Positions 1 through 64,000 of a stretch of 64,000 nt of DNA are shown in pieces; positions within the stretch are counted from its first letter, which is position 1; each line of letters begins with the position of its first letter. A model generated the notes under the pieces. That model ran no database searches, was not told the origin of the DNA, and saw nothing but the letters and a program-made list of their open reading frames with translations. The stretch spans positions 558,001 through 622,000 of the forward strand of contig JANSXV010000001.1 in NCBI GenBank assembly GCA_024742735.1, written 5' to 3'. This stretch comes from Alphaproteobacteria bacterium. Lineage in GTDB: Bacteria > Pseudomonadota > Alphaproteobacteria > Caulobacterales > Maricaulaceae. Position numbers and translations under genes: made by a program.

Positions 1-2240
1 GGGCCGGCGCACCTCCGGCCGATCATCCCGCCATCGTTCAACTGACCCATGGCGTTCATGGCTCTGAGGCGTCCGGCTATGACAGCGCCGCGCTCATTCT
101 CTACTTCCTCGCCGCCGCCCAAGGGCCCGAGGTCGAGGCGCTGCTGGACGAAGTCGTGATCAACCAGATCGTGATGATCAACCCGGACGGCGCGAACCGG
201 TTCGCGCAATGGACAAACCAGCATCGCGCGCGCGTTCCGGTCGCGGATTCCCAGCATCGCGAACATTTCAACGAATGGCCCTGGGGCCGGACCAATCACT
301 ACTGGTTCGACATCAACCGCCAATGGCTCCCCGTAACCCAGCCCGAAGCTGTGGCGCTGGTCTCAGCCACCCATGACTGGCTGCCGAACATCGCCGCCGA
401 CCTGCACGAGATGGGCAGCGATTCCACCTACTTTTTCTCTCCCGGTCCGCGTGGAGGCCTGCACCCGCTCCTGAGCCAGGACGCCTTTGATCTGAACATC
501 GAGATGAACGCGTTTCTCGCCGAGCAACTCGACAGCGAAGGCGCGCTTTATGTGACCGAGGAAGTCTTTGATGACTTCTACCTGGGCTATGGCTCCAGCT
601 ATCCCGGTCTTCTGGGCTCGGTGCCCTACCTGTTCGAGCAGAGCTCCACGCGGGGCATCCTGCGCGAGACCGAGTTCGGCGTGCTGCGCTATGACGACAA
701 GGTCGGCCAGCAGGCCCGCGTCGGCCTGGCGCTGATCCGCGCCGGCCAGGCCCGCCGCAGCGACCTGCACGCACACATGCGCGCGTTCTTTAACGAAAGC
801 CGGCGCATGGCCGGCGCTGATCCTCTGACCGGCTATGTCTTCACCTCCACCGACCGCGGACGCCTCGCGGACTTCCTGGAAATCCTGGACGTGCACCGGG
901 TCGATGTCCGCACTCTGACGCAGGATCTGCGCGCTGACGGGCGGACCTACCCGGCCGGGGAGAGCTTCTTCGTGCCCATGGCCCAGGACCAGTACCGGAT
1001 CGTGCGCGGCCTGTTCGAAACCCGGATCATCGAGGACAAGTCGGAATTCTACGACGTCTCCGGCTGGACCCAGCCGCTGGCATGGGATCTCGACTATTCC
1101 GAAATCCGCTCCGGACTGTTCGGCTCCAGCGCGCCCTCCGCCGGGGCCTCCGAGTTTGACCGCGCCGCGCCGGATCCGGACCGGACCCCATACGTCTATG
1201 TGATGGAGTGGGACAGCTATTACGCGCCGCGCGCCCTGTATCGTCTGCTCGACGCCGGCGTGCGCGCCCGCGTCGTGCCCGATGAAACCGAGGTGGAAAC
1301 AACGCGCGGGACCGTCGAGCCGGGGCGCGGCGCCATCGTCGTGCCGGTCGCAGGGCAAGCGGTTTCGGCTGATGAAATCCATGCCCTGATGGTCCGCGCG
1401 GCGCGCGAGGACAGCGTTACAGTCCACGCAGCGACCACCGCGTTGACAGCGACAGGCTCTGATCTCGGCGGGTTCGCGCTGTCCAACATCGAGAAGCCGG
1501 AAATCCTGCTGGTCACGGGCCGGGACGTGGATTCCAACGGCGCCGGCGAGCTATGGCACATGCTTGATCACCAGCAGGCCATGCCCGTGACCATGATCGA
1601 CGGCAGCGAGCTGTCGCGCGCTGACCTGTCGCGCTACACCCACATCCTCCTGCCCCATGGCTGGTATTCCAGCGTGGATAGTGATGTCGCTGAATCGATG
1701 GGCGAATGGGTCCGCGACGGCGGCGTTCTGATCGGGGTGCGCGGCGGGGCGCGCTGGGCCATCAACAACGAGCTGAGCTCGGCCACCTGGCTGGACGACG
1801 ACAATGCCGACGGCGACGCCGAGCCGGCGTCCTATGAGACGATTTCGGCCTGGGATGCGGAAGTCTCCATTTCCGGCGCCCTGTTCGAAACTGAGATCGA
1901 CATCACCCACCCGCTCGGCTTCGGCTATCGCGATACGACACTGCCGACGCACCGCATCGGAACCGACGTCTTCGCTGGCTCCGACAATCCGTTCGCCCTT
2001 GTGGCGCGCTATGCCGACGACGATCCGATCCTTTCGGGCTATGCCTCAGAGGCCAATCGCGAGCGTCTGGCCGGCGCAGGCGTCGTGTTTGCAGAACGCC
2101 GCGGCTCCGGCTCGGTGATCCTGTTCGCCGACAATCCAGTCTACCGCGCCTATTACCGAGGCAGCGCGCGCATGGTGACCAACGCGCTGTTCTTCGGGGA
2201 TGATTTCAGGAGCCCCAGCCGACGGGGTCCGGCGGAGTAG
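1..2240 (+). CDS. M14-family zinc carboxypeptidase (5' end missing)
   Basis: The reading frame is open from base 3, so the gene starts before the window; the ATG at 156 in the ORF track is internal. The upstream part reads THGVHGSEASGYDS, which supplies the HxxE zinc motif of M14 peptidases, and the third zinc ligand is probably the His in DLHEMGSD about 100 residues later. The family cleaves C-terminal residues from peptides. The long C-terminal half (about 400 residues) looks like the extra glutamine-amidotransferase-like region common in large exported bacterial M14 proteins, ending in an FADNPVYRAYYRG stretch. The signal peptide would lie outside the window. It stands alone and ends at a terminator shared with hisIE. 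The family is clear; the substrate is unknown. Confidence 0.85.
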   Translation, partial: AGAPPADHPAIVQLTHGVHGSEASGYDSAALILYFLAAAQGPEVEALLDEVVINQIVMINPDGANRFAQWTNQHRARVPVADSQHREHFNEWPWGRTNHYWFDINRQWLPVTQPEAVALVSATHDWLPNIAADLHEMGSDSTYFFSPGPRGGLHPLLSQDAFDLNIEMNAFLAEQLDSEGALYVTEEVFDDFYLGYGSSYPGLLGSVPYLFEQSSTRGILRETEFGVLRYDDKVGQQARVGLALIRAGQARRSDLHAHMRAFFNESRRMAGADPLTGYVFTSTDRGRLADFLEILDVHRVDVRTLTQDLRADGRTYPAGESFFVPMAQDQYRIVRGLFETRIIEDKSEFYDVSGWTQPLAWDLDYSEIRSGLFGSSAPSAGASEFDRAAPDPDRTPYVYVMEWDSYYAPRALYRLLDAGVRARVVPDETEVETTRGTVEPGRGAIVVPVAGQAVSADEIHALMVRAAREDSVTVHAATTALTATGSDLGGFALSNIEKPEILLVTGRDVDSNGAGELWHMLDHQQAMPVTMIDGSELSRADLSRYTHILLPHGWYSSVDSDVAESMGEWVRDGGVLIGVRGGARWAINNELSSATWLDDDNADGDAEPASYETISAWDAEVSISGALFETEIDITHPLGFGYRDTTLPTHRIGTDVFAGSDNPFALVARYADDDPILSGYASEANRERLAGAGVVFAERRGSGSVILFADNPVYRAYYRGSARMVTNALFFGDDFRSPSRRGPAE

Positions 2241-2264
2241 CGCGGGACGCCAGGTTCAGGCAGC

Positions 2265-2294
2265 AAAGCCCCGGCGGCGACGCCGGGGCTTTTC
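2265..2294. terminator. Bidirectional rho-independent terminator
   Basis: A perfect 11-bp stem, AAAGCCCCGGC / GCCGGGGCTTT with a 6-base loop, is followed by T residues on the plus strand and begins with As that give Ts on the minus strand. It sits between the convergent M14 peptidase and hisIE and can stop both transcripts. Confidence 0.85.
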
Positions 2295-2296
2295 TT

Positions 2297-2908
2297 TCAC
2301 GACGCCGCGTTCCGCGCCTCAAGCACGGCGGCGACATGGCCCAGCGTCTTGCCGCGCGCCTTGAGCAGGACGGTGAGGTGGAAGATCAGGTCAGCGGCTT
2401 CATTGAGGAGCGCCTCGTCGGTCTCCGCCGCGCCGGCGAGCGCTGTCTCAACGCCTTCTTCCCCGACCTTCTGGGCGACCTTCAGAAGGCCCTTGGCGAG
2501 TAGCCTCGCAGTGTAGCTTTCGGCGGGGTCAGCGCTCGCGCGATCCTCCACGATGGCCTGCAGAGCGCCGAGAAACGCCGTGCCGGGTCCTGGCGCGTCT
2601 CCAAAGCAGGACTTCGTGCCCAGATGGCAGGTCGGTCCGGCCGGTCGCGCCTGAATCAGGAGCGTATCCCGGTCGCAATCCACTGCGATGCTGACCAGGT
2701 TCAGGACATCGCCGCTGGTCTCACCCTTTGTCCAGAGCCGGTCTTTGGAGCGCGACCAGAAGGTGACGAGGCGCTTGTCCTGCGTCACGGTCAATGCTTC
2801 GGCGTTCATGTAGCCCAGCATCAGGACCTCGCCGGTGTCGGCATTCTGGACGACGGCCGGGACGAGCCCTCCACTCTTCTCAAAATCGATCTCAGGCAGC
2901 TCGCTCAT
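2297..2908 (-). CDS. hisIE: HisIE: phosphoribosyl-AMP cyclohydrolase / phosphoribosyl-ATP pyrophosphohydrolase
   Basis: Bifunctional cytoplasmic enzyme for steps 2 and 3 of histidine synthesis. Residues 1 to about 110 form the HisI domain, with [27 protein letters not shown] and the metal-binding cysteines around DCDRDTLL and TCHLG. The C-terminal 85 residues form the HisE domain, with KVGEEGVE and a late [10 protein letters not shown] motif. The length of 203 aa is normal for the fused form. Alphaproteobacteria more often carry separate hisI and hisE genes, so the fusion is notable. It is the last gene of the his operon; its start overlaps the hisF stop by 4 bp and a terminator follows. Confidence 0.95.
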
Positions 2909-3672
2909 GTGCGCATCTCCACGCCTTCGCCGGCGAGCCAGGTCTTCAGGGCGCCGATCTCGATCACGCTCTTGTGGAAGACGCTTGCGGCCAGCGCGCC
3001 GTCCACATTGGCCTGTTGGAACACATCGCGGAAATGCTCCATGGCGCCTGCCCCGCCCGAGGCGATCAGCGGGACCGGGCAGTCCGGCCGCACCGCAGCG
3101 AGTTGTTCGACGTCATAGCCCTCGCGCACGCCATCCTGATCCATGCAGTTCAGCACGATCTCGCCGGCCCCGCGCCGGGTGACCTCGGCGACCCAGTCCA
3201 GCGTCCTGCGAGGGACCTGGGAGGACTTCGTCGGATCGCCGGTATTCTTGTGGCACCACCACTGGCCGTCATTCAGCCGGCTGTCGATGCCGACCACAAC
3301 GCACTGGCTGCCGAACTCCGCCGCCAGCGCGTCAACAAGGTCTGGATTCTCCAGCGCCGGCGTGTTCACGCTGATCTTGTCGGCGCCCGCAAAAAGGCGC
3401 GCGCGAGCATCATCCAGCGACCGGATGCCGCCTGCGACACAGAACGGGATATCGATGACCTGCGCCACGCGTCCGACCCATTCGGGCTCCACCGTGCGGG
3501 CCTCAGGACTGGCGGAGATGTCATAGAAGACCAGCTCGTCGGCCCCGGCGGCGCTGTAGCGCGCGGCCAGTTCGACGATGTCTCCAACATCCTCGTGGTC
3601 GCGAAAACGCACGCCCTTGACCACGCGCCCGTCTCGCACGTCCAGGCACGGAATAATGCGCCGCGCTAGCAT
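2905..3672 (-). CDS. hisF: HisF: imidazole glycerol phosphate synthase cyclase subunit
   Basis: A (beta/alpha)8 barrel that uses ammonia from HisH to turn PRFAR into imidazole glycerol phosphate and AICAR. It opens with the family signature [20 protein letters not shown], keeps the catalytic aspartates (CLDV and VVGIDSRL) and ends with the second phosphate-binding loop [12 protein letters not shown]. The length of 255 aa is typical. It sits in the his operon, overlapping hisA upstream by 7 bp and hisIE downstream by 4 bp, which suggests translational coupling. Confidence 0.97.
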
Positions 3673-4388
3673 GACAGGGCGTCCTTCAGGTCCAGCTTCT
3701 TCTCGAACAAGGCCCGGCCGATGATCACGCCGGCAAGCCCTGCGGCCTTGAGCGCCTTCACATCCTCAAGCCCTGAAACCCCGCCGGAGGCCTGCCAGCC
3801 CATGTCCGGGCGCACCGTGGCGAGATCGGCGTAGAGGGCCATGTTCGGCCCCTCCATCATCCCGTCTCGCTCAACGTCTGTGACGAGCGCATGGGCCAAA
3901 CCGGCGAGCTTATAGTCGGCCAACAGCTCAAGAAGCGTACGGTCAGAGCGCTCGGTCCAGCCCTTCACGGTGGGATAGACCGCCCCGCCCTCAAGGCGTA
4001 CGTCGAAGGCGGCGGCGATGGTCTCAGCGCCGAACCGGCCGATCCAGCCGATGACTGACTGGGGATCGGCGACGGCCTTGCTGCCCACGACCGCGCGCGC
4101 TGCGCCAGCCTCCAGGATCGCCTCCACGTCCGCCTCGCTGCGCACCCCGCCGCCGGTCTGGACCTTCAGACCCGTCGCAGCGACGGCCGCCACCAGATCA
4201 TGCTGACGCCTGGCGCCGTCGCGGGCGCCGGACAGGTCGACCATATGGACCCATTCCGCCCCGGCGTCGCGCCAGGCCTCGGCGGCAGCCACAGGATCTC
4301 CGCCATAGTCGGTCACCGCGTTGAAATCGCCCTTGGCAAGGCGCACCACACGGCCGTCCAGAACATCGATCGCGGGATAGATGATCAT
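3666..4388 (-). CDS. hisA: HisA: ProFAR isomerase
   Basis: Phosphoribosylformimino-5-aminoimidazole carboxamide ribotide isomerase, a duplicated (beta/alpha)8 barrel. The ORF track begins 124 codons too early; the real start is the ATG at 4388, giving [17 protein letters not shown], the usual N-terminus with the catalytic Asp. The second half has [14 protein letters not shown] with the other catalytic Asp and a phosphate-binding [12 protein letters not shown]. The length is 240 aa. The start overlaps the hisH stop by 4 bp, and the gene's 3' end overlaps hisF. Confidence 0.96.
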
Positions 4389-4987
4389 GACGCCTCGCCC
4401 TTCAGGAAATTCGACAGAATGCGCGCGCCGACTCCGGCCGAGCGCTCTGGGTGGAACTGGCAGCCGGCGACTTTTCCGCGCCGCGCTATGGCGGTGACGC
4501 GCTGACCATAGGAAGCCGAGGCCACGGTGTGATCGCCGAGCGGCGCGTAAAAACCGTGGACAAAATAGACACGCTCGCCCGGACTGAGACCTTCCAGGAG
4601 AAGCTCGCCGTCGCGAAACTCTTCCAGCGCATTCCAGCCCATATGGGGCCAGGGTCCGGCCGCGCCCGGGTCCAGCCGCTCGATGCGCCCGGGGATCAGA
4701 CCGAGAAGCCCGCAGCCGCTCTCCGCCGACCAGTCGAACAGCAGCTGCATGCCCAGACACAGGCCCAGAACCGGCCGGCGTTCCGCGCGCAGCGCATCAG
4801 ACCATCCCGACGCGTCCAAAGTCTTCATGGCCGCCCCCGCCGCCCCCACGCCCGGCAGGATGAGCCGGTCGCAGCCCGTCGCGTCCGCAGGCGTCCGCGC
4901 CAGCACATAGGGTGCGTTCAGCCTTGTCAGGGCATAGCGCACGGAAGCGATGTTCGCCGTGGAGGTGTCAATAAGGGCGACGGTCAT
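4385..4987 (-). CDS. hisH: HisH: imidazole glycerol phosphate synthase amidotransferase subunit
   Basis: Class I glutamine amidotransferase that hydrolyses glutamine and channels ammonia into HisF. The nucleophile elbow GLCLGMQ (Cys) and the catalytic His/Glu in QFHPERS are present, together with ILPGVGAAGAAM at the oxyanion strand. The length of 200 aa is normal. It is the first gene after the 240-bp gap holding the palindromic repeat element, so it lacks the tight coupling seen elsewhere in the operon, and only a weak ribosome binding site is visible before its ATG. Confidence 0.96.
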   Translation of the reverse strand: MTVALIDTSTANIASVRYALTRLNAPYVLARTPADATGCDRLILPGVGAAGAAMKTLDASGWSDALRAERRPVLGLCLGMQLLFDWSAESGCGLLGLIPGRIERLDPGAAGPWPHMGWNALEEFRDGELLLEGLSPGERVYFVHGFYAPLGDHTVASASYGQRVTAIARRGKVAGCQFHPERSAGVGARILSNFLKGEAS

Positions 4988-5013
4988 GGCGCCAGGTCCA
5001 CGGCAAGGCCATG

Positions 5014-5209
5014 TTTTCCTCCCCCGCTCGCGGGGGAGGTGGCCGCGAAGCGGACGGAGGGGGGTGAGCGACGATCGGCGCAGCCGATCAATCGACCCGG
5101 TGGATCGATGGAAGTCAGAAGAGCGGGCCGACTGGCCCAGGAGGAACGAAGCTTAGCGCCCGCCCCCCTCGGCCCTGCGGGCCACTCCCCCCGCAGGCGG
5201 GGGGAGAAA
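5014..5209. repeat. Dispersed palindromic repeat element (MITE-like) inside the his operon
   Basis: About 196 bp of non-coding sequence fills the hisB-hisH gap. Each end is a hairpin: CCTCCCCCG / CGGGGGAGG at 5018-5039 and CTCCCCCCG / CGGGGGGAG at 5185-5206. The whole left arm (TTTCCTCCCCCGCTCGCGGG and beyond) is an imperfect inverted copy of the right arm. A GATCGGC-GCA-GCCGATC hairpin lies between them. This layout resembles the small palindromic intergenic elements scattered through many Caulobacterales and Rhodobacterales genomes. No ORF here is convincing. Confidence 0.7.
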
Positions 5210-5228
5210 TCCCACTCGGCGACCGACA

Positions 5229-6434
5229 TCACAGGACCCCCTTGGTGCTCGGCAGGGCGTCGCCCTCGATCGTCTTGGCCATACGCAGGGCGCGGCCGAA
5301 GCTCTTGAAGCAGGACTCGATCATGTGGTGGGCGTTCTCGCCGTCGACCTTGACGTGGATCGCCGCCTTCAGGGTCTCGGCCAGCGATCGGAAGGCGTGG
5401 GCGCACATCTCCACGGGAAAGTCGCCAACCCGCTCACCAGGGATTTCACCGTCGAAGCGGCAATAGGGACGGCCGGACAGATCGATCCACACGCTGGCGC
5501 GGGTCTCGTCCATGGGCGTTTCAAACCCGAAGCGGGCGATGCCGCGCTTGTCGCCGAGCGCCTCGCGCAGCGCATCGCCGAGGGCCAGGCAGACATCCTC
5601 GATCGTGTGGTGGGCGTCCACCTCCACATCGCCCTCGCAGACCACGTCGAGCTTCAACCCGCCATGGCGGGCGATCTGGTCGAGCATGTGGTCGAAGAAG
5701 TGCACGCCAGTGCTGATCGACCCGCCCTGCCCGTCAAGATCGACGCTGAGGGCGATATCGGTCTCCTTGGTCGTGCGCCGGGCCGAGGCGGTCCTCGCGC
5801 CCTCCGCCGCTCCCATCCAGTCGGCGAGCGCCTTGGCGGTCTTTGCATCAGGGATGAAGAGCGCAGCCTGATCACCGACCGCGAAGCTGTCGATGGCGAA
5901 TTCTTCCGCCAGGCGCGTCCGGGCGCTCGGCTCGCACTCCAGCATGAAGCCGTAGGGCTGCATCAGGGCCCGCCGCACGCCGCGCACCATTTCCAGCAGC
6001 GGCGCGGCGCGCTGGAGATAGCCGTCGCGCTGGTCGCGATCGGCGCGCGCCTTGAGCCGCGCCGCTGGCCGCAGAGCGTCGAGACCGGCCTTGAGCAGCA
6101 CTGCGGGCGGTTGGGACAGCTCCTCGCTGATCTCCTCAGCAATCTGGACATCCGGCGCGACGATCACGCTGAGCGGCGCCTCCAAAGGCCCGACACGGAA
6201 CAGCGTGACGTCTGAATCCACACGCTCGTCATCCAGCGCCAGCACGCCGGAGCCGGAACAATCATCCTCAACCGGCTCCCCGGCCGCCTCGCAGGCGCGC
6301 AGCGCGTCCTGGGGCGAGCTCGCAAGCACAAGGCGCTGACTGCCTACGTCGAGCAAGGTGGCCAGGCGTCTCACCAGCCCGTCCTTGATGCTCTCGTCGG
6401 GAAGGCCCGACAGGTCGAGACGGCCTGCGCTCAT
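5229..6434 (-). CDS. hisB: HisB imidazoleglycerol-phosphate dehydratase with a degenerate HisC-like N-terminal domain
   Basis: Residues from about 217 to 401 are a complete dehydratase domain: [29 protein letters not shown] and [15 protein letters not shown] supply the metal-binding histidines. It converts imidazole glycerol phosphate to imidazole acetol phosphate. Residues 1-212 are not the HAD phosphatase domain found in enteric HisB (no DxDGT). By eye they follow histidinol-phosphate aminotransferase: [24 protein letters not shown] resembles its early region, and the stretch from about 76 to 210 follows its C-terminal half, but the PLP lysine motif (SKAF) is absent. The gene also occupies the position of hisC between hisD and hisB. 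The ATGA start overlaps the hisD stop. The dehydratase call is certain; the HisC ancestry is inference. Confidence 0.9.
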
Positions 6435-7741
6435 GATGTCTCTCCCTCCGCCCGTTCGCGCCGGATCGCCATGGCGAGGCGATGCGCATCGAGCCCTTCA
6501 AGCGCAGCCAGGCGCTCCACGGCGGGTGCAATGGACCGCGCGCCTTCCGCGCTGAGCTCCAGCAGGGTGGTTGTCTTCTGGAACATCTCGACCGTCACCC
6601 CGCCATAGGCGCGCGCAGCGCCGGCGGTCGGTAGCGCATGGTTCGGCCCGGCGGCGTAGTCGCCGGCGGCTTCAGGTGTCCAGGCGCCGAGGAAGATGGA
6701 ACCTGCGTGGCGAACCTTCTCGGCGAAGGCGTTCGGGTCTTCGGTCTGCACGATCAGGTGCTCGCTGGCGTAGGCGTCAGCGGCCTCAACCATTTCCGCC
6801 TCGTCCTCGCAGATGACAGCGCGGGAATTCGATAGAGCGGCGCGCGCCGTGCCCGCTCTTGGCAGCTTCGCCAGCCAGCGCTCCAGAGCGGTCTCGACCG
6901 CATCGACAAAGTCTTCAGATCCCGCCACGAGGATCACCTGAGCCAGCGTGTCGTGTTCGGCCTGGCTCAACAGGTCGAGAGCGACCAGGTCGGCGTCGGC
7001 GGCATCGTCGGCCACGACCATGACTTCGCTGGGACCGGCCGGCAGATCTGCCGCCGCGCCGCCGGGCGTCTGGGACAGAATCGCCTTGGCGGCGGCCACA
7101 TAGGCGTTGCCCGGCCCGAAGATCTTGTCGGCCTTGGGCAACCCCGCGACGCCATAGCCGAGCGCCGCGACCCCGTGGGCCCCGCCGATGGCGTAGACCT
7201 CGTCCAGACCCAGCAGTTTCGCAGCGGCCAGAACGGTCGGCTCCACACCCTTGCCCTTGCGCGGCGGCGCGATCACCGCGATGCGCGGCACGCCGGCGAT
7301 CTGGGCCGGAACGGCGAGCATGATCAGGGTGGAGACCAGCGGCGCGGTGCCCGCCGGTACATAGAGCCCGGCTACATCAATGGGCATGGCGCGCCGGCGC
7401 GCGGTGGCGCCCGGCCAGGTCTCAACCGTGTAGTCACGATAGCCCTGCTCGGCGTGGAAATTCCTGACAGCGTGCGCCGCGGCCAGGATAGCATCGCGGT
7501 CCTCCTGCTCCAGGGCAGCCTCGGCGGCGTCGAGCTCGGCCTGAGGGACGCGGAAGCCGTCCTGCGGCGCCCATTGATCCAGGCGCTCGGCATAGGTGCG
7601 CACAGCAGCGTCACCGCGCCGGGCGACGTCCTCCAGGATGCCGCGCGCCACCTCGAACGCATCCGAGCCCAGGGCCGGACGCTCGAACAGCCGGGCGCGC
7701 TCTTCAGCGCCGGTTCGATTCCAGATCACGCGCGTCAGCAT
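6431..7741 (-). CDS. hisD: HisD: histidinol dehydrogenase
   Basis: NAD-dependent zinc enzyme for the last two oxidations, histidinol to histidine. Recognisable blocks are [58 protein letters not shown] and [11 protein letters not shown], with the catalytic region [12 protein letters not shown] and [17 protein letters not shown] near the C-terminus. The length of 436 aa is typical. It lies 1 bp after hisG and overlaps hisB by 4 bp within the operon. Confidence 0.97.
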
Positions 7742-7742
7742 G

Positions 7743-8630
7743 TCAGGCCATCATCTTTTCGATCGGCATCACCAGGATCGAGCGCGCGCCGACGCTCTTG
7801 AGCTTCTCCAGCGTCGACCAGAAGACTTCTTCGGTGCACACCGCATGGACCGCCACGACATCCTCCCGGCCCACCACCGGCGCCACGGTCGGCGCATCAT
7901 TGCCAGGCAGGATGGCGCGCACCTCCTCCAGCCGGTCACGCGGCGCGTTCAGAAGGATATATTTGGTCTGGCGCGAGGCGATGACACCCTTGAACCGTTC
8001 AGTCAGCAGGTCAGCGATAACCGCCTTCGCCGGCGCCACATCGGAGCGGCGCACCAGCACCGCTTCACTGTCGAGCACAGTCTCGAAGGCTCCGAGCCCG
8101 TTGGCTTCCAGCGTCGCGCCCGTGGAGACCAGATCGCAGATCGCGTCCGCAACGCCCATCCGCGGAGCGACTTCCACGCTGCCGCCCATTTCAACCATTT
8201 CGGCTTCGACACCGCGCTCGGCCAGAAATTTCGCCGTCAGGCCCGGATAACTTGTCGCGATCGAGCGGCCCTGTAGGTCCTCCACAGTCTTGATAGGGCC
8301 GTCCTTGGGCGCGGCGAGCTTCAGGCTGCAGCGGGCGAAGCCCAGCTTCAGGACGATCTCCAACGATTGCAGGCGCTCGGTCCGGCTCTGGGCCTCGTAG
8401 AGCACGTTCTCGCCGACAATCCCGTAATCGCAGGCGCCGGAGGCGACGAAGCTGGGAATATCGTCGTCGCGGATCAGCATCAAATCCAGGGCGACGTTCT
8501 CCGCCTTGCGCAGAAGCTCGTCCTTGCCGTAGGCGAGCTTCACGCCGGCGCGCTTGATCAGATCAAAGCCGCCCTCGGCCAGGCGCCCCTTTTTCTGGAC
8601 CGCCACGATCAGGCGTTCACCTGCGCTCAT
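7743..8630 (-). CDS. hisG: HisG: ATP phosphoribosyltransferase, long form
   Basis: Commits PRPP and ATP to histidine synthesis. The catalytic part contains VAVQKKGRLAEGG, YGIVGENVL and the PRPP loop DLVSTGATLEANGL. At 295 aa it includes the C-terminal ACT-like regulatory domain (from about residue 220, ending VGARSILVMPIEKM), so it is the long form that is feedback inhibited by histidine and needs no HisZ. Many alphaproteobacteria use the short HisG plus HisZ, so this form is worth noting. The start overlaps the upstream regulator gene by 4 bp. Confidence 0.96.
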   Translation of the reverse strand: MSAGERLIVAVQKKGRLAEGGFDLIKRAGVKLAYGKDELLRKAENVALDLMLIRDDDIPSFVASGACDYGIVGENVLYEAQSRTERLQSLEIVLKLGFARCSLKLAAPKDGPIKTVEDLQGRSIATSYPGLTAKFLAERGVEAEMVEMGGSVEVAPRMGVADAICDLVSTGATLEANGLGAFETVLDSEAVLVRRSDVAPAKAVIADLLTERFKGVIASRQTKYILLNAPRDRLEEVRAILPGNDAPTVAPVVGREDVVAVHAVCTEEVFWSTLEKLKSVGARSILVMPIEKMMA

Positions 8631-8950
8631 GCTCCACTCTCCTTGAGCCGGTCCAGCACCAGCCGGTATCCTTGATGATCTTCCTGGGTGAGAAACCGCG
8701 CCACGCGGGTCACCGTTGTCGTACTCGAGCCGGTCTCCGCTGCGATCTCGCGATAGGACTTGCCGCCCTCATCCAGCAGCTTCGCCACGCGCCACCGCTC
8801 CGCCAGGGCAGCCAGCTCGCCCGGGGTCGTCAGGTCGCGCAGGAAGCGGCGCGCCTCGTCGGCGTCGCGCAGCTGCAGCAACGCCGCACAGAGCGCCTCT
8901 ACATCGCAGGCGCCAGCCGCTGTTTCAGCCCCTGTTTCCACAGCCGCCAT
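8627..8950 (-). CDS. TrpR-like (YerC/YecD family) regulator, probable his operon repressor
   Basis: A 107-aa protein with a TrpR-type helix-turn-helix: ALCAALLQLRDADEARRFLRDLTTPGELAALAERWRVAKLL followed by SYREIAAETGSSTTTVTRVARFL. This is the YerC/YecD family, commonly linked to his genes. It is the first gene of the operon, has a good ribosome binding site (AGGAG, 7 nt before the ATG) and overlaps hisG by 4 bp. A palindrome within the predicted promoter just upstream fits autorepression together with the whole operon. The family is clear; the ligand (perhaps histidine) and the target are inferred from position. Confidence 0.85.
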   Translation of the reverse strand: MAAVETGAETAAGACDVEALCAALLQLRDADEARRFLRDLTTPGELAALAERWRVAKLLDEGGKSYREIAAETGSSTTTVTRVARFLTQEDHQGYRLVLDRLKESGA

Positions 8951-8976
8951 GGCCGTCTCCTCTCATGTCGAGGCGC

Positions 8977-9004
8977 GTTATATCGTGTTAGCGTGATAAC
9001 ACAA
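8977..9004 (-). promoter_or_regulatory. his operon promoter with embedded palindromic operator
   Basis: On the minus strand TTGTGT (plus 8999-9004) and TATAAC (plus 8977-8982) are spaced 16 bp apart, good sigma-70-type -35 and -10 boxes. Within them lies the perfect inverted repeat GTGTTA-N6-TAACAC (8985-9002). Transcription would start near 8970, about 20 nt before the regulator gene. The operator position between and over the promoter boxes fits repression by the TrpR-like product. Confidence 0.65.
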
Positions 9005-9040
9005 GCGATGGATTGCAGTCCAAGAGCACAGGAGACCCAG

Positions 9041-9343
9041 ATGCCCTCGCAGACGAGGTTTGCAACAGCTTCCCCGACGAATGACGCAAACAACCGGAAA
9101 CGCGCATCGCGCTATGAGTCCGCGCACGACCGCATCGATCGTTCGTTCTCCGAGGATCTGACGGAGAAGGAGGCCGGCATACCGAGCTCCAACGCATCTC
9201 CAGCGGCAGCGGGCTCACTGCGACCCCCGCAGAATCAGCGCGCAAAAGTCCGGATCATGGTTTTTAATATCGAAGGAGCACTGCTTTCGCGCCTGTCAAA
9301 CTCGATTAAACACTGGATCTTATTCTTCGGACTCCCGCTATAA
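9041..9343 (+). CDS. Hypothetical small protein (doubtful)
   Basis: A 100-codon frame starting at an ATG with AGGAGA seven bases upstream, just divergent from the his promoter. The product, starting MPSQTRFATASPTND, is charged and low in complexity, with a hydrophobic C-terminal stretch (HWILFFGLPL). It matches nothing I recognise. Codon use towards the end is AT-rich and unlike the neighbours. It may be spurious; otherwise 8951-9386 is an intergenic stretch whose only other features are the his promoter and an AT-rich tract around 9340-9380. Confidence 0.2.
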   Translation: MPSQTRFATASPTNDANNRKRASRYESAHDRIDRSFSEDLTEKEAGIPSSNASPAAAGSLRPPQNQRAKVRIMVFNIEGALLSRLSNSIKHWILFFGLPL

Positions 9344-9386
9344 AACCTTTTTCTACATATATTATTCCTTTAATTATTTTCGGACC

Positions 9387-9416
9387 TTGACATTTTTGCT
9401 CGAACGCTCATTTATC
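9387..9416 (+). promoter_or_regulatory. Putative promoter of the DJ-1/PfpI gene
   Basis: TTGACA (9387-9392) is a consensus -35 box; TTTATC (9411-9416) follows after 18 bp as a fair -10. A strongly AT-rich tract upstream (9340-9380) could act as an UP element. Confidence 0.4.
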
Positions 9417-9445
9417 TGACCATCGCTTGATCTTTACACAGTTGA

Positions 9446-9464
9446 GCGCCGCTTCGGGCGGCGC
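9446..9464 (+). promoter_or_regulatory. 5' UTR hairpin abutting the Shine-Dalgarno of the DJ-1/PfpI gene
   Basis: GCGCCGC-TTCGG-GCGGCGC forms a perfect 7-bp stem with a UUCGG loop. It ends one base before the AGGAGG ribosome binding site (9466-9471) of the GTG-start gene. The placement suggests a role in mRNA stability or translation, but this is inference. Confidence 0.45.
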
Positions 9465-9475
9465 CAGGAGGAAAC

Positions 9476-10018
9476 GTGGCATTTTCTAAACCGCACACTC
9501 GTCAGAAACGCATCGACCTGGCTCATCTGGGTGAAGCCGGCACGATCGCCGTCCTAGTCTCGGAAGGATTTTCCGCTTCCGATCTGACTTTGGTGGCGAG
9601 CGCCGCCGAGCGCGCCGGGTACAAGGCCTCGGTGATCAGCCTGAATAAGTCGCTGGTGGCCGGCCGGTCTGAAACGAATGAAGAAATGAATTTCGTGGTC
9701 GACGGCGCGCCCGGCGATCAGGATCCAAAGACCTTCGCAGGCCTGCTCGTGCCCGGCGGCAAGCCCAGCATCGATCGGCTCGCATCCGATCAGGATGGCC
9801 GCTTGATGCTCATGGATTTCATCCGTGCCAACAAGCCGGTCTGCGTCATGGGCGAAGCCGTCGCCTTCCTGGGCGAGGCCTCGGAGAAAGCCGAAGTGGA
9901 CGGTGATGCGGCGCTGGCCTTGAACGGTCAGATTTTCGCCGCCGAGGGCGAGAGCGCGCGCGAAGACGCCGCATCCACCTTCGTCAAAGCCATGGGCATG
10001 GTCGACGCGGCGGCTTAG
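9476..10018 (+). CDS. DJ-1/PfpI superfamily protein
   Basis: A 180-aa class I glutamine-amidotransferase-like protein. It starts at GTG with a strong AGGAGG site. The fold signature is seen in AVLVSEGFSASDLTLVASAAERAGYKASVIS, an acidic strand loop FAGLLVPGGKPSIDRL, and the nucleophile region ANKPVCVMGEAVAFL. The catalytic Cys is kept, but the His that normally follows it (CHG) is replaced, so classical protease or deglycase activity is doubtful. The length and features resemble the PfpI-like domains of stress proteins and large catalases. It stands alone, converging on the acyl-CoA synthetase gene with which it shares a 4-bp stop overlap. Confidence 0.75.
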   Translation: MAFSKPHTRQKRIDLAHLGEAGTIAVLVSEGFSASDLTLVASAAERAGYKASVISLNKSLVAGRSETNEEMNFVVDGAPGDQDPKTFAGLLVPGGKPSIDRLASDQDGRLMLMDFIRANKPVCVMGEAVAFLGEASEKAEVDGDAALALNGQIFAAEGESAREDAASTFVKAMGMVDAAA

Positions 10019-11823
10019 GCCCGCTCCCATGCGAAGCTGAAGGCTTCAAGCGCCCCGGCTGCGGCCGGGGCGTTTTCGTTCGTGAGCCCAGCCACCATGA
10101 CGATCAGGCCGCGCTGCTCGTCCGTGTGCGCCGCAATCTTCGCGCCTGCGATCCCGGCCGCCTGAAGCGCGGCCGTCGCGGCCTCGATCGCAGCGTGCTC
10201 GCGCAGAGCCGGCTTGAAGATCTTGCCGACCGCCGTCACCGGCATCTGGTCGAGAATGCGCACGGCCTTCGGCGCAGCAGGACGCTCAGCGACGGCGTCG
10301 CGGGCGTAAGCCTCCAGATCCGCAGCGGTGATCGTCGCACCTTCGCGAAGGGTGACGTAGGCCACGGGCACTTCGCCCGCATAAGCGTCGGGCTGACCGA
10401 CCGCCGCGGCCAGTTCCACATCATCGTGGCGCGACAACGCCTCTTCGATCAGGCCCGGATCGATATTGTGGCCGCTGCGGATGATCAGGTCCTTGGCCCG
10501 TCCGGTCATCCAGACATAGCCGTCTTCATCCATGCGCCCCAGATCCCCGGAGTTCAGCCATCCGCCTTCCAGAAACGCGCCGGCGTTCTTGTCCGCCTGT
10601 TTGTAGCCCGGGATCACGCTGGGTCCGCGCAGCAGGATCTCGCCCGCCTCGTTGGTGCCGGCGAAACGCTCCAGCCGGCCGTCCTCGCGGATAACGCCAA
10701 TGCGCACCTCATGATAGGGCAGGCGTGTGCCGATGGAGCCTATCCGCCGCTCGCCATCTCTCGGATTGCAGGTGGACACGCACGTGCTCTCGGTCATGCC
10801 GTAGAGCTCCAGGATCTTGATGCCTGTCTTCCGCTCGAACCGCTCAAACACGCTGACCGGCATAGGCGCCGCGCCCACCAGGCCATAACGCAGCGAGCTG
10901 ACATCCGCCTCTCCCACAGGATGATCGAGAAGGCTGGCGTAGATCGTCGGCACGCCGGAGAAGACCGTGACCTTGAAGCGCTCCACGAGCGGCCAGAAGC
11001 CCTTCATGAGCGCCTTGTTGCGGAAGCCGTCTGGCCCGGCCAGCAGCAGGGTCGAGCCTGCGCAGAGCGGGGCCAGACCGGTCAAAATCGCGGCGTTGGC
11101 GTGGAATAGCGGCAAACCCGTCAGCACAACGTCGTCTTCAGACAGGTCGAGCGCACAGCGCAGCATCCACTGATTGGCCGCCTGATTGGCGCGGGTCTGC
11201 TGGGCGAGCTTGGGCGCTCCGGTGGTGCCGCCGGTGTGGAAATAGGCCGCGATGCGGTTGGGGTCGTCCGCACCCTCAAACACGAAGTGGTCACCGGGGA
11301 CCTCTGCACAAGCCGCCCTTAGCGACCCACCCTCACCGACTGTTAGAAGCGGCAGGCCGCCCAGGCGCTCGCTCGCCTCCTTCGCCACAGCGTGCAGCGG
11401 CGTGCCTTCTGCGGTCGTGACGAGGCATCCGGCCTCAGCTGCGTGGAGGATCTCCACCACGATGTCTGCGGACAGCAAAGGATTGACCGGCGCCGCACCG
11501 CAGCCTGCGCCCGCGCCCCAGAGGACGAAATGGGTCTCGGCGAGGTTCGGCAGCAGATACCCCGCCGGCTTGCCGCCGCCGGCGCGGTGCAGCGCATTGG
11601 CGCAGCGGATGATCTGCTCCAGCGCCTGCGCATACGTCCAGCGCCGCACCATGTCAGGCTCGGCGGGGTCGGCCAGATCGAGAATCGCCGTGCGATCCGG
11701 GAACGCCTCGGCGGCGGCCTTGAGGCAGCCGAACGCGGTCGGCGCGGCGAGGCGTTCGGCCAGCGGGATGTCTTCGATCGCTTGGATGTCCGCGAGCGAA
11801 GCCAGCTGGCCGAACGGGCTCAT
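10015..11823 (-). CDS. Acyl-CoA synthetase (AMP-binding, ANL superfamily)
   Basis: Activates a carboxylic acid to its CoA thioester via an acyl-adenylate. The P-loop-like motif is AAYFHTGGTTGAPK, followed by ELYGMTEST, the adenylation motif GWLNSGDLGRMDEDGYVWMTGRAKDLII and the C-terminal catalytic lysine in VTAVGKIFKPAL. The length of about 600 aa fits fatty or aromatic acyl-CoA ligases. It follows the MFS transporter gene by 2 bp, so the two are cotranscribed; the substrate probably matches what that transporter and the nearby TonB receptor import. The 3' end encodes the opposing gene's terminator. Confidence 0.88.
   Translation of the reverse strand: MSPFGQLASLADIQAIEDIPLAERLAAPTAFGCLKAAAEAFPDRTAILDLADPAEPDMVRRWTYAQALEQIIRCANALHRAGGGKPAGYLLPNLAETHFVLWGAGAGCGAAPVNPLLSADIVVEILHAAEAGCLVTTAEGTPLHAVAKEASERLGGLPLLTVGEGGSLRAACAEVPGDHFVFEGADDPNRIAAYFHTGGTTGAPKLAQQTRANQAANQWMLRCALDLSEDDVVLTGLPLFHANAAILTGLAPLCAGSTLLLAGPDGFRNKALMKGFWPLVERFKVTVFSGVPTIYASLLDHPVGEADVSSLRYGLVGAAPMPVSVFERFERKTGIKILELYGMTESTCVSTCNPRDGERRIGSIGTRLPYHEVRIGVIREDGRLERFAGTNEAGEILLRGPSVIPGYKQADKNAGAFLEGGWLNSGDLGRMDEDGYVWMTGRAKDLIIRSGHNIDPGLIEEALSRHDDVELAAAVGQPDAYAGEVPVAYVTLREGATITAADLEAYARDAVAERPAAPKAVRILDQMPVTAVGKIFKPALREHAAIEAATAALQAAGIAGAKIAAHTDEQRGLIVMVAGLTNENAPAAAGALEAFSFAWERA
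10051..10076 (+). terminator. Terminator of the DJ-1/PfpI gene, inside the opposing coding sequence
   Basis: CGCCCCGGC-TGCG-GCCGGGGCG, a perfect 9-bp stem with a 4-base loop, is followed by TTTTCGTT. It lies about 33 bp after the DJ-1 stop codon and within the last codons of the convergent acyl-CoA synthetase gene. Confidence 0.8.
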
Positions 11824-11825
11824 GC

Positions 11826-13169
11826 CTACTTCTCCCAGTCGTTCTCGATCGTGCGAGAGGCGATCAGGAAGAGGATTCCTGCGACCACATACAGACCCGC
11901 ACCGATCATGATCGAATAGCGCAGCGCTTCATTGCCGAAGGCCGGGGTGAGCAGGGTCGACAGTTCGCCCAGCACGTACACGCCCACGCCGATTCCCAGC
12001 AGGTTGTTGATCAGCAAGAACACCGCAGACGCCATGGATCGCATGTTGGCCGGCGCCAGATGCTGGAAGGCCGAAAGCGTCGGACCAAGCCAGGCCAGGC
12101 CCAGACCCGTGGGAATGACGAACAGGGCCGCAGCCATCAGGGGCGTCGTCGCCATGGTGCCCGCGATGTACATCGGGAAGGTCAGGAGGAAGGCCACCGC
12201 TGGAACCAGCGCGAACATCTTCTTGGATCCCTTGCCCATAAGATCGCCCAGCACGCCGCCCAGGATGATCCCCAGGCTCCCGCCCACAAACAGCACCCCG
12301 CCAAACAGCCAGCCCGTCTCGATGATGCCCAGCTCAAAGCTGCGCGCGAAAAAGCTGGGGATCCAGAAGAAGACGCCATAGCCCATCATGGACGAGCAGG
12401 AGGCGCCCAGGACCATGAACCAGAAGCTCGGCTTCTTGGACAGGACGCCAAGGACCGCGAAGAAGCCCGGCGCCTTGGGCGGGGCTACCGGCTCGCCGCC
12501 GGGCATTATGCGTGGCTCCGCAGTCTTTGGCGGCTCAGGCTTCTTGTCCAGACCGCCCCGCACCGGCTCACGCAAGGTCAGCTTGAAGATCGGCGCGATG
12601 ACGATGCCGGCGATGCCGACGATGATGAACGCGGCGCGCCAGTCGAGATTGTCACCCAGATTGCCGCCCGCGATCTGAGCGCCGGCGACGACGCCGAAAG
12701 CCGAGCCGATGGGAATGCCCAGCGAGTAGATCGCCAGAGCTCGCGCCCGGCTGTTGGATGGGAAGTAGTCCGCGATCAGAGAGTAGGACGGCGCGACGCC
12801 GCCGGCCTCGCCGACGCCGACGCCCACACGCGCGAGGAAGAGCTGCCAGAAGTTCTGCGCGAAGCCGCAAACAGCGGTGAAACCTGACCATACCGTCAAA
12901 GAGATCGTGATGATCCAGGTCCGGTTGGTCCGGTCCGCCAGCCATGCGATGGGCACGCCCAGCGTGGAATACAGTGCAGCGAAGGCGATGCCGCCCAAAA
13001 GGCCCAGCTGGCGATCGCTCAGGCCCAGCTCCTCCTGAATCGGAATGGCCAGGATGGAGATGATCTGCCGGTCCAGGAAGTTGAAGGCGTAGACGATGAA
13101 CAGCATCGCCAGCACCCAGACGCGATAGCCTGCGCTGGGCGCGGCCGCCGGATTGTTTGCGGTGCTCAT
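11826..13169 (-). CDS. MFS transporter, Spinster-like
   Basis: A 447-aa integral membrane protein with about 12 hydrophobic segments. The opening YRVWVLAMLFIVYAFNFLDRQIISILAIPI is typical of the Spinster (spns) branch of the major facilitator superfamily, and the MFS loop motif appears as GVPIAWLADRTNRTW. A proline-rich cytoplasmic loop (DKKPEPPKTAEPR) separates the two halves. Its gene precedes the acyl-CoA synthetase and follows a TonB receptor, from which it is separated by a terminator. The substrate is unknown; a lipophilic organic acid is plausible. Confidence 0.85.
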   Translation of the reverse strand: MSTANNPAAAPSAGYRVWVLAMLFIVYAFNFLDRQIISILAIPIQEELGLSDRQLGLLGGIAFAALYSTLGVPIAWLADRTNRTWIITISLTVWSGFTAVCGFAQNFWQLFLARVGVGVGEAGGVAPSYSLIADYFPSNSRARALAIYSLGIPIGSAFGVVAGAQIAGGNLGDNLDWRAAFIIVGIAGIVIAPIFKLTLREPVRGGLDKKPEPPKTAEPRIMPGGEPVAPPKAPGFFAVLGVLSKKPSFWFMVLGASCSSMMGYGVFFWIPSFFARSFELGIIETGWLFGGVLFVGGSLGIILGGVLGDLMGKGSKKMFALVPAVAFLLTFPMYIAGTMATTPLMAAALFVIPTGLGLAWLGPTLSAFQHLAPANMRSMASAVFLLINNLLGIGVGVYVLGELSTLLTPAFGNEALRYSIMIGAGLYVVAGILFLIASRTIENDWEK

Positions 13170-13251
13170 GGTCCCTCCCCCGAGCGTCTGCTTATGAATG
13201 ACGCGTCTGTTGCGCGTTCCTTGCCATGATGGCGCAGATTCAAAGGGCTAC

Positions 13252-13302
13252 GCAAAGAAAAAGCGCCGCCGGTCCGTTCGGTTCGAACAGTCCGGCGGCG
13301 CT
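13252..13302 (-). terminator. Terminator after the TonB receptor gene
   Basis: AGCGCCGCCGG (13262-13272) pairs with CCGGCGGCGCT (13292-13302), with a further small stem in the loop. On the minus strand the hairpin is followed by TTTTTC, as expected just downstream of the receptor's stop codon. Confidence 0.8.
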
Positions 13303-13323
13303 CTTCAGCCCCGAAGAGGCCCC

Positions 13324-15654
13324 CTAGTAGCGGTAGGCGAAGGTCGCGGTGAAGGTCCGCGGGTCGCCGTAGAAGCCGGTCAGCGTGCCTTCAAGCCCAA
13401 GCGTCGGCGTGAAGGTGCCGTTGGCGTTCTCGTTCACGAAGTCATACCCGGCCACGATGTAGCGTTCGTCGGTCAGGTTCCGGCCATGCAGACCCATGGT
13501 CCAGTTGCCGCTCCCGCTCGTCCAGACCGCGCTGGCGTTCCACAGCGCGAAGGACGGCTGGTCGATCAGCGGGCTGGGCAGCTCGAACTGCTGGCTGTCA
13601 CCGCGGAACGAAACCGTCGTGGATAGGTTCAGGTCGCCGCCGAAGGACGGAGCCTCATAGCCCAGCGTAGCCGAACCCGTGTACTCCGGGGTGTTCTGGA
13701 TGGAGACCTGGCTGGAGATGTCCTGACCGAACGCGTTGACGAACTGGTCGTATTCCCCGTCCAGCAGGCCCAGCGTCCAGGCGATGGTGATGGCGTCGCC
13801 CGGCGTGAAGAAGTCTTCATCAACCACGCCGAAGCCTTCCCACTCGATGCCCTGCAGGGTCGCAGCGCCTGCATTGGTGGTCACGCCGGTAAACGTGTCG
13901 GCCACGCCGTCATTGTCGGTGTCCACGCCCACTGAACCCGGCACCTGGATGTCCGAATAGTCGGCGTAGAAGTAGGCGAGCGAGTGACGGACCGGACCCC
14001 AGTCGGCCTTCCAGCCGATCTCGTAGCTGTCGACCTCTTCCGGGTCGAACTGCATGAACTGGAAGATCTCGTCCTGGGTGACATTGCCGTCCTGGTTGAA
14101 GTCCGGCGTCGCCGTCGTCTGGCCGCGCGGATCGAAGGACCCGCCTTTGAAGCCCTGGGAGTAGGTGAAGTACACGTTGTGCACATCGTTCGGACGGTAT
14201 GCGATGGAGAAGCGGGGCGAGAAATCATCGTAGGTCGCTGTTCCGTCGAAATCCGACGTCACCGCGATCGCTGTGGCGTTCCCTCCGAACAGATCGGACG
14301 GACCGTTGATGAAAGTCGTCCGGCGCACGATGGAATTGCGCTCGTCCTCGGTATAGCGCCCGCCAAGCGACACCTCGATCCGGTCGGTCAGGTCATAGGT
14401 GAAGTCGGCGAACAGCGACCAGGTCTCGGTACCAACATCGCCGAAGGTCTGCGCCGTCAGCCCGGGCAGCGCGACGAGCGCGCCTGTAGTCGCGAGGATC
14501 ACGTCGAAGGCGGTGGAGGCGTTGGCGTCCAGGTAGTACAGCCCGATGACGCCGCTCAGGCGCTCGCCGGAATACTGGGCCTGGAACTCCTGGCTGAACT
14601 GCTCGTTGGTGTAGATCGCGGGAACGTCGAGGTCAGCCTCGGGCAGCGAGTCGAAGTCGATCGGCGTCGTGCTTTCGTCCTCGCGATAGGCGGTGATGGA
14701 CTTGAGCGTCCATGCGTCGTTCACGTCCCATTGCGCGGTGATCTGGCCGCCATAAGCTTCCACCGACTGCTCCGGGAAGGCGAGGCCGGCGCGCGTGTCG
14801 AACTCATCGTCAAGCACCGGATAAGTGAACGGCGGGAACTGATCAGGGATCAGGCGGTGGCCCTGACGGGCTTCGGAGCTGTCGTCAGTGTAGTCACCGG
14901 AGAAGCGAAGCTGGAAGTTCGGGGTCACATCAAGCTCGGCCGAAAGCCGGCCGGCCCAGACGTCCTTGTTGTAGTTTTCCTGGCCGGTGTTCAGGTTTTC
15001 ACCGAAACCGTCGCGCGTCAGACGCGCGAGGGCGCCGCCGACGCGGAAACCTTCTGACAGGGGCGCCGAAGCCGAGACGATCGCGTCGATCTGGTTATAC
15101 GAACCGACATTCACCCGCACCGAGGCTTCCGGCTCGTCAGACAGGCCGCGCGTGACGTATTTCACAGCACCGCCGATGGTGTTGCGGCCGTACAACGTGC
15201 CCTGCGGACCGCGCAGCACTTCGATGCGCTCCACTTCATAGATGTCCAGGACCGCCGCCTGGGGGCGGTTCAGATAGACATCGTCGAGATACATGCCGAC
15301 ACCGGCTTCAAAGCCGGCGACCGGGTCCTGCTGGCCGACGCCGCGAATGAAGGCGGTCAGCGTGGTGTTCGTGCCGCGCGAGACTTCAAGCGTAACGTTC
15401 GGCGTGACCTGCCCGACGAATGTGATGTCCTGAGCGCCGAGTCGCTCCAGCTGTTCACCTGAGTAGGCCGTCACGGACACCGGCACATCGACGATGCTCT
15501 CTTCCCGACGGCGCGCCGTGACAGTGATCACGTCGCCGCGCCCCGGCGCCGCACTCTCTTCCGTTTCCTGAGCGTAAGCCGCAGCGGACAGCGGCAGCAT
15601 GGACGCGCCGGCCAGAAGCGCGGCGGTATTGATGAGTTTGCGTCGGATGGTCAT
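13324..15654 (-). CDS. TonB-dependent outer membrane receptor
   Basis: A 776-aa outer-membrane barrel for active uptake. It has a signal peptide (cleavage after AAAYAQ), then a plug domain beginning DVITVTARRREESIVDVPVSVTAYSGEQLE and LRGPQGTLYGRNTIGGAVKYVT. The barrel ends with an aromatic residue (FTATFAYRY). It belongs to the large proteobacterial group close to Fe-siderophore or hydrophobic-substrate receptors found in catabolic loci. The promoter lies in the interval shared with the divergent TetR gene and contains a palindrome, suggesting repression until substrate is present. The substrate is unknown. Confidence 0.92.
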   Translation of the reverse strand: MTIRRKLINTAALLAGASMLPLSAAAYAQETEESAAPGRGDVITVTARRREESIVDVPVSVTAYSGEQLERLGAQDITFVGQVTPNVTLEVSRGTNTTLTAFIRGVGQQDPVAGFEAGVGMYLDDVYLNRPQAAVLDIYEVERIEVLRGPQGTLYGRNTIGGAVKYVTRGLSDEPEASVRVNVGSYNQIDAIVSASAPLSEGFRVGGALARLTRDGFGENLNTGQENYNKDVWAGRLSAELDVTPNFQLRFSGDYTDDSSEARQGHRLIPDQFPPFTYPVLDDEFDTRAGLAFPEQSVEAYGGQITAQWDVNDAWTLKSITAYREDESTTPIDFDSLPEADLDVPAIYTNEQFSQEFQAQYSGERLSGVIGLYYLDANASTAFDVILATTGALVALPGLTAQTFGDVGTETWSLFADFTYDLTDRIEVSLGGRYTEDERNSIVRRTTFINGPSDLFGGNATAIAVTSDFDGTATYDDFSPRFSIAYRPNDVHNVYFTYSQGFKGGSFDPRGQTTATPDFNQDGNVTQDEIFQFMQFDPEEVDSYEIGWKADWGPVRHSLAYFYADYSDIQVPGSVGVDTDNDGVADTFTGVTTNAGAATLQGIEWEGFGVVDEDFFTPGDAITIAWTLGLLDGEYDQFVNAFGQDISSQVSIQNTPEYTGSATLGYEAPSFGGDLNLSTTVSFRGDSQQFELPSPLIDQPSFALWNASAVWTSGSGNWTMGLHGRNLTDERYIVAGYDFVNENANGTFTPTLGLEGTLTGFYGDPRTFTATFAYRY

Positions 15655-15719
15655 GGCGGGGCCTCCCTGGGGTCCTGATATCGTCTGCGCTCTGTTTCGG
15701 TTCCCGAGCGTTCGGCGCG

Positions 15720-15748
15720 ATTAATTTCAACGTTGAATGAAAAGTCAA
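15720..15748 (-). promoter_or_regulatory. TonB receptor promoter with probable TetR operator
   Basis: On the minus strand TTGACT (plus 15743-15748) and ATTAAT (plus 15720-15725) are 17 bp apart. The spacer holds the perfect palindrome TTCAACGTTGAA (15726-15737), placed to block RNA polymerase. The neighbouring divergent gene encodes a TetR regulator, the natural candidate to bind it. Confidence 0.6.
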
Positions 15749-15794
15749 TGGTCAATAGACTTCGGTCGCAATCAGACCCAAGGTGTGAGGCGAT

Positions 15795-16517
15795 ATGGTC
15801 ACAGCCGCCCCGCGGACCCGAGCAATGCCCGATACCGGCTCAAGCCGCCGCGGAGAGCGCACGCGCCAGCGTCTGCTGGACGCGGCGGAACGCCTCTTCG
15901 CGGAGAAGGGCTTCTATGGCGTCACGGTCCGGGCGATCGCCAAGGCGAGCGACAGCGACCCTGCTCTGGTCGCCTATTATTTCGGCGGCAAGCGCGAGTT
16001 GTTCGATGCGGTGCTCCTGCGCCGCGCAGAGAAGCTGAACAAGATCCGGATCGAGCGCCTGGAGGCCTGCGAGCGCGAGGCCGGGCCGGCCGGTCCCAGC
16101 GTCGAAGACATTATCGAAGCCTTCACCGAGCCGCTTCTGGACCGGTCCTCTCATGGCGGCCCCGGATGGAAGAGCTATTTCGCCCTGATCGGCCAGGTGA
16201 CGAACTCACCGGAATGGGGCGCGGCGGTGATGGCGAAGTACTTCGACCCCATTGTTCACCGGTTCCTGGACGCGCTGAAAAAGGCTCTGCCCGATGCGCC
16301 GGAGGAGGAGCTCTACTGGAGTTATCACTTCCTGTCCGGCGCCCTGGTGCTCACCTTCGCCGAAACCGGCCGCGTTGATTCGCTGTCGGGCGGGCAGTGC
16401 CGGTCCACCGACCTGGTGGCTGTGCACGAGCGCCTGCCCCAGTTCATCGCCGCCGGCTTCAAGCGTCTGGCCGAGCGCCGGACGATCGAGACCGAAGACA
16501 GGGACGCTGCTGAATGA
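15795..16517 (+). CDS. TetR/AcrR family transcriptional regulator
   Basis: A 240-aa one-component regulator. The N-terminal DNA-binding domain reads RGERTRQRLLDAAERLFAEKGFYGVTVRAIAKASDSDPALVAYYFGGKRELFDAVL, a textbook TetR helix-turn-helix. The C-terminal part is a ligand-binding and dimerisation domain. It is divergent from the TonB receptor and overlaps the following hydrolase gene by 4 bp (ATGA), so it probably controls both the receptor and its own operon through the TTCAACGTTGAA palindrome. The inducer is unknown. Confidence 0.92.
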   Translation: MVTAAPRTRAMPDTGSSRRGERTRQRLLDAAERLFAEKGFYGVTVRAIAKASDSDPALVAYYFGGKRELFDAVLLRRAEKLNKIRIERLEACEREAGPAGPSVEDIIEAFTEPLLDRSSHGGPGWKSYFALIGQVTNSPEWGAAVMAKYFDPIVHRFLDALKKALPDAPEEELYWSYHFLSGALVLTFAETGRVDSLSGGQCRSTDLVAVHERLPQFIAAGFKRLAERRTIETEDRDAAE

Positions 16518-17380
16518 CCGCCTATTCCGAGCATTTCTTCACCGCACCGGACGGCGTGAAGACCTATTACCGCCGCTACCCGGCGTCCGGGGCTGGAGAC
16601 AAGCTGCCGGCGCTGTGCATGCACGGGCTGACCCGCAATTCGCGTGACTTTGAAGACGTGGCGCCGCGCATCGCGGCGGCCGGCCGCACAGTCATCGCGG
16701 TGGATGTGCGCGGGCGGGGCCGCTCGGACTACGACCCAAAGCCGGAGAACTACAATCCAGGCGTCTATGTCCAGGACATGCTGGGCCTTCTCGATGAAGC
16801 CCGGATCGAGCGCGTCGCCGCAGTGGGCACGTCCATGGGCGGGCTCATGACCATGATCATGGCCGCGAGCCGCCCCGGCGTCGTCGCCTCGGCCGTGCTC
16901 AACGATATCGGCCCGGTGATCGACCCCAAGGGCCTGAAGCGCATTCAGGGCTATGTCGGCGGCGCCGGGCCGTTCGACAGCTGGGACGAGGCGGCGGAGG
17001 CCGTACGCGGGATCAACGGCGTCGCCTTCCCCAACGAGACCGGGCACGCTTTCTGGCTCGCTTTTGCGCGGCGGGTCTGCCGGCAACGCGAGGACGGGAC
17101 TGTCGCGTTCGACTATGACAAGGCGATCTCCCAGCCGGTCCAGGCCGGTGATGTCGCGCCGCCCGACCTTTGGCCGTTCTTTGACGCGCTGGCGCCGGTT
17201 CCAATCCTGCTGGTGCGCGGCGCCCTGACCGACCTTCTGGCCGAAGATACCGTCCAGGAGATGTCGCGCCGCAGCCCGTCCATGAGCCGCGTGGACGTGC
17301 CCAATGTCGGCCACGCCCCCCTGCTGACCGAACCCGTCGCGGCCGAGGCCATCGACGCCTTCCTCGACCGTAACGCCTAG
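16514..17380 (+). CDS. Alpha/beta hydrolase
   Basis: A 288-aa cytoplasmic serine hydrolase. It shows the oxyanion segment LCMHGLTRNSRDFE, the nucleophile elbow GTSMGGLMTM (Ser), an acid in the VRGALTDLL region and the catalytic His in NVGHAPLL. It is translationally coupled to the TetR gene and followed by a second hydrolase, so it probably opens an ester or lactone in the compound imported by the divergent receptor. The exact substrate cannot be read from sequence. Confidence 0.85.
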   Translation: MTAYSEHFFTAPDGVKTYYRRYPASGAGDKLPALCMHGLTRNSRDFEDVAPRIAAAGRTVIAVDVRGRGRSDYDPKPENYNPGVYVQDMLGLLDEARIERVAAVGTSMGGLMTMIMAASRPGVVASAVLNDIGPVIDPKGLKRIQGYVGGAGPFDSWDEAAEAVRGINGVAFPNETGHAFWLAFARRVCRQREDGTVAFDYDKAISQPVQAGDVAPPDLWPFFDALAPVPILLVRGALTDLLAEDTVQEMSRRSPSMSRVDVPNVGHAPLLTEPVAAEAIDAFLDRNA

Positions 17381-17389
17381 GACGATCCC

Positions 17390-18319
17390 ATGTTGCTTCG
17401 CATTCTCGGCGCGCTGATCCTGATTATCGTCGCGCTCATCGCCCTGTTCGCCTTCCTGATGCAGCCCGCCGGGCTCGACGAGGCGCGCAGCGCCTGGATG
17501 ACCGACGAAGACCGGCTGGTCGAGGCGGCCGGCCAGACCTGGCGCGTGCGCGAAAGCGGGCCGGAAAGCGCGCCGGCCATCGTGCTGATCCACGGCTTCT
17601 CCCACTCGCTTGAAACCTGGGAGCCGTTGGCTGACAGCCTGGAGGCCGATTACCGCATCATCCGTTTCGACCTGCCCGGCCACGCTCTCTCTGACGTGCG
17701 CAGCGACAGCGCCTATTCCGTGCCGGAGACCGTCAATCAGGTCGCCGCCCTGCTCGATGAAGTCGCGCCGGAGCGCTTCGTCATCGGCGGAAGCTCGCTG
17801 GGCGGGTTGGTGAGCTGGCGCTATGCCGCCGCCCATCCAGACCGGGTTACCGGCCTGGTCCTTATCAGCCCTGGCGGCTACCCCAATCTGGGCGTCGGCG
17901 ATGAGCCCGCCCCTGTCCCCGCTCAGGTGCGCCTGTTCCTGACGACGGCGCCGGCCGCTGGTGTGCAGGCCGCCACGGGCGCGCTCTACGCTGACCCTAC
18001 ACGCATCTCCGAGGACCAGATCGAGCGCATCGGCGCCTTGATGCGGGTGGAAGGCGTCGGCCAGGCGCTGGTGGAGCGGATCGAGCAGTTCACGCTGCCT
18101 GATCCCAATCCCGTGCTGCGCGAGATCGAGGCTCCGGCCGTCGTGATCTGGGGGCAGCGTGACGCCATGATCCCCGCCACGCACGGGCCCCGCTTCGCCG
18201 CCGCCCTGCAGAACGCCGAGCTGGTTCTGATCGAGGACGCCGGGCATATGCCGCAAGAAGAGCGTCCCGTTCAGGTCTCCGCGGTGATCCGCGACTTTCT
18301 GGAGGGGCTGGACGGCTAG
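17390..18319 (+). CDS. Alpha/beta hydrolase with N-terminal membrane anchor
   Basis: A 309-aa serine hydrolase. It starts with one hydrophobic segment (LLRILGALILIIVALIALFAFLM), a signal anchor or uncleaved signal peptide, so it probably acts in the periplasm or at the inner membrane. The fold markers are VLIHGFSHSLETWEPLA, the elbow GGSSLGGLVSW (Ser), IWGQRDAMIP and DAGHMPQEE (His). It is 9 bp after the first hydrolase in the TetR operon. Its stop codon overlaps the convergent rhodanese gene by 4 bp. Confidence 0.85.
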   Translation: MLLRILGALILIIVALIALFAFLMQPAGLDEARSAWMTDEDRLVEAAGQTWRVRESGPESAPAIVLIHGFSHSLETWEPLADSLEADYRIIRFDLPGHALSDVRSDSAYSVPETVNQVAALLDEVAPERFVIGGSSLGGLVSWRYAAAHPDRVTGLVLISPGGYPNLGVGDEPAPVPAQVRLFLTTAPAAGVQAATGALYADPTRISEDQIERIGALMRVEGVGQALVERIEQFTLPDPNPVLREIEAPAVVIWGQRDAMIPATHGPRFAAALQNAELVLIEDAGHMPQEERPVQVSAVIRDFLEGLDG

Positions 18320-18666
18320 GAGTCGGCCGCCTCTTCCATGCGGCCGCTGGCGGGGTTGAAGCGGAAATAGGTCATCCCTTCGGCCTTCCAACCCTGCATG
18401 CCGTCGGCCATGTGTGCAGTGACGTCCAGACCCGCGCCCATGCAGGCTTGAACCGCTTGCGCCGAGCGCCCGCCAGCCTTGCAGTGCAGAACCACCTTGC
18501 GCCCCTGCCCCAACGGCAGACCCGCCGGATCGAAGGTGGAGAGCGGATAGAGCAGCGCGCCCCGGATTCGCTCGGCGTGGTACTCATCAGGCTCGCGAAC
18601 ATCCACCAGGATGATCTCGCCCTTTTCAAGCGCTTCGGCCGTTTGTTGCACCGTCCAGTTTTCCAC
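18316..18666 (-). CDS. Rhodanese-like sulfurtransferase
   Basis: A 116-aa single-domain rhodanese: IILVDVREPDEYHAERIRGALLYPLS, then the active-site loop LHCKAGGRSAQAV with the persulfide-forming Cys. It would move sulfane sulfur to thiol acceptors in the cytoplasm. It is divergent from a persulfide dioxygenase gene, 55 bp away; the two functions are often paired in sulfide and persulfide detoxification. Confidence 0.92.
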   Translation of the reverse strand: MENWTVQQTAEALEKGEIILVDVREPDEYHAERIRGALLYPLSTFDPAGLPLGQGRKVVLHCKAGGRSAQAVQACMGAGLDVTAHMADGMQGWKAEGMTYFRFNPASGRMEEAADS

Positions 18667-18721
18667 CGTAACCCTCCATCTTCAGATTGATCCGCCTTCA
18701 CACTCCGTCACGAGCCTCGCC

Positions 18722-19588
18722 ATGATCAAGCCCGACGTCCATGCCGTTTTCGATCCGGAGACCTGCACGGTCAGCTATGTGGCGGCCTGCCCGCAGACCA
18801 GAGCCTGCGCAATTATCGACCCGGTCCTGGATTTCTGCGGCCATTCCGGCCGCACGGCGCTGACCAGCACGCACAGGATCGTGGAGATCATCGATGCGGA
18901 AGGCCTGACTCCTGTGCTGATCCTGGAGACACATGTCCACGCCGACCACATCTCCGCAGCGCCGTGGCTCAAGGAAAAATATGGCGCTCCTATCGCCATC
19001 GGGTCTGAGATCGGCGCCACCCAGAAGGCGTTCGCGCCGGTCTACGCCCTGGAGGCGGAAATCTCGGGCGAAGGCGCGGAGTTCGACCGGCTTCTGAGCG
19101 ATGGCGAGGTCTTCCAGATCGGGGCGCTGGAGGCCCGCGCCATCCACACCCCCGGCCATACGCCGGCCTGCATGAGCTATCTGATCGGGGACGCGGTCTT
19201 CGTCGGCGACACACTTTTCATGCCCGATTTTGGCACCGCCCGCTGCGACTTTCCCGGCGGCGACCCTGCCGTGCTCTATCGCTCGATCCAGACCCTGTTC
19301 GCCCTTCCCGGTGAGACCCGCATGTTCCTGTGCCATGACTACAAGGCGCCGGGGCGCGACGCGTACGCCTGGGAGACCACGGTCGCCCAGCAACGCGCAA
19401 ACAACATCCATGTGGGCGGCGGCGTGAGCGAAGCGGACTTTGTGGCGATGCGCACCAAGCGCGACGCGACGCTGAAGGCGCCCAAGCTCATCCTGCCCTC
19501 GGTCCAGGCCAATATCCGCGCCGGCGCCCTGCCGGAACCCGACGCGCAAGGCCGCCGCTTCCTCAAGCTGCCGCTCGACGCGCTTTAA
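18722..19588 (+). CDS. MBL-fold persulfide dioxygenase (ETHE1/Blh-type)
   Basis: A 288-aa metallo-beta-lactamase-fold protein. The metal motif is ETHVHADHISAA (HxHxDH), followed by HTPGHTPACMSY, VGDTLF and LCHDYKAPGRD. These and the DPVLDFCGHSGRT stretch place it with ETHE1/Blh persulfide dioxygenases, which oxidise glutathione persulfide to sulfite with a mononuclear iron. The ORF track begins 37 codons early; I take the ATG at 18722 because the family starts with DVHAVFDPETCTVSYV and the extension would overlap the divergent rhodanese gene. It ends in a 4-bp overlap with the convergent Mrp gene. Confidence 0.88.
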   Translation: MIKPDVHAVFDPETCTVSYVAACPQTRACAIIDPVLDFCGHSGRTALTSTHRIVEIIDAEGLTPVLILETHVHADHISAAPWLKEKYGAPIAIGSEIGATQKAFAPVYALEAEISGEGAEFDRLLSDGEVFQIGALEARAIHTPGHTPACMSYLIGDAVFVGDTLFMPDFGTARCDFPGGDPAVLYRSIQTLFALPGETRMFLCHDYKAPGRDAYAWETTVAQQRANNIHVGGGVSEADFVAMRTKRDATLKAPKLILPSVQANIRAGALPEPDAQGRRFLKLPLDAL

Positions 19589-20658
19589 TCCTCGAACACG
19601 ATCTCCGGCGCAGGACGCTGGACGGCGTGGGCCTGTTCGATCATCGCCGCTGCAGCGCGCTCGAACGCCTTGGCCACAGGCCCCTCGCCCAGAGCCACCA
19701 GGCGCCCTTCATCGCTGGCCTTGCGCAGCTCGGGATGCAGCGGGATCTCGCCCAGGAACGGCGCGCCGGTCAGCTCGGCTTCAGCACGGGCGCCGCCGCG
19801 GCCGAAAATCTCCGTCCCCTCGCCGCAATGGGGGCACAGGAAGAAGCTCATATTTTCCACGAAGCCCAGGACCGGGATCGCCGTGCGATCAAACAGGGCG
19901 ACGGCCTTCTTGGCGTCGTCGAGGGCCAGGTCCTGGGGCGTGGAGACGATCACGACGCCGGAGATCGGCGCGCCTTGAGCAATGGCCAGCTGCGGATCGC
20001 CGGTGCCGGGCGGCATGTCGATGACGAGGACATCGAGATCGCCCCAGTTCACCTCACCCAGGAATTGCCGGATCGCGCCGGTGACCATGGGTCCGCGCCA
20101 GACCACCGGATCGCGCTCGCCGACCAGAAAGCCCATGGAAACGAGCTTCACGCCGTGGGCTTCGAGCGGCTCGATCCCGCCATTGTCCGCCTTGCGCAGG
20201 CCCGGCGCGTCGGACAGGCCGAACAGGCGCGGCGCGCTGGGTCCATAGATGTCAGCGTCCATGAGACCGGTGGACAGGCCTGCTTTCGCACACGCCGCCG
20301 CCAGATTGGCCGCCACGGTGGACTTGCCCACCCCGCCCTTGCCGGACGCCACCGCGATGATGAGCCTGGCCGGCGCGGGCGCCTGTTTGGCTTCGGCCTT
20401 GCGCGCCTTGGACTCGCCGCGGTTCAGTTCGGCTTCCACGATCACCCGGGCGCGCTCCACGCCCTCGACCGCACCGGCCGCCGCCTTCACCGCGTCACGC
20501 AGCGCGCCTGCGTCCTCATCCTTGCCGCCCGCCTTCAGGACGATGGTGGCGACACCGTCCTTCAGATCAGCGGCGCTGACCCGGCCGGACCGGCCCAGCG
20601 GCGCGCCGGAGGCCGGATCGGTGATCGTGTCGAGGGCGGAAAGAAGCGCGTCATTCAT
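19585..20658 (-). CDS. apbC: Mrp/ApbC (NBP35-type) iron-sulfur cluster carrier ATPase
   Basis: A 357-aa P-loop NTPase that binds and transfers Fe-S clusters. Residues 1 to about 75 form a MIP18-like domain; a basic linker (ESKARKAEAKQAPAPA) follows; the ATPase part has the deviant Walker A GKGGVGKST, DADIYGPSAPRL, IDMPPGTGDPQL and the cluster-binding CPHC pair. The length and layout are standard. It ends against the convergent dioxygenase gene with a 4-bp stop overlap. Confidence 0.95.
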   Translation of the reverse strand: MNDALLSALDTITDPASGAPLGRSGRVSAADLKDGVATIVLKAGGKDEDAGALRDAVKAAAGAVEGVERARVIVEAELNRGESKARKAEAKQAPAPARLIIAVASGKGGVGKSTVAANLAAACAKAGLSTGLMDADIYGPSAPRLFGLSDAPGLRKADNGGIEPLEAHGVKLVSMGFLVGERDPVVWRGPMVTGAIRQFLGEVNWGDLDVLVIDMPPGTGDPQLAIAQGAPISGVVIVSTPQDLALDDAKKAVALFDRTAIPVLGFVENMSFFLCPHCGEGTEIFGRGGARAEAELTGAPFLGEIPLHPELRKASDEGRLVALGEGPVAKAFERAAAAMIEQAHAVQRPAPEIVFED

Positions 20659-20771
20659 GGCTGTGGAGATAGCGCGCGCCGCCCCCGCGCGAAAGACCGC
20701 ACCGAGGCAATTGCAGCGCTACGGTCCGGCGAACTTGATTGCGGCGTCCCGCGCAGGCTAAACCCGTGAAT

Positions 20772-20862
20772 GGAGGTGTGGCCGAGTGGTCGAAGGCGCT
20801 CCCCTGCTAAGGGAGTATACCCCAAAAGGGTATCGTGGGTTCGAATCCCATCGCCTCCGCCA
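20772..20862 (+). tRNA. tRNA-Ser (anticodon GCT)
   Basis: A complete 91-nt cloverleaf including encoded CCA: acceptor GGAGGTG / CGCCTCC, D-arm GCCGAGTGGTCGAAGGC, anticodon stem CTCCC / GGGAG around loop CTGCTAA (anticodon at 20806-20808), a long class II variable arm (TATACCCCAAAAGGGTATC) and T-arm GTGGGTTCGAATCCCAT. It is intact although it carries the attachment site of the downstream element in its 3' end. Confidence 0.97.
20849..20862 (+). repeat. attL: 3' end of tRNA-Ser
   Basis: CATCGCCTCCGCCA, the last 14 bases of the tRNA gene including CCA, recurs exactly at 30815-30828. This is the usual signature of tyrosine-integrase insertion into a tRNA gene, which leaves the tRNA whole. Confidence 0.9.
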
Positions 20863-20917
20863 CAAACCGCACCTAGTGCTTTGTTTTACCAATGATATTT
20901 TAATCACTGCCCGCTGC

Positions 20918-20939
20918 TGTATACGGTACTGTATACGGT
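20918..20939 (+). repeat. Paired direct repeats TGTATACGGT at the left end of the satellite
   Basis: Two copies of TGTATACGGT, at 20918-20927 and 20930-20939, stand 12 bp apart and about 55 bp inside attL. A matching pair stands inside the right end. They are probably arm-type integrase sites or AlpA binding sites. The rest of 20863-21122 has no ORF I trust, only TATAAG-type promoter-like sequence near 21040. Confidence 0.7.
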
Positions 20940-21122
20940 GACGTGCGCGCATGTCCGACTAGCGATTATTTGCGCCAGCGATGATTATTTCATCGACCCC
21001 TATGCACTGAAAGCATTATCAATTCTAGCTTATCGCCGGACCTGATATAAGTATAGCTGCTTTCCATCGCGTGCCAGATTGATCCACGGTGAACCTGTCC
21101 TCGAACGACAGGAGTTTTTCCG

Positions 21123-21320
21123 ATGGATGAACAAATGCAGCGCAAGCGTATTCTGCGCTTTGATCAAGTCCATGCTCTTACCGGAATGAGCCGGACGCAA
21201 ATTTATACGCGCGATGACTTCCCCAAACCCATTAAGCTAGGCCCGCGCGCATCCGGCTGGATCGCTGGCGAGGTGCTGGACTGGATCGACGCCCGCGCGG
21301 CAATGCGGGAGGCGTCGTAA
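21123..21320 (+). CDS. AlpA-family transcriptional regulator / excisionase
   Basis: A 65-aa winged-helix protein: ILRFDQVHALTGMSRTQIYTRDDFPKPIKLGPRASGWIAGEVLDWIDARAA is the classic AlpA/Xis (MerR-like) pattern, with the usual 'P.P..LG.R..GW...EV..W' spacing. Such proteins control integrase expression and excision in P4-like elements and satellites. It has a good ribosome binding site (AGGAG) and is the first gene after attL. Its stop overlaps the next ATG by 1 bp. Confidence 0.9.
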   Translation: MDEQMQRKRILRFDQVHALTGMSRTQIYTRDDFPKPIKLGPRASGWIAGEVLDWIDARAAMREAS

Positions 21321-21532
21321 TGACGGTTTCCGACCTCCCGACCGCCCGCGCGTCGTACATCACCGTCCGCGCTGCTGCTGATCGCGTCGCAATCCTGCTG
21401 GCGACGCCCGGCCCGGCTGGCGCGATCGAATCCACCTTGGCGTCCGCGCCTGACCTCCAGACCGCCTTGGTTGAGGCCGAACGGATCGGCTCCGGCCTGG
21501 ACCTGCCCGTGAAGCCGGAGGGCGCACAATGA
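21320..21532 (+). CDS. Hypothetical satellite protein
   Basis: A 70-aa product, mostly helical by composition (TVRAAADRVAILLATPGPAGAIESTLASAPDLQTALVEAERIG). I recognise no domain. It is coupled to the AlpA gene by a 1-bp overlap and to the next ORF by a 4-bp overlap, so the three form one early operon. A role in regulation or replication would be a guess. Confidence 0.6.
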   Translation: MTVSDLPTARASYITVRAAADRVAILLATPGPAGAIESTLASAPDLQTALVEAERIGSGLDLPVKPEGAQ

Positions 21533-21801
21533 CCGGCCTGACCCTCCGCGAACTGTGCGCCGCGCTGGCCGATGAGTTGGCCGTGTTCGCGCCCTGCCCG
21601 CCGCCCGATCGCCTCCGCCTGCTGATCGACCTCGCCGACCATTACGCCGCTGACCCCGACCTAGAGCACGGCGGCGACGATGAGGACGGCGGCGACGATG
21701 AGCCGAGTCTCGGCTGGACCCGCACAATGGCGCACGGCGACCGCTCCGGCCTGGACCTAGAGCTGGAGCACGACGGGCGCGAGCCCGAACACCACTGCTG
21801 A
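21529..21801 (+). CDS. Hypothetical acidic satellite protein
   Basis: A 90-aa protein with a helical N-terminal half (LTLRELCAALADELAVF) and a strongly acidic, histidine-containing C-terminal half with a GGDDEDGGDDE repeat. The net charge is very negative. I recognise no family. Small acidic proteins in mobile elements sometimes act as DNA mimics against host or phage enzymes, but nothing specific shows this here. Overlaps the preceding ORF by 4 bp. Confidence 0.6.
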   Translation: MTGLTLRELCAALADELAVFAPCPPPDRLRLLIDLADHYAADPDLEHGGDDEDGGDDEPSLGWTRTMAHGDRSGLDLELEHDGREPEHHC

Positions 21802-21809
21802 AAAGAGAA

Positions 21810-21840
21810 GCCCGCCGGGCTGGGGGAGGCTCCGGCGGGC
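21810..21840. terminator. GC-rich hairpin after the early satellite genes
   Basis: GCCCGCCGG (21810-21818) pairs with CCGGCGGGC (21832-21840). There is no T-tract on the plus strand, so on that strand it may be an attenuator or processing site rather than a strong terminator; on the minus strand TTCTCTTTT follows. Confidence 0.45.
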
Positions 21841-21856
21841 AAAGAGTGTCGCGCGG

Positions 21857-22492
21857 ATGGAATTGGAGCGACGGGTGGAACATAACCCGAACAATGATGC
21901 AGGACAAGGCGAAACCGGCGAGGCGATGCGCTTTCCGCCGGCGGCTAAGACAGACCTGATCTTCGCCCTTGTCACCGCAGACATTCCGCCGCTGGCCGCG
22001 CGCGTCGGCGTTCTCATGGCGCTTCATGCGAACCAATCCACCGGCCAGACGTACGCAGGACCGCACCGGCTGGCCGATCAACTCGGCAGCAATGAACGCA
22101 CGGTGCGCCGGATGCTCCGCAAACACATTGAAGGCCGATTCTTCTCTGCTGATCGCGGATCAAGCGGTGGGCGCAGCCGCAAAACCTACTGGTTCCCCAT
22201 TCCGCAGCCGGCGAGCCCCTGGAACGAAACACGGGCCGCACGGTGCCAGAAACACGGGCCAGACGGTGCCCTAAACACGGGCCACCCCGCCCCCCGAACT
22301 AAAGACATAACTAAAGATGGAACGAGAGATGCGAAACGCAGTCGCAGAGATCAATTCAACGACCCCGCCAAGCCTTCAAAGCCTAGCGCCTGGGATCGAC
22401 CGGTGCATGGCTCGGCAAGAGGGAGAAGCGGCAACGTCCCTGCAAGCCTGGCTGACCTCGCGCTGGAGTATTTCCGCATGGAAGGCGAATAG
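21857..22492 (+). CDS. Helix-turn-helix protein, probable replication initiator
   Basis: A 211-aa protein with a DnaD/HTH_36-type winged helix in its first half: ARVGVLMALHANQSTGQTYAGPHRLADQLGSNERTVRRMLRKHIEGRFF. This domain is common in phage and satellite replication proteins next to a second replication gene. The C-terminal part is basic and proline-rich, probably disordered, ending SLADLALEYFRMEGE. The following gene probably begins after its stop. The origin of replication may lie in or beside this gene. The domain is clear; the role is inferred. Confidence 0.7.
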   Translation: MELERRVEHNPNNDAGQGETGEAMRFPPAAKTDLIFALVTADIPPLAARVGVLMALHANQSTGQTYAGPHRLADQLGSNERTVRRMLRKHIEGRFFSADRGSSGGRSRKTYWFPIPQPASPWNETRAARCQKHGPDGALNTGHPAPRTKDITKDGTRDAKRSRRDQFNDPAKPSKPSAWDRPVHGSARGRSGNVPASLADLALEYFRMEGE

Positions 22493-22532
22493 CTCCGCCC
22501 TCGGCGGCTTGCCTCACCTAGAGGACGGCGCC

Positions 22533-22940
22533 GTGGCGATCGGCTGGCGACGGTACAAGGGCAACGCCTCCGACATGATCGCGGCGGCGCGCGAGCTGCG
22601 GCAGCAAGAGGCGCCCGCCCCTGATCGTGAGCTGGCCGGTATGCTGGCGACAATGAACGCGGCCTTAGTCACAGGCAGGCAGTCGGAGGCCGAGGCTCGG
22701 TTGCGGCTGGGCGCTTATGTCCAGCGGCTCCGCGAATGGCCGCGCGATGTCGTCGCCGAGGTGCTCCACGCATGGCCCGACCGGAACAAATACTGGCCGG
22801 CATGGGCCGAACTGCGCGCCGAGCTGGAGCGTGTGGCCCGACCCCGGCGCACGCTGATCGCAGACCTGGAGTGGGCAGCCGCGACCCTCGAACCGGAGCG
22901 CCGGGCCGAATTGCCCATGTTCGCCCTCAAGCGTTTGTGA
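22533..22940 (+). CDS. Hypothetical replication-associated satellite protein
   Basis: About 135 aa from a GTG at 22533 (GAGGA upstream). The ORF track starts at 22317, but that would overlap the preceding frame by 176 bp, and the extra residues look like an out-of-frame reading of it. The product has a helical middle and a tryptophan-rich block, QRLREWPRDVVAEVLHAWPDRNKYWPAWAELRAELE, that I associate with replication-linked proteins in alphaproteobacterial phages. No enzyme motif is visible. A small-terminase role cannot be excluded because no other TerS is evident. Confidence 0.55.
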   Translation: MAIGWRRYKGNASDMIAAARELRQQEAPAPDRELAGMLATMNAALVTGRQSEAEARLRLGAYVQRLREWPRDVVAEVLHAWPDRNKYWPAWAELRAELERVARPRRTLIADLEWAAATLEPERRAELPMFALKRL

Positions 22941-23015
22941 CAAATCGGCGATAATAACGCCCATCGCTTGCTAATTGTTGATGTTCGTGTTACGTTCCGA
23001 AATGGAGGCGAACGG

Positions 23016-23384
23016 ATGGTTTTCCCGACTGATCGACACCGCCGAGCGGCTGACCGGCTGACCGCCAAGTATGGCGGCGGCGCGGTGCTGACCTGCATTG
23101 ATGACGGCGGGACCGATGCCTGGGGAAACCCGACCACCACCGAGACCACGCATAATCTGCGCGCCTTAGACACCGGATCGAAAGAAGCATTTGGCGTCAC
23201 GCCTGGACGTGATGACGGCGCACGCATTGGCGTTATCAACGTGCTGGACACCGGCGCTGTCCCAAAGATCGGCGACAAGCTGGAGATCGGCGGCGAGACA
23301 ATCGCGCTGAAAGAAGTCGAACCGATCCAGCCTAATCCGGATCAGGACGCGCTCATGTATCGCTACATGGGGACGCTCGCATGA
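23016..23384 (+). CDS. Phage head-closure (stopper)-like protein
   Basis: A 122-aa protein starting at the ATG with GGAGG seven bases upstream (the track's start at 22968 is earlier). The pattern ADRLTAKYGGGAVLTC...DAWGNPTTTETTHNLRAL...GARIGVINVLDTGAVPKIGDKLEIGGETIALKEVEPI...LMYRYM matches the beta-rich head-tail stopper proteins of siphophages. In the virion it would sit below the portal and adaptor and offer the docking face for a tail. It lies ahead of the terminase, apart from the other connector. The assignment is by pattern, not by search. Confidence 0.6.
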   Translation: MVFPTDRHRRAADRLTAKYGGGAVLTCIDDGGTDAWGNPTTTETTHNLRALDTGSKEAFGVTPGRDDGARIGVINVLDTGAVPKIGDKLEIGGETIALKEVEPIQPNPDQDALMYRYMGTLA

Positions 23385-23459
23385 TGGTCCCAATGCTCGC
23401 CTTTTCTTTTGAGCCGGGGGACCGACGAGGGGACTTAACTGTTTCGGCTGTGAGGTTTC

Positions 23460-24959
23460 ATGGCTGAGGCGGGCGCCATAATCGACGCGGTTCAACGCCT
23501 CACTATCTCGCAAGGCAAGCTGGCCGGCGAGCAAATGCGGCTGGCCGGTTTCCAGCGTGACTTTATCGAAGGCGCATTCTCCGAAGGCAATAATCTGGCG
23601 TGCCTGTCAGTCGGACGCGGCGCTGGAAAAACCGCCCTGTCTGCGTCGCTCGGCGTGACGCATTTGCTCGGCGAGTGGGACCCGCAGCCGCAGCGTGAAA
23701 TCGTTGTCGCGGCGCGCACCCGTGACCAGGCGGCGACCTGTTTCAACTTTGCCCGATCCTTTCTCGGCGAGCGCGATGACGTGAAGGTGCGCCGAGGCGC
23801 GGCGCTGGAGTTGGAATATGATGACGGCTCCGGCCCGCACCTGTTCAAAGCCGTGGCGAGCACCGGAAAGGCCGTGCTCGGCGGCGCTGCTACACTGGCG
23901 ATCCTGGACGAACGGGCAGCCTGGATGCAGTCGCGCGGCGATGAGATGGAGGCCGCGCTACTCACCTCGTTAGGCAAAAGAGACGGGCGCGGATTGCTGA
24001 TCAGCACAAGCGCGCCGGACGATGCGAACTCGTTTTCGCGCTGGCTCGATACGCCTCCGACCGGCTGTTATGTCCAGGAGCACAAGGCCCCGCCAGACCT
24101 GCCCGCCGATGACTGGCCGTCCCTGCTGCTGGCGAATCCTGGAAGCCCGGACGGTATCGGGCCGTCTAAAGCATGGCTCTTGCGCGCGGCGAAACAGGCG
24201 ATGGAGCGCGGCGGCTCCGCCCTGGCAGCCTTCAAGAACCTCCACAGAAACGAGCGCGTCAATATCGAGGCGCGCACCGTCCTGATCGAACTCGACGCAT
24301 GGCAGCCGTGCGAGGTGGACGCCCTGCCCGATCGGGACGGACCCGTGGTTATCGGGCTGGACCTTGGCGGCAGCGCGTCCATGACGGCGGCGGCGTTTTT
24401 CTGGCCGCACACGGGCCGGCTGGAGTGCCTGGGCTGGTTTCCATCAAGCCCGTCGCTGGCCGCCCGTGGGCTTAATGACGGCGTGGGCAAGCGATATTGC
24501 GAGATGGCCGAACGCGGCGAGCTGCGGACCCTTGGCGACCGCACCGTGAGCGTGGAGGCATGGCTTAGTCAGGTGCTCGCCCATGTCGAAGGCGAGGCCG
24601 TTCACGCCATTCTCGCCGATCGGTTCAAACAATCCGAAGTCTCCGAAGCCCTGGACGCCCTGCATTGTCGCGCGCCGGTAATCTGGCGCGGCTTTGGCTG
24701 GCGCGACGGCGCGGAAGACATCGAAAGATTCCGCCGGGCTGTTTATGACCGCCGCGTGGCCGCGCCTAAAAGCCTGCTGCTGCGCTCGGCGCTGTCAGAC
24801 GCGGTGTGCATGACCGATCCAGCCGGAAACCCGAAGCTGGCAAAGGGCCGCGCGCTTGGCCGGATTGATCCTGCTGCTGCTGCGGTCCTGGCCGTCGCCG
24901 AGGGACAACGCCTGATCAGCCGACCGACCCCGAAACGGCGGGAGGCGATATGGGCATGA
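23460..24959 (+). CDS. Terminase large subunit
   Basis: A 499-aa packaging motor. The ATPase domain carries the Walker A CLSVGRGAGKTALSASL and Walker B with catalytic Glu LAILDERAAW. The nuclease domain follows, with its first acidic residue in VVIGLDLGGSASMTAA and later ones around AILADRFKQSE and AAVLAVAEG. The length is normal for HK97-type terminases. It overlaps the HNH gene by 10 bp. It would cut and pump the satellite's own DNA into its own capsid. Confidence 0.92.
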   Translation: MAEAGAIIDAVQRLTISQGKLAGEQMRLAGFQRDFIEGAFSEGNNLACLSVGRGAGKTALSASLGVTHLLGEWDPQPQREIVVAARTRDQAATCFNFARSFLGERDDVKVRRGAALELEYDDGSGPHLFKAVASTGKAVLGGAATLAILDERAAWMQSRGDEMEAALLTSLGKRDGRGLLISTSAPDDANSFSRWLDTPPTGCYVQEHKAPPDLPADDWPSLLLANPGSPDGIGPSKAWLLRAAKQAMERGGSALAAFKNLHRNERVNIEARTVLIELDAWQPCEVDALPDRDGPVVIGLDLGGSASMTAAAFFWPHTGRLECLGWFPSSPSLAARGLNDGVGKRYCEMAERGELRTLGDRTVSVEAWLSQVLAHVEGEAVHAILADRFKQSEVSEALDALHCRAPVIWRGFGWRDGAEDIERFRRAVYDRRVAAPKSLLLRSALSDAVCMTDPAGNPKLAKGRALGRIDPAAAAVLAVAEGQRLISRPTPKRREAIWA

Positions 24960-25258
24960 AGTACCACCGCCATTCCCGCGCCGTGCTGAAAACGAAACGC
25001 TGGAAAGCCCTCCGCCTCCAGGCGCTGCGGCGCGACGGCTGGGCTTGCGTCCAATGCGGCGCGCGGACCCGGCTGGAGGTGGACCACCGCCTGCCTGTCC
25101 GCACTCACCCCGAACGCGCCTTTGACTTGGATAATCTCCAGGTGCTTTGCGCTCAACACCATACACAAAAGACCCGCAAAGAATGTGGGCACCCTGAACT
25201 AAGTCCAGAACGCCAACAATGGCGACAACTACTTATGGAGACCCCTCCCCATGCTTGA
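24950..25258 (+). CDS. HNH endonuclease, terminase partner
   Basis: A 102-aa HNH nuclease: the zinc-type pairs CVQCGARTRLEVDHRLPV and NLQVLCAQHHTQKT show the Cys pair, the catalytic Asp-His and the final His-His. HNH proteins beside the terminase are known in HK97-like phages to be needed for specific cos cleavage with TerL. Its position between terL and the capsid gene fits that role. It overlaps both neighbours. Confidence 0.92.
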   Translation: MGMKYHRHSRAVLKTKRWKALRLQALRRDGWACVQCGARTRLEVDHRLPVRTHPERAFDLDNLQVLCAQHHTQKTRKECGHPELSPERQQWRQLLMETPPHA

Positions 25259-26513
25259 ATCTGTGAAAATCCAACGCCGGCAAAGTGAGGTGCGCGAGCG
25301 CCTGGCCGTGCTGGCCGGTAATGAAAACCCTGGCGAAACCGAAACCCGCGAGCTTGACGCGCTCGACACCGAATACCGCACGCTGGAAAAGCGACTGCGC
25401 GCCGCGCTGATCGCGGAGGACAGCGAACGCCGCGAGGCTGGCGACGAGCTGGAGAAGCGCGATCAACGCGAATGGGCCGACATGCTCGGCGCGTTTGAGA
25501 TGCGCCAGATTGCGGCGGCGTTGGACAGCGGAAAAGAACTGTCCGGCCAGACCGCCGAGATCATCCAGGAGCTGCGGTCTAAAGGCGACTTCCGCGGCCT
25601 GCCCGTACCTTGGCAAGCCCTGGAACAACGCGCCGGCGAGACCGTGGCGAGCGGTACGCCCGACCCCGTGCAGACCCGCCCGATCATCGACAGGTTGTTT
25701 CCGGCGAGCGTGGCCGGCCGCATGGGCGTCCAGGCCGTGACGATCGGGCAAGGTGAAGTCGAATGGCCGGTTACGACGAGCTCGGTTTCCGCCGGCTGGG
25801 CCGCAAGCGAAACCGGCTCCGTGGCGAGCCCGACCGCCTACGCGACCACCGACCGCCCGCTTGCCCCGGACAATACGCTGGGCGTTCAAATGAAAATCAC
25901 GAGAAAGACGCTCAAACAAAGCGGCTCCGCTCTGGAGGCCGCGGTACGCCGCGACATGGCCGGCGCGATCGGCGCGGCGCTGGATCAGGCAGTGTTCCTT
26001 GGCAGCGGGTCCAGCGGCGAGCCCCTGGGCTTGATCGCTGGCGCGTCCACCTACGGAATCACTGAAACCGCGATCGACGCGGCGGCGTCCTGGAGTGCCT
26101 TCCGTGAGGCCGTTGTGAGGTTCCTGACCAGCAATGCCGCGGGCTCGCCTGAGGCCGTGCGCCTGCTGATCCGACCGGAGACCTGGGCCGCCCTGGACGG
26201 AGCGTATATCGACACCGGATCGGGCTTCACCGAGTTTGACCACCTCACCCGCAACATCCCGCGCGGCAATGTCACGATGAGCGCAAACGCCCTGGCCGAA
26301 CCGTCCGGCTCGCCCGCGGCGGCGTCCGCTCTGCTGACCACAAACGCCGCCGGCGTCCCGCCCGCCTTCGTCGGGCTTTGGGGAAGCGTTGACGTGGTAA
26401 GAGATCCGTACACCGACGCGGCGTCCGGCGGGCTTCGCCTGACCGGCCTTGCCACCGTGGACGTTACGGTATCCCGCCCGGCGCAGTCCGAAGTCCTGAC
26501 GGGCATTCAGTGA
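25251..26513 (+). CDS. Major capsid protein, HK97 fold
   Basis: A 420-aa protein. Residues 1 to about 115 form a charged coiled coil (the delta or scaffold domain). The shell domain then follows, with TRPIIDRLFPASVAGRMGVQ, LDQAVFLGSGSSGEPLGLI, RLLIRPETWAALDGAY and FVGLWGSVDVVRDPYTDA, all typical of the HK97 gp5 family. Cleavage of the delta domain by the following protease is expected. The gene overlaps the HNH gene by 8 bp and the protease by 4 bp. Confidence 0.93.
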   Translation: MLESVKIQRRQSEVRERLAVLAGNENPGETETRELDALDTEYRTLEKRLRAALIAEDSERREAGDELEKRDQREWADMLGAFEMRQIAAALDSGKELSGQTAEIIQELRSKGDFRGLPVPWQALEQRAGETVASGTPDPVQTRPIIDRLFPASVAGRMGVQAVTIGQGEVEWPVTTSSVSAGWAASETGSVASPTAYATTDRPLAPDNTLGVQMKITRKTLKQSGSALEAAVRRDMAGAIGAALDQAVFLGSGSSGEPLGLIAGASTYGITETAIDAAASWSAFREAVVRFLTSNAAGSPEAVRLLIRPETWAALDGAYIDTGSGFTEFDHLTRNIPRGNVTMSANALAEPSGSPAAASALLTTNAAGVPPAFVGLWGSVDVVRDPYTDAASGGLRLTGLATVDVTVSRPAQSEVLTGIQ

Positions 26514-27106
26514 TGACGGGGGAGCTCCAGGCCGGCGCGGCTCTAGCCTCCGGGCTGGAGCTCCGCCGCGAGGGCGACGGCTCCGTGACTGTCGCGGGCC
26601 GTTTCCCCTACGGAACCGAAACCACCTTGTCAGACGCCGGCGGGCGCGAGGTGCGCGAACGGATCGAACCGGGCGCGTTCTCCGACGCCATGCGCGAGGA
26701 CGCGGACGTGCACCTGCTGGCCGCACATAGCTTTGACCGGCCCTTGGCCTCCACCCGCTCCGGCACGCTGACCCTACGCGACACCGCCGAGGCGCTGGAG
26801 ATCGAGGCCCGGATAACCCCGGCTATCCTTCGCGCTGGATACGCAAACGACGCCATTGCAGCGGCGGAGGCCGGCCTGTCCACCGGCCTGTCACCGGGTT
26901 TCAGACTGCCCGCCGAGCGATCGACCGGAGAAGCCTGGGAAACCGCACCGGACGGCGCACGGGTCCGCCGGATCACGCGCGCCATGCTGGCCGAAGTCTC
27001 GTTAGTAACAAGGCCCGCATACGACACCGCCCGCGCGACCGTGCAGCGCCACCGTGAAGCCCCTGACGCTGGATTGCGCCGAGCCTTGCGCCGCTGGAGG
27101 GCGTGA
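26510..27106 (+). CDS. Prohead protease, HK97/U35-type
   Basis: A 198-aa serine protease that matures the capsid. It shows GRFPYGTETTL, ERIEPGAFSDAM, the catalytic His in LLAAHSFDRPLAST and the catalytic Ser in AEVSLVTRPAYDTA. The length is typical. It lies after the capsid gene, whereas HK97-type phages usually place it before; the overlap with the capsid gene is 4 bp (ATGA). Confidence 0.92.
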   Translation: MMTGELQAGAALASGLELRREGDGSVTVAGRFPYGTETTLSDAGGREVRERIEPGAFSDAMREDADVHLLAAHSFDRPLASTRSGTLTLRDTAEALEIEARITPAILRAGYANDAIAAAEAGLSTGLSPGFRLPAERSTGEAWETAPDGARVRRITRAMLAEVSLVTRPAYDTARATVQRHREAPDAGLRRALRRWRA

Positions 27107-27107
27107 C

Positions 27108-27653
27108 ATGGAACTGATCGCACAAAACGAATCCGACCCGGCGAGCTGGCCGGCGAAGCCCGCAGACCTGCCCGCTGCTGCGGATGCATGGCCGGCGGCG
27201 TTTATCTGGAAGCAACTTGAAACCCGGATCGCATGGCGCTGGAACGCCCGCGACGTGGAATGGATCGTGGAAGGCCCCGGCGCATTTGACCTGCCATTGC
27301 GCCCGGCGACCATCTCCACCGTGGAGGTGTTCGACGATGCGACCGGCTGGGAAACCGTCACGCTGGCCGCGACCCCGCGCGGCGGGCTCTATCTCCCGAC
27401 CCGTGACGCCTTCCGGGTCACTGCGAGCGCCGGAGACAGTGAGGCTCCGCCGGACATTCTGCTGGAGGCGTATCGGCGCCTTGCGGTCTATCTCGCCGAG
27501 CTTGAAGGCGAGCCCGCACCGGCTGGCGCGTCCTCTCACATGATCGAATTAGGCGGCGTGCGCGAGTCCACCCGATACGACCCGTGGCGACGGGCGCGCG
27601 CAATCGACATGAGCGGCGCCGGCGACCTGCTGCGGATTTATCGGAGGGCGTGA
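27108..27653 (+). CDS. Head-tail adaptor (gp6-like connector)
   Basis: A 181-aa protein from the ATG at 27108, 1 bp after the protease stop (the track starts at 27054). Features such as LPLRPATISTVEVFDDATGWETV, GLYLPTRDAFRVTASAGDSEAPPDILLEAYRRLAVYLAELEGE and SGAGDLLRIYRRA match phage gp6-like connector proteins that form a ring under the portal. The stop overlaps the portal ATG by 1 bp. With the stopper it would allow a borrowed tail to attach. Confidence 0.75.
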   Translation: MELIAQNESDPASWPAKPADLPAAADAWPAAFIWKQLETRIAWRWNARDVEWIVEGPGAFDLPLRPATISTVEVFDDATGWETVTLAATPRGGLYLPTRDAFRVTASAGDSEAPPDILLEAYRRLAVYLAELEGEPAPAGASSHMIELGGVRESTRYDPWRRARAIDMSGAGDLLRIYRRA

Positions 27654-28714
27654 TGTTCGGACTATTCAAACGCGCCGAGCCGAAACAAGAGACCCGTGCC
27701 ACCGCCTCCGGCTTCACCGCCGAGCTTATGGCCGCGCGCGAAGCATGGATAAGCGGCAGCCGGGGAATCGCCGAGCTGACCGCCACGACGCAGTCATGCG
27801 TGAGCTTGTGGGAACATGGGCTTTCCATCGCGGACGTGACGGGGTTTGACCTGCTGGACCGGCGCACCCTGGCGCTGGCCGCCCGATCGCTGGCGCTTCG
27901 TGGCGAAGCCGTTTTCCTGATGCGTGACCGGCTCGTGCCTGCGGCGGATTGGGACGTTGCAACACGCCTCGGCGAGCCCCGCGCCTATCGTTTGAGCATG
28001 GCAGACGCGGGCGGCGGCACGAGCGAAACCGCGCTCGCTGGCGAGGCGCTGCATTTTCGGATCGGTTCGGACGTGGCCGCGCCCTGGGCTGGGCAGGCTC
28101 CATTGAAGCGCGCGGCGCTGACCGCTGGGCTTCTCCAGGCTGTCGAAACGGCGTTGTCGGAAGTCTATGAGACCGCCCCGCTGGGCTCGCAAATCATCCC
28201 GTTTCCAGAAGCGCCGGACACCGACCTGGAGGCGCTGGGACGCGGGTTTCGTGGACGGCGTGGCCGCGTGCTGCTGCGCGAGAGTGTGCATGTCCAGGCC
28301 GCAGGCGGCGCGGCTCCATCGCAGGACTGGCGCCCGGCGGACGTGACACCGGACCTGTCCAGGGCGATGACGGCGGAAAGCCTGGACCGGGCGCGCGGCT
28401 CCATCATGGCCGTGTTCGGCGTCCTGCCCGCCATGTTCGACAAGGCCGCGCAAGGCCCGCTGGTACGCGAAGCGCAGCGCCACCTTGCAAGCTGGATGCT
28501 CCAGCCGATCGCGGCGGGCATCGCCGAAGAAGTCGCACAGAAGACCGGGCAGGCCGTGGAGATCGACTGTATGCGACCCCTCCAGGCGTTCGACGCCGGC
28601 GGACGGGCGCGCGCCATGTCCGGCATCATCAAGGCGCTGGCCGACGCGAAAGACGCTGATCTTGACCCGGCGCAGATTGAAGCGGCGGGCCGGCTTGTGG
28701 GCTGGGACATATGA
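27653..28714 (+). CDS. Portal protein, HK97 family
   Basis: A 353-aa portal starting at the ATG at 27653 (GGAGGG upstream), not at 27584 as in the track. Typical pieces are MFGLFKRAEPK, CVSLWEHGLSIADV, AETALSEVYETAPLGSQIIPFPE, LDRARGSIMAVFGVLPAMFD and AQRHLASWMLQPIAAGIAEEV. Somewhat shorter than the portal of HK97 itself. It forms the dodecameric DNA gate on which TerL docks. It is last in the head operon, reversed from the usual portal-protease-capsid order. Confidence 0.88.
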   Translation: MFGLFKRAEPKQETRATASGFTAELMAAREAWISGSRGIAELTATTQSCVSLWEHGLSIADVTGFDLLDRRTLALAARSLALRGEAVFLMRDRLVPAADWDVATRLGEPRAYRLSMADAGGGTSETALAGEALHFRIGSDVAAPWAGQAPLKRAALTAGLLQAVETALSEVYETAPLGSQIIPFPEAPDTDLEALGRGFRGRRGRVLLRESVHVQAAGGAAPSQDWRPADVTPDLSRAMTAESLDRARGSIMAVFGVLPAMFDKAAQGPLVREAQRHLASWMLQPIAAGIAEEVAQKTGQAVEIDCMRPLQAFDAGGRARAMSGIIKALADAKDADLDPAQIEAAGRLVGWDI

Positions 28715-28839
28715 CAGGATCGGCGGCGGATTTCACTCCTGTTACCGCCGCTGATACGCCGCGCCCGGCTCCGTAGAGACGCGCGCGGCAAATAGAGGGC
28801 GGTTTCTCCGTGCCGCCCGGCGTGTTGATCGGCACGCCT

Positions 28840-28879
28840 AGCGCCTCCGGCGGTGTTCCTTCAGGCCGCTGGAGGCGCT
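28840..28879. terminator. Terminator between the portal gene and the integrase-side operon
   Basis: AGCGCCTCC (28840-28848) pairs with GGAGGCGCT (28871-28879), and GCGG / CCGC extends the stem. TTCTGTT follows on the plus strand. The rest of 28715-28883 shows nothing else I can support. Confidence 0.65.
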
Positions 28880-28883
28880 TCTG

Positions 28884-29429
28884 TTAGCGACGGTTGCGAG
28901 CGTGCGGCCAGTCAATCCGGCCATATCGGTTTTCACCATCGCGGATCATGTCGCGCACTGCGGATGCGCTGGGCTTTTTGCCACCGCGAATGTGGGCGAT
29001 CTCTTCGCGCGCATCCTCTACGGCGTTCTGCTCTAGCCCGCCGCGCCGAGCTTCACCGTTTGCGATAATCCAGCAAGTCGAAACATCATCGTCGTACTGG
29101 CGATAATTCTTCGCCTGACCGCGCTTGCGCGTGAGTGCGGGGAACGCCTCACCGAGTCCCTTTTTCTGGCCTGTACGGATCGCCTCTAAGCCGGCGTGCA
29201 GCGCATCGCTCGCCCATGCGGGCGGAGCAAGCCCCGTCTGAGAACATGCGTCCAGCGCCGCCCATAGCGCCCATGCATCACCGGCTTCATGGGCCGCTTT
29301 CCACCCGTCCAGATGCGACCACGCCATGTAAGACGAAACACTCGGTTCCTGCCCACGGGCAAGGTGCGCGAGATAGTCCTTATTCGTGTGAACCTCGGTT
29401 GCGAACTGCTCTAGCGTGAACTCGCGCAT
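28884..29429 (-). CDS. Unknown satellite protein cotranscribed with the integrase
   Basis: A 181-aa soluble protein. It starts MREFTLEQFATEVHTNKDYLAHLARG and has a helical middle, a KKGLGEAFPALTRKRGQ basic stretch, a DDDVSTCWIIANGEARRGG segment and a possible HTH at the end (KPSASAVRDMIRDGENRYG). I recognise no family. Its start shares 1 bp with the integrase stop, so it is translated from the same message. In satellites this slot often holds a regulatory, interference or defence gene, which makes it the most interesting unknown here. Confidence 0.75.
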   Translation of the reverse strand: MREFTLEQFATEVHTNKDYLAHLARGQEPSVSSYMAWSHLDGWKAAHEAGDAWALWAALDACSQTGLAPPAWASDALHAGLEAIRTGQKKGLGEAFPALTRKRGQAKNYRQYDDDVSTCWIIANGEARRGGLEQNAVEDAREEIAHIRGGKKPSASAVRDMIRDGENRYGRIDWPHARNRR

Positions 29430-30658
29430 TATGCCGCCCCTTCAACAAAGGCCGACCAGTCCGCCGCCAGCGCCCGGCGCTTGTCCATCAAATCGCCGCG
29501 CTGATAGTGCGCCTCAATGCCTTTGACGGTGTGCGCCAGCGCCATTTCAGCGACCCATGACGGATGATCGGTTTCCTCCGCCGCCCATGTCCTGAATGAC
29601 GCGCGGAAACCGTGGACAGTGACGCCCTCTAGCTTCATGCGCTTCAAGACCGCGCCTAGCGTCATGTCGCTCATGGGCTTCTGCTGGCCATCCTTGGACG
29701 CCATGTCGGATGCAAACACGAAGCCCTCCGACCCGTGACGCTGGCGACGGGATTGCAGGATACGCACGGCGGCGTCACTGAGCGGCTTGCGGTGTTCGGC
29801 TCCGGCCTTCATCCGGCCCGCCGGGATTGTCCAGACGCGCTCGCCTAGATCGACCTCCGCCCATGTCATGCCCCTGACCTCGCCCGATCGCGCGGCGGTG
29901 TGGATCGTGAACGCCAGCGCCTCCGCAGCCGCGCCGGAACGGTCCTTTAGCTTGCCCATGAACGCCGGAACATCGTCGTAAGGCATGGCGCCGAAACCCG
30001 ATGCGCCAGCGTTCTTTTTCACTCTGGCAGGACTGGGCAAGTGGTGCTCAAGCCCATTGGTCCAGCGCGCGGGATTGTCTCCGGTGCGAAACCCGCTCGT
30101 TGTTGCCCAAGCTAAAACCGCCTCGATGCGCCCGCGTAGGCGCGAGGCCGTTTCGACCTTCTGCGACCAGATCGGCTCAAGGATTTTCTTGATGTGGGCG
30201 AACTCAATATCAGCGACCGGCAAGCGCCCGATGACCGGGTAAGCGTAGGTTTCCAACGTGGACCGCCATTGCGCGGCGTGCTTCGCATTTTTCCATTCAG
30301 GCGCTTTTGCGGCGATCAGCTTTTCTGCGGCCTCCTTGAACGTCACCGCCTTGGCGTGCTCCGCCAGAGCCCGCCGCCGATCCTCTTGACGCTCCGCCAG
30401 TGGATCAACACCGCGATCTAACAGGCGGCGTGCATCTGCTGCTTTCTCGCGCGCATCCTTCAATGTGACGCGCGGGTACGAGCCGAGCCCCATGCGCCGC
30501 TCACGACCATGCAGCCAATATCGGAACACCCATGACCGGCCCGTGTGCGCCGTCGCGGTTTTCTGGACCCGCAGCATAAGCCCGCCGCCATCATTGTGGA
30601 CGCCTGGACCCAACGTCTCGACGCGCTTGGCCGTGAAGGTGTGGAGGTTCCGCCGCAT
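29429..30658 (-). CDS. Tyrosine integrase, P4-type
   Basis: A 409-aa site-specific recombinase. The N-terminal DUF4102 arm-binding domain (GPGVHNDGGGLMLRVQK...RSWVFRYWLHGRERRMGLGSYPRVTLKDAREKA) is followed by a core-binding SAM-like domain and the catalytic domain with Arg in HTAARSGEVRGMTW, the HGFRASFRTWA box and the Tyr in EAHYQRGD. This type inserts into the 3' ends of tRNA genes. It lies at the far end from the tRNA, pointing inwards, with two GTATACGGT repeats just upstream of its start. Confidence 0.95.
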   Translation of the reverse strand: MRRNLHTFTAKRVETLGPGVHNDGGGLMLRVQKTATAHTGRSWVFRYWLHGRERRMGLGSYPRVTLKDAREKAADARRLLDRGVDPLAERQEDRRRALAEHAKAVTFKEAAEKLIAAKAPEWKNAKHAAQWRSTLETYAYPVIGRLPVADIEFAHIKKILEPIWSQKVETASRLRGRIEAVLAWATTSGFRTGDNPARWTNGLEHHLPSPARVKKNAGASGFGAMPYDDVPAFMGKLKDRSGAAAEALAFTIHTAARSGEVRGMTWAEVDLGERVWTIPAGRMKAGAEHRKPLSDAAVRILQSRRQRHGSEGFVFASDMASKDGQQKPMSDMTLGAVLKRMKLEGVTVHGFRASFRTWAAEETDHPSWVAEMALAHTVKGIEAHYQRGDLMDKRRALAADWSAFVEGAA

Positions 30659-30672
30659 CGCCTAGCCCTTCC

Positions 30673-30694
30673 TGTATACGGTCCAGTATACGGT
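30673..30694 (+). repeat. Paired GTATACGGT repeats upstream of the integrase
   Basis: TGTATACGGT (30673-30682) and AGTATACGGT (30685-30694), again 12 bp apart and in the same orientation as the left pair. The two 27-bp blocks match at 23 positions. Lying in the int promoter region, they may serve both recombination and autoregulation. Confidence 0.7.
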
Positions 30695-30721
30695 CCCGAA
30701 CCGGATACCAGCACATAAGGC

Positions 30722-30791
30722 GGAACGTCACGGAACACAAGGGCGGGCTTAAACCCTATATATCAACGGCATATAGGAACGTCACGGAACA
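30722..30791 (+). repeat. 16-bp direct repeats between integrase and attR
   Basis: GGAACGTCACGGAACA occurs exactly at 30722-30737 and 30776-30791; each copy itself contains GGAAC twice. The spacer is AT-rich (TATATATCAACGGCATATA). Probably additional protein-binding sites of the right attachment region. Confidence 0.65.
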
Positions 30792-30814
30792 GGTTGGATT
30801 CCCGATGCAGCGGA

Positions 30815-30828
30815 CATCGCCTCCGCCA
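30815..30828 (+). repeat. attR
   Basis: CATCGCCTCCGCCA, an exact copy of the tRNA-Ser 3' end at 20849-20862. Host sequence resumes after it; 30829-30935 holds no gene I can see. Confidence 0.9.
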
Positions 30829-30935
30829 GTTACTTGACCGATCATCCAGCGCGTCCGCTTAGTCGGTCCTCGCTTGCGCGCCTAGCGCTGCGGGCGTTTC
30901 TTCGCCTTGCGGCGGTCCGGCCGCTTGATTGGAAG

Positions 30936-31814
30936 TCAAACCACTGCGGCGAATACTGGGATTGCGGCGCCCGCCGCCGCGCGCTTCATGCCGGGAGAGT
31001 TCCACGCGAAGACGACTTCACCCGACCGCGTGACGGCGATGACGCCGCCATCCCCGCCCCGGCGCGCCACATCGGCCAACATGGCGTCTGCGGCGGCATT
31101 TACGTCCGCGCCGCCATAGCGCATGCGCGCGGCCATATCGCCTGCGCCGCCGGCGAGGATGAAAGCCTCCCCGACACCGGTCGCCGAAATCGCCACATTA
31201 CTGTCCGCCCATGTACCGGGTCCGATCAGCGGCGTGTCGCCCACCCGCCCGGCGTGCTTGCCGAAGGTTCCGCCTGTCGACGTCGCCGCGGCGAGCCGGC
31301 CCTGCCGGTCCAGGGCGACGGCCCCGACCGTGCCGTGGGCGGCGGCCTTCGGATCGTCAAAGTCGGCCGGCTCTACACCGTCAGGGATGCGATAATAGCT
31401 CGCCGGATCCTCAACCCGGGCCAGCCCCTGCGTTTCGATAAAATCCATGGCGCCCGCGCCCGCAAGCAGGACATGGCCGCTCGCGTCCATCACCCGGCGC
31501 GCGGCGGTGATCGGATGCACCACGTCACGCACCGCCGCCACGGCGCCGGCCCGCATCGCGGCCCCGTCCATGATGGAGGCGTCAAGCTCGACATAGCCTG
31601 CGGTGTTCGGCGCCGATCCACGACCGGCCACGCACAGGCCTTCGGCTTCCAGGGCGCGCACGGCTGTCTCCACGGCGTCGAGGGCCGACACGCCCCGTTT
31701 CAGCGCTTCGGCGCCATCCCCGGCGAGGCGCCTGAGCTGGGCTTCGGCGCGGCTGTAATCGCGTCCGGGCTTCACTCCGGCGCCGCCGTGAAGAGCTATG
31801 GCGTAAGGGGTCAT
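30936..31814 (-). CDS. Isoaspartyl peptidase / L-asparaginase (plant-type, Ntn hydrolase)
   Basis: A 292-aa self-processing enzyme that cleaves beta-aspartyl dipeptides. The start is the ATG at 31814 (MTPYAIALHGGAGV); the track's version is 37 codons too long. Family blocks are LDAVETAVRALE, GRGSAPNTAGYVELDASIMDG and the autocleavage site AAHGTVGAVALD with its N-terminal nucleophile Thr. No signal peptide, so cytoplasmic. It overlaps the cyanophycinase stop by 4 bp. In that setting its natural substrate would be beta-Asp-Arg released from cyanophycin. Confidence 0.93.
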   Translation of the reverse strand: MTPYAIALHGGAGVKPGRDYSRAEAQLRRLAGDGAEALKRGVSALDAVETAVRALEAEGLCVAGRGSAPNTAGYVELDASIMDGAAMRAGAVAAVRDVVHPITAARRVMDASGHVLLAGAGAMDFIETQGLARVEDPASYYRIPDGVEPADFDDPKAAAHGTVGAVALDRQGRLAAATSTGGTFGKHAGRVGDTPLIGPGTWADSNVAISATGVGEAFILAGGAGDMAARMRYGGADVNAAADAMLADVARRGGDGGVIAVTRSGEVVFAWNSPGMKRAAAGAAIPVFAAVV

Positions 31815-33079
31815 TGCGCAGCCTCGCGGGACAGGGGGGCGACGGTGATGCGCACGGGCGTGATGTCGAAGCGCACAGCTGCAGCGGTGAACTTCGCCTC
31901 GCCAGCTTGATTGCGGCCCCACCACCCCGCCGAGGCGTCGATTTGCAGGAACCGATAGACGACGCCGGCATCGCCGGAGAAAGAGACTCGCTCGACTGCG
32001 CTTGAGGCGGCGTTGTCCAGCAGGGCGTCGCCGAGCACCGCGGCGAGCGTGTCACCCGACACGGCCATGCCCCCGCCGGACACCACCGGCTGGTCAAAAT
32101 ATTCCGATCCGACCGTGGCCGACTTGTAGCCGGCGGGCGCATAGGCGCCGGTGTCGATGTTCAACACGTCGCCGCCGCTGAGCAGATGCACCAGAAGGCC
32201 ACGCACGCTGAGCGCGTCTCCAGCCGGCTCCGTCTGCGCGGACCTGGCGTCCACGATGGTCACCGCGCCTTCGCCAATGACCGTCAGCTCATGGGTGGAG
32301 AGGTCGGCGATCAGGGCGGTGTTCTCATCCACGCCGAAGCCCATGGGCAGCGCCTCGCCGGCCGAAAGCACCGCGCGCGCCAGACGGCCCAGGCGGGCGC
32401 GCTGCTCGAAATGCTGGTCGGTGATCCCATAGGGAAAGAAACCCAGACCCCGCCCCAGAACGAGGCGGTCGGTCTCCGGCGCTTCGGTCCCGTCGGCGAG
32501 CGCCATCGGCGATTCAAGCAGGGCCGGCAGCGTCTCGCCGCGCACGATCATCACCGGGCTCATCATGGCTGCGCCAGCACTCGTTCCGCCAATCACCGCG
32601 CCGTCTGCAAGGCGCGCGCGCAAGGCGGACAACATCGGCGTGTCACGCCCATCATCCTCGATCAGCGCCTCTGTGATGCGGGCCTGATCGCCGCCGGTGA
32701 ACCAGATGGCGTCCGCAGATTCTATCTTGGCGATCTCGTCGAGATCCGAGGCGTTCCCGGCCCAGGCGCTTTCATTGACCGTTTCGGTCTCGGGATCATT
32801 CACAATGGCGAGATCGACGCGCACGATGTTCGCCGGATCGACGCCATAGGCGGCCAGCGCCTCTGCGAAGCTCGCCGCTGACCCGGCTGGATAACCCGAC
32901 GCCGTGGGCAGGATGGCGAAGCGGGCCCCAGGCCCGCCTGCGGCGTCAATGAACGCCTCAAATACCTCGGCGTTCCCCTCGTCGAGGGCGCCGCCGGCGA
33001 TCACAAGGGTTCCAGGATCCGCCGCCGCAGCGCCCGTGAGGCCAAGCGCCGCCGCAGCAGGCAGGAGAATTGATTTCAT
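31811..33079 (-). CDS. Secreted cyanophycinase (peptidase S51 family)
   Basis: A 422-aa exported serine peptidase, taking the ATG at 33079 so that the protein begins with a Sec signal peptide (MKSILLPAAAALGLTGAAAA). The family features are LVIAGGALDEGN, ILPTASGYPAGSA, AIWFTGGDQARI and the nucleophile elbow VIGGTSAGAAMMS, then FGVDENTALI. It hydrolyses cyanophycin (multi-L-arginyl-poly-Asp) to beta-Asp-Arg dipeptides; export fits the extracellular CphE type rather than the intracellular CphB. A 100-residue C-terminal extension follows the core. It lies 11 bp after the permease gene and overlaps the dipeptidase gene. Confidence 0.9.
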   Translation of the reverse strand: MKSILLPAAAALGLTGAAAADPGTLVIAGGALDEGNAEVFEAFIDAAGGPGARFAILPTASGYPAGSAASFAEALAAYGVDPANIVRVDLAIVNDPETETVNESAWAGNASDLDEIAKIESADAIWFTGGDQARITEALIEDDGRDTPMLSALRARLADGAVIGGTSAGAAMMSPVMIVRGETLPALLESPMALADGTEAPETDRLVLGRGLGFFPYGITDQHFEQRARLGRLARAVLSAGEALPMGFGVDENTALIADLSTHELTVIGEGAVTIVDARSAQTEPAGDALSVRGLLVHLLSGGDVLNIDTGAYAPAGYKSATVGSEYFDQPVVSGGGMAVSGDTLAAVLGDALLDNAASSAVERVSFSGDAGVVYRFLQIDASAGWWGRNQAGEAKFTAAAVRFDITPVRITVAPLSREAAQ

Positions 33080-33090
33080 GGTTAACCCTT

Positions 33091-34572
33091 TCAGGAGTAC
33101 CCGATCGCCTGAGCGATCAGAACAAAGGTGCTGGCGAGCACGATCAGCGCCAGCATGGGCTTCCAGATGAAGCGCAGCCAGGTCACCCAATCCAGACGCG
33201 CCGCCGCAAGGCACCCCATGAGAGCGGCGCTGGCCGGCACGATCAGATTGGTCAGACCGTCGCCCAGTTGGAAGGCCAGAACGGCGGTCTGGCGGGTGAC
33301 GCCGGACAGATCCGCCAGCGGCGCCATGAGCGGCATGGTCAGCGCGGCCTGGCCGGAGCCGGACACCACGAGAAGATTGATGAAGCTCTGACTGACATAC
33401 ATGCCCAGCGCCGCCATCCAGTCCGGCAGTGCGCCGGTGAACTGCCCGGCGCCGTGGAGCGCAGCGTTCAGAAGGCTCGGCTCGGTCGGATCATCCCCGC
33501 CCAGAACCACGACCGCGCCCTTGGCGGCGGCGACGATCAGGGCGGCGGGCAGGAGCTGCATGGCCCCTTCACGAAACGCTGCGACCAGCGCGTTGCCGTC
33601 CACGCCATTCAGACCAAAGACCCGTCCGATGATCGCAGCGGCGAGGCCGATGGCGAAGAACTGAGCGGCGATCTCGGCCAGGTAATAGCCCTGCGTCGCG
33701 ACACCCCAGGCGATCCAGACGACGCCTAGGCCCAGCGCGGCGAGGACGAGATAATCACCGAGGGAGACCGGTGTCGCCTCCGCGTCGAGCTCCTGCTCGC
33801 GCTCGCGCCAGTAGGCGTCGGACACGTAGCCGAGCGAAGTCTCGGGTTTCAGCCGTACATGGCGGGCGTAGGCGTAGGCGAAGCCGGCGCCCAGGGTGGT
33901 GAACACGCTCCACATGGCGACCCGGAAGCCCAGCCCGGACAGGGCGGGCAGGTCGGCGATGGATTGGGCGACGATGACCGAGAAGGGGTTCATCCAGCTG
34001 GTGGCGAAGCCGATCTGGGTCGCGGCGTAGCAGGCCAGCACGCCGGTGATGGAGTCGTAACCCGCCCTTATCAGGGCTGGAACGACGATGAGGCAGAGGA
34101 CGATCGCCTCCTCGCCCATGCCGAACACCGCGCCGGCCAGGGAGAAGACCACGAACAGGATAGCGACGAGCGCATCGGACGGCCGGGTCCGCTTTTCAAG
34201 CGCGCCCTTGAGGATCCGCTCCAGCGCGCCGGTGCGCATGACGACGCCGAACGCGCCGCCGACGACCAGAAGGAAGGCCATGAGGCCGACGGTCGCCGAG
34301 TAGCGGTCCCCGCTGATCAGGCCCTCGAACAGGAAGTTGAGGAAGCCGGGGTCGGCGCTGGTTCCGAACAGCGGCGCCGGGTCCGGGCCGTCGGCGGGGG
34401 TGAAGCTGCCCGGATCGATCCGGGCGCGTTCCCCCTCCGCGCTCGCGGCTAGCTCGAAGGCGCCGGGCGTAAAGATGTAGGTGGCGGCGAACGCCAGCAC
34501 CGCCACCGTGAACACGATGAGATAGCTGTCAGGCAGGCGCGAGGCCTTACCCGCAGGCTCTGGATTCGCCAT
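33091..34572 (-). CDS. YfcC-family permease (arginine or dipeptide transport)
   Basis: A 493-aa polytopic membrane protein with about 12 hydrophobic segments. It opens LPDSYLIVFTVAVLAFAATYIFTPGAFEL and contains LVVGGAFGVVMRTGALERIL, FGMGEEAIVLCLIVVPALIRAGYDSITG and LLVVSGSGQAALTMPLMAPLADLSGVTRQTAVLAFQLGDGLTNLI, all typical of the YfcC/DcuC-like group often labelled basic amino acid antiporters. Between a TonB receptor and a cyanophycinase, it probably carries beta-Asp-Arg or arginine across the inner membrane. Confidence 0.88.
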   Translation of the reverse strand: MANPEPAGKASRLPDSYLIVFTVAVLAFAATYIFTPGAFELAASAEGERARIDPGSFTPADGPDPAPLFGTSADPGFLNFLFEGLISGDRYSATVGLMAFLLVVGGAFGVVMRTGALERILKGALEKRTRPSDALVAILFVVFSLAGAVFGMGEEAIVLCLIVVPALIRAGYDSITGVLACYAATQIGFATSWMNPFSVIVAQSIADLPALSGLGFRVAMWSVFTTLGAGFAYAYARHVRLKPETSLGYVSDAYWREREQELDAEATPVSLGDYLVLAALGLGVVWIAWGVATQGYYLAEIAAQFFAIGLAAAIIGRVFGLNGVDGNALVAAFREGAMQLLPAALIVAAAKGAVVVLGGDDPTEPSLLNAALHGAGQFTGALPDWMAALGMYVSQSFINLLVVSGSGQAALTMPLMAPLADLSGVTRQTAVLAFQLGDGLTNLIVPASAALMGCLAAARLDWVTWLRFIWKPMLALIVLASTFVLIAQAIGYS

Positions 34573-34662
34573 GGATCAGATCTCCAGGGACCGGCGCCGG
34601 ACAGGGCGGGCCGCAGCGAAGCATGCCTCGCCGCGGCCCGGACTTGCAAACGCGCGGGGGCC

Positions 34663-37488
34663 TCAGAAGCCGTAGCGCAGGCGCACGGTCACATAGCGTC
34701 CCAGAGCGGAGTGGTTGATCAGATCCACGTTGGATCCCGACCCCAGAACCAGCGGCGGCTCCTCGTCCAGAAGATTGCGGACATTGAGCTGGATGAAGGT
34801 GTTCTCCGCAAAGTCGTAGCTGAGATTGGCGTCCAGCACGAACCAGGAGTCCACGTCCACCTGGGCGTCGGTCGGAAGGCCGACCGCTTCCAGCGTGCGC
34901 GGGCTGGGATCATCCTCATAGCTTGAGGTGTAGCGCCCGGTCACCGAGGCGCGCCACTCTTCCAGCGTCCAGCGCACGGTGGCGTTGGCCAGGAGCTCTG
35001 GATAGCGGAAATCGCCAGCCAGCTCCTCCACCGGAGAATTCGGCGAGGCCTGGCGTTCGAACTCCAGCAGATAGGTCAGATCGAACAGCAGCGCGAGATC
35101 ACCAATGGGCGTGTCGTCGATATACTGGGTGTAGCTGAAGTCCACGCCGCTGGTTTCCTGATAGCCCAGATTGGTGATCTGGAAGTGGGCGTCGGACACG
35201 AAGCCGTTATTGACCTCCAGGCCCGGCGTGCCGGTCGGCAGGCCGCCGGGACCGGCCACCGTGAACTCGCCGGCCAGGGCGCGGCGGATGAAGTCGTCCT
35301 CATCAATGCCGACCAGGTCTTCGTGGCGGATATTCCAGTAGTCCAGGTTGATGTCGATGTCCGAGGTCGGGCGGAACAGGACGCCGGCCCCGAAGGTCTC
35401 GGCGTTCTCGGCGCCCAGATCGGGGTTGCCGACATCTTCCGACAGCAACGAGGCGCCGGAGGCCATCGGGTCGCCGTCACAGGCGCCGGGCGTGTCCTGG
35501 CAGTCGATGGTGTAGGAGGACAGAAGGACCCCCGCGCCGGACTGGGCGAGCGACGGGGCGCGGAAGCTGGTCGACCAGTTCGCCCGGAAGATCAGATTGT
35601 CCAGCGCCTGGTAGCGGACCGCGACTTTCGGATTGAAGTCGCCGCCGAAGCCCTCGTAATCATCGTACCGGCCGGCCAGCTGGAGATCGAGAGTGTCGGC
35701 CAGCGGCACGTAAAGCTCGCCGAATACCGCCCAGACATCGCGCTCGGCGTCCACGCTGGTGGACGAGAAGCCCAGGATCGGCTCGGGATTGTCGAGCGTG
35801 GCGACCGCGGCGCCGGAGGGCGTGTCGGTGACTTCCTCGCGGCGGAACTCCGCGCCGAATGCGGCCAGAACCGTACGCCCGTTAAACTGGAACAGCTCGC
35901 CGGTGGCGTTGAGATCAAGGCCGTACATGCGGCTCTCGCCGTTGCGCTCGGCCCGCGTCTCCAGAAGTTCGTTCAGGCCGTCGGGCTGGTCGGTCTGACC
36001 GCCGAACGGATTGTACCAGAGCGTGGTCTTGCCGACATCTTCGCAGGTGTCGCCGAAGAAGCTCGCCGAGGGACGCTCCAGGTCCACATCCCAGCGCCGT
36101 ACCGTCGTGCCGTCCGAGCACAGATTGCCGAGATTGGCGTTGTAGAACGCTTCGGAGATCACCAGCCCGGACACGCCGCGCTGGGTGCGGTCATTGCCGC
36201 CATAGAGCAGCCCGGCTTCAAGCGTCCAGCTATTGTCGAAGTCGAATTCAAACCCGGTGGTGAAGCGGAAGCTTTCGCTCTCCACCTCGACGGCGCGCGG
36301 GTCCAGAAGCTTGCCCCAGGCGAAGATCGGGAAGCCGTAATAGTCGGTGAAATCGACCGTTCCCCCTTCCGCGACGATGTCGGCCTGAAGGGCCGCCGGC
36401 CAGTTGGGATTCTCCGGATCGACCGGCGCGCGCGAGAAATTCGCCGGAGATCCCGTGCCGCGGCTGTCGGAGCTCTGATACAGCAGCTCGTTGAAGATGC
36501 TCAGACGGTCATTGACCTGCCAGTTATGGGTGAACAGCCCGCCGACGCTTTCCATCTCGTCGGTGATGGAGACGAAGTCGTTCACATCGACTTCGCAATA
36601 CTCCCCGAACGGCCCGCTATCGAACTGGTCCGCCGGACAACCGCCGTCGGCCGGTTCCTCGGTCTGGTCGAAGAACTGGAAGAACAGGTCGTTGAAGCTG
36701 GGATAAAAGCCTTGCTGGCTTGGGCGCACGCTGTCCTCGGTGAAGGACCGGTCGCGCTCGTAGAAGGCGTTGCGCTTGAAGTAGTCCACCACGGCCGTGA
36801 CGTTATGGTCGCCGAACTGACGCCCGATCACGGCGTTGACGTTCAGCCGGCCCTCATCGGTGTCGGCGGTGGAGTTCCCGTAGGAGGCCGTGATCTCCTG
36901 ACCCACATAGTCGTCGCGAAGCACGTAGTTGATCACGCCGGCCACCGCATCGGCGCCATAGAGCGCGGACGCGCCGTTGGGCAGAACTTCGACGCGCTCG
37001 ACCGCAGACAGCGGAATGGCGTTCACGTCGATGAAGCTCTCCTGCCCGTTGGCGAACGCCGACACGTTGGCCCGCCGGCCGTTGATGAGGGTCAGCGTCG
37101 CGCTGGTCCCGAGACCGCGCAGTGAGACGCCCGCCGCGCCCACCGGCGTGTCGCTGCTGAGCGGCCCCGCGGTGGAGGTCGAGAACGTGCCGCCGCCGCC
37201 GGCGGTGATGGTCAGATCGCCCAGTAGGTCGATGATCGAGGTGGCGCCGCTGTCTTCGATGTCCTGGCGGTCAAGCTGGAAGGCCTGCGCCGCCCCGTCG
37301 AGATCGAGCCCGCGAATGCGCGAGCCGACGACGGTGATGGTGTCGTCTGCGCCCTGTTCGTTCGCCGTCTCGTCGGCCTCGGTGGATTGCGGCTCGGCGT
37401 CCTGCGCCCAGCTCGGGGCTGTCAGCGCGCCGGCTGCGTACAGCGCGGCGATCACGCCGGCCAGATGGGTGTGCTTGTCCTTGGTCAT
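34663..37488 (-). CDS. TonB-dependent receptor, probable cyanophycin-fragment importer
   Basis: A 941-aa outer-membrane receptor. A signal peptide (to PSWAQ) precedes a plug domain with DTITVVGSRIRGLDLDGAAQAFQLDRQDIEDSG, VSLRGLGTSATLTLINGRR and RVEVLPNGASALYGADAVAGVINYVL; the barrel ends LGRYVTVRLRYGF with the usual terminal aromatic. This Oar/peptide-like subgroup is large in Caulobacterales and often linked to peptide or amino-acid uptake. It is the first structural gene before the permease, cyanophycinase and dipeptidase, 90 bp upstream of the permease. Its message has a 340-nt leader. Confidence 0.93.
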   Translation of the reverse strand: MTKDKHTHLAGVIAALYAAGALTAPSWAQDAEPQSTEADETANEQGADDTITVVGSRIRGLDLDGAAQAFQLDRQDIEDSGATSIIDLLGDLTITAGGGGTFSTSTAGPLSSDTPVGAAGVSLRGLGTSATLTLINGRRANVSAFANGQESFIDVNAIPLSAVERVEVLPNGASALYGADAVAGVINYVLRDDYVGQEITASYGNSTADTDEGRLNVNAVIGRQFGDHNVTAVVDYFKRNAFYERDRSFTEDSVRPSQQGFYPSFNDLFFQFFDQTEEPADGGCPADQFDSGPFGEYCEVDVNDFVSITDEMESVGGLFTHNWQVNDRLSIFNELLYQSSDSRGTGSPANFSRAPVDPENPNWPAALQADIVAEGGTVDFTDYYGFPIFAWGKLLDPRAVEVESESFRFTTGFEFDFDNSWTLEAGLLYGGNDRTQRGVSGLVISEAFYNANLGNLCSDGTTVRRWDVDLERPSASFFGDTCEDVGKTTLWYNPFGGQTDQPDGLNELLETRAERNGESRMYGLDLNATGELFQFNGRTVLAAFGAEFRREEVTDTPSGAAVATLDNPEPILGFSSTSVDAERDVWAVFGELYVPLADTLDLQLAGRYDDYEGFGGDFNPKVAVRYQALDNLIFRANWSTSFRAPSLAQSGAGVLLSSYTIDCQDTPGACDGDPMASGASLLSEDVGNPDLGAENAETFGAGVLFRPTSDIDINLDYWNIRHEDLVGIDEDDFIRRALAGEFTVAGPGGLPTGTPGLEVNNGFVSDAHFQITNLGYQETSGVDFSYTQYIDDTPIGDLALLFDLTYLLEFERQASPNSPVEELAGDFRYPELLANATVRWTLEEWRASVTGRYTSSYEDDPSPRTLEAVGLPTDAQVDVDSWFVLDANLSYDFAENTFIQLNVRNLLDEEPPLVLGSGSNVDLINHSALGRYVTVRLRYGF

Positions 37489-37686
37489 GGTCCGTCTCCT
37501 TCGGCCGCCCGGCGCGCCGTTCCGGCGCCGGTGCGGGCGGGTCCCCTGTCATTGTCGGTGGAATGCGATGGACGGTTCGGCGCGGGCGAGACTTCAGCCC
37601 GGAGGCGCTGGCGTTTCCTCACCGTCGCGCTGCGAGCGGCTTAAGGCTCGGGCGTGGTGCGATCAGATTGGGAAACGCTGCGCACA

Positions 37687-37706
37687 CTCGCCTGGCTAAA
37701 GGCGAG
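37687..37706 (-). promoter_or_regulatory. Leader hairpin between the small ORF and the TonB receptor
   Basis: CTCGCCT-N6-AGGCGAG, a perfect 7-bp stem lying about 30 nt after the small leader ORF on the minus strand. No T-tract follows, so it is not a plain terminator. It could be part of a leader-peptide-dependent switch. Confidence 0.35.
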
Positions 37707-37737
37707 GCGCCGCCATCCGCGTCAGGCGGGGCTGTGC

Positions 37738-37809
37738 TTATTCGTTGAACCAGTCCGTCAGGTGGTATTGCACGGACCGGCGCACGAGAACCTGGTGTAT
37801 AGCGGACAT
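37738..37809 (-). CDS. Candidate 23-residue leader peptide
   Basis: Too short for the ORF track. ATG at 37809 with the strong ribosome binding site GAGGAG five bases upstream; the product is MSAIHQVLVRRSVQYHLTDWFNE. It lies about 18 nt after the predicted start of transcription and about 250 nt before the TonB receptor gene. It contains two adjacent arginines (VRRS), suggestive given the arginine-rich substrate predicted for the operon, but too few for a classical attenuation run. Could also be a stand-alone small protein. Confidence 0.45.
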   Translation of the reverse strand: MSAIHQVLVRRSVQYHLTDWFNE

Positions 37810-37833
37810 GCGGTCTCCTCAACGCGCGATCGA

Positions 37834-37863
37834 ACGGTAAGCGATGGCGCCGCGTCATGACAA
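37834..37863 (-). promoter_or_regulatory. Promoter of the TonB receptor/cyanophycinase operon
   Basis: On the minus strand TTGTCA (plus 37858-37863) and TACCGT (plus 37834-37839) are 18 bp apart, just ahead of the leader ORF. The remainder of 37489-38002 (upstream of pyc and the rest of the receptor leader) has no further gene I can support. Confidence 0.45.
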
Positions 37864-38002
37864 GCCGCCAGAGTGAGCGCCCGCGGAGATTCGTTGACGT
37901 GTTGCGGTTCCGTGACAGCCCCACGCAGAGACATTTACTCCTCGCCCTTCGATTCCGCGCCGGACTGGCCTAGGTTGATGTCCGGACAAAAAGGACGGTG
38001 CT

Positions 38003-41000
38003 TTGACCTTCAAGAAGATCCTGGTCGCCAATCGCGGTGAGATCGCCATTCGCGTCATGCGCGCGGCCAACGAGATGGGCAAGAAGACGGTCGCGGTCTA
38101 CGCCGAGGAGGACAAGCTCTCCCTCCACCGCTTCAAGGCCGATGAGGCCTACAAGATCGGCGAAGGGCTGGGACCCGTCGCGGCCTATCTGTCCATCGAG
38201 GAGATCATCCGGGTCGCGCGCCTGAGTGGCGCGGATGCGATCCATCCCGGCTATGGCCTGTTGTCGGAAAACCCCGATTTCGTGGACGCCTGCGTCGAGG
38301 CAGGGCTAACCTTTATCGGCCCGCGCGCGGAGACGATGCGCGCGCTGGGCGACAAGGCGAGCGCCCGGCGCGTGGCGATCGAGGCCGGCGTGCCGGTCGT
38401 TCCGGCGACCGAGGTTCTGGGCGATGACATGAAGGCCATCGCCCGGGACGCCGAAGAGATCGGCTATCCCCTGATGCTGAAGGCCAGCTGGGGCGGCGGC
38501 GGGCGCGGCATGCGCGCCATCAACGGCCCTGACGAGCTGGTGGCCAAGGTGCTGGAGGGCCGGCGCGAGGCCGAAGCCGCCTTCGGCAATGGCGAAGGTT
38601 ATCTGGAGAAGATGATCACCCGCGCTCGCCACGTGGAGGTCCAGATCCTGGGCGACAAAGCGGGCGGCATCTATCACCTGTTCGAGCGGGACTGCTCGGT
38701 CCAGCGGCGCAATCAGAAAGTCGTGGAGCGCGCGCCGGCGCCCTATCTGAGCGAGGCGCAACGCGCTGAAATCTGCGAGCTCGGCCGCAAGGTCTGCGCC
38801 CATGTGAACTATGAGTGCGCGGGCACCGTCGAGTTCCTGATGGATATGGAGACCGGCGCGTTTTACTTCATCGAGGTGAACCCGCGCATTCAGGTCGAGC
38901 ATACCGTGACCGAAGAGGTCACGGGAATCGACATCGTGCGCGCGCAAATCCTGATCAGCGAAGGCGCAACGCTGGCTGAAGCCACGGGCGCGGCCAGCCA
39001 GGCGGACGTGAAGCTGGACGGTCACGCAATCCAGTGCCGTGTCACAACCGAAGACCCCACCAACAACTTCATCCCCGATTATGGCCGCATCGCCGCCTAT
39101 CGCGGCGCGACAGGAATGGGGATCCGGCTTGATGGCGGGACGGCCTATTCCGGCGCGATCATCACACGCTATTACGACTCACTGCTGGAGAAGGTCACCG
39201 CCTGGGCGCCCGAGCCGGACGCGGCCATCGCGCGCATGGACCGGGCTCTGCGCGAGTTTCGCATTCGCGGGGTGAGCACGAATATCGACTTCGTGATCAA
39301 CCTTTTGAAACACCCCACCTTCCTGGCCAATGAATACACCACGACCTTCATCGACCAGACTGAGGAGCTGTTCGATTTCCGACCCCGGCGCGACCGCGCG
39401 ACCCGGATCCTGCGCTATATCGCCGACATCACGGTGAATGGTCATCCCGAGACCGAGGGTCGGCCAAGACCCCGCGCGGATCTCACAGCCCCCCGGCCTC
39501 CGGCCACCAGCATCAAGCCGGCGCCGGCGGGAACCCGCCAGCTGCTGGACGAGCAAGGCCCCCAGGCGGTCGCGGACTGGATGAAGGCGCAGGATCGCCT
39601 GCTGATCACCGACACCACCATGCGCGACGCCCACCAGTCCCTGCTGGCCACGCGCATGCGCTCGCATGACATGATCAAGGCTGCGCCGGCCTATGCCGAG
39701 AAACTGCCCGAGCTGTTCTCGGTGGAATGCTGGGGAGGGGCGACCTTCGATGTCGCCTATCGTTTCCTGCAAGAGGACCCTTGGAAACGCCTGCGCGGCA
39801 TCCGCGAGAAAATGCCCAACATCATGACCCAGATGCTGCTGCGCGGGGCGAACGGTGTTGGCTACACCACTTACCCAGACAATGTGGTGCGCGCCTTCGT
39901 GCACCAGGCCGCGGACAGCGGCGTCGATGTCTTCCGCGTGTTCGACAGCCTGAACTGGGTGGAGAACATGCGCGTCGCCATGGATGCGGTGCTGGAGACC
40001 GGCAAGCTGTGCGAAGGCACGATCTGTTACACCGGCAACATCCTGGATCCCGACCGGTCCAAGTATGACCTGAAATACTATGTCACGATGGCCAAAGCGC
40101 TGGAGGCCGCCGGCGCCCATGTGCTGGGCCTGAAGGACATGGCCGGGCTGCTCAAACCGGCTGCGGCGAGCATACTGATCCCGGCGCTCAAGGATGCGGT
40201 GGATCTGCCCATCCACTTCCACACCCACGACACCTCCGGCATCGCGTCCGGCACGATCCTGGCGGCCTCGGCGGCGGGCGTGGACGCGGTGGACTGCGCC
40301 ATGGACGCATTGTCGGGCAACACCTCGCAAGCCACGCTCGGCACGATCGTTGAGGCCCTGCGCTTCACCGAGCGCGACACGGGCCTCGACATCGCCGCCG
40401 TGCGCGAGATCTCCGACTACTGGGAGGCTGTACGCGCCCACTACGCCGCGTTCGAGAGCGGCCTGCAGGCGCCTGCGTCAGAGGTGTATCTGCATGAAAT
40501 GCCGGGCGGGCAGTTCACCAATCTGAAGGCCCAGGCCCGCTCCATGGGACTGGAGGACCGCTGGCACGAGGTCGCGGCCATGTACGCCGAGGTCAATCAG
40601 ATGTTCGGCGATATCGTGAAGGTCACCCCCTCCTCCAAGGTCGTCGGCGACATGGCGCTGATGATGGTGTCCCAGAACCTGACCCGGGCCGAGGTGGAGA
40701 GCCCGGACACGCCCGTGACCTTCCCCGATTCCGTCATCGACATGATGCGCGGCAATCTGGGGCAGCCGCCGGGCGGCTTCCCGGACGCGATCGTGAAGAA
40801 GGTGCTGAAAGACGAGGCGCCCAATCTGGAACGGCCGGGCAAGGGCGTGCCGCCCACGGACCTTGAGAAGGTCCGCGCCGAACTGAGCGAAACCCTTCAG
40901 CGCGAAGCGACCGGTGAAGATCTGATGGGTTACCTCATGTATCCCAAGGTCTTTACCGAGTTCGCAGCGCGCGACGCCGACTATGGCCCGGTGCGCGCCC

Positions 41001-41443
41001 TGCCCACCCACGCTTTCTTCTACGGCATGGAGCCCGGTGAGGAGATCGAGGTGGACATCGACCCGGGCGTGACCCTCATCATTCGCCTCCAGGCGGTCGG
41101 GGAGACCCATGATGACGGCGAGGTCCGCGTCTTCTTTGAGCTGAACGGCCAGCCGCGCACCGTCAGGGTGCCGAATCGCAGCGCGGCTGTGACCCAGACC
41201 AAGCGCAAGAAAGCCGAAGCTGGAAACGCCGATCACGTGGGCTCGCCCATGCCCGGCGTGGTGGGCTCGGTGGCCGTCAAAGCCGGTCAGAAGGTGAAGC
41301 CAGGCGACACCCTGTTGACCATCGAGGCCATGAAGATGGAATCCGGCCTCAACGCCGAGCGCGAAGGCGTTGTAAAAGCTGTCCATGTCAGCCCTGGCGA
41401 CCAGATCGACGCCAAGGACCTCCTGGTGGAATTCGAGGCCTGA
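38003..41443 (+). CDS. pyc: Pyruvate carboxylase
   Basis: A 1146-aa biotin enzyme that carboxylates pyruvate to oxaloacetate, an anaplerotic step. In order: biotin carboxylase (KILVANRGEIAIRV, the ATP-grasp loop KASWGGGGRGMR, FIEVNPRIQVEHTVTEEVTG), the carboxyltransferase barrel (ITDTTMRDAHQSLLATRMR, FHTHDTSG, LSGNTSQ), the PC-specific linker, and a C-terminal biotinyl domain with the lysine in IEAMKMESGL. The start is TTG (LTFKKILVANRG); AAGGA lies about 7 bases upstream and no ATG fits as well. It stands alone. Confidence 0.97.
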   Translation: MTFKKILVANRGEIAIRVMRAANEMGKKTVAVYAEEDKLSLHRFKADEAYKIGEGLGPVAAYLSIEEIIRVARLSGADAIHPGYGLLSENPDFVDACVEAGLTFIGPRAETMRALGDKASARRVAIEAGVPVVPATEVLGDDMKAIARDAEEIGYPLMLKASWGGGGRGMRAINGPDELVAKVLEGRREAEAAFGNGEGYLEKMITRARHVEVQILGDKAGGIYHLFERDCSVQRRNQKVVERAPAPYLSEAQRAEICELGRKVCAHVNYECAGTVEFLMDMETGAFYFIEVNPRIQVEHTVTEEVTGIDIVRAQILISEGATLAEATGAASQADVKLDGHAIQCRVTTEDPTNNFIPDYGRIAAYRGATGMGIRLDGGTAYSGAIITRYYDSLLEKVTAWAPEPDAAIARMDRALREFRIRGVSTNIDFVINLLKHPTFLANEYTTTFIDQTEELFDFRPRRDRATRILRYIADITVNGHPETEGRPRPRADLTAPRPPATSIKPAPAGTRQLLDEQGPQAVADWMKAQDRLLITDTTMRDAHQSLLATRMRSHDMIKAAPAYAEKLPELFSVECWGGATFDVAYRFLQEDPWKRLRGIREKMPNIMTQMLLRGANGVGYTTYPDNVVRAFVHQAADSGVDVFRVFDSLNWVENMRVAMDAVLETGKLCEGTICYTGNILDPDRSKYDLKYYVTMAKALEAAGAHVLGLKDMAGLLKPAAASILIPALKDAVDLPIHFHTHDTSGIASGTILAASAAGVDAVDCAMDALSGNTSQATLGTIVEALRFTERDTGLDIAAVREISDYWEAVRAHYAAFESGLQAPASEVYLHEMPGGQFTNLKAQARSMGLEDRWHEVAAMYAEVNQMFGDIVKVTPSSKVVGDMALMMVSQNLTRAEVESPDTPVTFPDSVIDMMRGNLGQPPGGFPDAIVKKVLKDEAPNLERPGKGVPPTDLEKVRAELSETLQREATGEDLMGYLMYPKVFTEFAARDADYGPVRALPTHAFFYGMEPGEEIEVDIDPGVTLIIRLQAVGETHDDGEVRVFFELNGQPRTVRVPNRSAAVTQTKRKKAEAGNADHVGSPMPGVVGSVAVKAGQKVKPGDTLLTIEAMKMESGLNAEREGVVKAVHVSPGDQIDAKDLLVEFEA

Positions 41444-41521
41444 CCCGCAGTCGGGCTGGCCGAGTTGCCACGGGGCTGCGGCTGGCTAATTTACGCCGGG
41501 TAATATTCCGGGGAGGATTAT

Positions 41522-43975
41522 ATGACCGTCACAGATCGACTTCTTGCAGGCGCAGCGTGCGCAGCGCTCATCGCCGGCGCGGCGGCGGCCCAGGACGCGC
41601 CCATCGTGCAACCGGGAGCGCCGGGTCAGGACAGCCGGCAGCTCAGCGCGGAGGAAGCCGCCCGCATCGCCGACAACCGCTATTCCGCCGACGATGTGCG
41701 CTTCATGCAGGACATGATCGTGCACCATTTCCAGGCCGTTCAGATGTCCGCGCTGGTGGAAGACCGCACCGGGAATCCCGGCGTGAACGCCATCGCCCAG
41801 CGGATCGACGCGACTCAGGAAGACGAGATCGAGTTCATGCAGACCTGGCTGCGCGAACGCGGTGAGCACGCGCCCGATCCCGCCGCTGAGACGACGGAGA
41901 TGGATCACGGCGGGCATGGCGGGCATGTGGGTCATTCCGGCCACGGCGCCCATCACGATCATTCCACCATGGCCGGCATGGCCAGCCCGGAACAGATGGC
42001 CGCGCTTGCTGCTGCTGAAGGAACCGAGTTCGACCGGCTCTTCCTGGAGCTGATGATCGCCCATCATGCCGGCGCGGTTGAGATGGTCGACCATCTGCTG
42101 AACCAGCGCGGCTCGGCCTATGATCCGGTTTTGCTGGACTTCGCCAATGACGTGCGCAGCGAGCAGGAAGCCGAAATCCGCCGCATGGACACGATGCTCG
42201 CCGGCCTGTCACCGGACCCGCGCAACGGTCTGGCTGCCGGTTTCCGTGACGCTGAAGAGGCGATCTCCAACCTATCCCTGGTGGCGAGCCTGCCCAAGCC
42301 CACGGGCTTCTTCGACCCGGAGAACCCCGCCGGCCTGCCGCCGCAGCTGCCGACCGAGGCCTCCGAGGGAGACGATGAGGAGGAGCGCGAACCCCGTTTC
42401 GGACGCCGCTCGCCCTTCCTGAGCTTCTCCAACACCGACATGGCCTTCTCCGGCGACCTCATGGCTGTCGGGAATTATCACGGCATCAACATGTACCGCC
42501 TGACCGATGAGGCGCCGCAGCTGATCAGCTCCATCGTTTGCCCCGGCGGCCAGGGCGACGTGTCCATCGTCGGCGACCTGATGCTGATGTCGGTGGAGCA
42601 GACCCGTGGGCGGATCGACTGCGGGCGACATGGCATCTCGGAAGATGTCAGCGCGGAGCGGTTCCGGGGCCTGCGCATCTTCGACATCTCCAACCCCGCC
42701 GCGCCGCGCCAGGTGGGCCTGGTGCAGACCTGCCGCGGGTCGCACACCCATTCGGTGGTGTCGGCCGATGAAGAGACCATCATCGTCTACAATTCCGGCA
42801 CCAGCTCGGTGCGTTCCGAAGACGAGCTCGCCGGTTGTGTGTCCGGCCTGCCCGGCGATCAGGACACTGCGCTGTTCTCCATCGACGTCATCGAGATTCC
42901 GGTTGAGAACCCGGCCGCCGCGCGGATCATCGACAGCCCGCGCGTGTTCGCTGACGACGACACCGGGCGCATCGCCGGACTGTGGACCGGCGGCGACCAC
43001 GGCGAAGGCACGCAAAACACGCGGCGCACCGACCAGTGCCACGATATCACGGTCTTCCCCTCCCTGAACCTGGCGGCCGGCGCCTGCTCGGGCAACGGGA
43101 TCATTTTCGACATCACCGACCCGCGCGCGCCCACCCGGATCGACGCCGTGGTCGACCAGGGCTTCGCTTACTGGCACTCGGCCACGTTCAACAATGCCGG
43201 CGACGTGGTGCTGTTCACCGACGAATGGGGCGGCGGCGGACGGCCGCGCTGCCGGGCTCAGGATCCCGACACCTGGGGCGCCAACGCGATCTACGAGATC
43301 AATGACGGACGCCTTGAATTCGCCGGATATTACAAGATCCCCACCGACCAGTCAGAGGTGGAGAACTGCGTGGCCCATAATGGCTCCATCATCCCCGTAC
43401 CAGGGCGCGATATCTTCGTGCAGTCCTGGTACCAGGGCGGGATCTCCGTGCTGGACTTCACCGATCCGGCGAACGCCTACGAGATCGGTTTCTTCGACCG
43501 CGGGCCGGTTCATCCCGATATCCTGGCCTCAGGCGGGTACTGGTCGAGCTACTGGTATGACGGGCGCATCTACGCCACCGAGATCGGCCGCGGCCTTGAC
43601 GTCTTCGCGCTTGAACCCAGCGAGCACCTGACCGCTAACGAGATCGCCGCCGCGGCCATGGCCGATCAGGGCGACATCTTCAATCCGCAGCAGCAATTCC
43701 CGGTGAGCTGGCCGGACCACCCGGTGGTGGCCCTCGCCTATCTCGACCAGCTCATGCGCGATGAGGCCATCGCCGGCGAGCCGGCCCAGGGCCTCTACGA
43801 AGCCCTTGAGCTGGCCGCAGAGCATGTGGACGCCGGCACAAGCGACCGCGATCTGGCTGGAGAGCTGCGCCGCCTGGCGCGCGAGCTGCCAAGCGCGGCG
43901 GACGGGAGCGATACAGCCGCACGCCTCGACGCACTTCGCGAGGTGATCGACGGGGTCCGGCGCGCGCTGCGCTAG
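41522..43975 (+). CDS. Exported DUF305 / LVIVD-repeat fusion protein with His-rich linker
   Basis: An 817-aa secreted protein (signal peptide to AAAAQ). Residues about 45-215 are a DUF305 ferritin-like helical domain with two DMIVHHFQAVQMS / MIAHHAGAVEMV motifs. They flank a histidine-rich loop (128-149, MDHGGHGGHVGHSGHGAHHDHSTM) that looks like a copper or other metal site. From about 290 a beta-propeller with LVIVD-type repeats follows (LRIFDISNPAAPRQVG, IIFDITDPRAPTRID, ISVLDFTDPANAYEIGF), and a helical C-terminus. DUF305 proteins are linked to metal handling; the exact function is unknown. GGGGAGGATT is a strong ribosome binding site. Confidence 0.85.
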   Translation: MTVTDRLLAGAACAALIAGAAAAQDAPIVQPGAPGQDSRQLSAEEAARIADNRYSADDVRFMQDMIVHHFQAVQMSALVEDRTGNPGVNAIAQRIDATQEDEIEFMQTWLRERGEHAPDPAAETTEMDHGGHGGHVGHSGHGAHHDHSTMAGMASPEQMAALAAAEGTEFDRLFLELMIAHHAGAVEMVDHLLNQRGSAYDPVLLDFANDVRSEQEAEIRRMDTMLAGLSPDPRNGLAAGFRDAEEAISNLSLVASLPKPTGFFDPENPAGLPPQLPTEASEGDDEEEREPRFGRRSPFLSFSNTDMAFSGDLMAVGNYHGINMYRLTDEAPQLISSIVCPGGQGDVSIVGDLMLMSVEQTRGRIDCGRHGISEDVSAERFRGLRIFDISNPAAPRQVGLVQTCRGSHTHSVVSADEETIIVYNSGTSSVRSEDELAGCVSGLPGDQDTALFSIDVIEIPVENPAAARIIDSPRVFADDDTGRIAGLWTGGDHGEGTQNTRRTDQCHDITVFPSLNLAAGACSGNGIIFDITDPRAPTRIDAVVDQGFAYWHSATFNNAGDVVLFTDEWGGGGRPRCRAQDPDTWGANAIYEINDGRLEFAGYYKIPTDQSEVENCVAHNGSIIPVPGRDIFVQSWYQGGISVLDFTDPANAYEIGFFDRGPVHPDILASGGYWSSYWYDGRIYATEIGRGLDVFALEPSEHLTANEIAAAAMADQGDIFNPQQQFPVSWPDHPVVALAYLDQLMRDEAIAGEPAQGLYEALELAAEHVDAGTSDRDLAGELRRLARELPSAADGSDTAARLDALREVIDGVRRALR

Positions 43976-43996
43976 GATCGCCGAGCGCCAGACTTG

Positions 43997-44030
43997 AAAA
44001 GCCGCGGCCTGCTCGGGCCGCGGCTTTTTT
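43997..44030 (+). terminator. Terminator of the DUF305 gene
   Basis: AAAAGCCGCGGCC (43997-44009) pairs perfectly with GGCCGCGGCTTTT (44016-44028), followed by TT. The As at its left also let it act for the convergent XRE gene. Confidence 0.9.
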
Positions 44031-44051
44031 GCTGATAGAGGCGATCAGATG

Positions 44052-44495
44052 TCAGCGGGACGCCGCCTCACGCCCGGCGATCCAGACGATGAAGATCACC
44101 AGGCAGTGGGCCGCAGCGCCAACCGTCCACCAGATCAGCGGCGTCTTCATTACGAAGGCCCCTTCGCTCACGCTGATGGCGATGAAGATCAGGACGCCCA
44201 GCGCATAGCTGGCCAGATGAACCCACAGCCCGACGCGCGCCGCCGCCAGGCCCTTGGCGAATTTGCGCCGGGCGATCTCCTGAGCTTCCTCCTCGGGATC
44301 GACCGATAACGCCGAGACGTCGACATTAAACGCCGCAGCCAACGCCATGAGGGTGTCGCGCGAGGCGGCGTCCCCGGTCTCGATGCGCTGGATGGTGCGC
44401 ACGCCGACTCCGGCCAGCTCGGCCAGGTGTTCCTGGGACCACTGACGCTCTTCACGCCAGCGTTTGATCTTGGATGCGTCAGTCTTGAAAGCCAT
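44052..44495 (-). CDS. XRE-family regulator with two-helix membrane domain
   Basis: A 147-aa protein from the ATG at 44495 (AAGGAG upstream; the track starts 15 codons early). Residues 5-60 form an XRE helix-turn-helix (KIKRWREERQWSQEHLAELAGVGVRTIQRIETGDAASRDTLMALAAAFNVDVSAL); the C-terminal half has two membrane segments (LASYALGVLIFIAISV and TPLIWWTVGAAAHCLVIFIVWIAG) of the 2TM type. Membrane-tethered DNA-binding proteins of this kind are common but little understood. It lies downstream of bchJ on the same strand, 150 bp away. Confidence 0.85.
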   Translation of the reverse strand: MAFKTDASKIKRWREERQWSQEHLAELAGVGVRTIQRIETGDAASRDTLMALAAAFNVDVSALSVDPEEEAQEIARRKFAKGLAAARVGLWVHLASYALGVLIFIAISVSEGAFVMKTPLIWWTVGAAAHCLVIFIVWIAGREAASR

Positions 44496-44643
44496 GGTCT
44501 TCTCCTTGCGGGCTGTTGTAATCAGACCCGCCGGAAACACCAGTTTTCAGGGCGCGCCGCCACGTCATGGCGGCGTCAACGGCCCGCCAGCCGCCCGCCA
44601 CACCCCCGCCGCGAGGCCGCCAGCCCCCTGAATTCCCGAGCCT

Positions 44644-45237
44644 TCAATACGCGATCTCGAAACAGCACGGCGCGCCGGCGAGCTTCGGACCGTGGTCGTG
44701 TCCGACGCGCACCTTCGGGCTGACCAGTGAGCCGAACAGGACTTCGAACACGCCCACGTGCCAGGCGCAGTCCGGCATGGCGAGCGGGTTGTTCTCGATC
44801 TCGATCCGCGACGGCGCGCCGCTGCGGACCGTGCACATGCCAGAGCCCGCAAAGGTCCAGGCATGCTTCTGGATGGCGCTCAGCAAAAGCGGAGCGGCGA
44901 AGCGGGCCGGCAGCACCTTTAAGAGCGTGCGCACCGCCCCCGGGATCCGGTTGTGCAGGATATAGGCGCCCGTGAGCTCTCCGGCCCGGTGGGCGATGCG
45001 GAGCGCCTCGTCACGCGGCAGCGACTCAAACAAGGCCGCGAACAGAGCTTTCGGGATCTCCTCGTCGATCATCTCCCCGGGGCGCTCCGTGAGCAGGTGC
45101 GACAGCCCGGCTTGCGCGAACACGCGCTCGGCCAGATCACGCCCGCCCGCCTCGACCAGCGCAGCCTCCGTCTGGAGGACGGCGTTCGGGCCGATGACCG
45201 CATTGCTCGGGATCGAGACGGCGAGCGCCATGGCCAC
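44644..45237 (-). CDS. bchJ: BchJ: bacteriochlorophyll 4-vinyl reductase family protein
   Basis: A 197-aa V4R-domain protein of the BchJ family: IGPNAVLQTEAALVEAGGRDLAERVFAQAGLSHLL, ARFAAPLLLSAIQKHAWTFAGSG and a C-terminal Cys-rich end GAPCCFEIAY. BchJ was named an 8-vinyl reductase but later work favours a porphyrin-carrier role helping Mg-chelatase. It directly follows bchE (5-bp gap), the pairing seen in purple bacteria. No other pigment gene lies in this window. Confidence 0.88.
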   Translation of the reverse strand: MAMALAVSIPSNAVIGPNAVLQTEAALVEAGGRDLAERVFAQAGLSHLLTERPGEMIDEEIPKALFAALFESLPRDEALRIAHRAGELTGAYILHNRIPGAVRTLLKVLPARFAAPLLLSAIQKHAWTFAGSGMCTVRSGAPSRIEIENNPLAMPDCAWHVGVFEVLFGSLVSPKVRVGHDHGPKLAGAPCCFEIAY

Positions 45238-45242
45238 CTCCG

Positions 45243-46883
45243 CTAGCGGGTGTCGATCAACGTCTTGGCGTCGCTCTGCTCGGCCATCTGCTGATCGCCG
45301 CCGCCACAGGCTTTGACCGGCTCTGGATTCTCCGCGAGGCGGCGCGCCCGTTTGATCGCGGCCTTGTCGGCGTTGGCCTGCCAGTCGTCCATCTGGGCCG
45401 GCGCGATGGTGCGGGTGCGGTCAAAGTTGAAATTGACCGTCTTCTTCGACTGCGGGCCCCAGTAGTTCGCCTTGCCCAGATCATAGAACTGACGCTGGAA
45501 CCCGGCCTTCAGAAACGCCTTCAGGCAGCCCAGCAGGTAGCGCCGCCGGAAACCGGTGCCGCGCCAGGGATAATGGAACAGCGCCTTCTGCATGTAGAAG
45601 CGCCGGTAATTCTTCATCACGCCATTCAGAAGCTCGCCGCGCTCCATGGCCGCCGGCTTCATGATGGGGGTGACGAAGTTGTATTTTTCAAAATCGAAGA
45701 TCTCGACCTTGTCGCCGAGCGACTGGAAGAGCGGCGTGAACGGCCAGGGCGTATACATCGCCCAGTTGGCCAGATCCGGCTGCCAGTCCCAGGCCATCTT
45801 GTAGGTCTCTTCCAGCGTCTCTTCGGTCTCGTTGTCGAGCCCGACGATGAACTGGGCCTCCACGAAGATGTCAGCCTCGCGCAGGAGCCGGATCGCCTCC
45901 TTGTTCTCCTCGACCTTGGTTTCCTTGTTGAAAGTGTCGAGTTTGAGCTGAGCTGCGGCTTCTGTGCCGAGGGACACGTGGACAAGGCCCGCCTCGCGAT
46001 AGAAGGACAGCAGCTCCTTGTCGCGCATGATGTCCGTGACGCGCGTGTTGATGCCCCACTTGATCTTGTCGGGCAGGCCGCGATCAATCAGCTCCTGGCA
46101 GAACTGGATGAATTTCTTACGGTTAATCGTCGGCTCTTCATCGGCGAGGATGAAAAAACCGACGCCGTGTTCGTTCACCAGGTGCTCGATCTCGTCGACG
46201 ACCTTTTTGGGGTCCCTCACCCGGTAGTCGCGCCAGAACTTCCACTGGCTGCAGAAGCTGCACGTGAACGGGCAGCCGCGCGCCATGTTGGGAATCGCCA
46301 CCTTCACGCCCAGCGGCACGTAGATGTAGTGATCCCATTCCAGCATGGACCAGTCCGGCTCGAGGTTGTCGAGATCCTTGATGGTCGGCGCGGCCTCGGT
46401 GGAGACGATCTGGTCTCCATCGCGGAAGGCCAGGCCATTGATGTCCCAGCGCGCCGACTGCAGCACGCCATCGTTAATCGCAGTGATGAGATTGACGAAA
46501 ATCTCCTCGCCTTCCCCGCGCACGATGACGTCGATCCAAGGCGCCTCGGACAGGACCTGCTTGAACATGAAGGTGGCGTGGATGCCGCCCAGAACACGCA
46601 CCGCGTCGGGCACGGTCTCCTTGGCGATCTCCAGCACCCGTTCCGCGGTGTAGATCGCCGGCGTAATCGCGGTGGTCCCCACCACGTCGGGCTGGAGCTC
46701 CTCCATCTTCGCGCGCAGGTCCTCATCACTGAGATGGTGGGTCATGGCGTCGAGGAAATGGATGTCGGTGAAGCCCGCCCGTTTCAGAGGTCCGGACAGA
46801 TAGGCGACCCAGGCCGGCGGCCAGCTCCCGGCGATCTCCGCGCCGCCGGAGTGATAGTTGGGATGGATGAGCAGGATCCGCAT
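45243..46883 (-). CDS. bchE: BchE: anaerobic Mg-protoporphyrin IX monomethyl ester cyclase
   Basis: A 546-aa radical SAM enzyme that closes the fifth ring of bacteriochlorophyll using water as the oxygen source. The N-terminal cobalamin-binding domain ([33 protein letters not shown]) is followed by the 4Fe-4S motif [14 protein letters not shown] (CxxxCxxC, residues 204-211). The closing part, [29 protein letters not shown], is typical of BchE rather than other B12 radical SAM proteins. Its promoter region carries two PpsR-type boxes. In aerobic phototrophs it may work beside or instead of AcsF. Confidence 0.93.
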
Positions 46884-46894
46884 GGCGCCCTCGC

Positions 46895-46937
46895 TGTCTG
46901 AATACCCTTACACCGGATGTGTCTATTCAGGTTTACA
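46895..46937. promoter_or_regulatory. Two tandem PpsR/CrtJ boxes upstream of bchE
   Basis: TGTCTGAATACCCTTACA (46895-46912) and TGTCTATTCAGGTTTACA (46920-46937) each match TGT-N12-ACA, the known PpsR/CrtJ palindrome, with 7 bp between them. They end 12 bp before the bchE start codon. PpsR represses pigment genes under oxygen and light. Tandem spacing like this is the usual cooperative arrangement. Confidence 0.75.
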
Positions 46938-47006
46938 GCTGAGCCGCCGCTCTGCGCGAGGCGGCATTGTGTCACGCGAGACCAAGTGCGAAGATTGGAG
47001 GCCGGA

Positions 47007-47960
47007 TCAGGACGCCGCCTCATCCTCGCCGTCACGGGTCCGCTCAAACGATGCCGCTGGTGCGCAGGCTGTGACGACGAGCGAGGCGATGTCACAGCCG
47101 CGATCGGCCCGCAGGACGCAGTCCTGCAGTTTAACGCCGGTGAACCCGGCCTGCTCCAGAAGGCTGGCGATATAGGCGCGCGAATGGGCGAAGCGGCGGC
47201 TGTCGCGCAGTTCGATATCACCGGTTTCGGAAAGCTCGACGGTGAAAGCGAGCCGGCCGCCCGGCTGGAGCGAGTTCGCGGACCAGCTGATCACGTGCTC
47301 CAGCGCGCCCAGATAGATAAATACATCGGCGGCCACGATCAGATCGTAGCGCGGCCCCTCAAGCGTCAGCGATGCGATGTCGGCCTTGTCCAGCTGATCA
47401 TAGACGCTCTTGGCGCGCGCCTTCGCGAGCATGCCGGCCGACAGGTCCACGCCTTCCAGGCGCACACAGAAGGGACGCAGCGCCTCGCCCATGAGCCCGG
47501 TTCCGCACCCAAGATCGAGCACGCAGGCGGCATAGACAAAGCCATCAGCCTTTAAAGCTTCAAGCAGAAGGTCAGGGCCGCGATACTTCAGCCCCTCGAC
47601 CAGCGCCCGCTCGAACTGCGGCGCGTACTGATCGAACAAAAGCTCGACAAAGGCCGCCGGCATGGAGTCGGCGCCCGGCGCGTCCAACAGCAAAGACCGC
47701 TTGAGGCTCGCACCGAACGGGTCGGCCGGGTTGAGCGCCAGCGCCACGTCGAACGCGCGCACCGCGCCATCGGTCTGGCCCGCCATCTCGTGCAACTCGC
47801 CCAGGCGATACCAGCCCGCCGCCCAGCGCGGCGCCAGATCAAGCGCGCCGGACAGCACCTCGATCGCGCCGGACCAGTCCCCGGTCGAGGCCAGGGTCTC
47901 CGCAAAGTCCGCCCGGCGGTCGACGGCCGGATCGCCGGAAGAAAACAGAGCTCCGCTCAT
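47007..47960 (-). CDS. TPR-containing SAM-dependent methyltransferase
   Basis: A 317-aa protein (start at 47960, MSGALFSSGDPAVDRRADFAE; the track's start is 20 codons earlier and reaches towards the divergent gene). Residues 10-90 hold two to three TPR-like repeats (WAAGWYRLGELHEMAGQTDGAVRAFDVALALNPADP); the rest is a class I methyltransferase with the SAM loop VLDLGCGTGLMGEALRP, GVDLSAGMLAKARAK and YDLIVAADVFIYLG. Similar proteins occur widely in alphaproteobacteria without known substrate. It is upstream of bchE on the same strand, 123 bp away. Confidence 0.85.
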   Translation of the reverse strand: MSGALFSSGDPAVDRRADFAETLASTGDWSGAIEVLSGALDLAPRWAAGWYRLGELHEMAGQTDGAVRAFDVALALNPADPFGASLKRSLLLDAPGADSMPAAFVELLFDQYAPQFERALVEGLKYRGPDLLLEALKADGFVYAACVLDLGCGTGLMGEALRPFCVRLEGVDLSAGMLAKARAKSVYDQLDKADIASLTLEGPRYDLIVAADVFIYLGALEHVISWSANSLQPGGRLAFTVELSETGDIELRDSRRFAHSRAYIASLLEQAGFTGVKLQDCVLRADRGCDIASLVVTACAPAASFERTRDGEDEAAS

Positions 47961-48109
47961 GGCTGATGGAAGGTCCCGATACGCCGGACACGGACCGATC
48001 CGCCCCGGTGACGCGCGCATTTGGCGACCCGCGGGCCGCGTGTCAATGCAGATCTCGTGCGGCGCCGGGAAAGGCGGACAGGCGCGGCGCAGCAGGCTAC
48101 AAACGCGCC

Positions 48110-49225
48110 ATGGACCCGTTGGAAATTTTTCTCGTCAGCGCACCCGGGCTGGAGCCTCTCCTCGCCGAGGAAGCTCAAGCTCGGGGCTTTGTATCGGCGC
48201 ACGCTGTTCCCGGCGGCGTGACGCTCTCCGGCGGCTGGGCCGAAGCGCAGCGGGCCTGCCTTGTGCTGCGCGGGGCGAGCCGGGTTCTCGTGCGCATCGC
48301 GCATTTTCCCGCTGCGCATCTCGCCCAGCTGGACAAGCGCGCGCGCAAGATCAATTGGGCGGACCTTTTGCGTCCCGAAGTTCCCGTGAAGGTGGAGGCC
48401 AGCTGCAAGGGCTCGCGCATCTACCATGCCGGCGCCGCCGCCGAACGGATCAGCAACGCCATTCGTGACGGTGTGGGCCCCGCCCTCAGCGACGACGCAC
48501 CGGTGCGCATCCTTGTGCGTATCCAGAAGAATGTCTGCACGATCAGCGTCGACATGGCCGGAGAGCCGCTGCACCGGCGCGGCTTCAAGGAAGCCGTGGC
48601 CAAGGCGCCCATGCGCGAGACGCTGGCCGCCCTGTTCCTGCGCGCCTGCGGCTATGACGGGGCCGAGCCGGTGCTCGATCCCATGTGCGGATCCGGCACC
48701 TTCGTGATCGAGGCCGCCGAGATCGCGGCGGGTCTGGCGCCCGGACGCGGCCGCAGCTTCGCCTTTGAACAGCTGGCCGGGTTCGACCCGGACGCCTGGG
48801 CGGCGATGCAAGCCGGGCTTGCGCCTGCTGCTGCGACGACGCCGGACGCTTGCTTCCACGGGTCGGACAGAGACCCCGGCGCAATCCGGATGGCTGGCGA
48901 AAACGCGTCGCGCGCCGGCGTGGCCGCTCTGTGTCGCTTCGAAGCAGTGGCTGTGAAGGAGCTGCAACGCCCCGATGGCCCGCCGGGTCTCATCATCGTC
49001 AATCCACCCTATGGCGAGCGGGTCAGCAATCGCGGGGCGCTGGTCGGCGTACATCGCAGGCTGGGTCAGGTCCTGCGCGAGCGCTTCACCGGCTGGCGGG
49101 TCGGACTGGTCACCAGCGACGCCAGCCTGGCGAAGGTCACCGGTCTGCCGTTCGGGGCCCCCGGCCCCTTCGTGGACCATGGCGGGCTGAAGATCCGGCT
49201 GCACCAGACCGGGCCGTTGACCTGA
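48110..49225 (+). CDS. THUMP-domain rRNA (guanine-N2) methyltransferase, RlmL-like
   Basis: A 371-aa RNA methyltransferase (start at 48110; the track version is 48 codons longer and overlaps the divergent gene). The N-terminal part contains a THUMP RNA-binding domain (IRDGVGPALSDDAPVRILVRIQKNVCTISVDMAGEPLHRRGFKEA) leading to the APMRETLAALFL segment; the catalytic domain has LDPMCGSGTFVIEAA and the active-site NPPYGERV. This matches the N-terminal half of RlmKL (23S rRNA m2G2445). Confidence 0.9.
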   Translation: MDPLEIFLVSAPGLEPLLAEEAQARGFVSAHAVPGGVTLSGGWAEAQRACLVLRGASRVLVRIAHFPAAHLAQLDKRARKINWADLLRPEVPVKVEASCKGSRIYHAGAAAERISNAIRDGVGPALSDDAPVRILVRIQKNVCTISVDMAGEPLHRRGFKEAVAKAPMRETLAALFLRACGYDGAEPVLDPMCGSGTFVIEAAEIAAGLAPGRGRSFAFEQLAGFDPDAWAAMQAGLAPAAATTPDACFHGSDRDPGAIRMAGENASRAGVAALCRFEAVAVKELQRPDGPPGLIIVNPPYGERVSNRGALVGVHRRLGQVLRERFTGWRVGLVTSDASLAKVTGLPFGAPGPFVDHGGLKIRLHQTGPLT

Positions 49226-49279
49226 TCTGACAATCCGGCCAGCGCGTACCTTCTTCGTACGCAAAACAAGCAGGTCTTA

Positions 49280-50596
49280 ATGAGTCGGCAAGACAATGAC
49301 GGCCGGGTGATCCCGTCAGCGGGCGTCGCCCGCCTGGCGCGCTACGGGGCGCTTGGCGCTGGCCTGTTGAGCGACACCCTCCAGGCGCGCGCCAAGGCGC
49401 TGGCCGACGGCGGCTCGACGGACTGGGGCGACCTCGCCTTCTCTCCCGGCGCTGCGAAACGCTTTACCGACGAGCTCGCCCGCCTGCGCGGCGCGGCGCT
49501 GAAAGCCGGCCAGCTGATCTCCATGGATGCTGGCGGCGTATTGCCGGCCGAATTTGCGCAAGCGGCGTCCCGCCTTCGCGCCGGCGCCGATCCCATGCCG
49601 GCCCGCCAGCTGCGGCGGGTGCTGGATGAACGCTGGGGCCCTGACTGGCTGCGCCGGTTCAAGCGTTTTGAAGTGCGCCCTGTCGCGGCGGCTTCGATCG
49701 GCCAGGTGCACAAGGCGGAGACAAAGGATGGACGCACGCTCGCCATCAAGGTGCTCTATCCCGGCGTGCGCCGGAGCATCGACAGCGATCTGGATGCGCT
49801 GGGCGCCCTGATCGCCTTCTCCGGCCTCGTTCCACGCGGCATGGACCTCAAGCCGCTCCTCAGCGAAGCCAAGCGCCAGCTCCATTGCGAAACCGACTAT
49901 GGGCTGGAAGCCCGGAACCTCACCGCCTACGCGGAGGCCGTGCGAGGCGATGGTCGCTTCGTCACGCCGTCCATCGCCGAGGACTGGTGTGCGGACGGCG
50001 TGCTGGCCATGACGTGGCTGGAGGGCCGGTCCATCGAGACTGCCGCAGATCAGCCCCTGAGCGAACGCGAACGCGTGTTCGACGCCCTGACCGATCTGAC
50101 TCTGGCCGAGCTGTTCGACCTGGGCCTGATGCAGACCGACCCGAATTTCGCGAACTTTCTCTATGCCGGACCCGACGCGCTCATCGGCCTGATCGATTTC
50201 GGCGCGGTGCAGGCCGTGCCGACTGAGATATCCAGCCGATATCGCTCCGTCCTGGCCGCCGCGCTTGAAGGCGAGCGGTCGGACCTGACTGATGCTTTGC
50301 GTGGCCTGGGCGTCATCGGCGAAGGGACATCCGGCGATCATGCGAGCGCTGTAACCGCCATGGCCGAGCGGTCCATGGCGGCGCTCCGCGCCGGTGAGCC
50401 GTTCGACTTCACCGACACCGCCCTGATCACCGAAACACAGTCCGCCGGCGAGCGCTTGCGCAAATCAGGCTTCAATCACGCGCCGCCGCCGGAGCTGATC
50501 TTCATCCAGCGCAAACTTGGCGGGCTTTACCTGCTGGGGGCGCGCCTGGGTTTGTCGCGTGACCTGCGCTCAACGCTGAATCGCTACCTGATCTAG
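49280..50596 (+). CDS. ABC1/AarF (UbiB-like) atypical kinase
   Basis: A 438-aa protein of the ABC1/ADCK/UbiB family. It has the KxGQ-type motif ALKAGQLISM, the alanine-rich loop PVAAASIGQVHKAE replacing the glycine loop, the ATP-binding Lys in LAIKVLYPG, MQTDPNFANFL and the DFG-type LIDFGAVQ. Family members support ubiquinone synthesis or lipid homeostasis by ATPase activity. No hydrophobic tail is obvious. It ends in a 4-bp CTAG overlap with the convergent mltF. Confidence 0.92.
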   Translation: MSRQDNDGRVIPSAGVARLARYGALGAGLLSDTLQARAKALADGGSTDWGDLAFSPGAAKRFTDELARLRGAALKAGQLISMDAGGVLPAEFAQAASRLRAGADPMPARQLRRVLDERWGPDWLRRFKRFEVRPVAAASIGQVHKAETKDGRTLAIKVLYPGVRRSIDSDLDALGALIAFSGLVPRGMDLKPLLSEAKRQLHCETDYGLEARNLTAYAEAVRGDGRFVTPSIAEDWCADGVLAMTWLEGRSIETAADQPLSERERVFDALTDLTLAELFDLGLMQTDPNFANFLYAGPDALIGLIDFGAVQAVPTEISSRYRSVLAAALEGERSDLTDALRGLGVIGEGTSGDHASAVTAMAERSMAALRAGEPFDFTDTALITETQSAGERLRKSGFNHAPPPELIFIQRKLGGLYLLGARLGLSRDLRSTLNRYLI

Positions 50597-52029
50597 CCGT
50601 CGAGCGTGTCTTCTTCCCTGACCGGATCAGCACGCGCCGTCTCCGGACCGATCCGGTCGAGGTGCAGGTCCAGAAGCACGCGGTAGCGCCGGATATTGCG
50701 CACATACTGAACCGGCTCGTGCCCGCGCGCATAACCGTAGCGCACAGTTTCGTAGTGCGCCGGCTCGGTCAACATGGGCAGGGTTTCACGCATCACCGGC
50801 CAGAGATTGGCGTCCAGCCCCTGACGAAACGCCAGCCGGCGGGCGTCATACAGATGGCCCATGCCGATATTGTAGGCCGCAAACGCCTTGAACAGGCGGT
50901 CATCGCCCGTCACCTCTTCAGGCAGCCGGTCGTAGAGATTGCGCAGGTAGCGCGCCCCGCCATTAATGGACTGAGCTGGATCGGTCCGGTCCTCGATCCC
51001 CATCTCGTTGGCCGTCGGCAGGGTCAGCATCATGATGCCGCGCACGCCGGTCGCCGAGACAGCATCGGGGTCCCAGTGACTTTCCTGATAGGCCTGAGCG
51101 GCGAGCCAGCGCCAGTCGATGCCGGTCTCCTGCGCAGCGTCGATGAAATGCCGGCGCAAGGCGGGCAGGCGTTCCTCGATCCGGCGCACGAAGCGGGCGG
51201 TGTCGACATAATCGAAGCGGCGGGTATGGCCATACCAGCGCTCATCCAGATCGGCGAGCAGCTCGCCTTCGTGGATGCCAGCGAACCAGCCCTCCAGCGC
51301 CGCCATGAGCTCCGGCGTCTCCGGCGCCGTGATCCAGGCGAGACTGCGCTCTGACGCCAGATCGAGCGGCGTGAGCAACTCGGGATAGCTCAGGCGGGCA
51401 TGGGCCACGAGGGTGGAGTCTGCGACCGTGCAATCCAGGCGCTCCTCCTGCACCTGCTCCAGCAGCGGCATCGCCGAGGGCGCCTCGACCGGACGCCAGC
51501 TGATTTCGGGATGCTCGGCCTTCAGGGCTCTCAAGGTCTCTTCGTAGCTCGACCCGCCCACGACCGCGAGATCGACTTCGGCGAGATCGCCCGGCTCGCG
51601 CACCCGGGCGCCGAAGCGCCGGCACACGACCTGCTCGCGCACGGTCTTGTAGCTGGGTCCGAAGGTGTAGAAGTCCTCGCGGATCTCGGTCCGGGTGATC
51701 CCGGCCGCTGCGATATGGGCTTCACCGTCCGCAATAGCCGCCAGAACGCCGCGAAGATTGTCCTTCACCTCAAAGCGCACCGGAACGCCCAGGTGCTCGG
51801 CGAAGGCCTGGACCAGCTCGACTTCATAGCCGACCGGCTCGCCCGCCTCGTTGAGGGAATAGCTGGTGGGGCCGGGCGCGGTCACGACGACCAGTTCGCC
51901 AGACTCGCGAATGTCTTCGAGGGTGTCTCCGCGATGGGAGGCCTCAGGGCCGGAGCACGCGGCCAGCACAAGCGCCGCGCCGAACGCCGCAGCCCCCAAG
52001 GATCGACGTAAGGTCATGGCCGACAACAT
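50593..52029 (-). CDS. mltF: MltF: membrane-bound lytic transglycosylase F
   Basis: A 478-aa lipoprotein (lipobox LVLAACSG). Residues about 40-265 form an SBP-bac-3 solute-binding-like domain (SGELVVVTAPGPTSYSLNEAGEPVGYEVELVQAFAEHLGV), and the C-terminal half is an SLT domain with the catalytic Glu in LAAQAYQESHWDPDAVSATGVRGIMMLTLPTA. It cleaves peptidoglycan glycan strands at the outer membrane. An internal Met at 52017 (MTLRRSLG) is the better start for the signal peptide, although 52029 is possible. Confidence 0.93.
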   Translation of the reverse strand: MLSAMTLRRSLGAAAFGAALVLAACSGPEASHRGDTLEDIRESGELVVVTAPGPTSYSLNEAGEPVGYEVELVQAFAEHLGVPVRFEVKDNLRGVLAAIADGEAHIAAAGITRTEIREDFYTFGPSYKTVREQVVCRRFGARVREPGDLAEVDLAVVGGSSYEETLRALKAEHPEISWRPVEAPSAMPLLEQVQEERLDCTVADSTLVAHARLSYPELLTPLDLASERSLAWITAPETPELMAALEGWFAGIHEGELLADLDERWYGHTRRFDYVDTARFVRRIEERLPALRRHFIDAAQETGIDWRWLAAQAYQESHWDPDAVSATGVRGIMMLTLPTANEMGIEDRTDPAQSINGGARYLRNLYDRLPEEVTGDDRLFKAFAAYNIGMGHLYDARRLAFRQGLDANLWPVMRETLPMLTEPAHYETVRYGYARGHEPVQYVRNIRRYRVLLDLHLDRIGPETARADPVREEDTLDG

Positions 52030-52064
52030 AAGGGTTCACGCCCTGTTCGTCCAACTTAGCGCCC

Positions 52065-52826
52065 TCAGGGCCGGTTGAGCGCCCAGTCATATGCGTGGCC
52101 CGCAATGCTTGGATTCGCCTCGATCGCCGCGGCCAACTCAGGCTCGGCGAAGCGCAGCAGGTGTTCGACGACGCCTTGCTCGCTGTCACCGAAATCCTCC
52201 CGGAACCAGCGATAGATCCTGGAAACGACCAGGCCGTCCTCGGTGACCGTGACGCCGCGTGGATGGTTTACATAGGCGCGCGCCGCCGCCTCAAGATCGG
52301 CCTCAAGCCCCTCGGCGCGCCACGCCGTCGGTTTCAGGTTCGGGCATCCGATGGAGGCGCAGTTGACCGCGTAATGCACCATGGCCGCCTCGAAGCCGGG
52401 CCGCATGATGTCATGCTCGATATCATCCAGGGACAGGGCTTCGCCCTCCACCGTGACGCGGTCGACGCCCCAGGGCCCGATGGACCACAGGCGGGGCCGG
52501 ATCTCACGGATGGAAGTGTCGGGAGCCTCCTGCACGATCAGGCGCACGGTCACGGCGTTATAGAGATTGGCCCAGTAGGCGAAGGCTTCGTCCTCGCTCG
52601 ACTGCGACGGCGCGGCCGCCTCCAACGTGGCGATATAGTCCTCCAGCACAGCACGGTCGGCCGGCGCATTGCGCAGGGCGGCGTAGTCGAACCGGTTCAC
52701 CCCGTCCGGGTGCTCGGACAGATATTTCGCCAGGATGCCGTCCCAGGGCGCGTGCAGGTCCGGCTCCTGGGCGGCCGCCGGCATGGCCAGCAACAGAGCG
52801 GCGAGAATGGCGAGCAGGCGCATCAC
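52065..52826 (-). CDS. DUF547 exported protein
   Basis: A 253-aa protein with a signal peptide (MMRLLAILAALLLAMPAAAQ). The body carries DUF547 signatures: FAYWANLYNAVTVRLIV, VHYAVNCASIGCPNL and AARAYVNHPRGVTV. The Cys and His residues in these motifs suggest a thiol-based or metal site, but the family's function is unknown. It is 35 bp upstream of mltF on the same strand and may be cotranscribed. Confidence 0.88.
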   Translation of the reverse strand: MMRLLAILAALLLAMPAAAQEPDLHAPWDGILAKYLSEHPDGVNRFDYAALRNAPADRAVLEDYIATLEAAAPSQSSEDEAFAYWANLYNAVTVRLIVQEAPDTSIREIRPRLWSIGPWGVDRVTVEGEALSLDDIEHDIMRPGFEAAMVHYAVNCASIGCPNLKPTAWRAEGLEADLEAAARAYVNHPRGVTVTEDGLVVSRIYRWFREDFGDSEQGVVEHLLRFAEPELAAAIEANPSIAGHAYDWALNRP

Positions 52827-52949
52827 AGGTCTCCTACGGCGTCAGATCCCTAACATCGGGCCTCAAGGCGGCCTCGCCCAGCCCGAACCTTGCCAGCACC
52901 TGGAATCTCGCCAGTTTGTGATCACAGTCACAAGGCACCGAGGCGCAGC

Positions 52950-53816
52950 GTGATCGAACCGGTTCGCGACACAATCCAGTTTCAGGACGGTGAGATGGCG
53001 CTTCTGCGCTGGCCGGCGCCGGATCTGGCTCGCCTGGTCTTCGCCCACGCCAACGGGTTCTGCGGGTCGGCTTATCGCCAGATGCTGGGCCGGCTGTCGG
53101 GCCGGTTCGACATCGTCGCCATGGACCTGCGCGGACATGGCCGCACCCGCCTGCCCGCCGATCCCGCAAAGCACACGAGCTGGGATCTCTACGCCGATGA
53201 CCTGGTCAAGCTCTGCAGCCTGCTCGACCGCCCGCCTGACCTTCTGGCCGGTCACTCCATGGGCGCGGCGTCCAGCCTGATGGCGGCGGCGCGCATGGAC
53301 AGCCCCCCGCCCCTGGCCCTGATTGAGCCGGTCATCCTTCCCGGCCCGGTCTACGCCGCCTACCGCACGCCGCTGCGGGCGATCATCCGCAAGCGGATCG
53401 GCATGGGCGACCTGGCGCGCAGGCGCACCAATGGCTGGCCGGACCGCGACACGGTCTCGGCGCGCTATCGTGAGCGGCCCACCTTCGCAGACTGGGCCCC
53501 GGGCGCTGTTGAGGATTATCTCCAAGACGGCCTGATCAAGACCGCGGACGGCGTCGCGCTTGCCTGCGACCCGCAGTGGGAGGCGGCCAATTTCGAAGCC
53601 CAGCGCCATGACGTGCTCGGCCCGGCGCGCAAGCTCGGACACCGGACGCGCGTGCTGAAGGCGGAAAGACGCTCCACGGTCTGGAACACCAAGGGCCTCA
53701 CCGGCCGCGGCGTGGCTATCGACAGGCTCGCCGAGGCCGGGCATCTGGCGCCCATGAGCCATCCCGACGCCGTCGCCGCGTGGATCAGGCAAACAGCCGA
53801 ACGCCACGGCCTCTAG
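52950..53816 (+). CDS. Alpha/beta hydrolase
   Basis: A 288-aa serine hydrolase. I take the GTG at 52950 (GAGG upstream, product VIEPVRDTIQFQDGEMALLRW); the track's ATG at 52890 adds a poorly conserved stretch. Fold markers are VFAHANGFCGSAYRQML, LRGHGRTRLP, the elbow AGHSMGAASSLM (Ser) and the His in EAGHLAPMSHPDAV. A lipase or esterase-like role is likely. It is followed 51 bp later by a crotonase and ArfB on the same strand. Confidence 0.83.
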   Translation: MIEPVRDTIQFQDGEMALLRWPAPDLARLVFAHANGFCGSAYRQMLGRLSGRFDIVAMDLRGHGRTRLPADPAKHTSWDLYADDLVKLCSLLDRPPDLLAGHSMGAASSLMAAARMDSPPPLALIEPVILPGPVYAAYRTPLRAIIRKRIGMGDLARRRTNGWPDRDTVSARYRERPTFADWAPGAVEDYLQDGLIKTADGVALACDPQWEAANFEAQRHDVLGPARKLGHRTRVLKAERRSTVWNTKGLTGRGVAIDRLAEAGHLAPMSHPDAVAAWIRQTAERHGL

Positions 53817-53867
53817 GGCTGGCGAAGCCGGTCAGCTAAACTGACCAGGAGAGCGCTGGAGATCGCC

Positions 53868-54629
53868 ATGACCCTTCTGATCGACACACGCGGCCCGGTC
53901 CGCATCATTTCGATCAACCGGCCAGAAGCGCGCAACGCCGTCGACCGGGCGACAGCCGAGGCCCTGGCCGAAGCCTTCCGCGCGTTTGACGCCGATGACA
54001 GCGTCAGCGTCGCCGTTCTGACCGGCGCAGGCGGCACGTTCTGCGCCGGCGCAGATTTGAAGGCGATCGCACACGGCGATCCCAACCGCGTTGAGGAAAA
54101 CGGCGACGGCCCCATGGGGCCGACACGTCTGACGCTATCGAAGCCGGTGATCGCCGCTGTTGAAGGCCATGCCGTCGCCGGCGGACTGGAGCTCGCCGTC
54201 TGGTGCGATCTGCGCGTGGCGGCCCGGTCCGCCGTCTTCGGCGTTTTCTGCCGTCGTTTCGGCGTGCCGCTGATCGACGGCGGCACGGTTCGCCTGCCTC
54301 GCCTGATCGGACAGAGCCGGGCCATGGACATGATCCTGACCGGCCGGGGTGTCAGCGCAGAGGAAGCGTTGAGCTTCGGCCTCGCCAACCGGGTCTGCGA
54401 AGACGGCCAGACGCTTGAGACAGCGATCGAGCTGGCCGGGCAGATCGCCGCCTTCCCGCAGACCTGCCTGCGCCATGACCGCCAGAGCGCGCTGTCACAA
54501 TGGAGCCTGCCGGAACGTGACGCCCTGCTCGCCGAAGTCCGGTTCGGCATGAAGACGCTCGCCAGCGGAGAGACCGTTGAAGGCGCAGGGCGCTTCAGCT
54601 CTGGCCAGGGTCGCGGCGGGGCGTTCTGA
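53868..54629 (+). CDS. Enoyl-CoA hydratase/isomerase family protein
   Basis: A 253-aa crotonase-fold enzyme acting on acyl-CoA thioesters. Oxyanion-hole segments are GTFCAGADLKAIA and EGHAVAGGLELAVWCDLRVA; the second catalytic Glu position of true hydratases (usually in a GxxPE/G motif) here reads FGVPLIDGGTVRLPRL, with Asp, so isomerase or another crotonase chemistry is possible. The length is typical. It is 3 bp upstream of arfB. Confidence 0.88.
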   Translation: MTLLIDTRGPVRIISINRPEARNAVDRATAEALAEAFRAFDADDSVSVAVLTGAGGTFCAGADLKAIAHGDPNRVEENGDGPMGPTRLTLSKPVIAAVEGHAVAGGLELAVWCDLRVAARSAVFGVFCRRFGVPLIDGGTVRLPRLIGQSRAMDMILTGRGVSAEEALSFGLANRVCEDGQTLETAIELAGQIAAFPQTCLRHDRQSALSQWSLPERDALLAEVRFGMKTLASGETVEGAGRFSSGQGRGGAF

Positions 54630-54632
54630 TCC

Positions 54633-55049
54633 ATGCGCGTCAATGACGAGATCACGATTGATGAAGCCCTGCTTGAGGAGCGCTACGCCCGGGCCTCCGG
54701 TCCCGGCGGCCAGCACGTGAACAAGGCCGAGACGGCGGTTCAGCTGCGCTTCGATCTGGCCGCGAGCCCCCTGCCCGACGCCATGAAGGCCCGCGCCCGC
54801 CGCCTGGCGGGATCGCGCCTGACCAGCCTGGGCGTGATCATCATCCATGCCGAGGATGACCGGTCCAGAGAGCGCAACCGCCAGCTCGCCCGCAAGCGCC
54901 TGGCCGCCCTGCTGGACAAGGCGAGCAAGGCGCCCAAACCGCGCAAGGCATCGAGGCCGTCGCTGGCCTCGGTGAAGCGGCAGAAGGAACAGAAAGCCCA
55001 GACCGCCCGCAAGAAGGCTTTGAGAAGGCCGCCGGCTCGGGATGACTAG
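54633..55049 (+). CDS. arfB: ArfB: ribosome-rescue peptidyl-tRNA hydrolase
   Basis: A 138-aa YaeJ/ICT1-type protein that frees stalled ribosomes lacking a stop codon. The GGQ loop reads ARASGPGGQHVNKAETAVQLRFD, and the C-terminal tail is long and lysine/arginine rich (KPRKASRPSLASVKRQKEQKAQTARKKALRRP), which inserts into the empty mRNA channel. The length and layout are standard. It converges on recO with a 2-bp gap. Confidence 0.95.
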   Translation: MRVNDEITIDEALLEERYARASGPGGQHVNKAETAVQLRFDLAASPLPDAMKARARRLAGSRLTSLGVIIIHAEDDRSRERNRQLARKRLAALLDKASKAPKPRKASRPSLASVKRQKEQKAQTARKKALRRPPARDD

Positions 55050-55051
55050 CT

Positions 55052-55780
55052 CTACAACAGGCCAGCCGTCTCGAGCCGCTCGATCATGCGCGCACGCGCG
55101 TCGGGCAATTGCTTGTCGGCCGGCCACAGGACGCGGCGCTGGATGAAATGCGCGGTGACCTTGAGGCCTGCAGCGATATCGCCTGGCTGAAGCTCTCCGC
55201 GTCCGGCCATGAAACCCGGCAGCGCCAGCATGCGGTCCCTGTAGGGCGCGCCCGCCTCGCCGCTGACCGCCCGGCCGGATTTCGGGCTGACATAGACGAG
55301 GTCATGCTCCTGACCGGTCGCCGCGCAGCGCCGCAGATCCAGGCCATAGCCCAGATCAGCCAGAAGCCCCGCCTCCCAGCGGACATAGAGCGCGGGCCAG
55401 AGTTCCCGATCCTCAAGCGCGCCGATCAGGATCTCGAACGCATCGGCGACTTTGGGGTGGGCTTCGCGTTCCGGCAGACAGGCCGAGGCCATGGCGCAGG
55501 CGGCGTTGAGACCGGAGAGAGCCAGCGGGTCCTCCATCAGATGTCCCGCTGAAAGCTGATCAGCCTCGATCTGGAAGTTGCCGAGATGCTCCTCCAGACG
55601 CGCGCGCCAGACCGCCCTGACACGATTTCCCGGCTGAAGCACGGGCCGCATGGTGCGGGAGCGCCCGCCGCGCACCAGCCCGGCATGACGTCCGTTGGCG
55701 GCGGTCAGAACCTCGACAACCGCGCTGGTCTCGCCATGGGGCCTCACAGCGATGATGCGGCCTTCATCGGTCCACTCCAT
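55052..55780 (-). CDS. recO: RecO: DNA repair protein
   Basis: A 242-aa recombination mediator that, with RecR, loads RecA on SSB-coated gaps. The ATG at 55780 (MEWTDEGRIIAVRPHGETSAVVEVLT) is the conserved start and has AAAGG at good spacing; the track's start 3 codons earlier is a GTG too close to it. An OB-fold N-terminus and helical C-terminus follow. The zinc-binding Cys set of some RecO proteins is incomplete. Last gene of the era cluster. Confidence 0.93.
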   Translation of the reverse strand: MEWTDEGRIIAVRPHGETSAVVEVLTAANGRHAGLVRGGRSRTMRPVLQPGNRVRAVWRARLEEHLGNFQIEADQLSAGHLMEDPLALSGLNAACAMASACLPEREAHPKVADAFEILIGALEDRELWPALYVRWEAGLLADLGYGLDLRRCAATGQEHDLVYVSPKSGRAVSGEAGAPYRDRMLALPGFMAGRGELQPGDIAAGLKVTAHFIQRRVLWPADKQLPDARARMIERLETAGLL

Positions 55781-55791
55781 CGCGCGCACCT

Positions 55792-56715
55792 TTAAGCGTC
55801 AAAGTCCAGACCGAGGGCGGAGAAGCGGGCCCGGTCTTCACCCCAGTTGGGGCGGACCTTCACGAACAGGAACAGATGGACCTTGCAGTCGAGCTCGGCT
55901 TCCAGCTCCTCGCGGGCGGCCTTGCCGACCCATTTCACGGTCTGTCCGTTCTTGCCCAGGATGATGGGCTTATGGCCTTCGCGCTCGACGTAGATGGTCT
56001 GCTCGATCCGGATCGAGCCGTCCTTGAGCGGCTTCCAGCTTTCGGTCTCGACCGTCAGCGCGTAGGGCAGCTCGTCGTGGACGCGCAGATAGAGCTTTTC
56101 CCGGGTCACCTCGGCGGCGAGCATGCGCTGGGGCAGATCCGCGATCTGGTCTTCGGGGTATAGATACGGGCTCTCCGGAACCGCCTTGACGAGCGCCTGA
56201 GCAAGATCCTCGATGCGATCGCCATTGGCGGCGCTGATCATGAAGACCTCGCCATAAACCCCTGTTTCATGGAGCGTTTGCGCGATCGAGAGCAACTCCT
56301 CGCGCTTGAGAAGATCGATCTTGTTGAGCACGAGAATAGCGGTCAGGCCGTGCGTCTTCAGCCCTTCAATGACCCGCTCCACATCCTCCACGGTGCGCCC
56401 GCTTCCTTTCAGTTGCGCAGCGGCGTCGACGACATGGACGATCACGTCAGCATCGGTGGCGCCGTCCCAGGCGGCGGCGACCATGGCCCGGTCGAGACGG
56501 CGGCGCGGGCTGAACACGCCGGGCGTATCCACCAGCACCACCTGGGCCGCGCCGCGCATCATGACGCCGCGCACCTGAAAGCGTGTGGTCTGCACCTTGG
56601 GCGTCACGATGGAGACCTTGCGGCCGACCAGCGCGTTGACCAGCGTGGATTTGCCGGCGTTCGGCGCGCCGATGATCGCGGCGAAGCCCGCGCGCGTGGT
56701 TTCAGCCTCAGCCAT
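55792..56715 (-). CDS. era: Era: GTPase for 16S rRNA maturation
   Basis: A 307-aa GTPase. The G motifs are GAPNAGKST (G1), VDTPGVF (G3) and LNKIDLL (G4), followed by a KH RNA-binding domain whose signature is RIEQTIYVEREGHKPIILGKNGQTVKWVGKAAREELE. It acts on the 3' end of 16S rRNA and in 30S assembly. It overlaps rnc by 8 bp, the near-universal rnc-era order. Confidence 0.97.
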   Translation of the reverse strand: MAEAETTRAGFAAIIGAPNAGKSTLVNALVGRKVSIVTPKVQTTRFQVRGVMMRGAAQVVLVDTPGVFSPRRRLDRAMVAAAWDGATDADVIVHVVDAAAQLKGSGRTVEDVERVIEGLKTHGLTAILVLNKIDLLKREELLSIAQTLHETGVYGEVFMISAANGDRIEDLAQALVKAVPESPYLYPEDQIADLPQRMLAAEVTREKLYLRVHDELPYALTVETESWKPLKDGSIRIEQTIYVEREGHKPIILGKNGQTVKWVGKAAREELEAELDCKVHLFLFVKVRPNWGEDRARFSALGLDFDA

Positions 56716-57394
56716 CGCCGGCCTCCTGTTTCAACAAAGCTTCCGCCGCAGCCCGCTGGGCGCTCTGCTTCGAGCTGCCCTCCCCGCGGCCCGAGGCCAA
56801 GCCTTCTATGGTCACTTCAACCTCGAACACCGGGCGGTGATCGGGGCCCTTGCGTGCGATCGTTTCATAAACGGGCGCCGGAAGATGCTTGCTGGCGGCC
56901 CATTCCTGCAGCTGGGACTTTGCGTCCTTGGGGCGTTTGGTCAGACCGGCCAGCTCGTCGGCCCAGAATTCGTCGTAGAACTTGCGCGCCGCCTCCAGCC
57001 CGCCGTCCAGAAACAGCGCGCCGATCACGGCTTCGCAGGCGTCCGCCAGGATCGAGTCCTTCTCCCGCCCGCCCAGCCGCTCTTCGGCCGGCGACAGGCG
57101 CAGCGCCTCGCCCAGCTGACATCGCCGCGCCGCCCGCGCGCAGGCCTGCTTGTTCACAAGGCTGTTGAGCCGGTGGGCGAGCCCGCCCTCGTTCATCGCT
57201 TCAAAGCGCTCATGCAGGGTCTGGGCGGTGAGGAGCCCCAACACCCGGTCGCCCAGAAACTCCAACCGCTCGTTGGACTGGGCGCGCGACCGGCCATCGC
57301 CGTGACTGGCGTGAGTCAGGGCGCGCTCCAGCAAGGCCTGATCGCGGAAGGTCCGGCCGATACGGGTCTGGAAATCTGTGATGCGGTCGGTCAT
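56708..57394 (-). CDS. rnc: RNase III
   Basis: A 228-aa double-strand-specific endoribonuclease (start at 57394; the track runs 24 codons longer). The catalytic signature ERLEFLGDRVLGLL and the second acidic site DACEAVIGALFLDGG are present, then the dsRNA-binding domain (DAKSQLQEWAASKHLPAPVYETIARKGPDH...KQSAQRAAAEALL). It processes rRNA and mRNA. 8 bp after lepB. Confidence 0.96.
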   Translation of the reverse strand: MTDRITDFQTRIGRTFRDQALLERALTHASHGDGRSRAQSNERLEFLGDRVLGLLTAQTLHERFEAMNEGGLAHRLNSLVNKQACARAARRCQLGEALRLSPAEERLGGREKDSILADACEAVIGALFLDGGLEAARKFYDEFWADELAGLTKRPKDAKSQLQEWAASKHLPAPVYETIARKGPDHRPVFEVEVTIEGLASGRGEGSSKQSAQRAAAEALLKQEAGDG

Positions 57395-57402
57395 GGCGGC
57401 GG

Positions 57403-58242
57403 TCAGGAGGGGTCTGGATCTAGCGACAGGAAAAAGCGATCCGCCCTTAGACGCCACCATGTCCACGGACGCCAGAGCTCCAGCTGCGGCGAGGCCGACA
57501 ACAGGACCAGATCGCCGCGCCCGACCAGGTTCTCCACGGGCACGAACCCCGGCCCCAGAGGCGGCGCAACGCGGCTGTCCCGGCTTTCATCGCGATTGTC
57601 GCCGAGCATGAACAGATGGCCGTCAGGCACGCGGACCGGCCCGAAATCGTCCATGTCTCCCTCGCCCCGATCAAGGACCTGATAACCGACGCCGCCCGGC
57701 AGGATTTCCTCATAGACCCGGTAGCGGGTGAGCCCTCCGCCGGGGCGAGCCCGGCTGTCCTCGCCGACAAGGCCCCTTGGCACGGCCTCGCCATTGATGA
57801 TCAGCCCACCGGCGCGCACCTCGATCATATCGCCAGGCAATCCGATCACCCGCTTGATATAGGTCTGACCGCCATTGTGCGGCGCGCGGAACACCGCGAT
57901 CTCACCACGGTGGGGCAAGGCGCCGGCCACCCGGCCCTCAAACAGGTCCGGCGAGAAGGGAATGGAATAGCGCGAATAGCCGTAGGGCCATTTCGACGCG
58001 ACGACATAATCGCCCGCTTCCAGCGCCGGACGCATGGATTCAGACGGGATATGGAAGGGCTGAAACAACAGGACCCGCACACCCATGGCGATGATGAAGG
58101 CCCAGACAATCGTGGCGAACAGGCTGTCACCGCGCCGGGCGCGGCGCATGCGGCGCGCGATGCGCTTGCGGCGCCCGGCGCGCTGCGGCGACGCCGGCTC
58201 AGGCGCAGGCTCGCTTTTGGGAGTGGATAGCGGGTCGCTCAT
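57403..58242 (-). CDS. lepB: LepB: signal peptidase I
   Basis: A 279-aa inner-membrane protease that removes Sec/Tat signal peptides. A basic N-terminal tail precedes one membrane segment ([23 protein letters not shown]). The catalytic Ser is in [16 protein letters not shown] and the Lys in [15 protein letters not shown]; the box [13 protein letters not shown] is the conserved C-terminal motif. It overlaps acpS by 4 bp. Confidence 0.96.
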
Positions 58243-58640
58243 GATGTCGGCAGCGCCTCGATGACGACGAAGGCCTGGGCCCAGGGATGATCGTCGGTCA
58301 GCGTGACATGAACATGTGGCGTCATTCCGGCAGGGGTGAGCCGGGCCATGTGCTCGGCTGCAGCGCCCGTCAGCTTCAGGGTCGGCTTGCCGCCCTTCAG
58401 ATTGATGACTTCCATCATTTGCCAGGTCACGCCGCGGTAAATGCCTGTGCCCAGAGCCTTGGCGCAGGCTTCCTTGGCCGCGAAGCGCTTGGCGTAGGTG
58501 TCGATCTCGCGCATGCGGCTTTGCGCCTTGGCGCGTTCGATATCGGTGAAGACCCGGTTCAGGAAGCGCTCACCGAAGCGCTCCACCGAGCGTTCAATCC
58601 GGCGGATATCGATGATGTCGCTGCCGATGCCGATGATCAC
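58239..58640 (-). CDS. acpS: AcpS: holo-acyl carrier protein synthase
   Basis: A 133-aa phosphopantetheinyl transferase that activates acyl carrier protein. It begins [32 protein letters not shown] and has the metal/CoA motif [19 protein letters not shown], both typical. It overlaps pdxJ and lepB by 4 bp each; pdxJ-acpS adjacency is conserved in proteobacteria. Confidence 0.97.
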
Positions 58641-59392
58641 GCCGCCGACCTGGCCCGGGCTTCGTCCATGAGGGCGCGCATCTTTTTCACCGAGGCGTCC
58701 AGCCCGATGAAGATGGCCTCGCCGATGAGGAAATGGCCGATATTCAGCTCGGCGATCTCTGTGATGGCGGCGACCGGCTTGACGTTCTCAAAGGTCAGAC
58801 CGTGGCCGGCATGGGGCTCCACCCCGCGCTTGCGCGCCTCGACCGCGGCGAGCTTCAGCCGTTCAAGCTCGTCGCGCGCAGCCTCGAAGCCGCCCGCATT
58901 CCATAGCTCGGCATACCGGCCTGTGTGCAGTTCAACGACCGGAGCCCCGATCACCTCGGCCACGGCGATCTGAACGGGATCGGGCTCGATGAACAGGGAA
59001 ACCCGGCACCCCGCCGCATTCAGCTTCCCCACGATGGGCGCGATGTGGCCATGCCCGCCGGCGACGTCCAGCCCGCCCTCGGTCGTGCGCTCCTCGCGCT
59101 TTTCCGGAACGATGCAGGCGGCGTGAGGCCGGAAGGCGGTGGCGATGGCGCACATTTCGTCAGTGGCGGCCATCTCCAGATTGATCGGCAGGGAGGAGGC
59201 CTTGCGGATCGCCTCCAGATCGCCGTCGCGAATGTGGCGCCGGTCTTCGCGCAAATGCACCGTCAGTCCGTCAGCGCCTGCCTTGTGCGCCAGCGCCGCA
59301 GCCCGGGCCGGGTCCGGATGGTCCCCGCCGCGCGCATTCCGGATCGTGGCCACGTGGTCGATATTGACGCCCAGGCGCAAGCGCTCGCTCAT
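58637..59392 (-). CDS. pdxJ: PdxJ: pyridoxine 5'-phosphate synthase
   Basis: A 251-aa TIM-barrel enzyme joining deoxyxylulose phosphate and aminoacetone phosphate to make vitamin B6. The correct start is the ATG at 59392 ([28 protein letters not shown]); the track's frame runs 51 codons into pyrE. Other conserved parts are [32 protein letters not shown] and [11 protein letters not shown]. It shares 1 bp with the pyrE stop. Confidence 0.97.
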
Positions 59393-59976
59393 CAGGCGAG
59401 CCCCCGGCTGCCCGGCTTGATGGCGGGGATTTTCTCCAGCTCCGGCGGCAGCTTGTCGGCCGGATAGGCCGGGAAATCCACCGTCGCGAGCGCGCACAGC
59501 GGCGCGCCGACCGAGGCCTTGCCGCCGGACCGGTCCACCAGACAACCCTCAGCGACGACTTTCGCGCCGGACTTCTCGATCGCCGCGATGCATTCACGTG
59601 AAGACAGGCCCGTCGTGACGATGTCCTCGATCACCAGCACCCGGTCGGCAGCGGTGAGTTCGAACCCGCGGCGCAGGGCGAACTCGCCCTTCTCGCGCTC
59701 GACGAACATGAAGGGCAGCTCCATCTGGCGCGCGGTCTCATAGCCGGGAATGATGCCGCCCATGGCCGGCGACACAATCGCGGTGAAGGGCCCCAGACCA
59801 GCGGACTCGATCTTTTCAGCCAGCGCCTTGCACAGGCGTTCAGTGCGCGCCGCGTCGCGGAAGACCAGCGCCTTCTGCAGGAAGACCGGGCTGCGCAGGC
59901 CTGAGGACAGGATGAAATGACCTTCCAGCAGCGCCCCCGCCGCCTTGAACTCTTCCAGCACCTCGTCGACGGTCAT
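59392..59976 (-). CDS. pyrE: PyrE: orotate phosphoribosyltransferase
   Basis: A 194-aa type I PRTase that makes OMP in pyrimidine synthesis. Visible parts are [21 protein letters not shown], the dimer-loop [18 protein letters not shown] and the PRPP-binding loop [18 protein letters not shown]. This short N-terminally compact form is common in alphaproteobacteria. Overlaps rsh by 4 bp. Confidence 0.95.
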
Positions 59977-62228
59977 GCGTCCTCCGTTTCGGCCTGATCG
60001 GGGTCTGGAAAGCCGGCGCTGCGCGCGCGCTGCACGCTGATGACCCGATCGCTCGTCTTCAGCGCGGCGACGATATTGGACAGGTGACGCGCATCAAAGA
60101 CCTCCAGGCCGAAACTCATGGAGAAAAAATCTTTGGTCCGGTCCATCGTGCGCACGTAAGTGATGTTCCCGCCGGCTTCACCCACGGCGCCGGCGATTTC
60201 GGCGAGCACCCCAGGCTCGTTGCGCACCGTCGCCTCGATCCGACCGACCGAGACCGCATTGGCCTGGGCTTCCGGCGCCCAGCGAAGGTCGATCCACTGT
60301 TCCAGCGTCTCTTCATCGTCGAGCGCGGCGAGCCGCTCGCAATCGATGACGTGAACCTCAACCCCTGCGCCCGGCCGCATGACGCCCACGATCCGGTCGC
60401 CCGGGATCGGCGAGCAGCACTTGGCGAAATGCAGACTTACACCCGGCGTCAGACCGCGCCCGTGGACGTAAAGGCCGCCCTTGTCGTCCGCGATCAGCTC
60501 GCGATCCTGGGGGCGGCGTCCGCGCACGTCACGATAGCCGGGATAGACCGCCTCCAGCAGCTCCGACGAGCTGACACGCCCCCGGCCTAACGCTTCGTAC
60601 AGTCCCGGGGCATCATCGACCTCCAGACGCTTGAGCGCATCGCCCAGCTTGTCCTCCCGGAACATCTTGCCTTCGCGCAGGAAGGCGTGCTCGGCGATGA
60701 CCTTGCCGATGCGGATGAATTCCTCAATTTCCGAAGACCGGATCAGCTTGCGGATCGCAGCGCGCGCCCGGCCGGTGATCACCAGGTCCTCCCAGCCCGC
60801 CGGCGGCTGACGCACGCCGCCGCGCACGATCTCCACCACGTCGCCGTTATGAAGCGTGGTGCGCAGGGGCCGGTCCCGCCCATTGATCTTGGCGCTGACG
60901 GCCGTGTGGCCCAGCTCCGTGTGCACGGCGTAGGCGAAATCCAGCGGAGTCGCGCCGCCGGGCAGCGCGATCAGCTCGCCCTTGGGCGTGAAGGCGTAGA
61001 CCTCGTTGGCGAACATTTCGAGCTTGGCGTGCTCCAGGAATTCCTCCGGATCGCCGCCCTGCTCCAGAATCTCAACAAACGGGCGCAGGCGTGCGATGGG
61101 ATCGCCGCCCGCTTCACGCGCCGCCTTGGGATCATAGGCGTAGCCCCCCTGCTTGTAGCGCCAGTGCGCCGCGACGCCGGTTTCGGCCACGAGCTCCATG
61201 GCCTCGGTGCGGATCTGAAGCTCGATCCGCGTGTTCTCCGGCCCGATGATCGTGGTGTGCAGGGAGCGATAATTGTTCGGCTTCGGCGTCGAGATGTAGT
61301 CGCGGAAGCGTTCCGGCACGCAGCGCCAAGTCTGGTGCACGACGCCCAGAGCGGCGTAGCAGTCGGCCGGGTCGGCCACCAGCACCCGGAAGGCATAGAT
61401 GTCGGCGATGTCATCAAAGCTGACATGCTTGCGCTGGAGCTTGCGCCAGATCGAATAGGGTTTCTTCTCCCGGCCGAAGACACGGCAATCGATGTGCGCG
61501 TTGCTCAGGGCCGAAGCCAGCGTCGCCGACACGCTGGACACCGCATCGGCCCGCTCGGCGCGCATGTCTTCCAGGCGGCGCACGATCGAGCGGTAGCCCG
61601 CCGGGTTCATGTTCTGGAAGGACAGGTCTTCCAGTTCCACGCACACACGGTTCACACCGATGCGGCGCGCCAGAGGGGCGTAGATCTCCAGCGTCTCCCG
61701 GGCGATGCGTTCCCGCTTCTCCGTCTTGGGAACGTAATGCAGCGTGCGCATGTTGTGCAGGCGGTCGCAGAGCTTCACGAGCAGGACGCGGATGTCCTTG
61801 GTGATGGCCACGACCAGCTTCTGCAGGTTCTCAGCCTGCTTGGTGCGCTTGGAGGTCAGCTGCATCTGACCCAGCTTCGTGACGCCGTCCACCAGCTGGG
61901 CGACGTCCTCACCGAACTGCTCGGTCAGATCTTCAAGCGTGGCCGGCGTGTCCTCGACCGTGTCATGCAGCAGGCCGGTGCAGATGGTCGCCGCATCCAG
62001 ACGCAGCTCGGCCAGCAGCATGGCGACCTGGACCACATGCCCGTAATAGGGTCCGCCCGAATGGCGCGTCTGGCCCTCGTGCATACGCTTGGCGAAGTCG
62101 TAGGCGCGCCGGATCAGATCAGCATCAACGCTGGGATCATAAGCGACCACGCGCGCGACAAGGTCGTCGGCGCTCGGGATCGCGTCGGCGGTCTGGAAGG
62201 GCGCGGACGGGGTCGTGACCGCGCTCAC
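59973..62228 (-). CDS. rsh: RelA/SpoT homologue (bifunctional (p)ppGpp synthetase/hydrolase)
   Basis: A 751-aa stringent-response enzyme. In order: the HD hydrolase domain ([35 protein letters not shown]), the nucleotidyltransferase domain ([50 protein letters not shown]), a TGS domain ([32 protein letters not shown]) and a C-terminal ACT domain. Its RFRD motif is close to the RxKD form typical of bifunctional enzymes. Most alphaproteobacteria have a single long Rsh. It follows rpoZ by 3 bp. Confidence 0.96.
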
Positions 62229-62231
62229 GGC

Positions 62232-62603
62232 TTAAAGTCGGCCGTCAGCCGGGCCATCGCGGTCGGATTGAAGCGCCTTCAGCATCGCTGCTTCGTCCAT
62301 TTCAGGCTGCGGCAGCGCGGGAACGTCTTCGGCCTTCTGGCCGCCACGGCCATCGCGCTCGTCCTCATCCTCGCCCGGGATCACGCGCTGCAGGCCGGAC
62401 ACAAGGCTCTCGGTCAGAGCAGGCAGGTCCAGCTTCTCCTCGGCGATCTCGCGCAGGGCCACGACCGGGTTCTTGTCGTTATCGCGGTCGATCGTCAGCG
62501 AGGCGCCGGCGGAAATGTTCCGCGCCCGGTGCGCAGACAGCAGAACCAGCTCGAAGCGGTTGTCGACCTTTTCGATGCAGTCTTCAACGGTGACGCGGGC
62601 CAT
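62232..62603 (-). CDS. rpoZ: RpoZ: RNA polymerase omega subunit
   Basis: A 123-aa protein: [55 protein letters not shown] is the full omega domain, which helps assemble beta-prime and forms part of the ppGpp site in some bacteria. An acidic, disordered tail follows. It precedes rsh, the conserved order. Confidence 0.96.
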
Positions 62604-62657
62604 GGGCGGTTCGCCTTCTTAGCTGTGGACGGGCAGATCAGAGCTGGTCCTGATACC

Positions 62658-63245
62658 TTAGCGGGCCTGAGGCTTCAAGCCAGCCTGCGCAGCGCGCAGC
62701 ACCCCGCCCGCCGGACGGCAGGCGGCCCGGTCGGTCTGAGGTGCGGCTGCGATCAGCGCCTGTATCGAGGTTCCGCTCGCAGGATGGGTCCAGTATGGCG
62801 CGATCTCACGCAGGGGCAAGAGGACGAAGGCGCGTTCATGGGCGCGTGGATGGGGCAGCGCCGGCCCGCCGGCTTCGCCGGAGCGCACTTCGCCGCGATG
62901 ATCGATCAGATCAAGATCCAGCGTGCGCGGCGCATTGCGTACGCCTCGGACCCGGCCGATGCGGTGTTCGATGTCGTGCAGCAAATTCAACAGGATCACG
63001 CTGTCGAGCGGAGTATCGAGCTCGGCGGCGCCGTTTGTGAAAGGCGGATCAGACGGGTCCGGCCAGGCGGGCGTGCGCCAGGGCCGCGACGTGCGCATGA
63101 CGCTGACGCCTGCAGCCTCCAGCGCAGTCAGCGCTGAATTGAGGTTTTCAAGCGGGCTTGAGCGCCCATATGATTGGTTGGCTCCCAGCGCGATGTAAAT
63201 GCGTCCGTGAGCGTGATTTGAACCCTTTGATACCGCGAAAGGCAT
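62658..63245 (-). CDS. folK: FolK: HPPK, folate biosynthesis
   Basis: A 195-aa 2-amino-4-hydroxy-6-hydroxymethyldihydropteridine pyrophosphokinase. After about 14 extra residues come IYIALGANQSYGRSSPLENL, LLNLLHDIEHRIGRVRGVRNAPRTLDLDLIDH and LPHPRAHERAFVLLPL, all standard. No alternative start lies nearer the domain, so the ATG at 63245 stands. The start codon is only 6 bp from that of the divergent NYN gene. Confidence 0.95.
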   Translation of the reverse strand: MPFAVSKGSNHAHGRIYIALGANQSYGRSSPLENLNSALTALEAAGVSVMRTSRPWRTPAWPDPSDPPFTNGAAELDTPLDSVILLNLLHDIEHRIGRVRGVRNAPRTLDLDLIDHRGEVRSGEAGGPALPHPRAHERAFVLLPLREIAPYWTHPASGTSIQALIAAAPQTDRAACRPAGGVLRAAQAGLKPQAR

Positions 63246-63251
63246 GGTCCG

Positions 63252-63818
63252 ATGACCTTCTATCCCAACGAGCGCCTAGGCCTCTTCATCGACGGGGCGA
63301 ACCTCTACTCCGCCGCCAAGGCCCTGGACTTCGACATCGATTACCGCCGGCTGCTCGAGGAGTTCCGCAAGCGCGGGCGCCTGATCCGGGCGAACTACTA
63401 CACCGCGCTGATCGAGAGCGAGGAATACAGCCCGATCCGCCCCCTCATCGACTGGCTGGACTATAACGGCTTCAAGATCGTCACCAAGGCCGCCAAGGAG
63501 TATTCAGACGATACAGGGCGCCGGCGCATCAAGGGCGACATGGACGTCGAACTCGCCGTCGATGTCATGGAGGCGGCCCACTATCTCGATCACATCGTGC
63601 TGTTCTCCGGTGACGGCGACTTCCGCAAGGTGGTCGAGGCCGTCCAGCGCAAGGGTTGCCGGGTCTCCGTGGTCTCCACGCTTAAGTCCAGCCCGCCCAT
63701 GGCCGCAGACGACCTGCGCCGCCAGGCCGACGCCTTCATCGAGCTGGCTGAGCTGGGCAAGCTGGTTGGCCGTGAACGCCGTCAGCGCGATTACGACGAC
63801 GAGGACGATGACGCGTAG
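63252..63818 (+). CDS. NYN-domain (LabA/DUF88) protein
   Basis: A 188-aa PIN-like nuclease-fold protein. The acidic catalytic residues are in RLGLFIDGANLY, KGDMDVELAVDVMEAA and VLFSGDGDFRKVVEAV, the classic NYN pattern. The C-terminal tail is very acidic (RDYDDEDDDA). These proteins are thought to act on RNA in gene-expression control. Its stop codon lies within the start of the following gene (11-bp overlap). Confidence 0.93.
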   Translation: MTFYPNERLGLFIDGANLYSAAKALDFDIDYRRLLEEFRKRGRLIRANYYTALIESEEYSPIRPLIDWLDYNGFKIVTKAAKEYSDDTGRRRIKGDMDVELAVDVMEAAHYLDHIVLFSGDGDFRKVVEAVQRKGCRVSVVSTLKSSPPMAADDLRRQADAFIELAELGKLVGRERRQRDYDDEDDDA

Positions 63819-64000
63819 GTCCGCTGCGGCGGTGAAGGACGCCGTGCCCGAGCCGCCGCGCAACTGCCCGCTCTGCCCGCGCCTGGTGCAATATCGAGCC
63901 GAGAACGCCCGGCAGAATCCAGACTGGTTCAACGGCGCCGCGCCAAGCTTCGGCGATGCGAACGCACGCCTGCTCGTGGTCGGGCTGGCGCCGGGACGGA
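63808..64000 (+). CDS. Uracil-DNA glycosylase, family 5 (UdgB-like), 3' end missing
   Basis: An open frame from the ATG at 63808 to the window edge, absent from the ORF track because it has no stop. The product has NCPLCPRLVQYRAENARQNPDWFNGAAPSFGDANARLLVVGLAPGR, with Fe-S-type cysteines and the GLAPG active-site loop of family 4/5 UDGs; the VQYRAEN and NPDWFN pieces favour family 5. It removes uracil (and perhaps hypoxanthine) from DNA. It overlaps the NYN gene by 11 bp. Confidence 0.88.
   Translation, partial: MTRRSAAAVKDAVPEPPRNCPLCPRLVQYRAENARQNPDWFNGAAPSFGDANARLLVVGLAPGR

Follow-up and report, generated by a model that had tools for sequence, protein, structure and literature searches.

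A probable cyanophycin-scavenging operon with a TonB-dependent receptor and a YfcC-type permease of its own in an alphaproteobacterium

The locus beside described cyanophycin systems

Clusters of cyanophycinase and dipeptidase genes were reported by Sharon and Schmeing in 2023 for genomes without the cyanophycin synthetase CphA1 (45 of 52), often together with amino acid transporters (PMC10206079). As cited there, Ben Hania et al. (2017) described a "cyanophycin utilization locus" in the Bacteroidetes strain L21-Spi-D4, where a cyanophycinase, an isoaspartyl dipeptidase and a transporter are clustered for scavenging. Tang et al. (2012) noted a TonB receptor near a cyanophycinase in Citromicrobium sp. 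JLT1363, with cyanophycin among the likely substrates (PMC3400609). Here we describe a locus of four genes in a window of 64,000 nucleotides (the whole stretch of DNA analysed) from an alphaproteobacterium of the Maricaulaceae. It shares with the Bacteroidetes locus, as cited, the clustering of the same three kinds of gene, and differs from it in carrying IaaA rather than iadA, in having a TonB receptor but no SusD, and in its YfcC-type permease. It resembles the Citromicrobium locus in gene neighbourhood, with a TonB receptor next to a cyanophycinase, whereas the excerpts of that account considered here name neither permease nor dipeptidase, both of which the window has. Citromicrobium belongs to the Sphingomonadales, in which we also found the full four-gene operon (loci L043, L044, L046 and L051). 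For the complete receptor-YfcC-CphE-dipeptidase operon, no description was found in the literature searched, which lay mostly outside subscription journals, and the same search returned none of the receptor/permease pairing or of an exchange of IaaA and IadA within the operon. The initial annotation had taken a dedicated receptor and permease to be undescribed; as far as the excerpts and citations at hand go, this overstates the case for the parts, since a receptor by a cyanophycinase (2012) and loci with a transporter (2017, 2023) were known, and it holds better for the complete operon with matched importers, which appears to be hardly described.

The four genes lie consecutively on the minus strand: a TonB-dependent receptor of 941 aa (34663-37488), an inner-membrane permease of the YfcC/DcuC family and IT superfamily of 493 aa (33091-34572), a CphE-type cyanophycinase of peptidase family S51, predicted to be exported, of 422 aa (31811-33079), and an IaaA-type isoaspartyl dipeptidase, an Ntn hydrolase of 292 aa (30936-31814). 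Domain scans and coordinates thus bear out the layout given in the initial annotation, including its 4-bp overlap of the last two genes, which is exact: the cyanophycinase stop codon and the IaaA start codon share the ATGA at 31811-31814 (minus strand). The receptor and permease genes are 90 bp apart, the permease and cyanophycinase genes 11 bp, and the four may be co-transcribed as an operon. The upstream boundary at 37863 had to be moved, because the receptor gene starts with an ATG at 37488, just downstream of a GAAGGAG, and 37489-37863 is a non-coding leader. This leader is part of the intergenic region (37489-38002) between the receptor gene and a divergent pyruvate carboxylase-like gene, which is presumed to contain the promoter. 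A search of the operon for sigma-70 promoters and RNA elements recognised none, and no regulator gene was seen beside it. Three gammaproteobacterial loci (L116, L053 and L097) have a regulator gene upstream of the operon, of the RpiR/MurR type in L116, where it was checked.

A small prophage or integrative element of ~10 kb (window 20849-30828) is inserted in a tRNA-Ser gene (20772-20862), the 3' end of which (CATCGCCTCCGCCA) is repeated at 30815-30828, with an integrase gene (29429-30658) beside that copy and phage-like genes, read by eye, at about 23460-28714. As the end of the element lies 108 bp from the IaaA stop codon, the operon sits at a tRNA integration site. When window positions 30936-41443 were compared with L145, the closest pyruvate carboxylase-like gene (G034) had 92% protein identity over the first 300 aa, and around it this gene was the only match to the window. 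Four further members of the genus, moreover, have no cyanophycinase in their genomes, so that a gain of the operon beside the pyruvate carboxylase-like gene or a rearrangement of the region may explain the difference.

Scavenging and the site of polymer cleavage

The cyanophycinase belongs to the curated family TIGR02069 (212 bits, cut-off 126.6), and its best PDB matches, by sequence and by fold, are cyanophycinases. The eight residues found critical in Synechocystis CphB, Gln101, Ser132, Asp172, Gln173, His174, Arg178, Arg180 and Arg183 (PMC3235067), align in this order with Q132, S167, D221, Q222, H223, R227, R229 and R232, and all eight are present; they include the catalytic Ser and His (S167, H223) and the substrate-binding Gln, Asp and three Arg (Q132, D221, R227, R229, R232). 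Across 12 orthologues they are invariant, except for R227, which is nearly so. An AlphaFold model (mean pLDDT 85) superimposes on the solved cyanophycinases 7uqv, 7uqw and 3en0 with TM-scores of 0.86-0.89, normalised by target, and shows in addition a C-terminal extension of about 110 residues, rich in beta structure, that these three structures lack. The critical residues and the fold rule out that the S51 gene encodes PepE or a McC-resistance peptidase. The N terminus, like that of the orthologues, is signal-peptide-like as judged by eye (MKSILLPAAAALGLTGAAAA), so that the protein combines an export signal, a C-terminal extension and a length of 422 aa, close to the about 420 aa of extracellular CphE enzymes. 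Family, size, export signal and critical residues are those of the CphE enzymes of Pseudomonas anguilliseptica and P. alcaligenes (CphEal), which, however, has a Thr beside the catalytic His where the window protein has a Gln (PMC3235067). Unlike CphEal, the window CphE belongs to an operon with transporters.

The genome (3.23 Mb in 34 contigs, completeness 100%) carries this one cyanophycinase, and no CphA1 was found in it, the best of 13 partial matches reaching 65 bits against a cut-off of 850. This absence marks the locus as one for scavenging and rules out a cluster for the cell's own cyanophycin storage. A cyanophycinase, an isoaspartyl dipeptidase and a transporter are thus clustered in a genome without CphA1, as in a cyanophycin utilization locus, and scavenging as such is, by this gene content, very likely.

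In the division of labour that we consider probable, exported CphE, either secreted or retained within or at the surface of the envelope, would trim the insoluble polymer from its end to beta-Asp-Arg, the TonB receptor would carry this dipeptide across the outer membrane and the YfcC-type permease across the inner membrane, and cytoplasmic IaaA would split it into Asp and Arg. Alternatively, CphE might be a periplasmic enzyme, either free or a lipoprotein, and soluble cyanophycin chains or oligomers would then have to be imported by the receptor, much as by SusC in a polysaccharide locus. The signal visible on CphE is a general export signal, the signal peptide ends in a lipobox-like cysteine in one receptor-bearing relative (L020/L132) and in a relative without a receptor nearby (L014), and Bacteroidota have SusC and SusD beside the cyanophycinase, all of which would fit such an arrangement. 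Nevertheless, we regard it as unlikely, since cyanophycin is insoluble, with a size of 25-100 kDa, and related CphE enzymes occur in culture supernatants (PMC3235067), since cyanophycinases are exo-enzymes that release dipeptides (PMC10206079), and since one of the two secretins encoded in the genome could serve type II secretion. Cleavage may take place outside the cell rather than in the periplasm, if CphE is exported as its signal-peptide-like stretch predicts.

Entry of the dipeptide into the cell

The last enzyme of the proposed route scores 244 bits against the Asparaginase_2 family (PF01112), and its PDB matches are isoaspartyl peptidases. Its nucleophile, Thr162, follows a Gly in the motif HGTVGA, and the family's residues are in place (G161-T162, T180, R190, D193, T212 and G213). 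Compared with the IaaA of Roseivivax halodurans, likewise from an alphaproteobacterial cyanophycin gene cluster, the residues contacting the Asp moiety are conserved save for one substitution of Thr for Ser; that cluster contains CphA1, which the window's genome lacks (PMC10206079). The protein falls short of the E. coli IaaA equivalog NF007589 (184 bits versus 567), placing it in the same family but not among its close orthologues, and two further Asparaginase_2 genes are found elsewhere in the genome. No export signal was found on IaaA, which in an alignment of orthologues begins directly with the first strand. Hence, the dipeptide has to reach the cytoplasm.

The receptor carries the Plug (PF07715) and beta-barrel (TonB_dep_Rec, PF00593) domains of TonB-dependent transporters, with a signal-peptide-like N terminus (MTKDKHTHLAGVIAALYAAGALTAPSWAQ) and a TonB-box-like segment (DTITVVGSRIRG); the N terminus and the motif DTITVVGS were read by eye. 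About two dozen TonB receptor matches are present in the genome. We propose this one as the outer-membrane importer of beta-Asp-Arg or of short cyanophycin pieces. Caulobacter takes up small nutrients such as maltose by TonB receptors and, to our knowledge, is without general porins, which bears on why so small a compound (about 290 Da) would need a TonB receptor.

The permease is a member of the YfcC family NF008611 (615 bits, cut-off 500) and matches PF03606 with 392 bits. For its AlphaFold model (mean pLDDT 82), the nearest structures are YdaH and MtrF, both AbgT transporters (TM-score about 0.63), which fits the IT superfamily. AbgT transporters carry aminobenzoyl-glutamate, a dipeptide-like compound. 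NCBI names the YfcC family "putative basic amino acid antiporter", and ArcE of S. pneumoniae (TC 2.A.118), a member of the IT superfamily too, is an arginine/ornithine exchanger (PMC5300872), so that the window permease might carry free amino acids and its role as a beta-Asp-Arg importer is proposed from genomic context. That the permease is an exchanger of the arginine/ornithine type, serving the products instead of the dipeptide, appears rather improbable to us, however, because IaaA carries no export signal and the operon offers no other permease through which the dipeptide could enter the cytoplasm, and because AbgT transporters are the nearest solved structures. YfcC homologues with neither receptor nor cyanophycinase nearby are found elsewhere in the phylum (L153-L155 and L157), indicating that the permease family by itself is no marker of such a locus.

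Conservation of the operon and exchange of the dipeptidase

Among 200 genomes of the order, which includes Caulobacter vibrioides, close receptors (58-72% identity) were found in 8 genomes besides the window's, and close permeases (55-63% identity) in exactly the same 8, each beside a cyanophycinase. These genomes span five genera and five families, and the next homologues follow only at 31% identity for the receptor and 38% for the permease. The chance that two independent sets of 8 out of 199 coincide is 2e-14, a figure left uncorrected for relatedness. Within the order, several cyanophycinase loci lack a receptor or permease of this kind in their neighbourhood. In an alphaproteobacterial set drawn from a scan of named genomes and from the loci of the order survey, all 17 loci with receptor and permease run in the order receptor-permease-cyanophycinase, followed by IaaA in 16; they include loci of Caulobacter, Brevundimonas, Aurantiacibacter, Qipengyuania and Sandarakinorhabdus. 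Caulobacter vibrioides DSM 9893 and Aurantiacibacter odishensis KCTC 23981 are culturable relatives that carry this operon. In the receptor-bearing locus L049, no dipeptidase was found. As the window's gene order recurs in 16 other alphaproteobacterial loci, the four-gene arrangement is, judged by synteny, far beyond chance.

Gammaproteobacteria of the genera Microbulbifer, Halioglobus, Parahaliea, Exilibacterium, Pseudoalteromonas and others contributed 8 loci with the receptor, 7 of which also have the permease and, in place of IaaA, IadA (TIGR01975, 349-481 bits against 331 in the three tested). One receptor-bearing locus, L116, has neither permease nor dipeptidase nearby, and IaaA and IadA stand together in no locus. 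On a receptor gene tree, which contains one very long branch (L082), the dipeptidase label changes three times each for IaaA and IadA, which does not fix the number of exchanges. That two unrelated enzymes with only their reaction in common replace each other points to a beta-aspartyl dipeptide as the imported compound, and this exchange provides the best sequence evidence for what the importers deliver.

A phylum-wide search yielded receptors of lower similarity (32-35% full-length identity) that likewise adjoin YfcC, and the six gammaproteobacterial loci of this kind that were examined all have IadA and a divergently transcribed S51 gene. These S51 genes were initially missed, as a family search at E <= 1e-30 reported none in the four genomes with a distant receptor. 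The five proteins aligned (L147-L151, about 600 aa) contain a long insertion that follows the first strand, and keep all cyanophycinase-critical residues, with the Thr of CphEal rather than Gln beside the catalytic His; one was reported by the family search, at 109 bits, below the TIGR02069 cut-off. Judged by these residues, they are likely to be cyanophycinases missed by annotation. The idea that distant gammaproteobacterial receptor-permease operons lack a cyanophycinase was thereby rejected, the S51 gene being present in 6/6 loci and the critical residues in the five aligned.

These loci also bear on a broader function of the operon, namely the use of beta-aspartyl (isoaspartyl) peptides of any origin, aged protein for instance, cyanophycin being one source among others. 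The IaaA and IadA enzymes of cyanophycin clusters are indeed promiscuous, acting on many beta-aspartyl dipeptides (PMC10206079). Yet a cyanophycinase accompanies the receptor in the loci examined, the six distant ones included, and the cyanophycin-binding arginines are kept in those cyanophycinases, which leaves the broader function doubtful in our view. Finally, although the family models alone would allow a receptor and a permease with other substrates, such as a siderophore or a dicarboxylate, placed here as chance neighbours, their joint and adjacent occurrence in five families of the order, along with the sharp identity gap to other homologues, make this hardly credible.

Outside the order, the named loci were picked by their resemblance to the window cyanophycinase, so that the frequencies are biased and do not constitute a census. 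Among the best matches in Bacteroidota, 13 loci have SusC (10/13), SusD (8/13) and IadA (11/13) beside the cyanophycinase. Loci L054, L056, L066, L069, L071, L096, L107 and L111 combine SusC, SusD and cyanophycinase, mostly with IadA, and a PKD-domain protein was checked in one of them. By analogy, such SusC/SusD loci may be the peptide-polymer counterpart of polysaccharide utilization loci. Among Firmicutes, whose cells lack an outer membrane, permease, IadA and cyanophycinase occur together in 12 of the 27 best-matching loci, and Bacillus-type loci (L070, L073, L075, L079, L081, L084, L099 and others) often carry two to three tandem cyanophycinase-like genes.

Overall, the window very probably holds a real, complete and conserved cyanophycin-scavenging operon with a receptor and a permease of its own. 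The use of cyanophycin, as proposed in the initial annotation, is well supported by the absence of CphA1, the complete set of cyanophycinase residues, the conserved four-gene set and the replacement of IaaA by IadA; its expectation that the four families co-occur in relatives was borne out by the 16 further loci and by the paired receptor and permease in 8 genomes of the order. Its wider statement that every step is covered stands for the enzymes and for scavenging, whereas external cleavage and beta-Asp-Arg as the cargo of the permease are inferred. Gene order, enzyme families, critical residues, the export signal, the absence of CphA1 and co-conservation are seen in the sequence, and the substrates of receptor and permease, the cleavage site and co-transcription are inferred.

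We lean towards the view that the receptor and the permease represent the first importers dedicated to beta-aspartyl dipeptides, the receptor forming a TonB subfamily specific to cyanophycin breakdown that is paired with the YfcC permease, and that together with CphE and IaaA or IadA they form an alpha- and gammaproteobacterial module parallel to the SusCD loci of Bacteroidota. Cyanophycin is a widespread nitrogen store, and its consumers in nature are poorly known. Because producers too have a cyanophycinase, the receptor-permease pair that accompanies it would mark scavenger genomes better than cyanophycinase alone. The pair would also provide a likely substrate for one branch each of the TonB receptors and of the YfcC/DcuC permeases, large families mostly without assignment, and would make beta-Asp-Arg import directly accessible to mutation tests.
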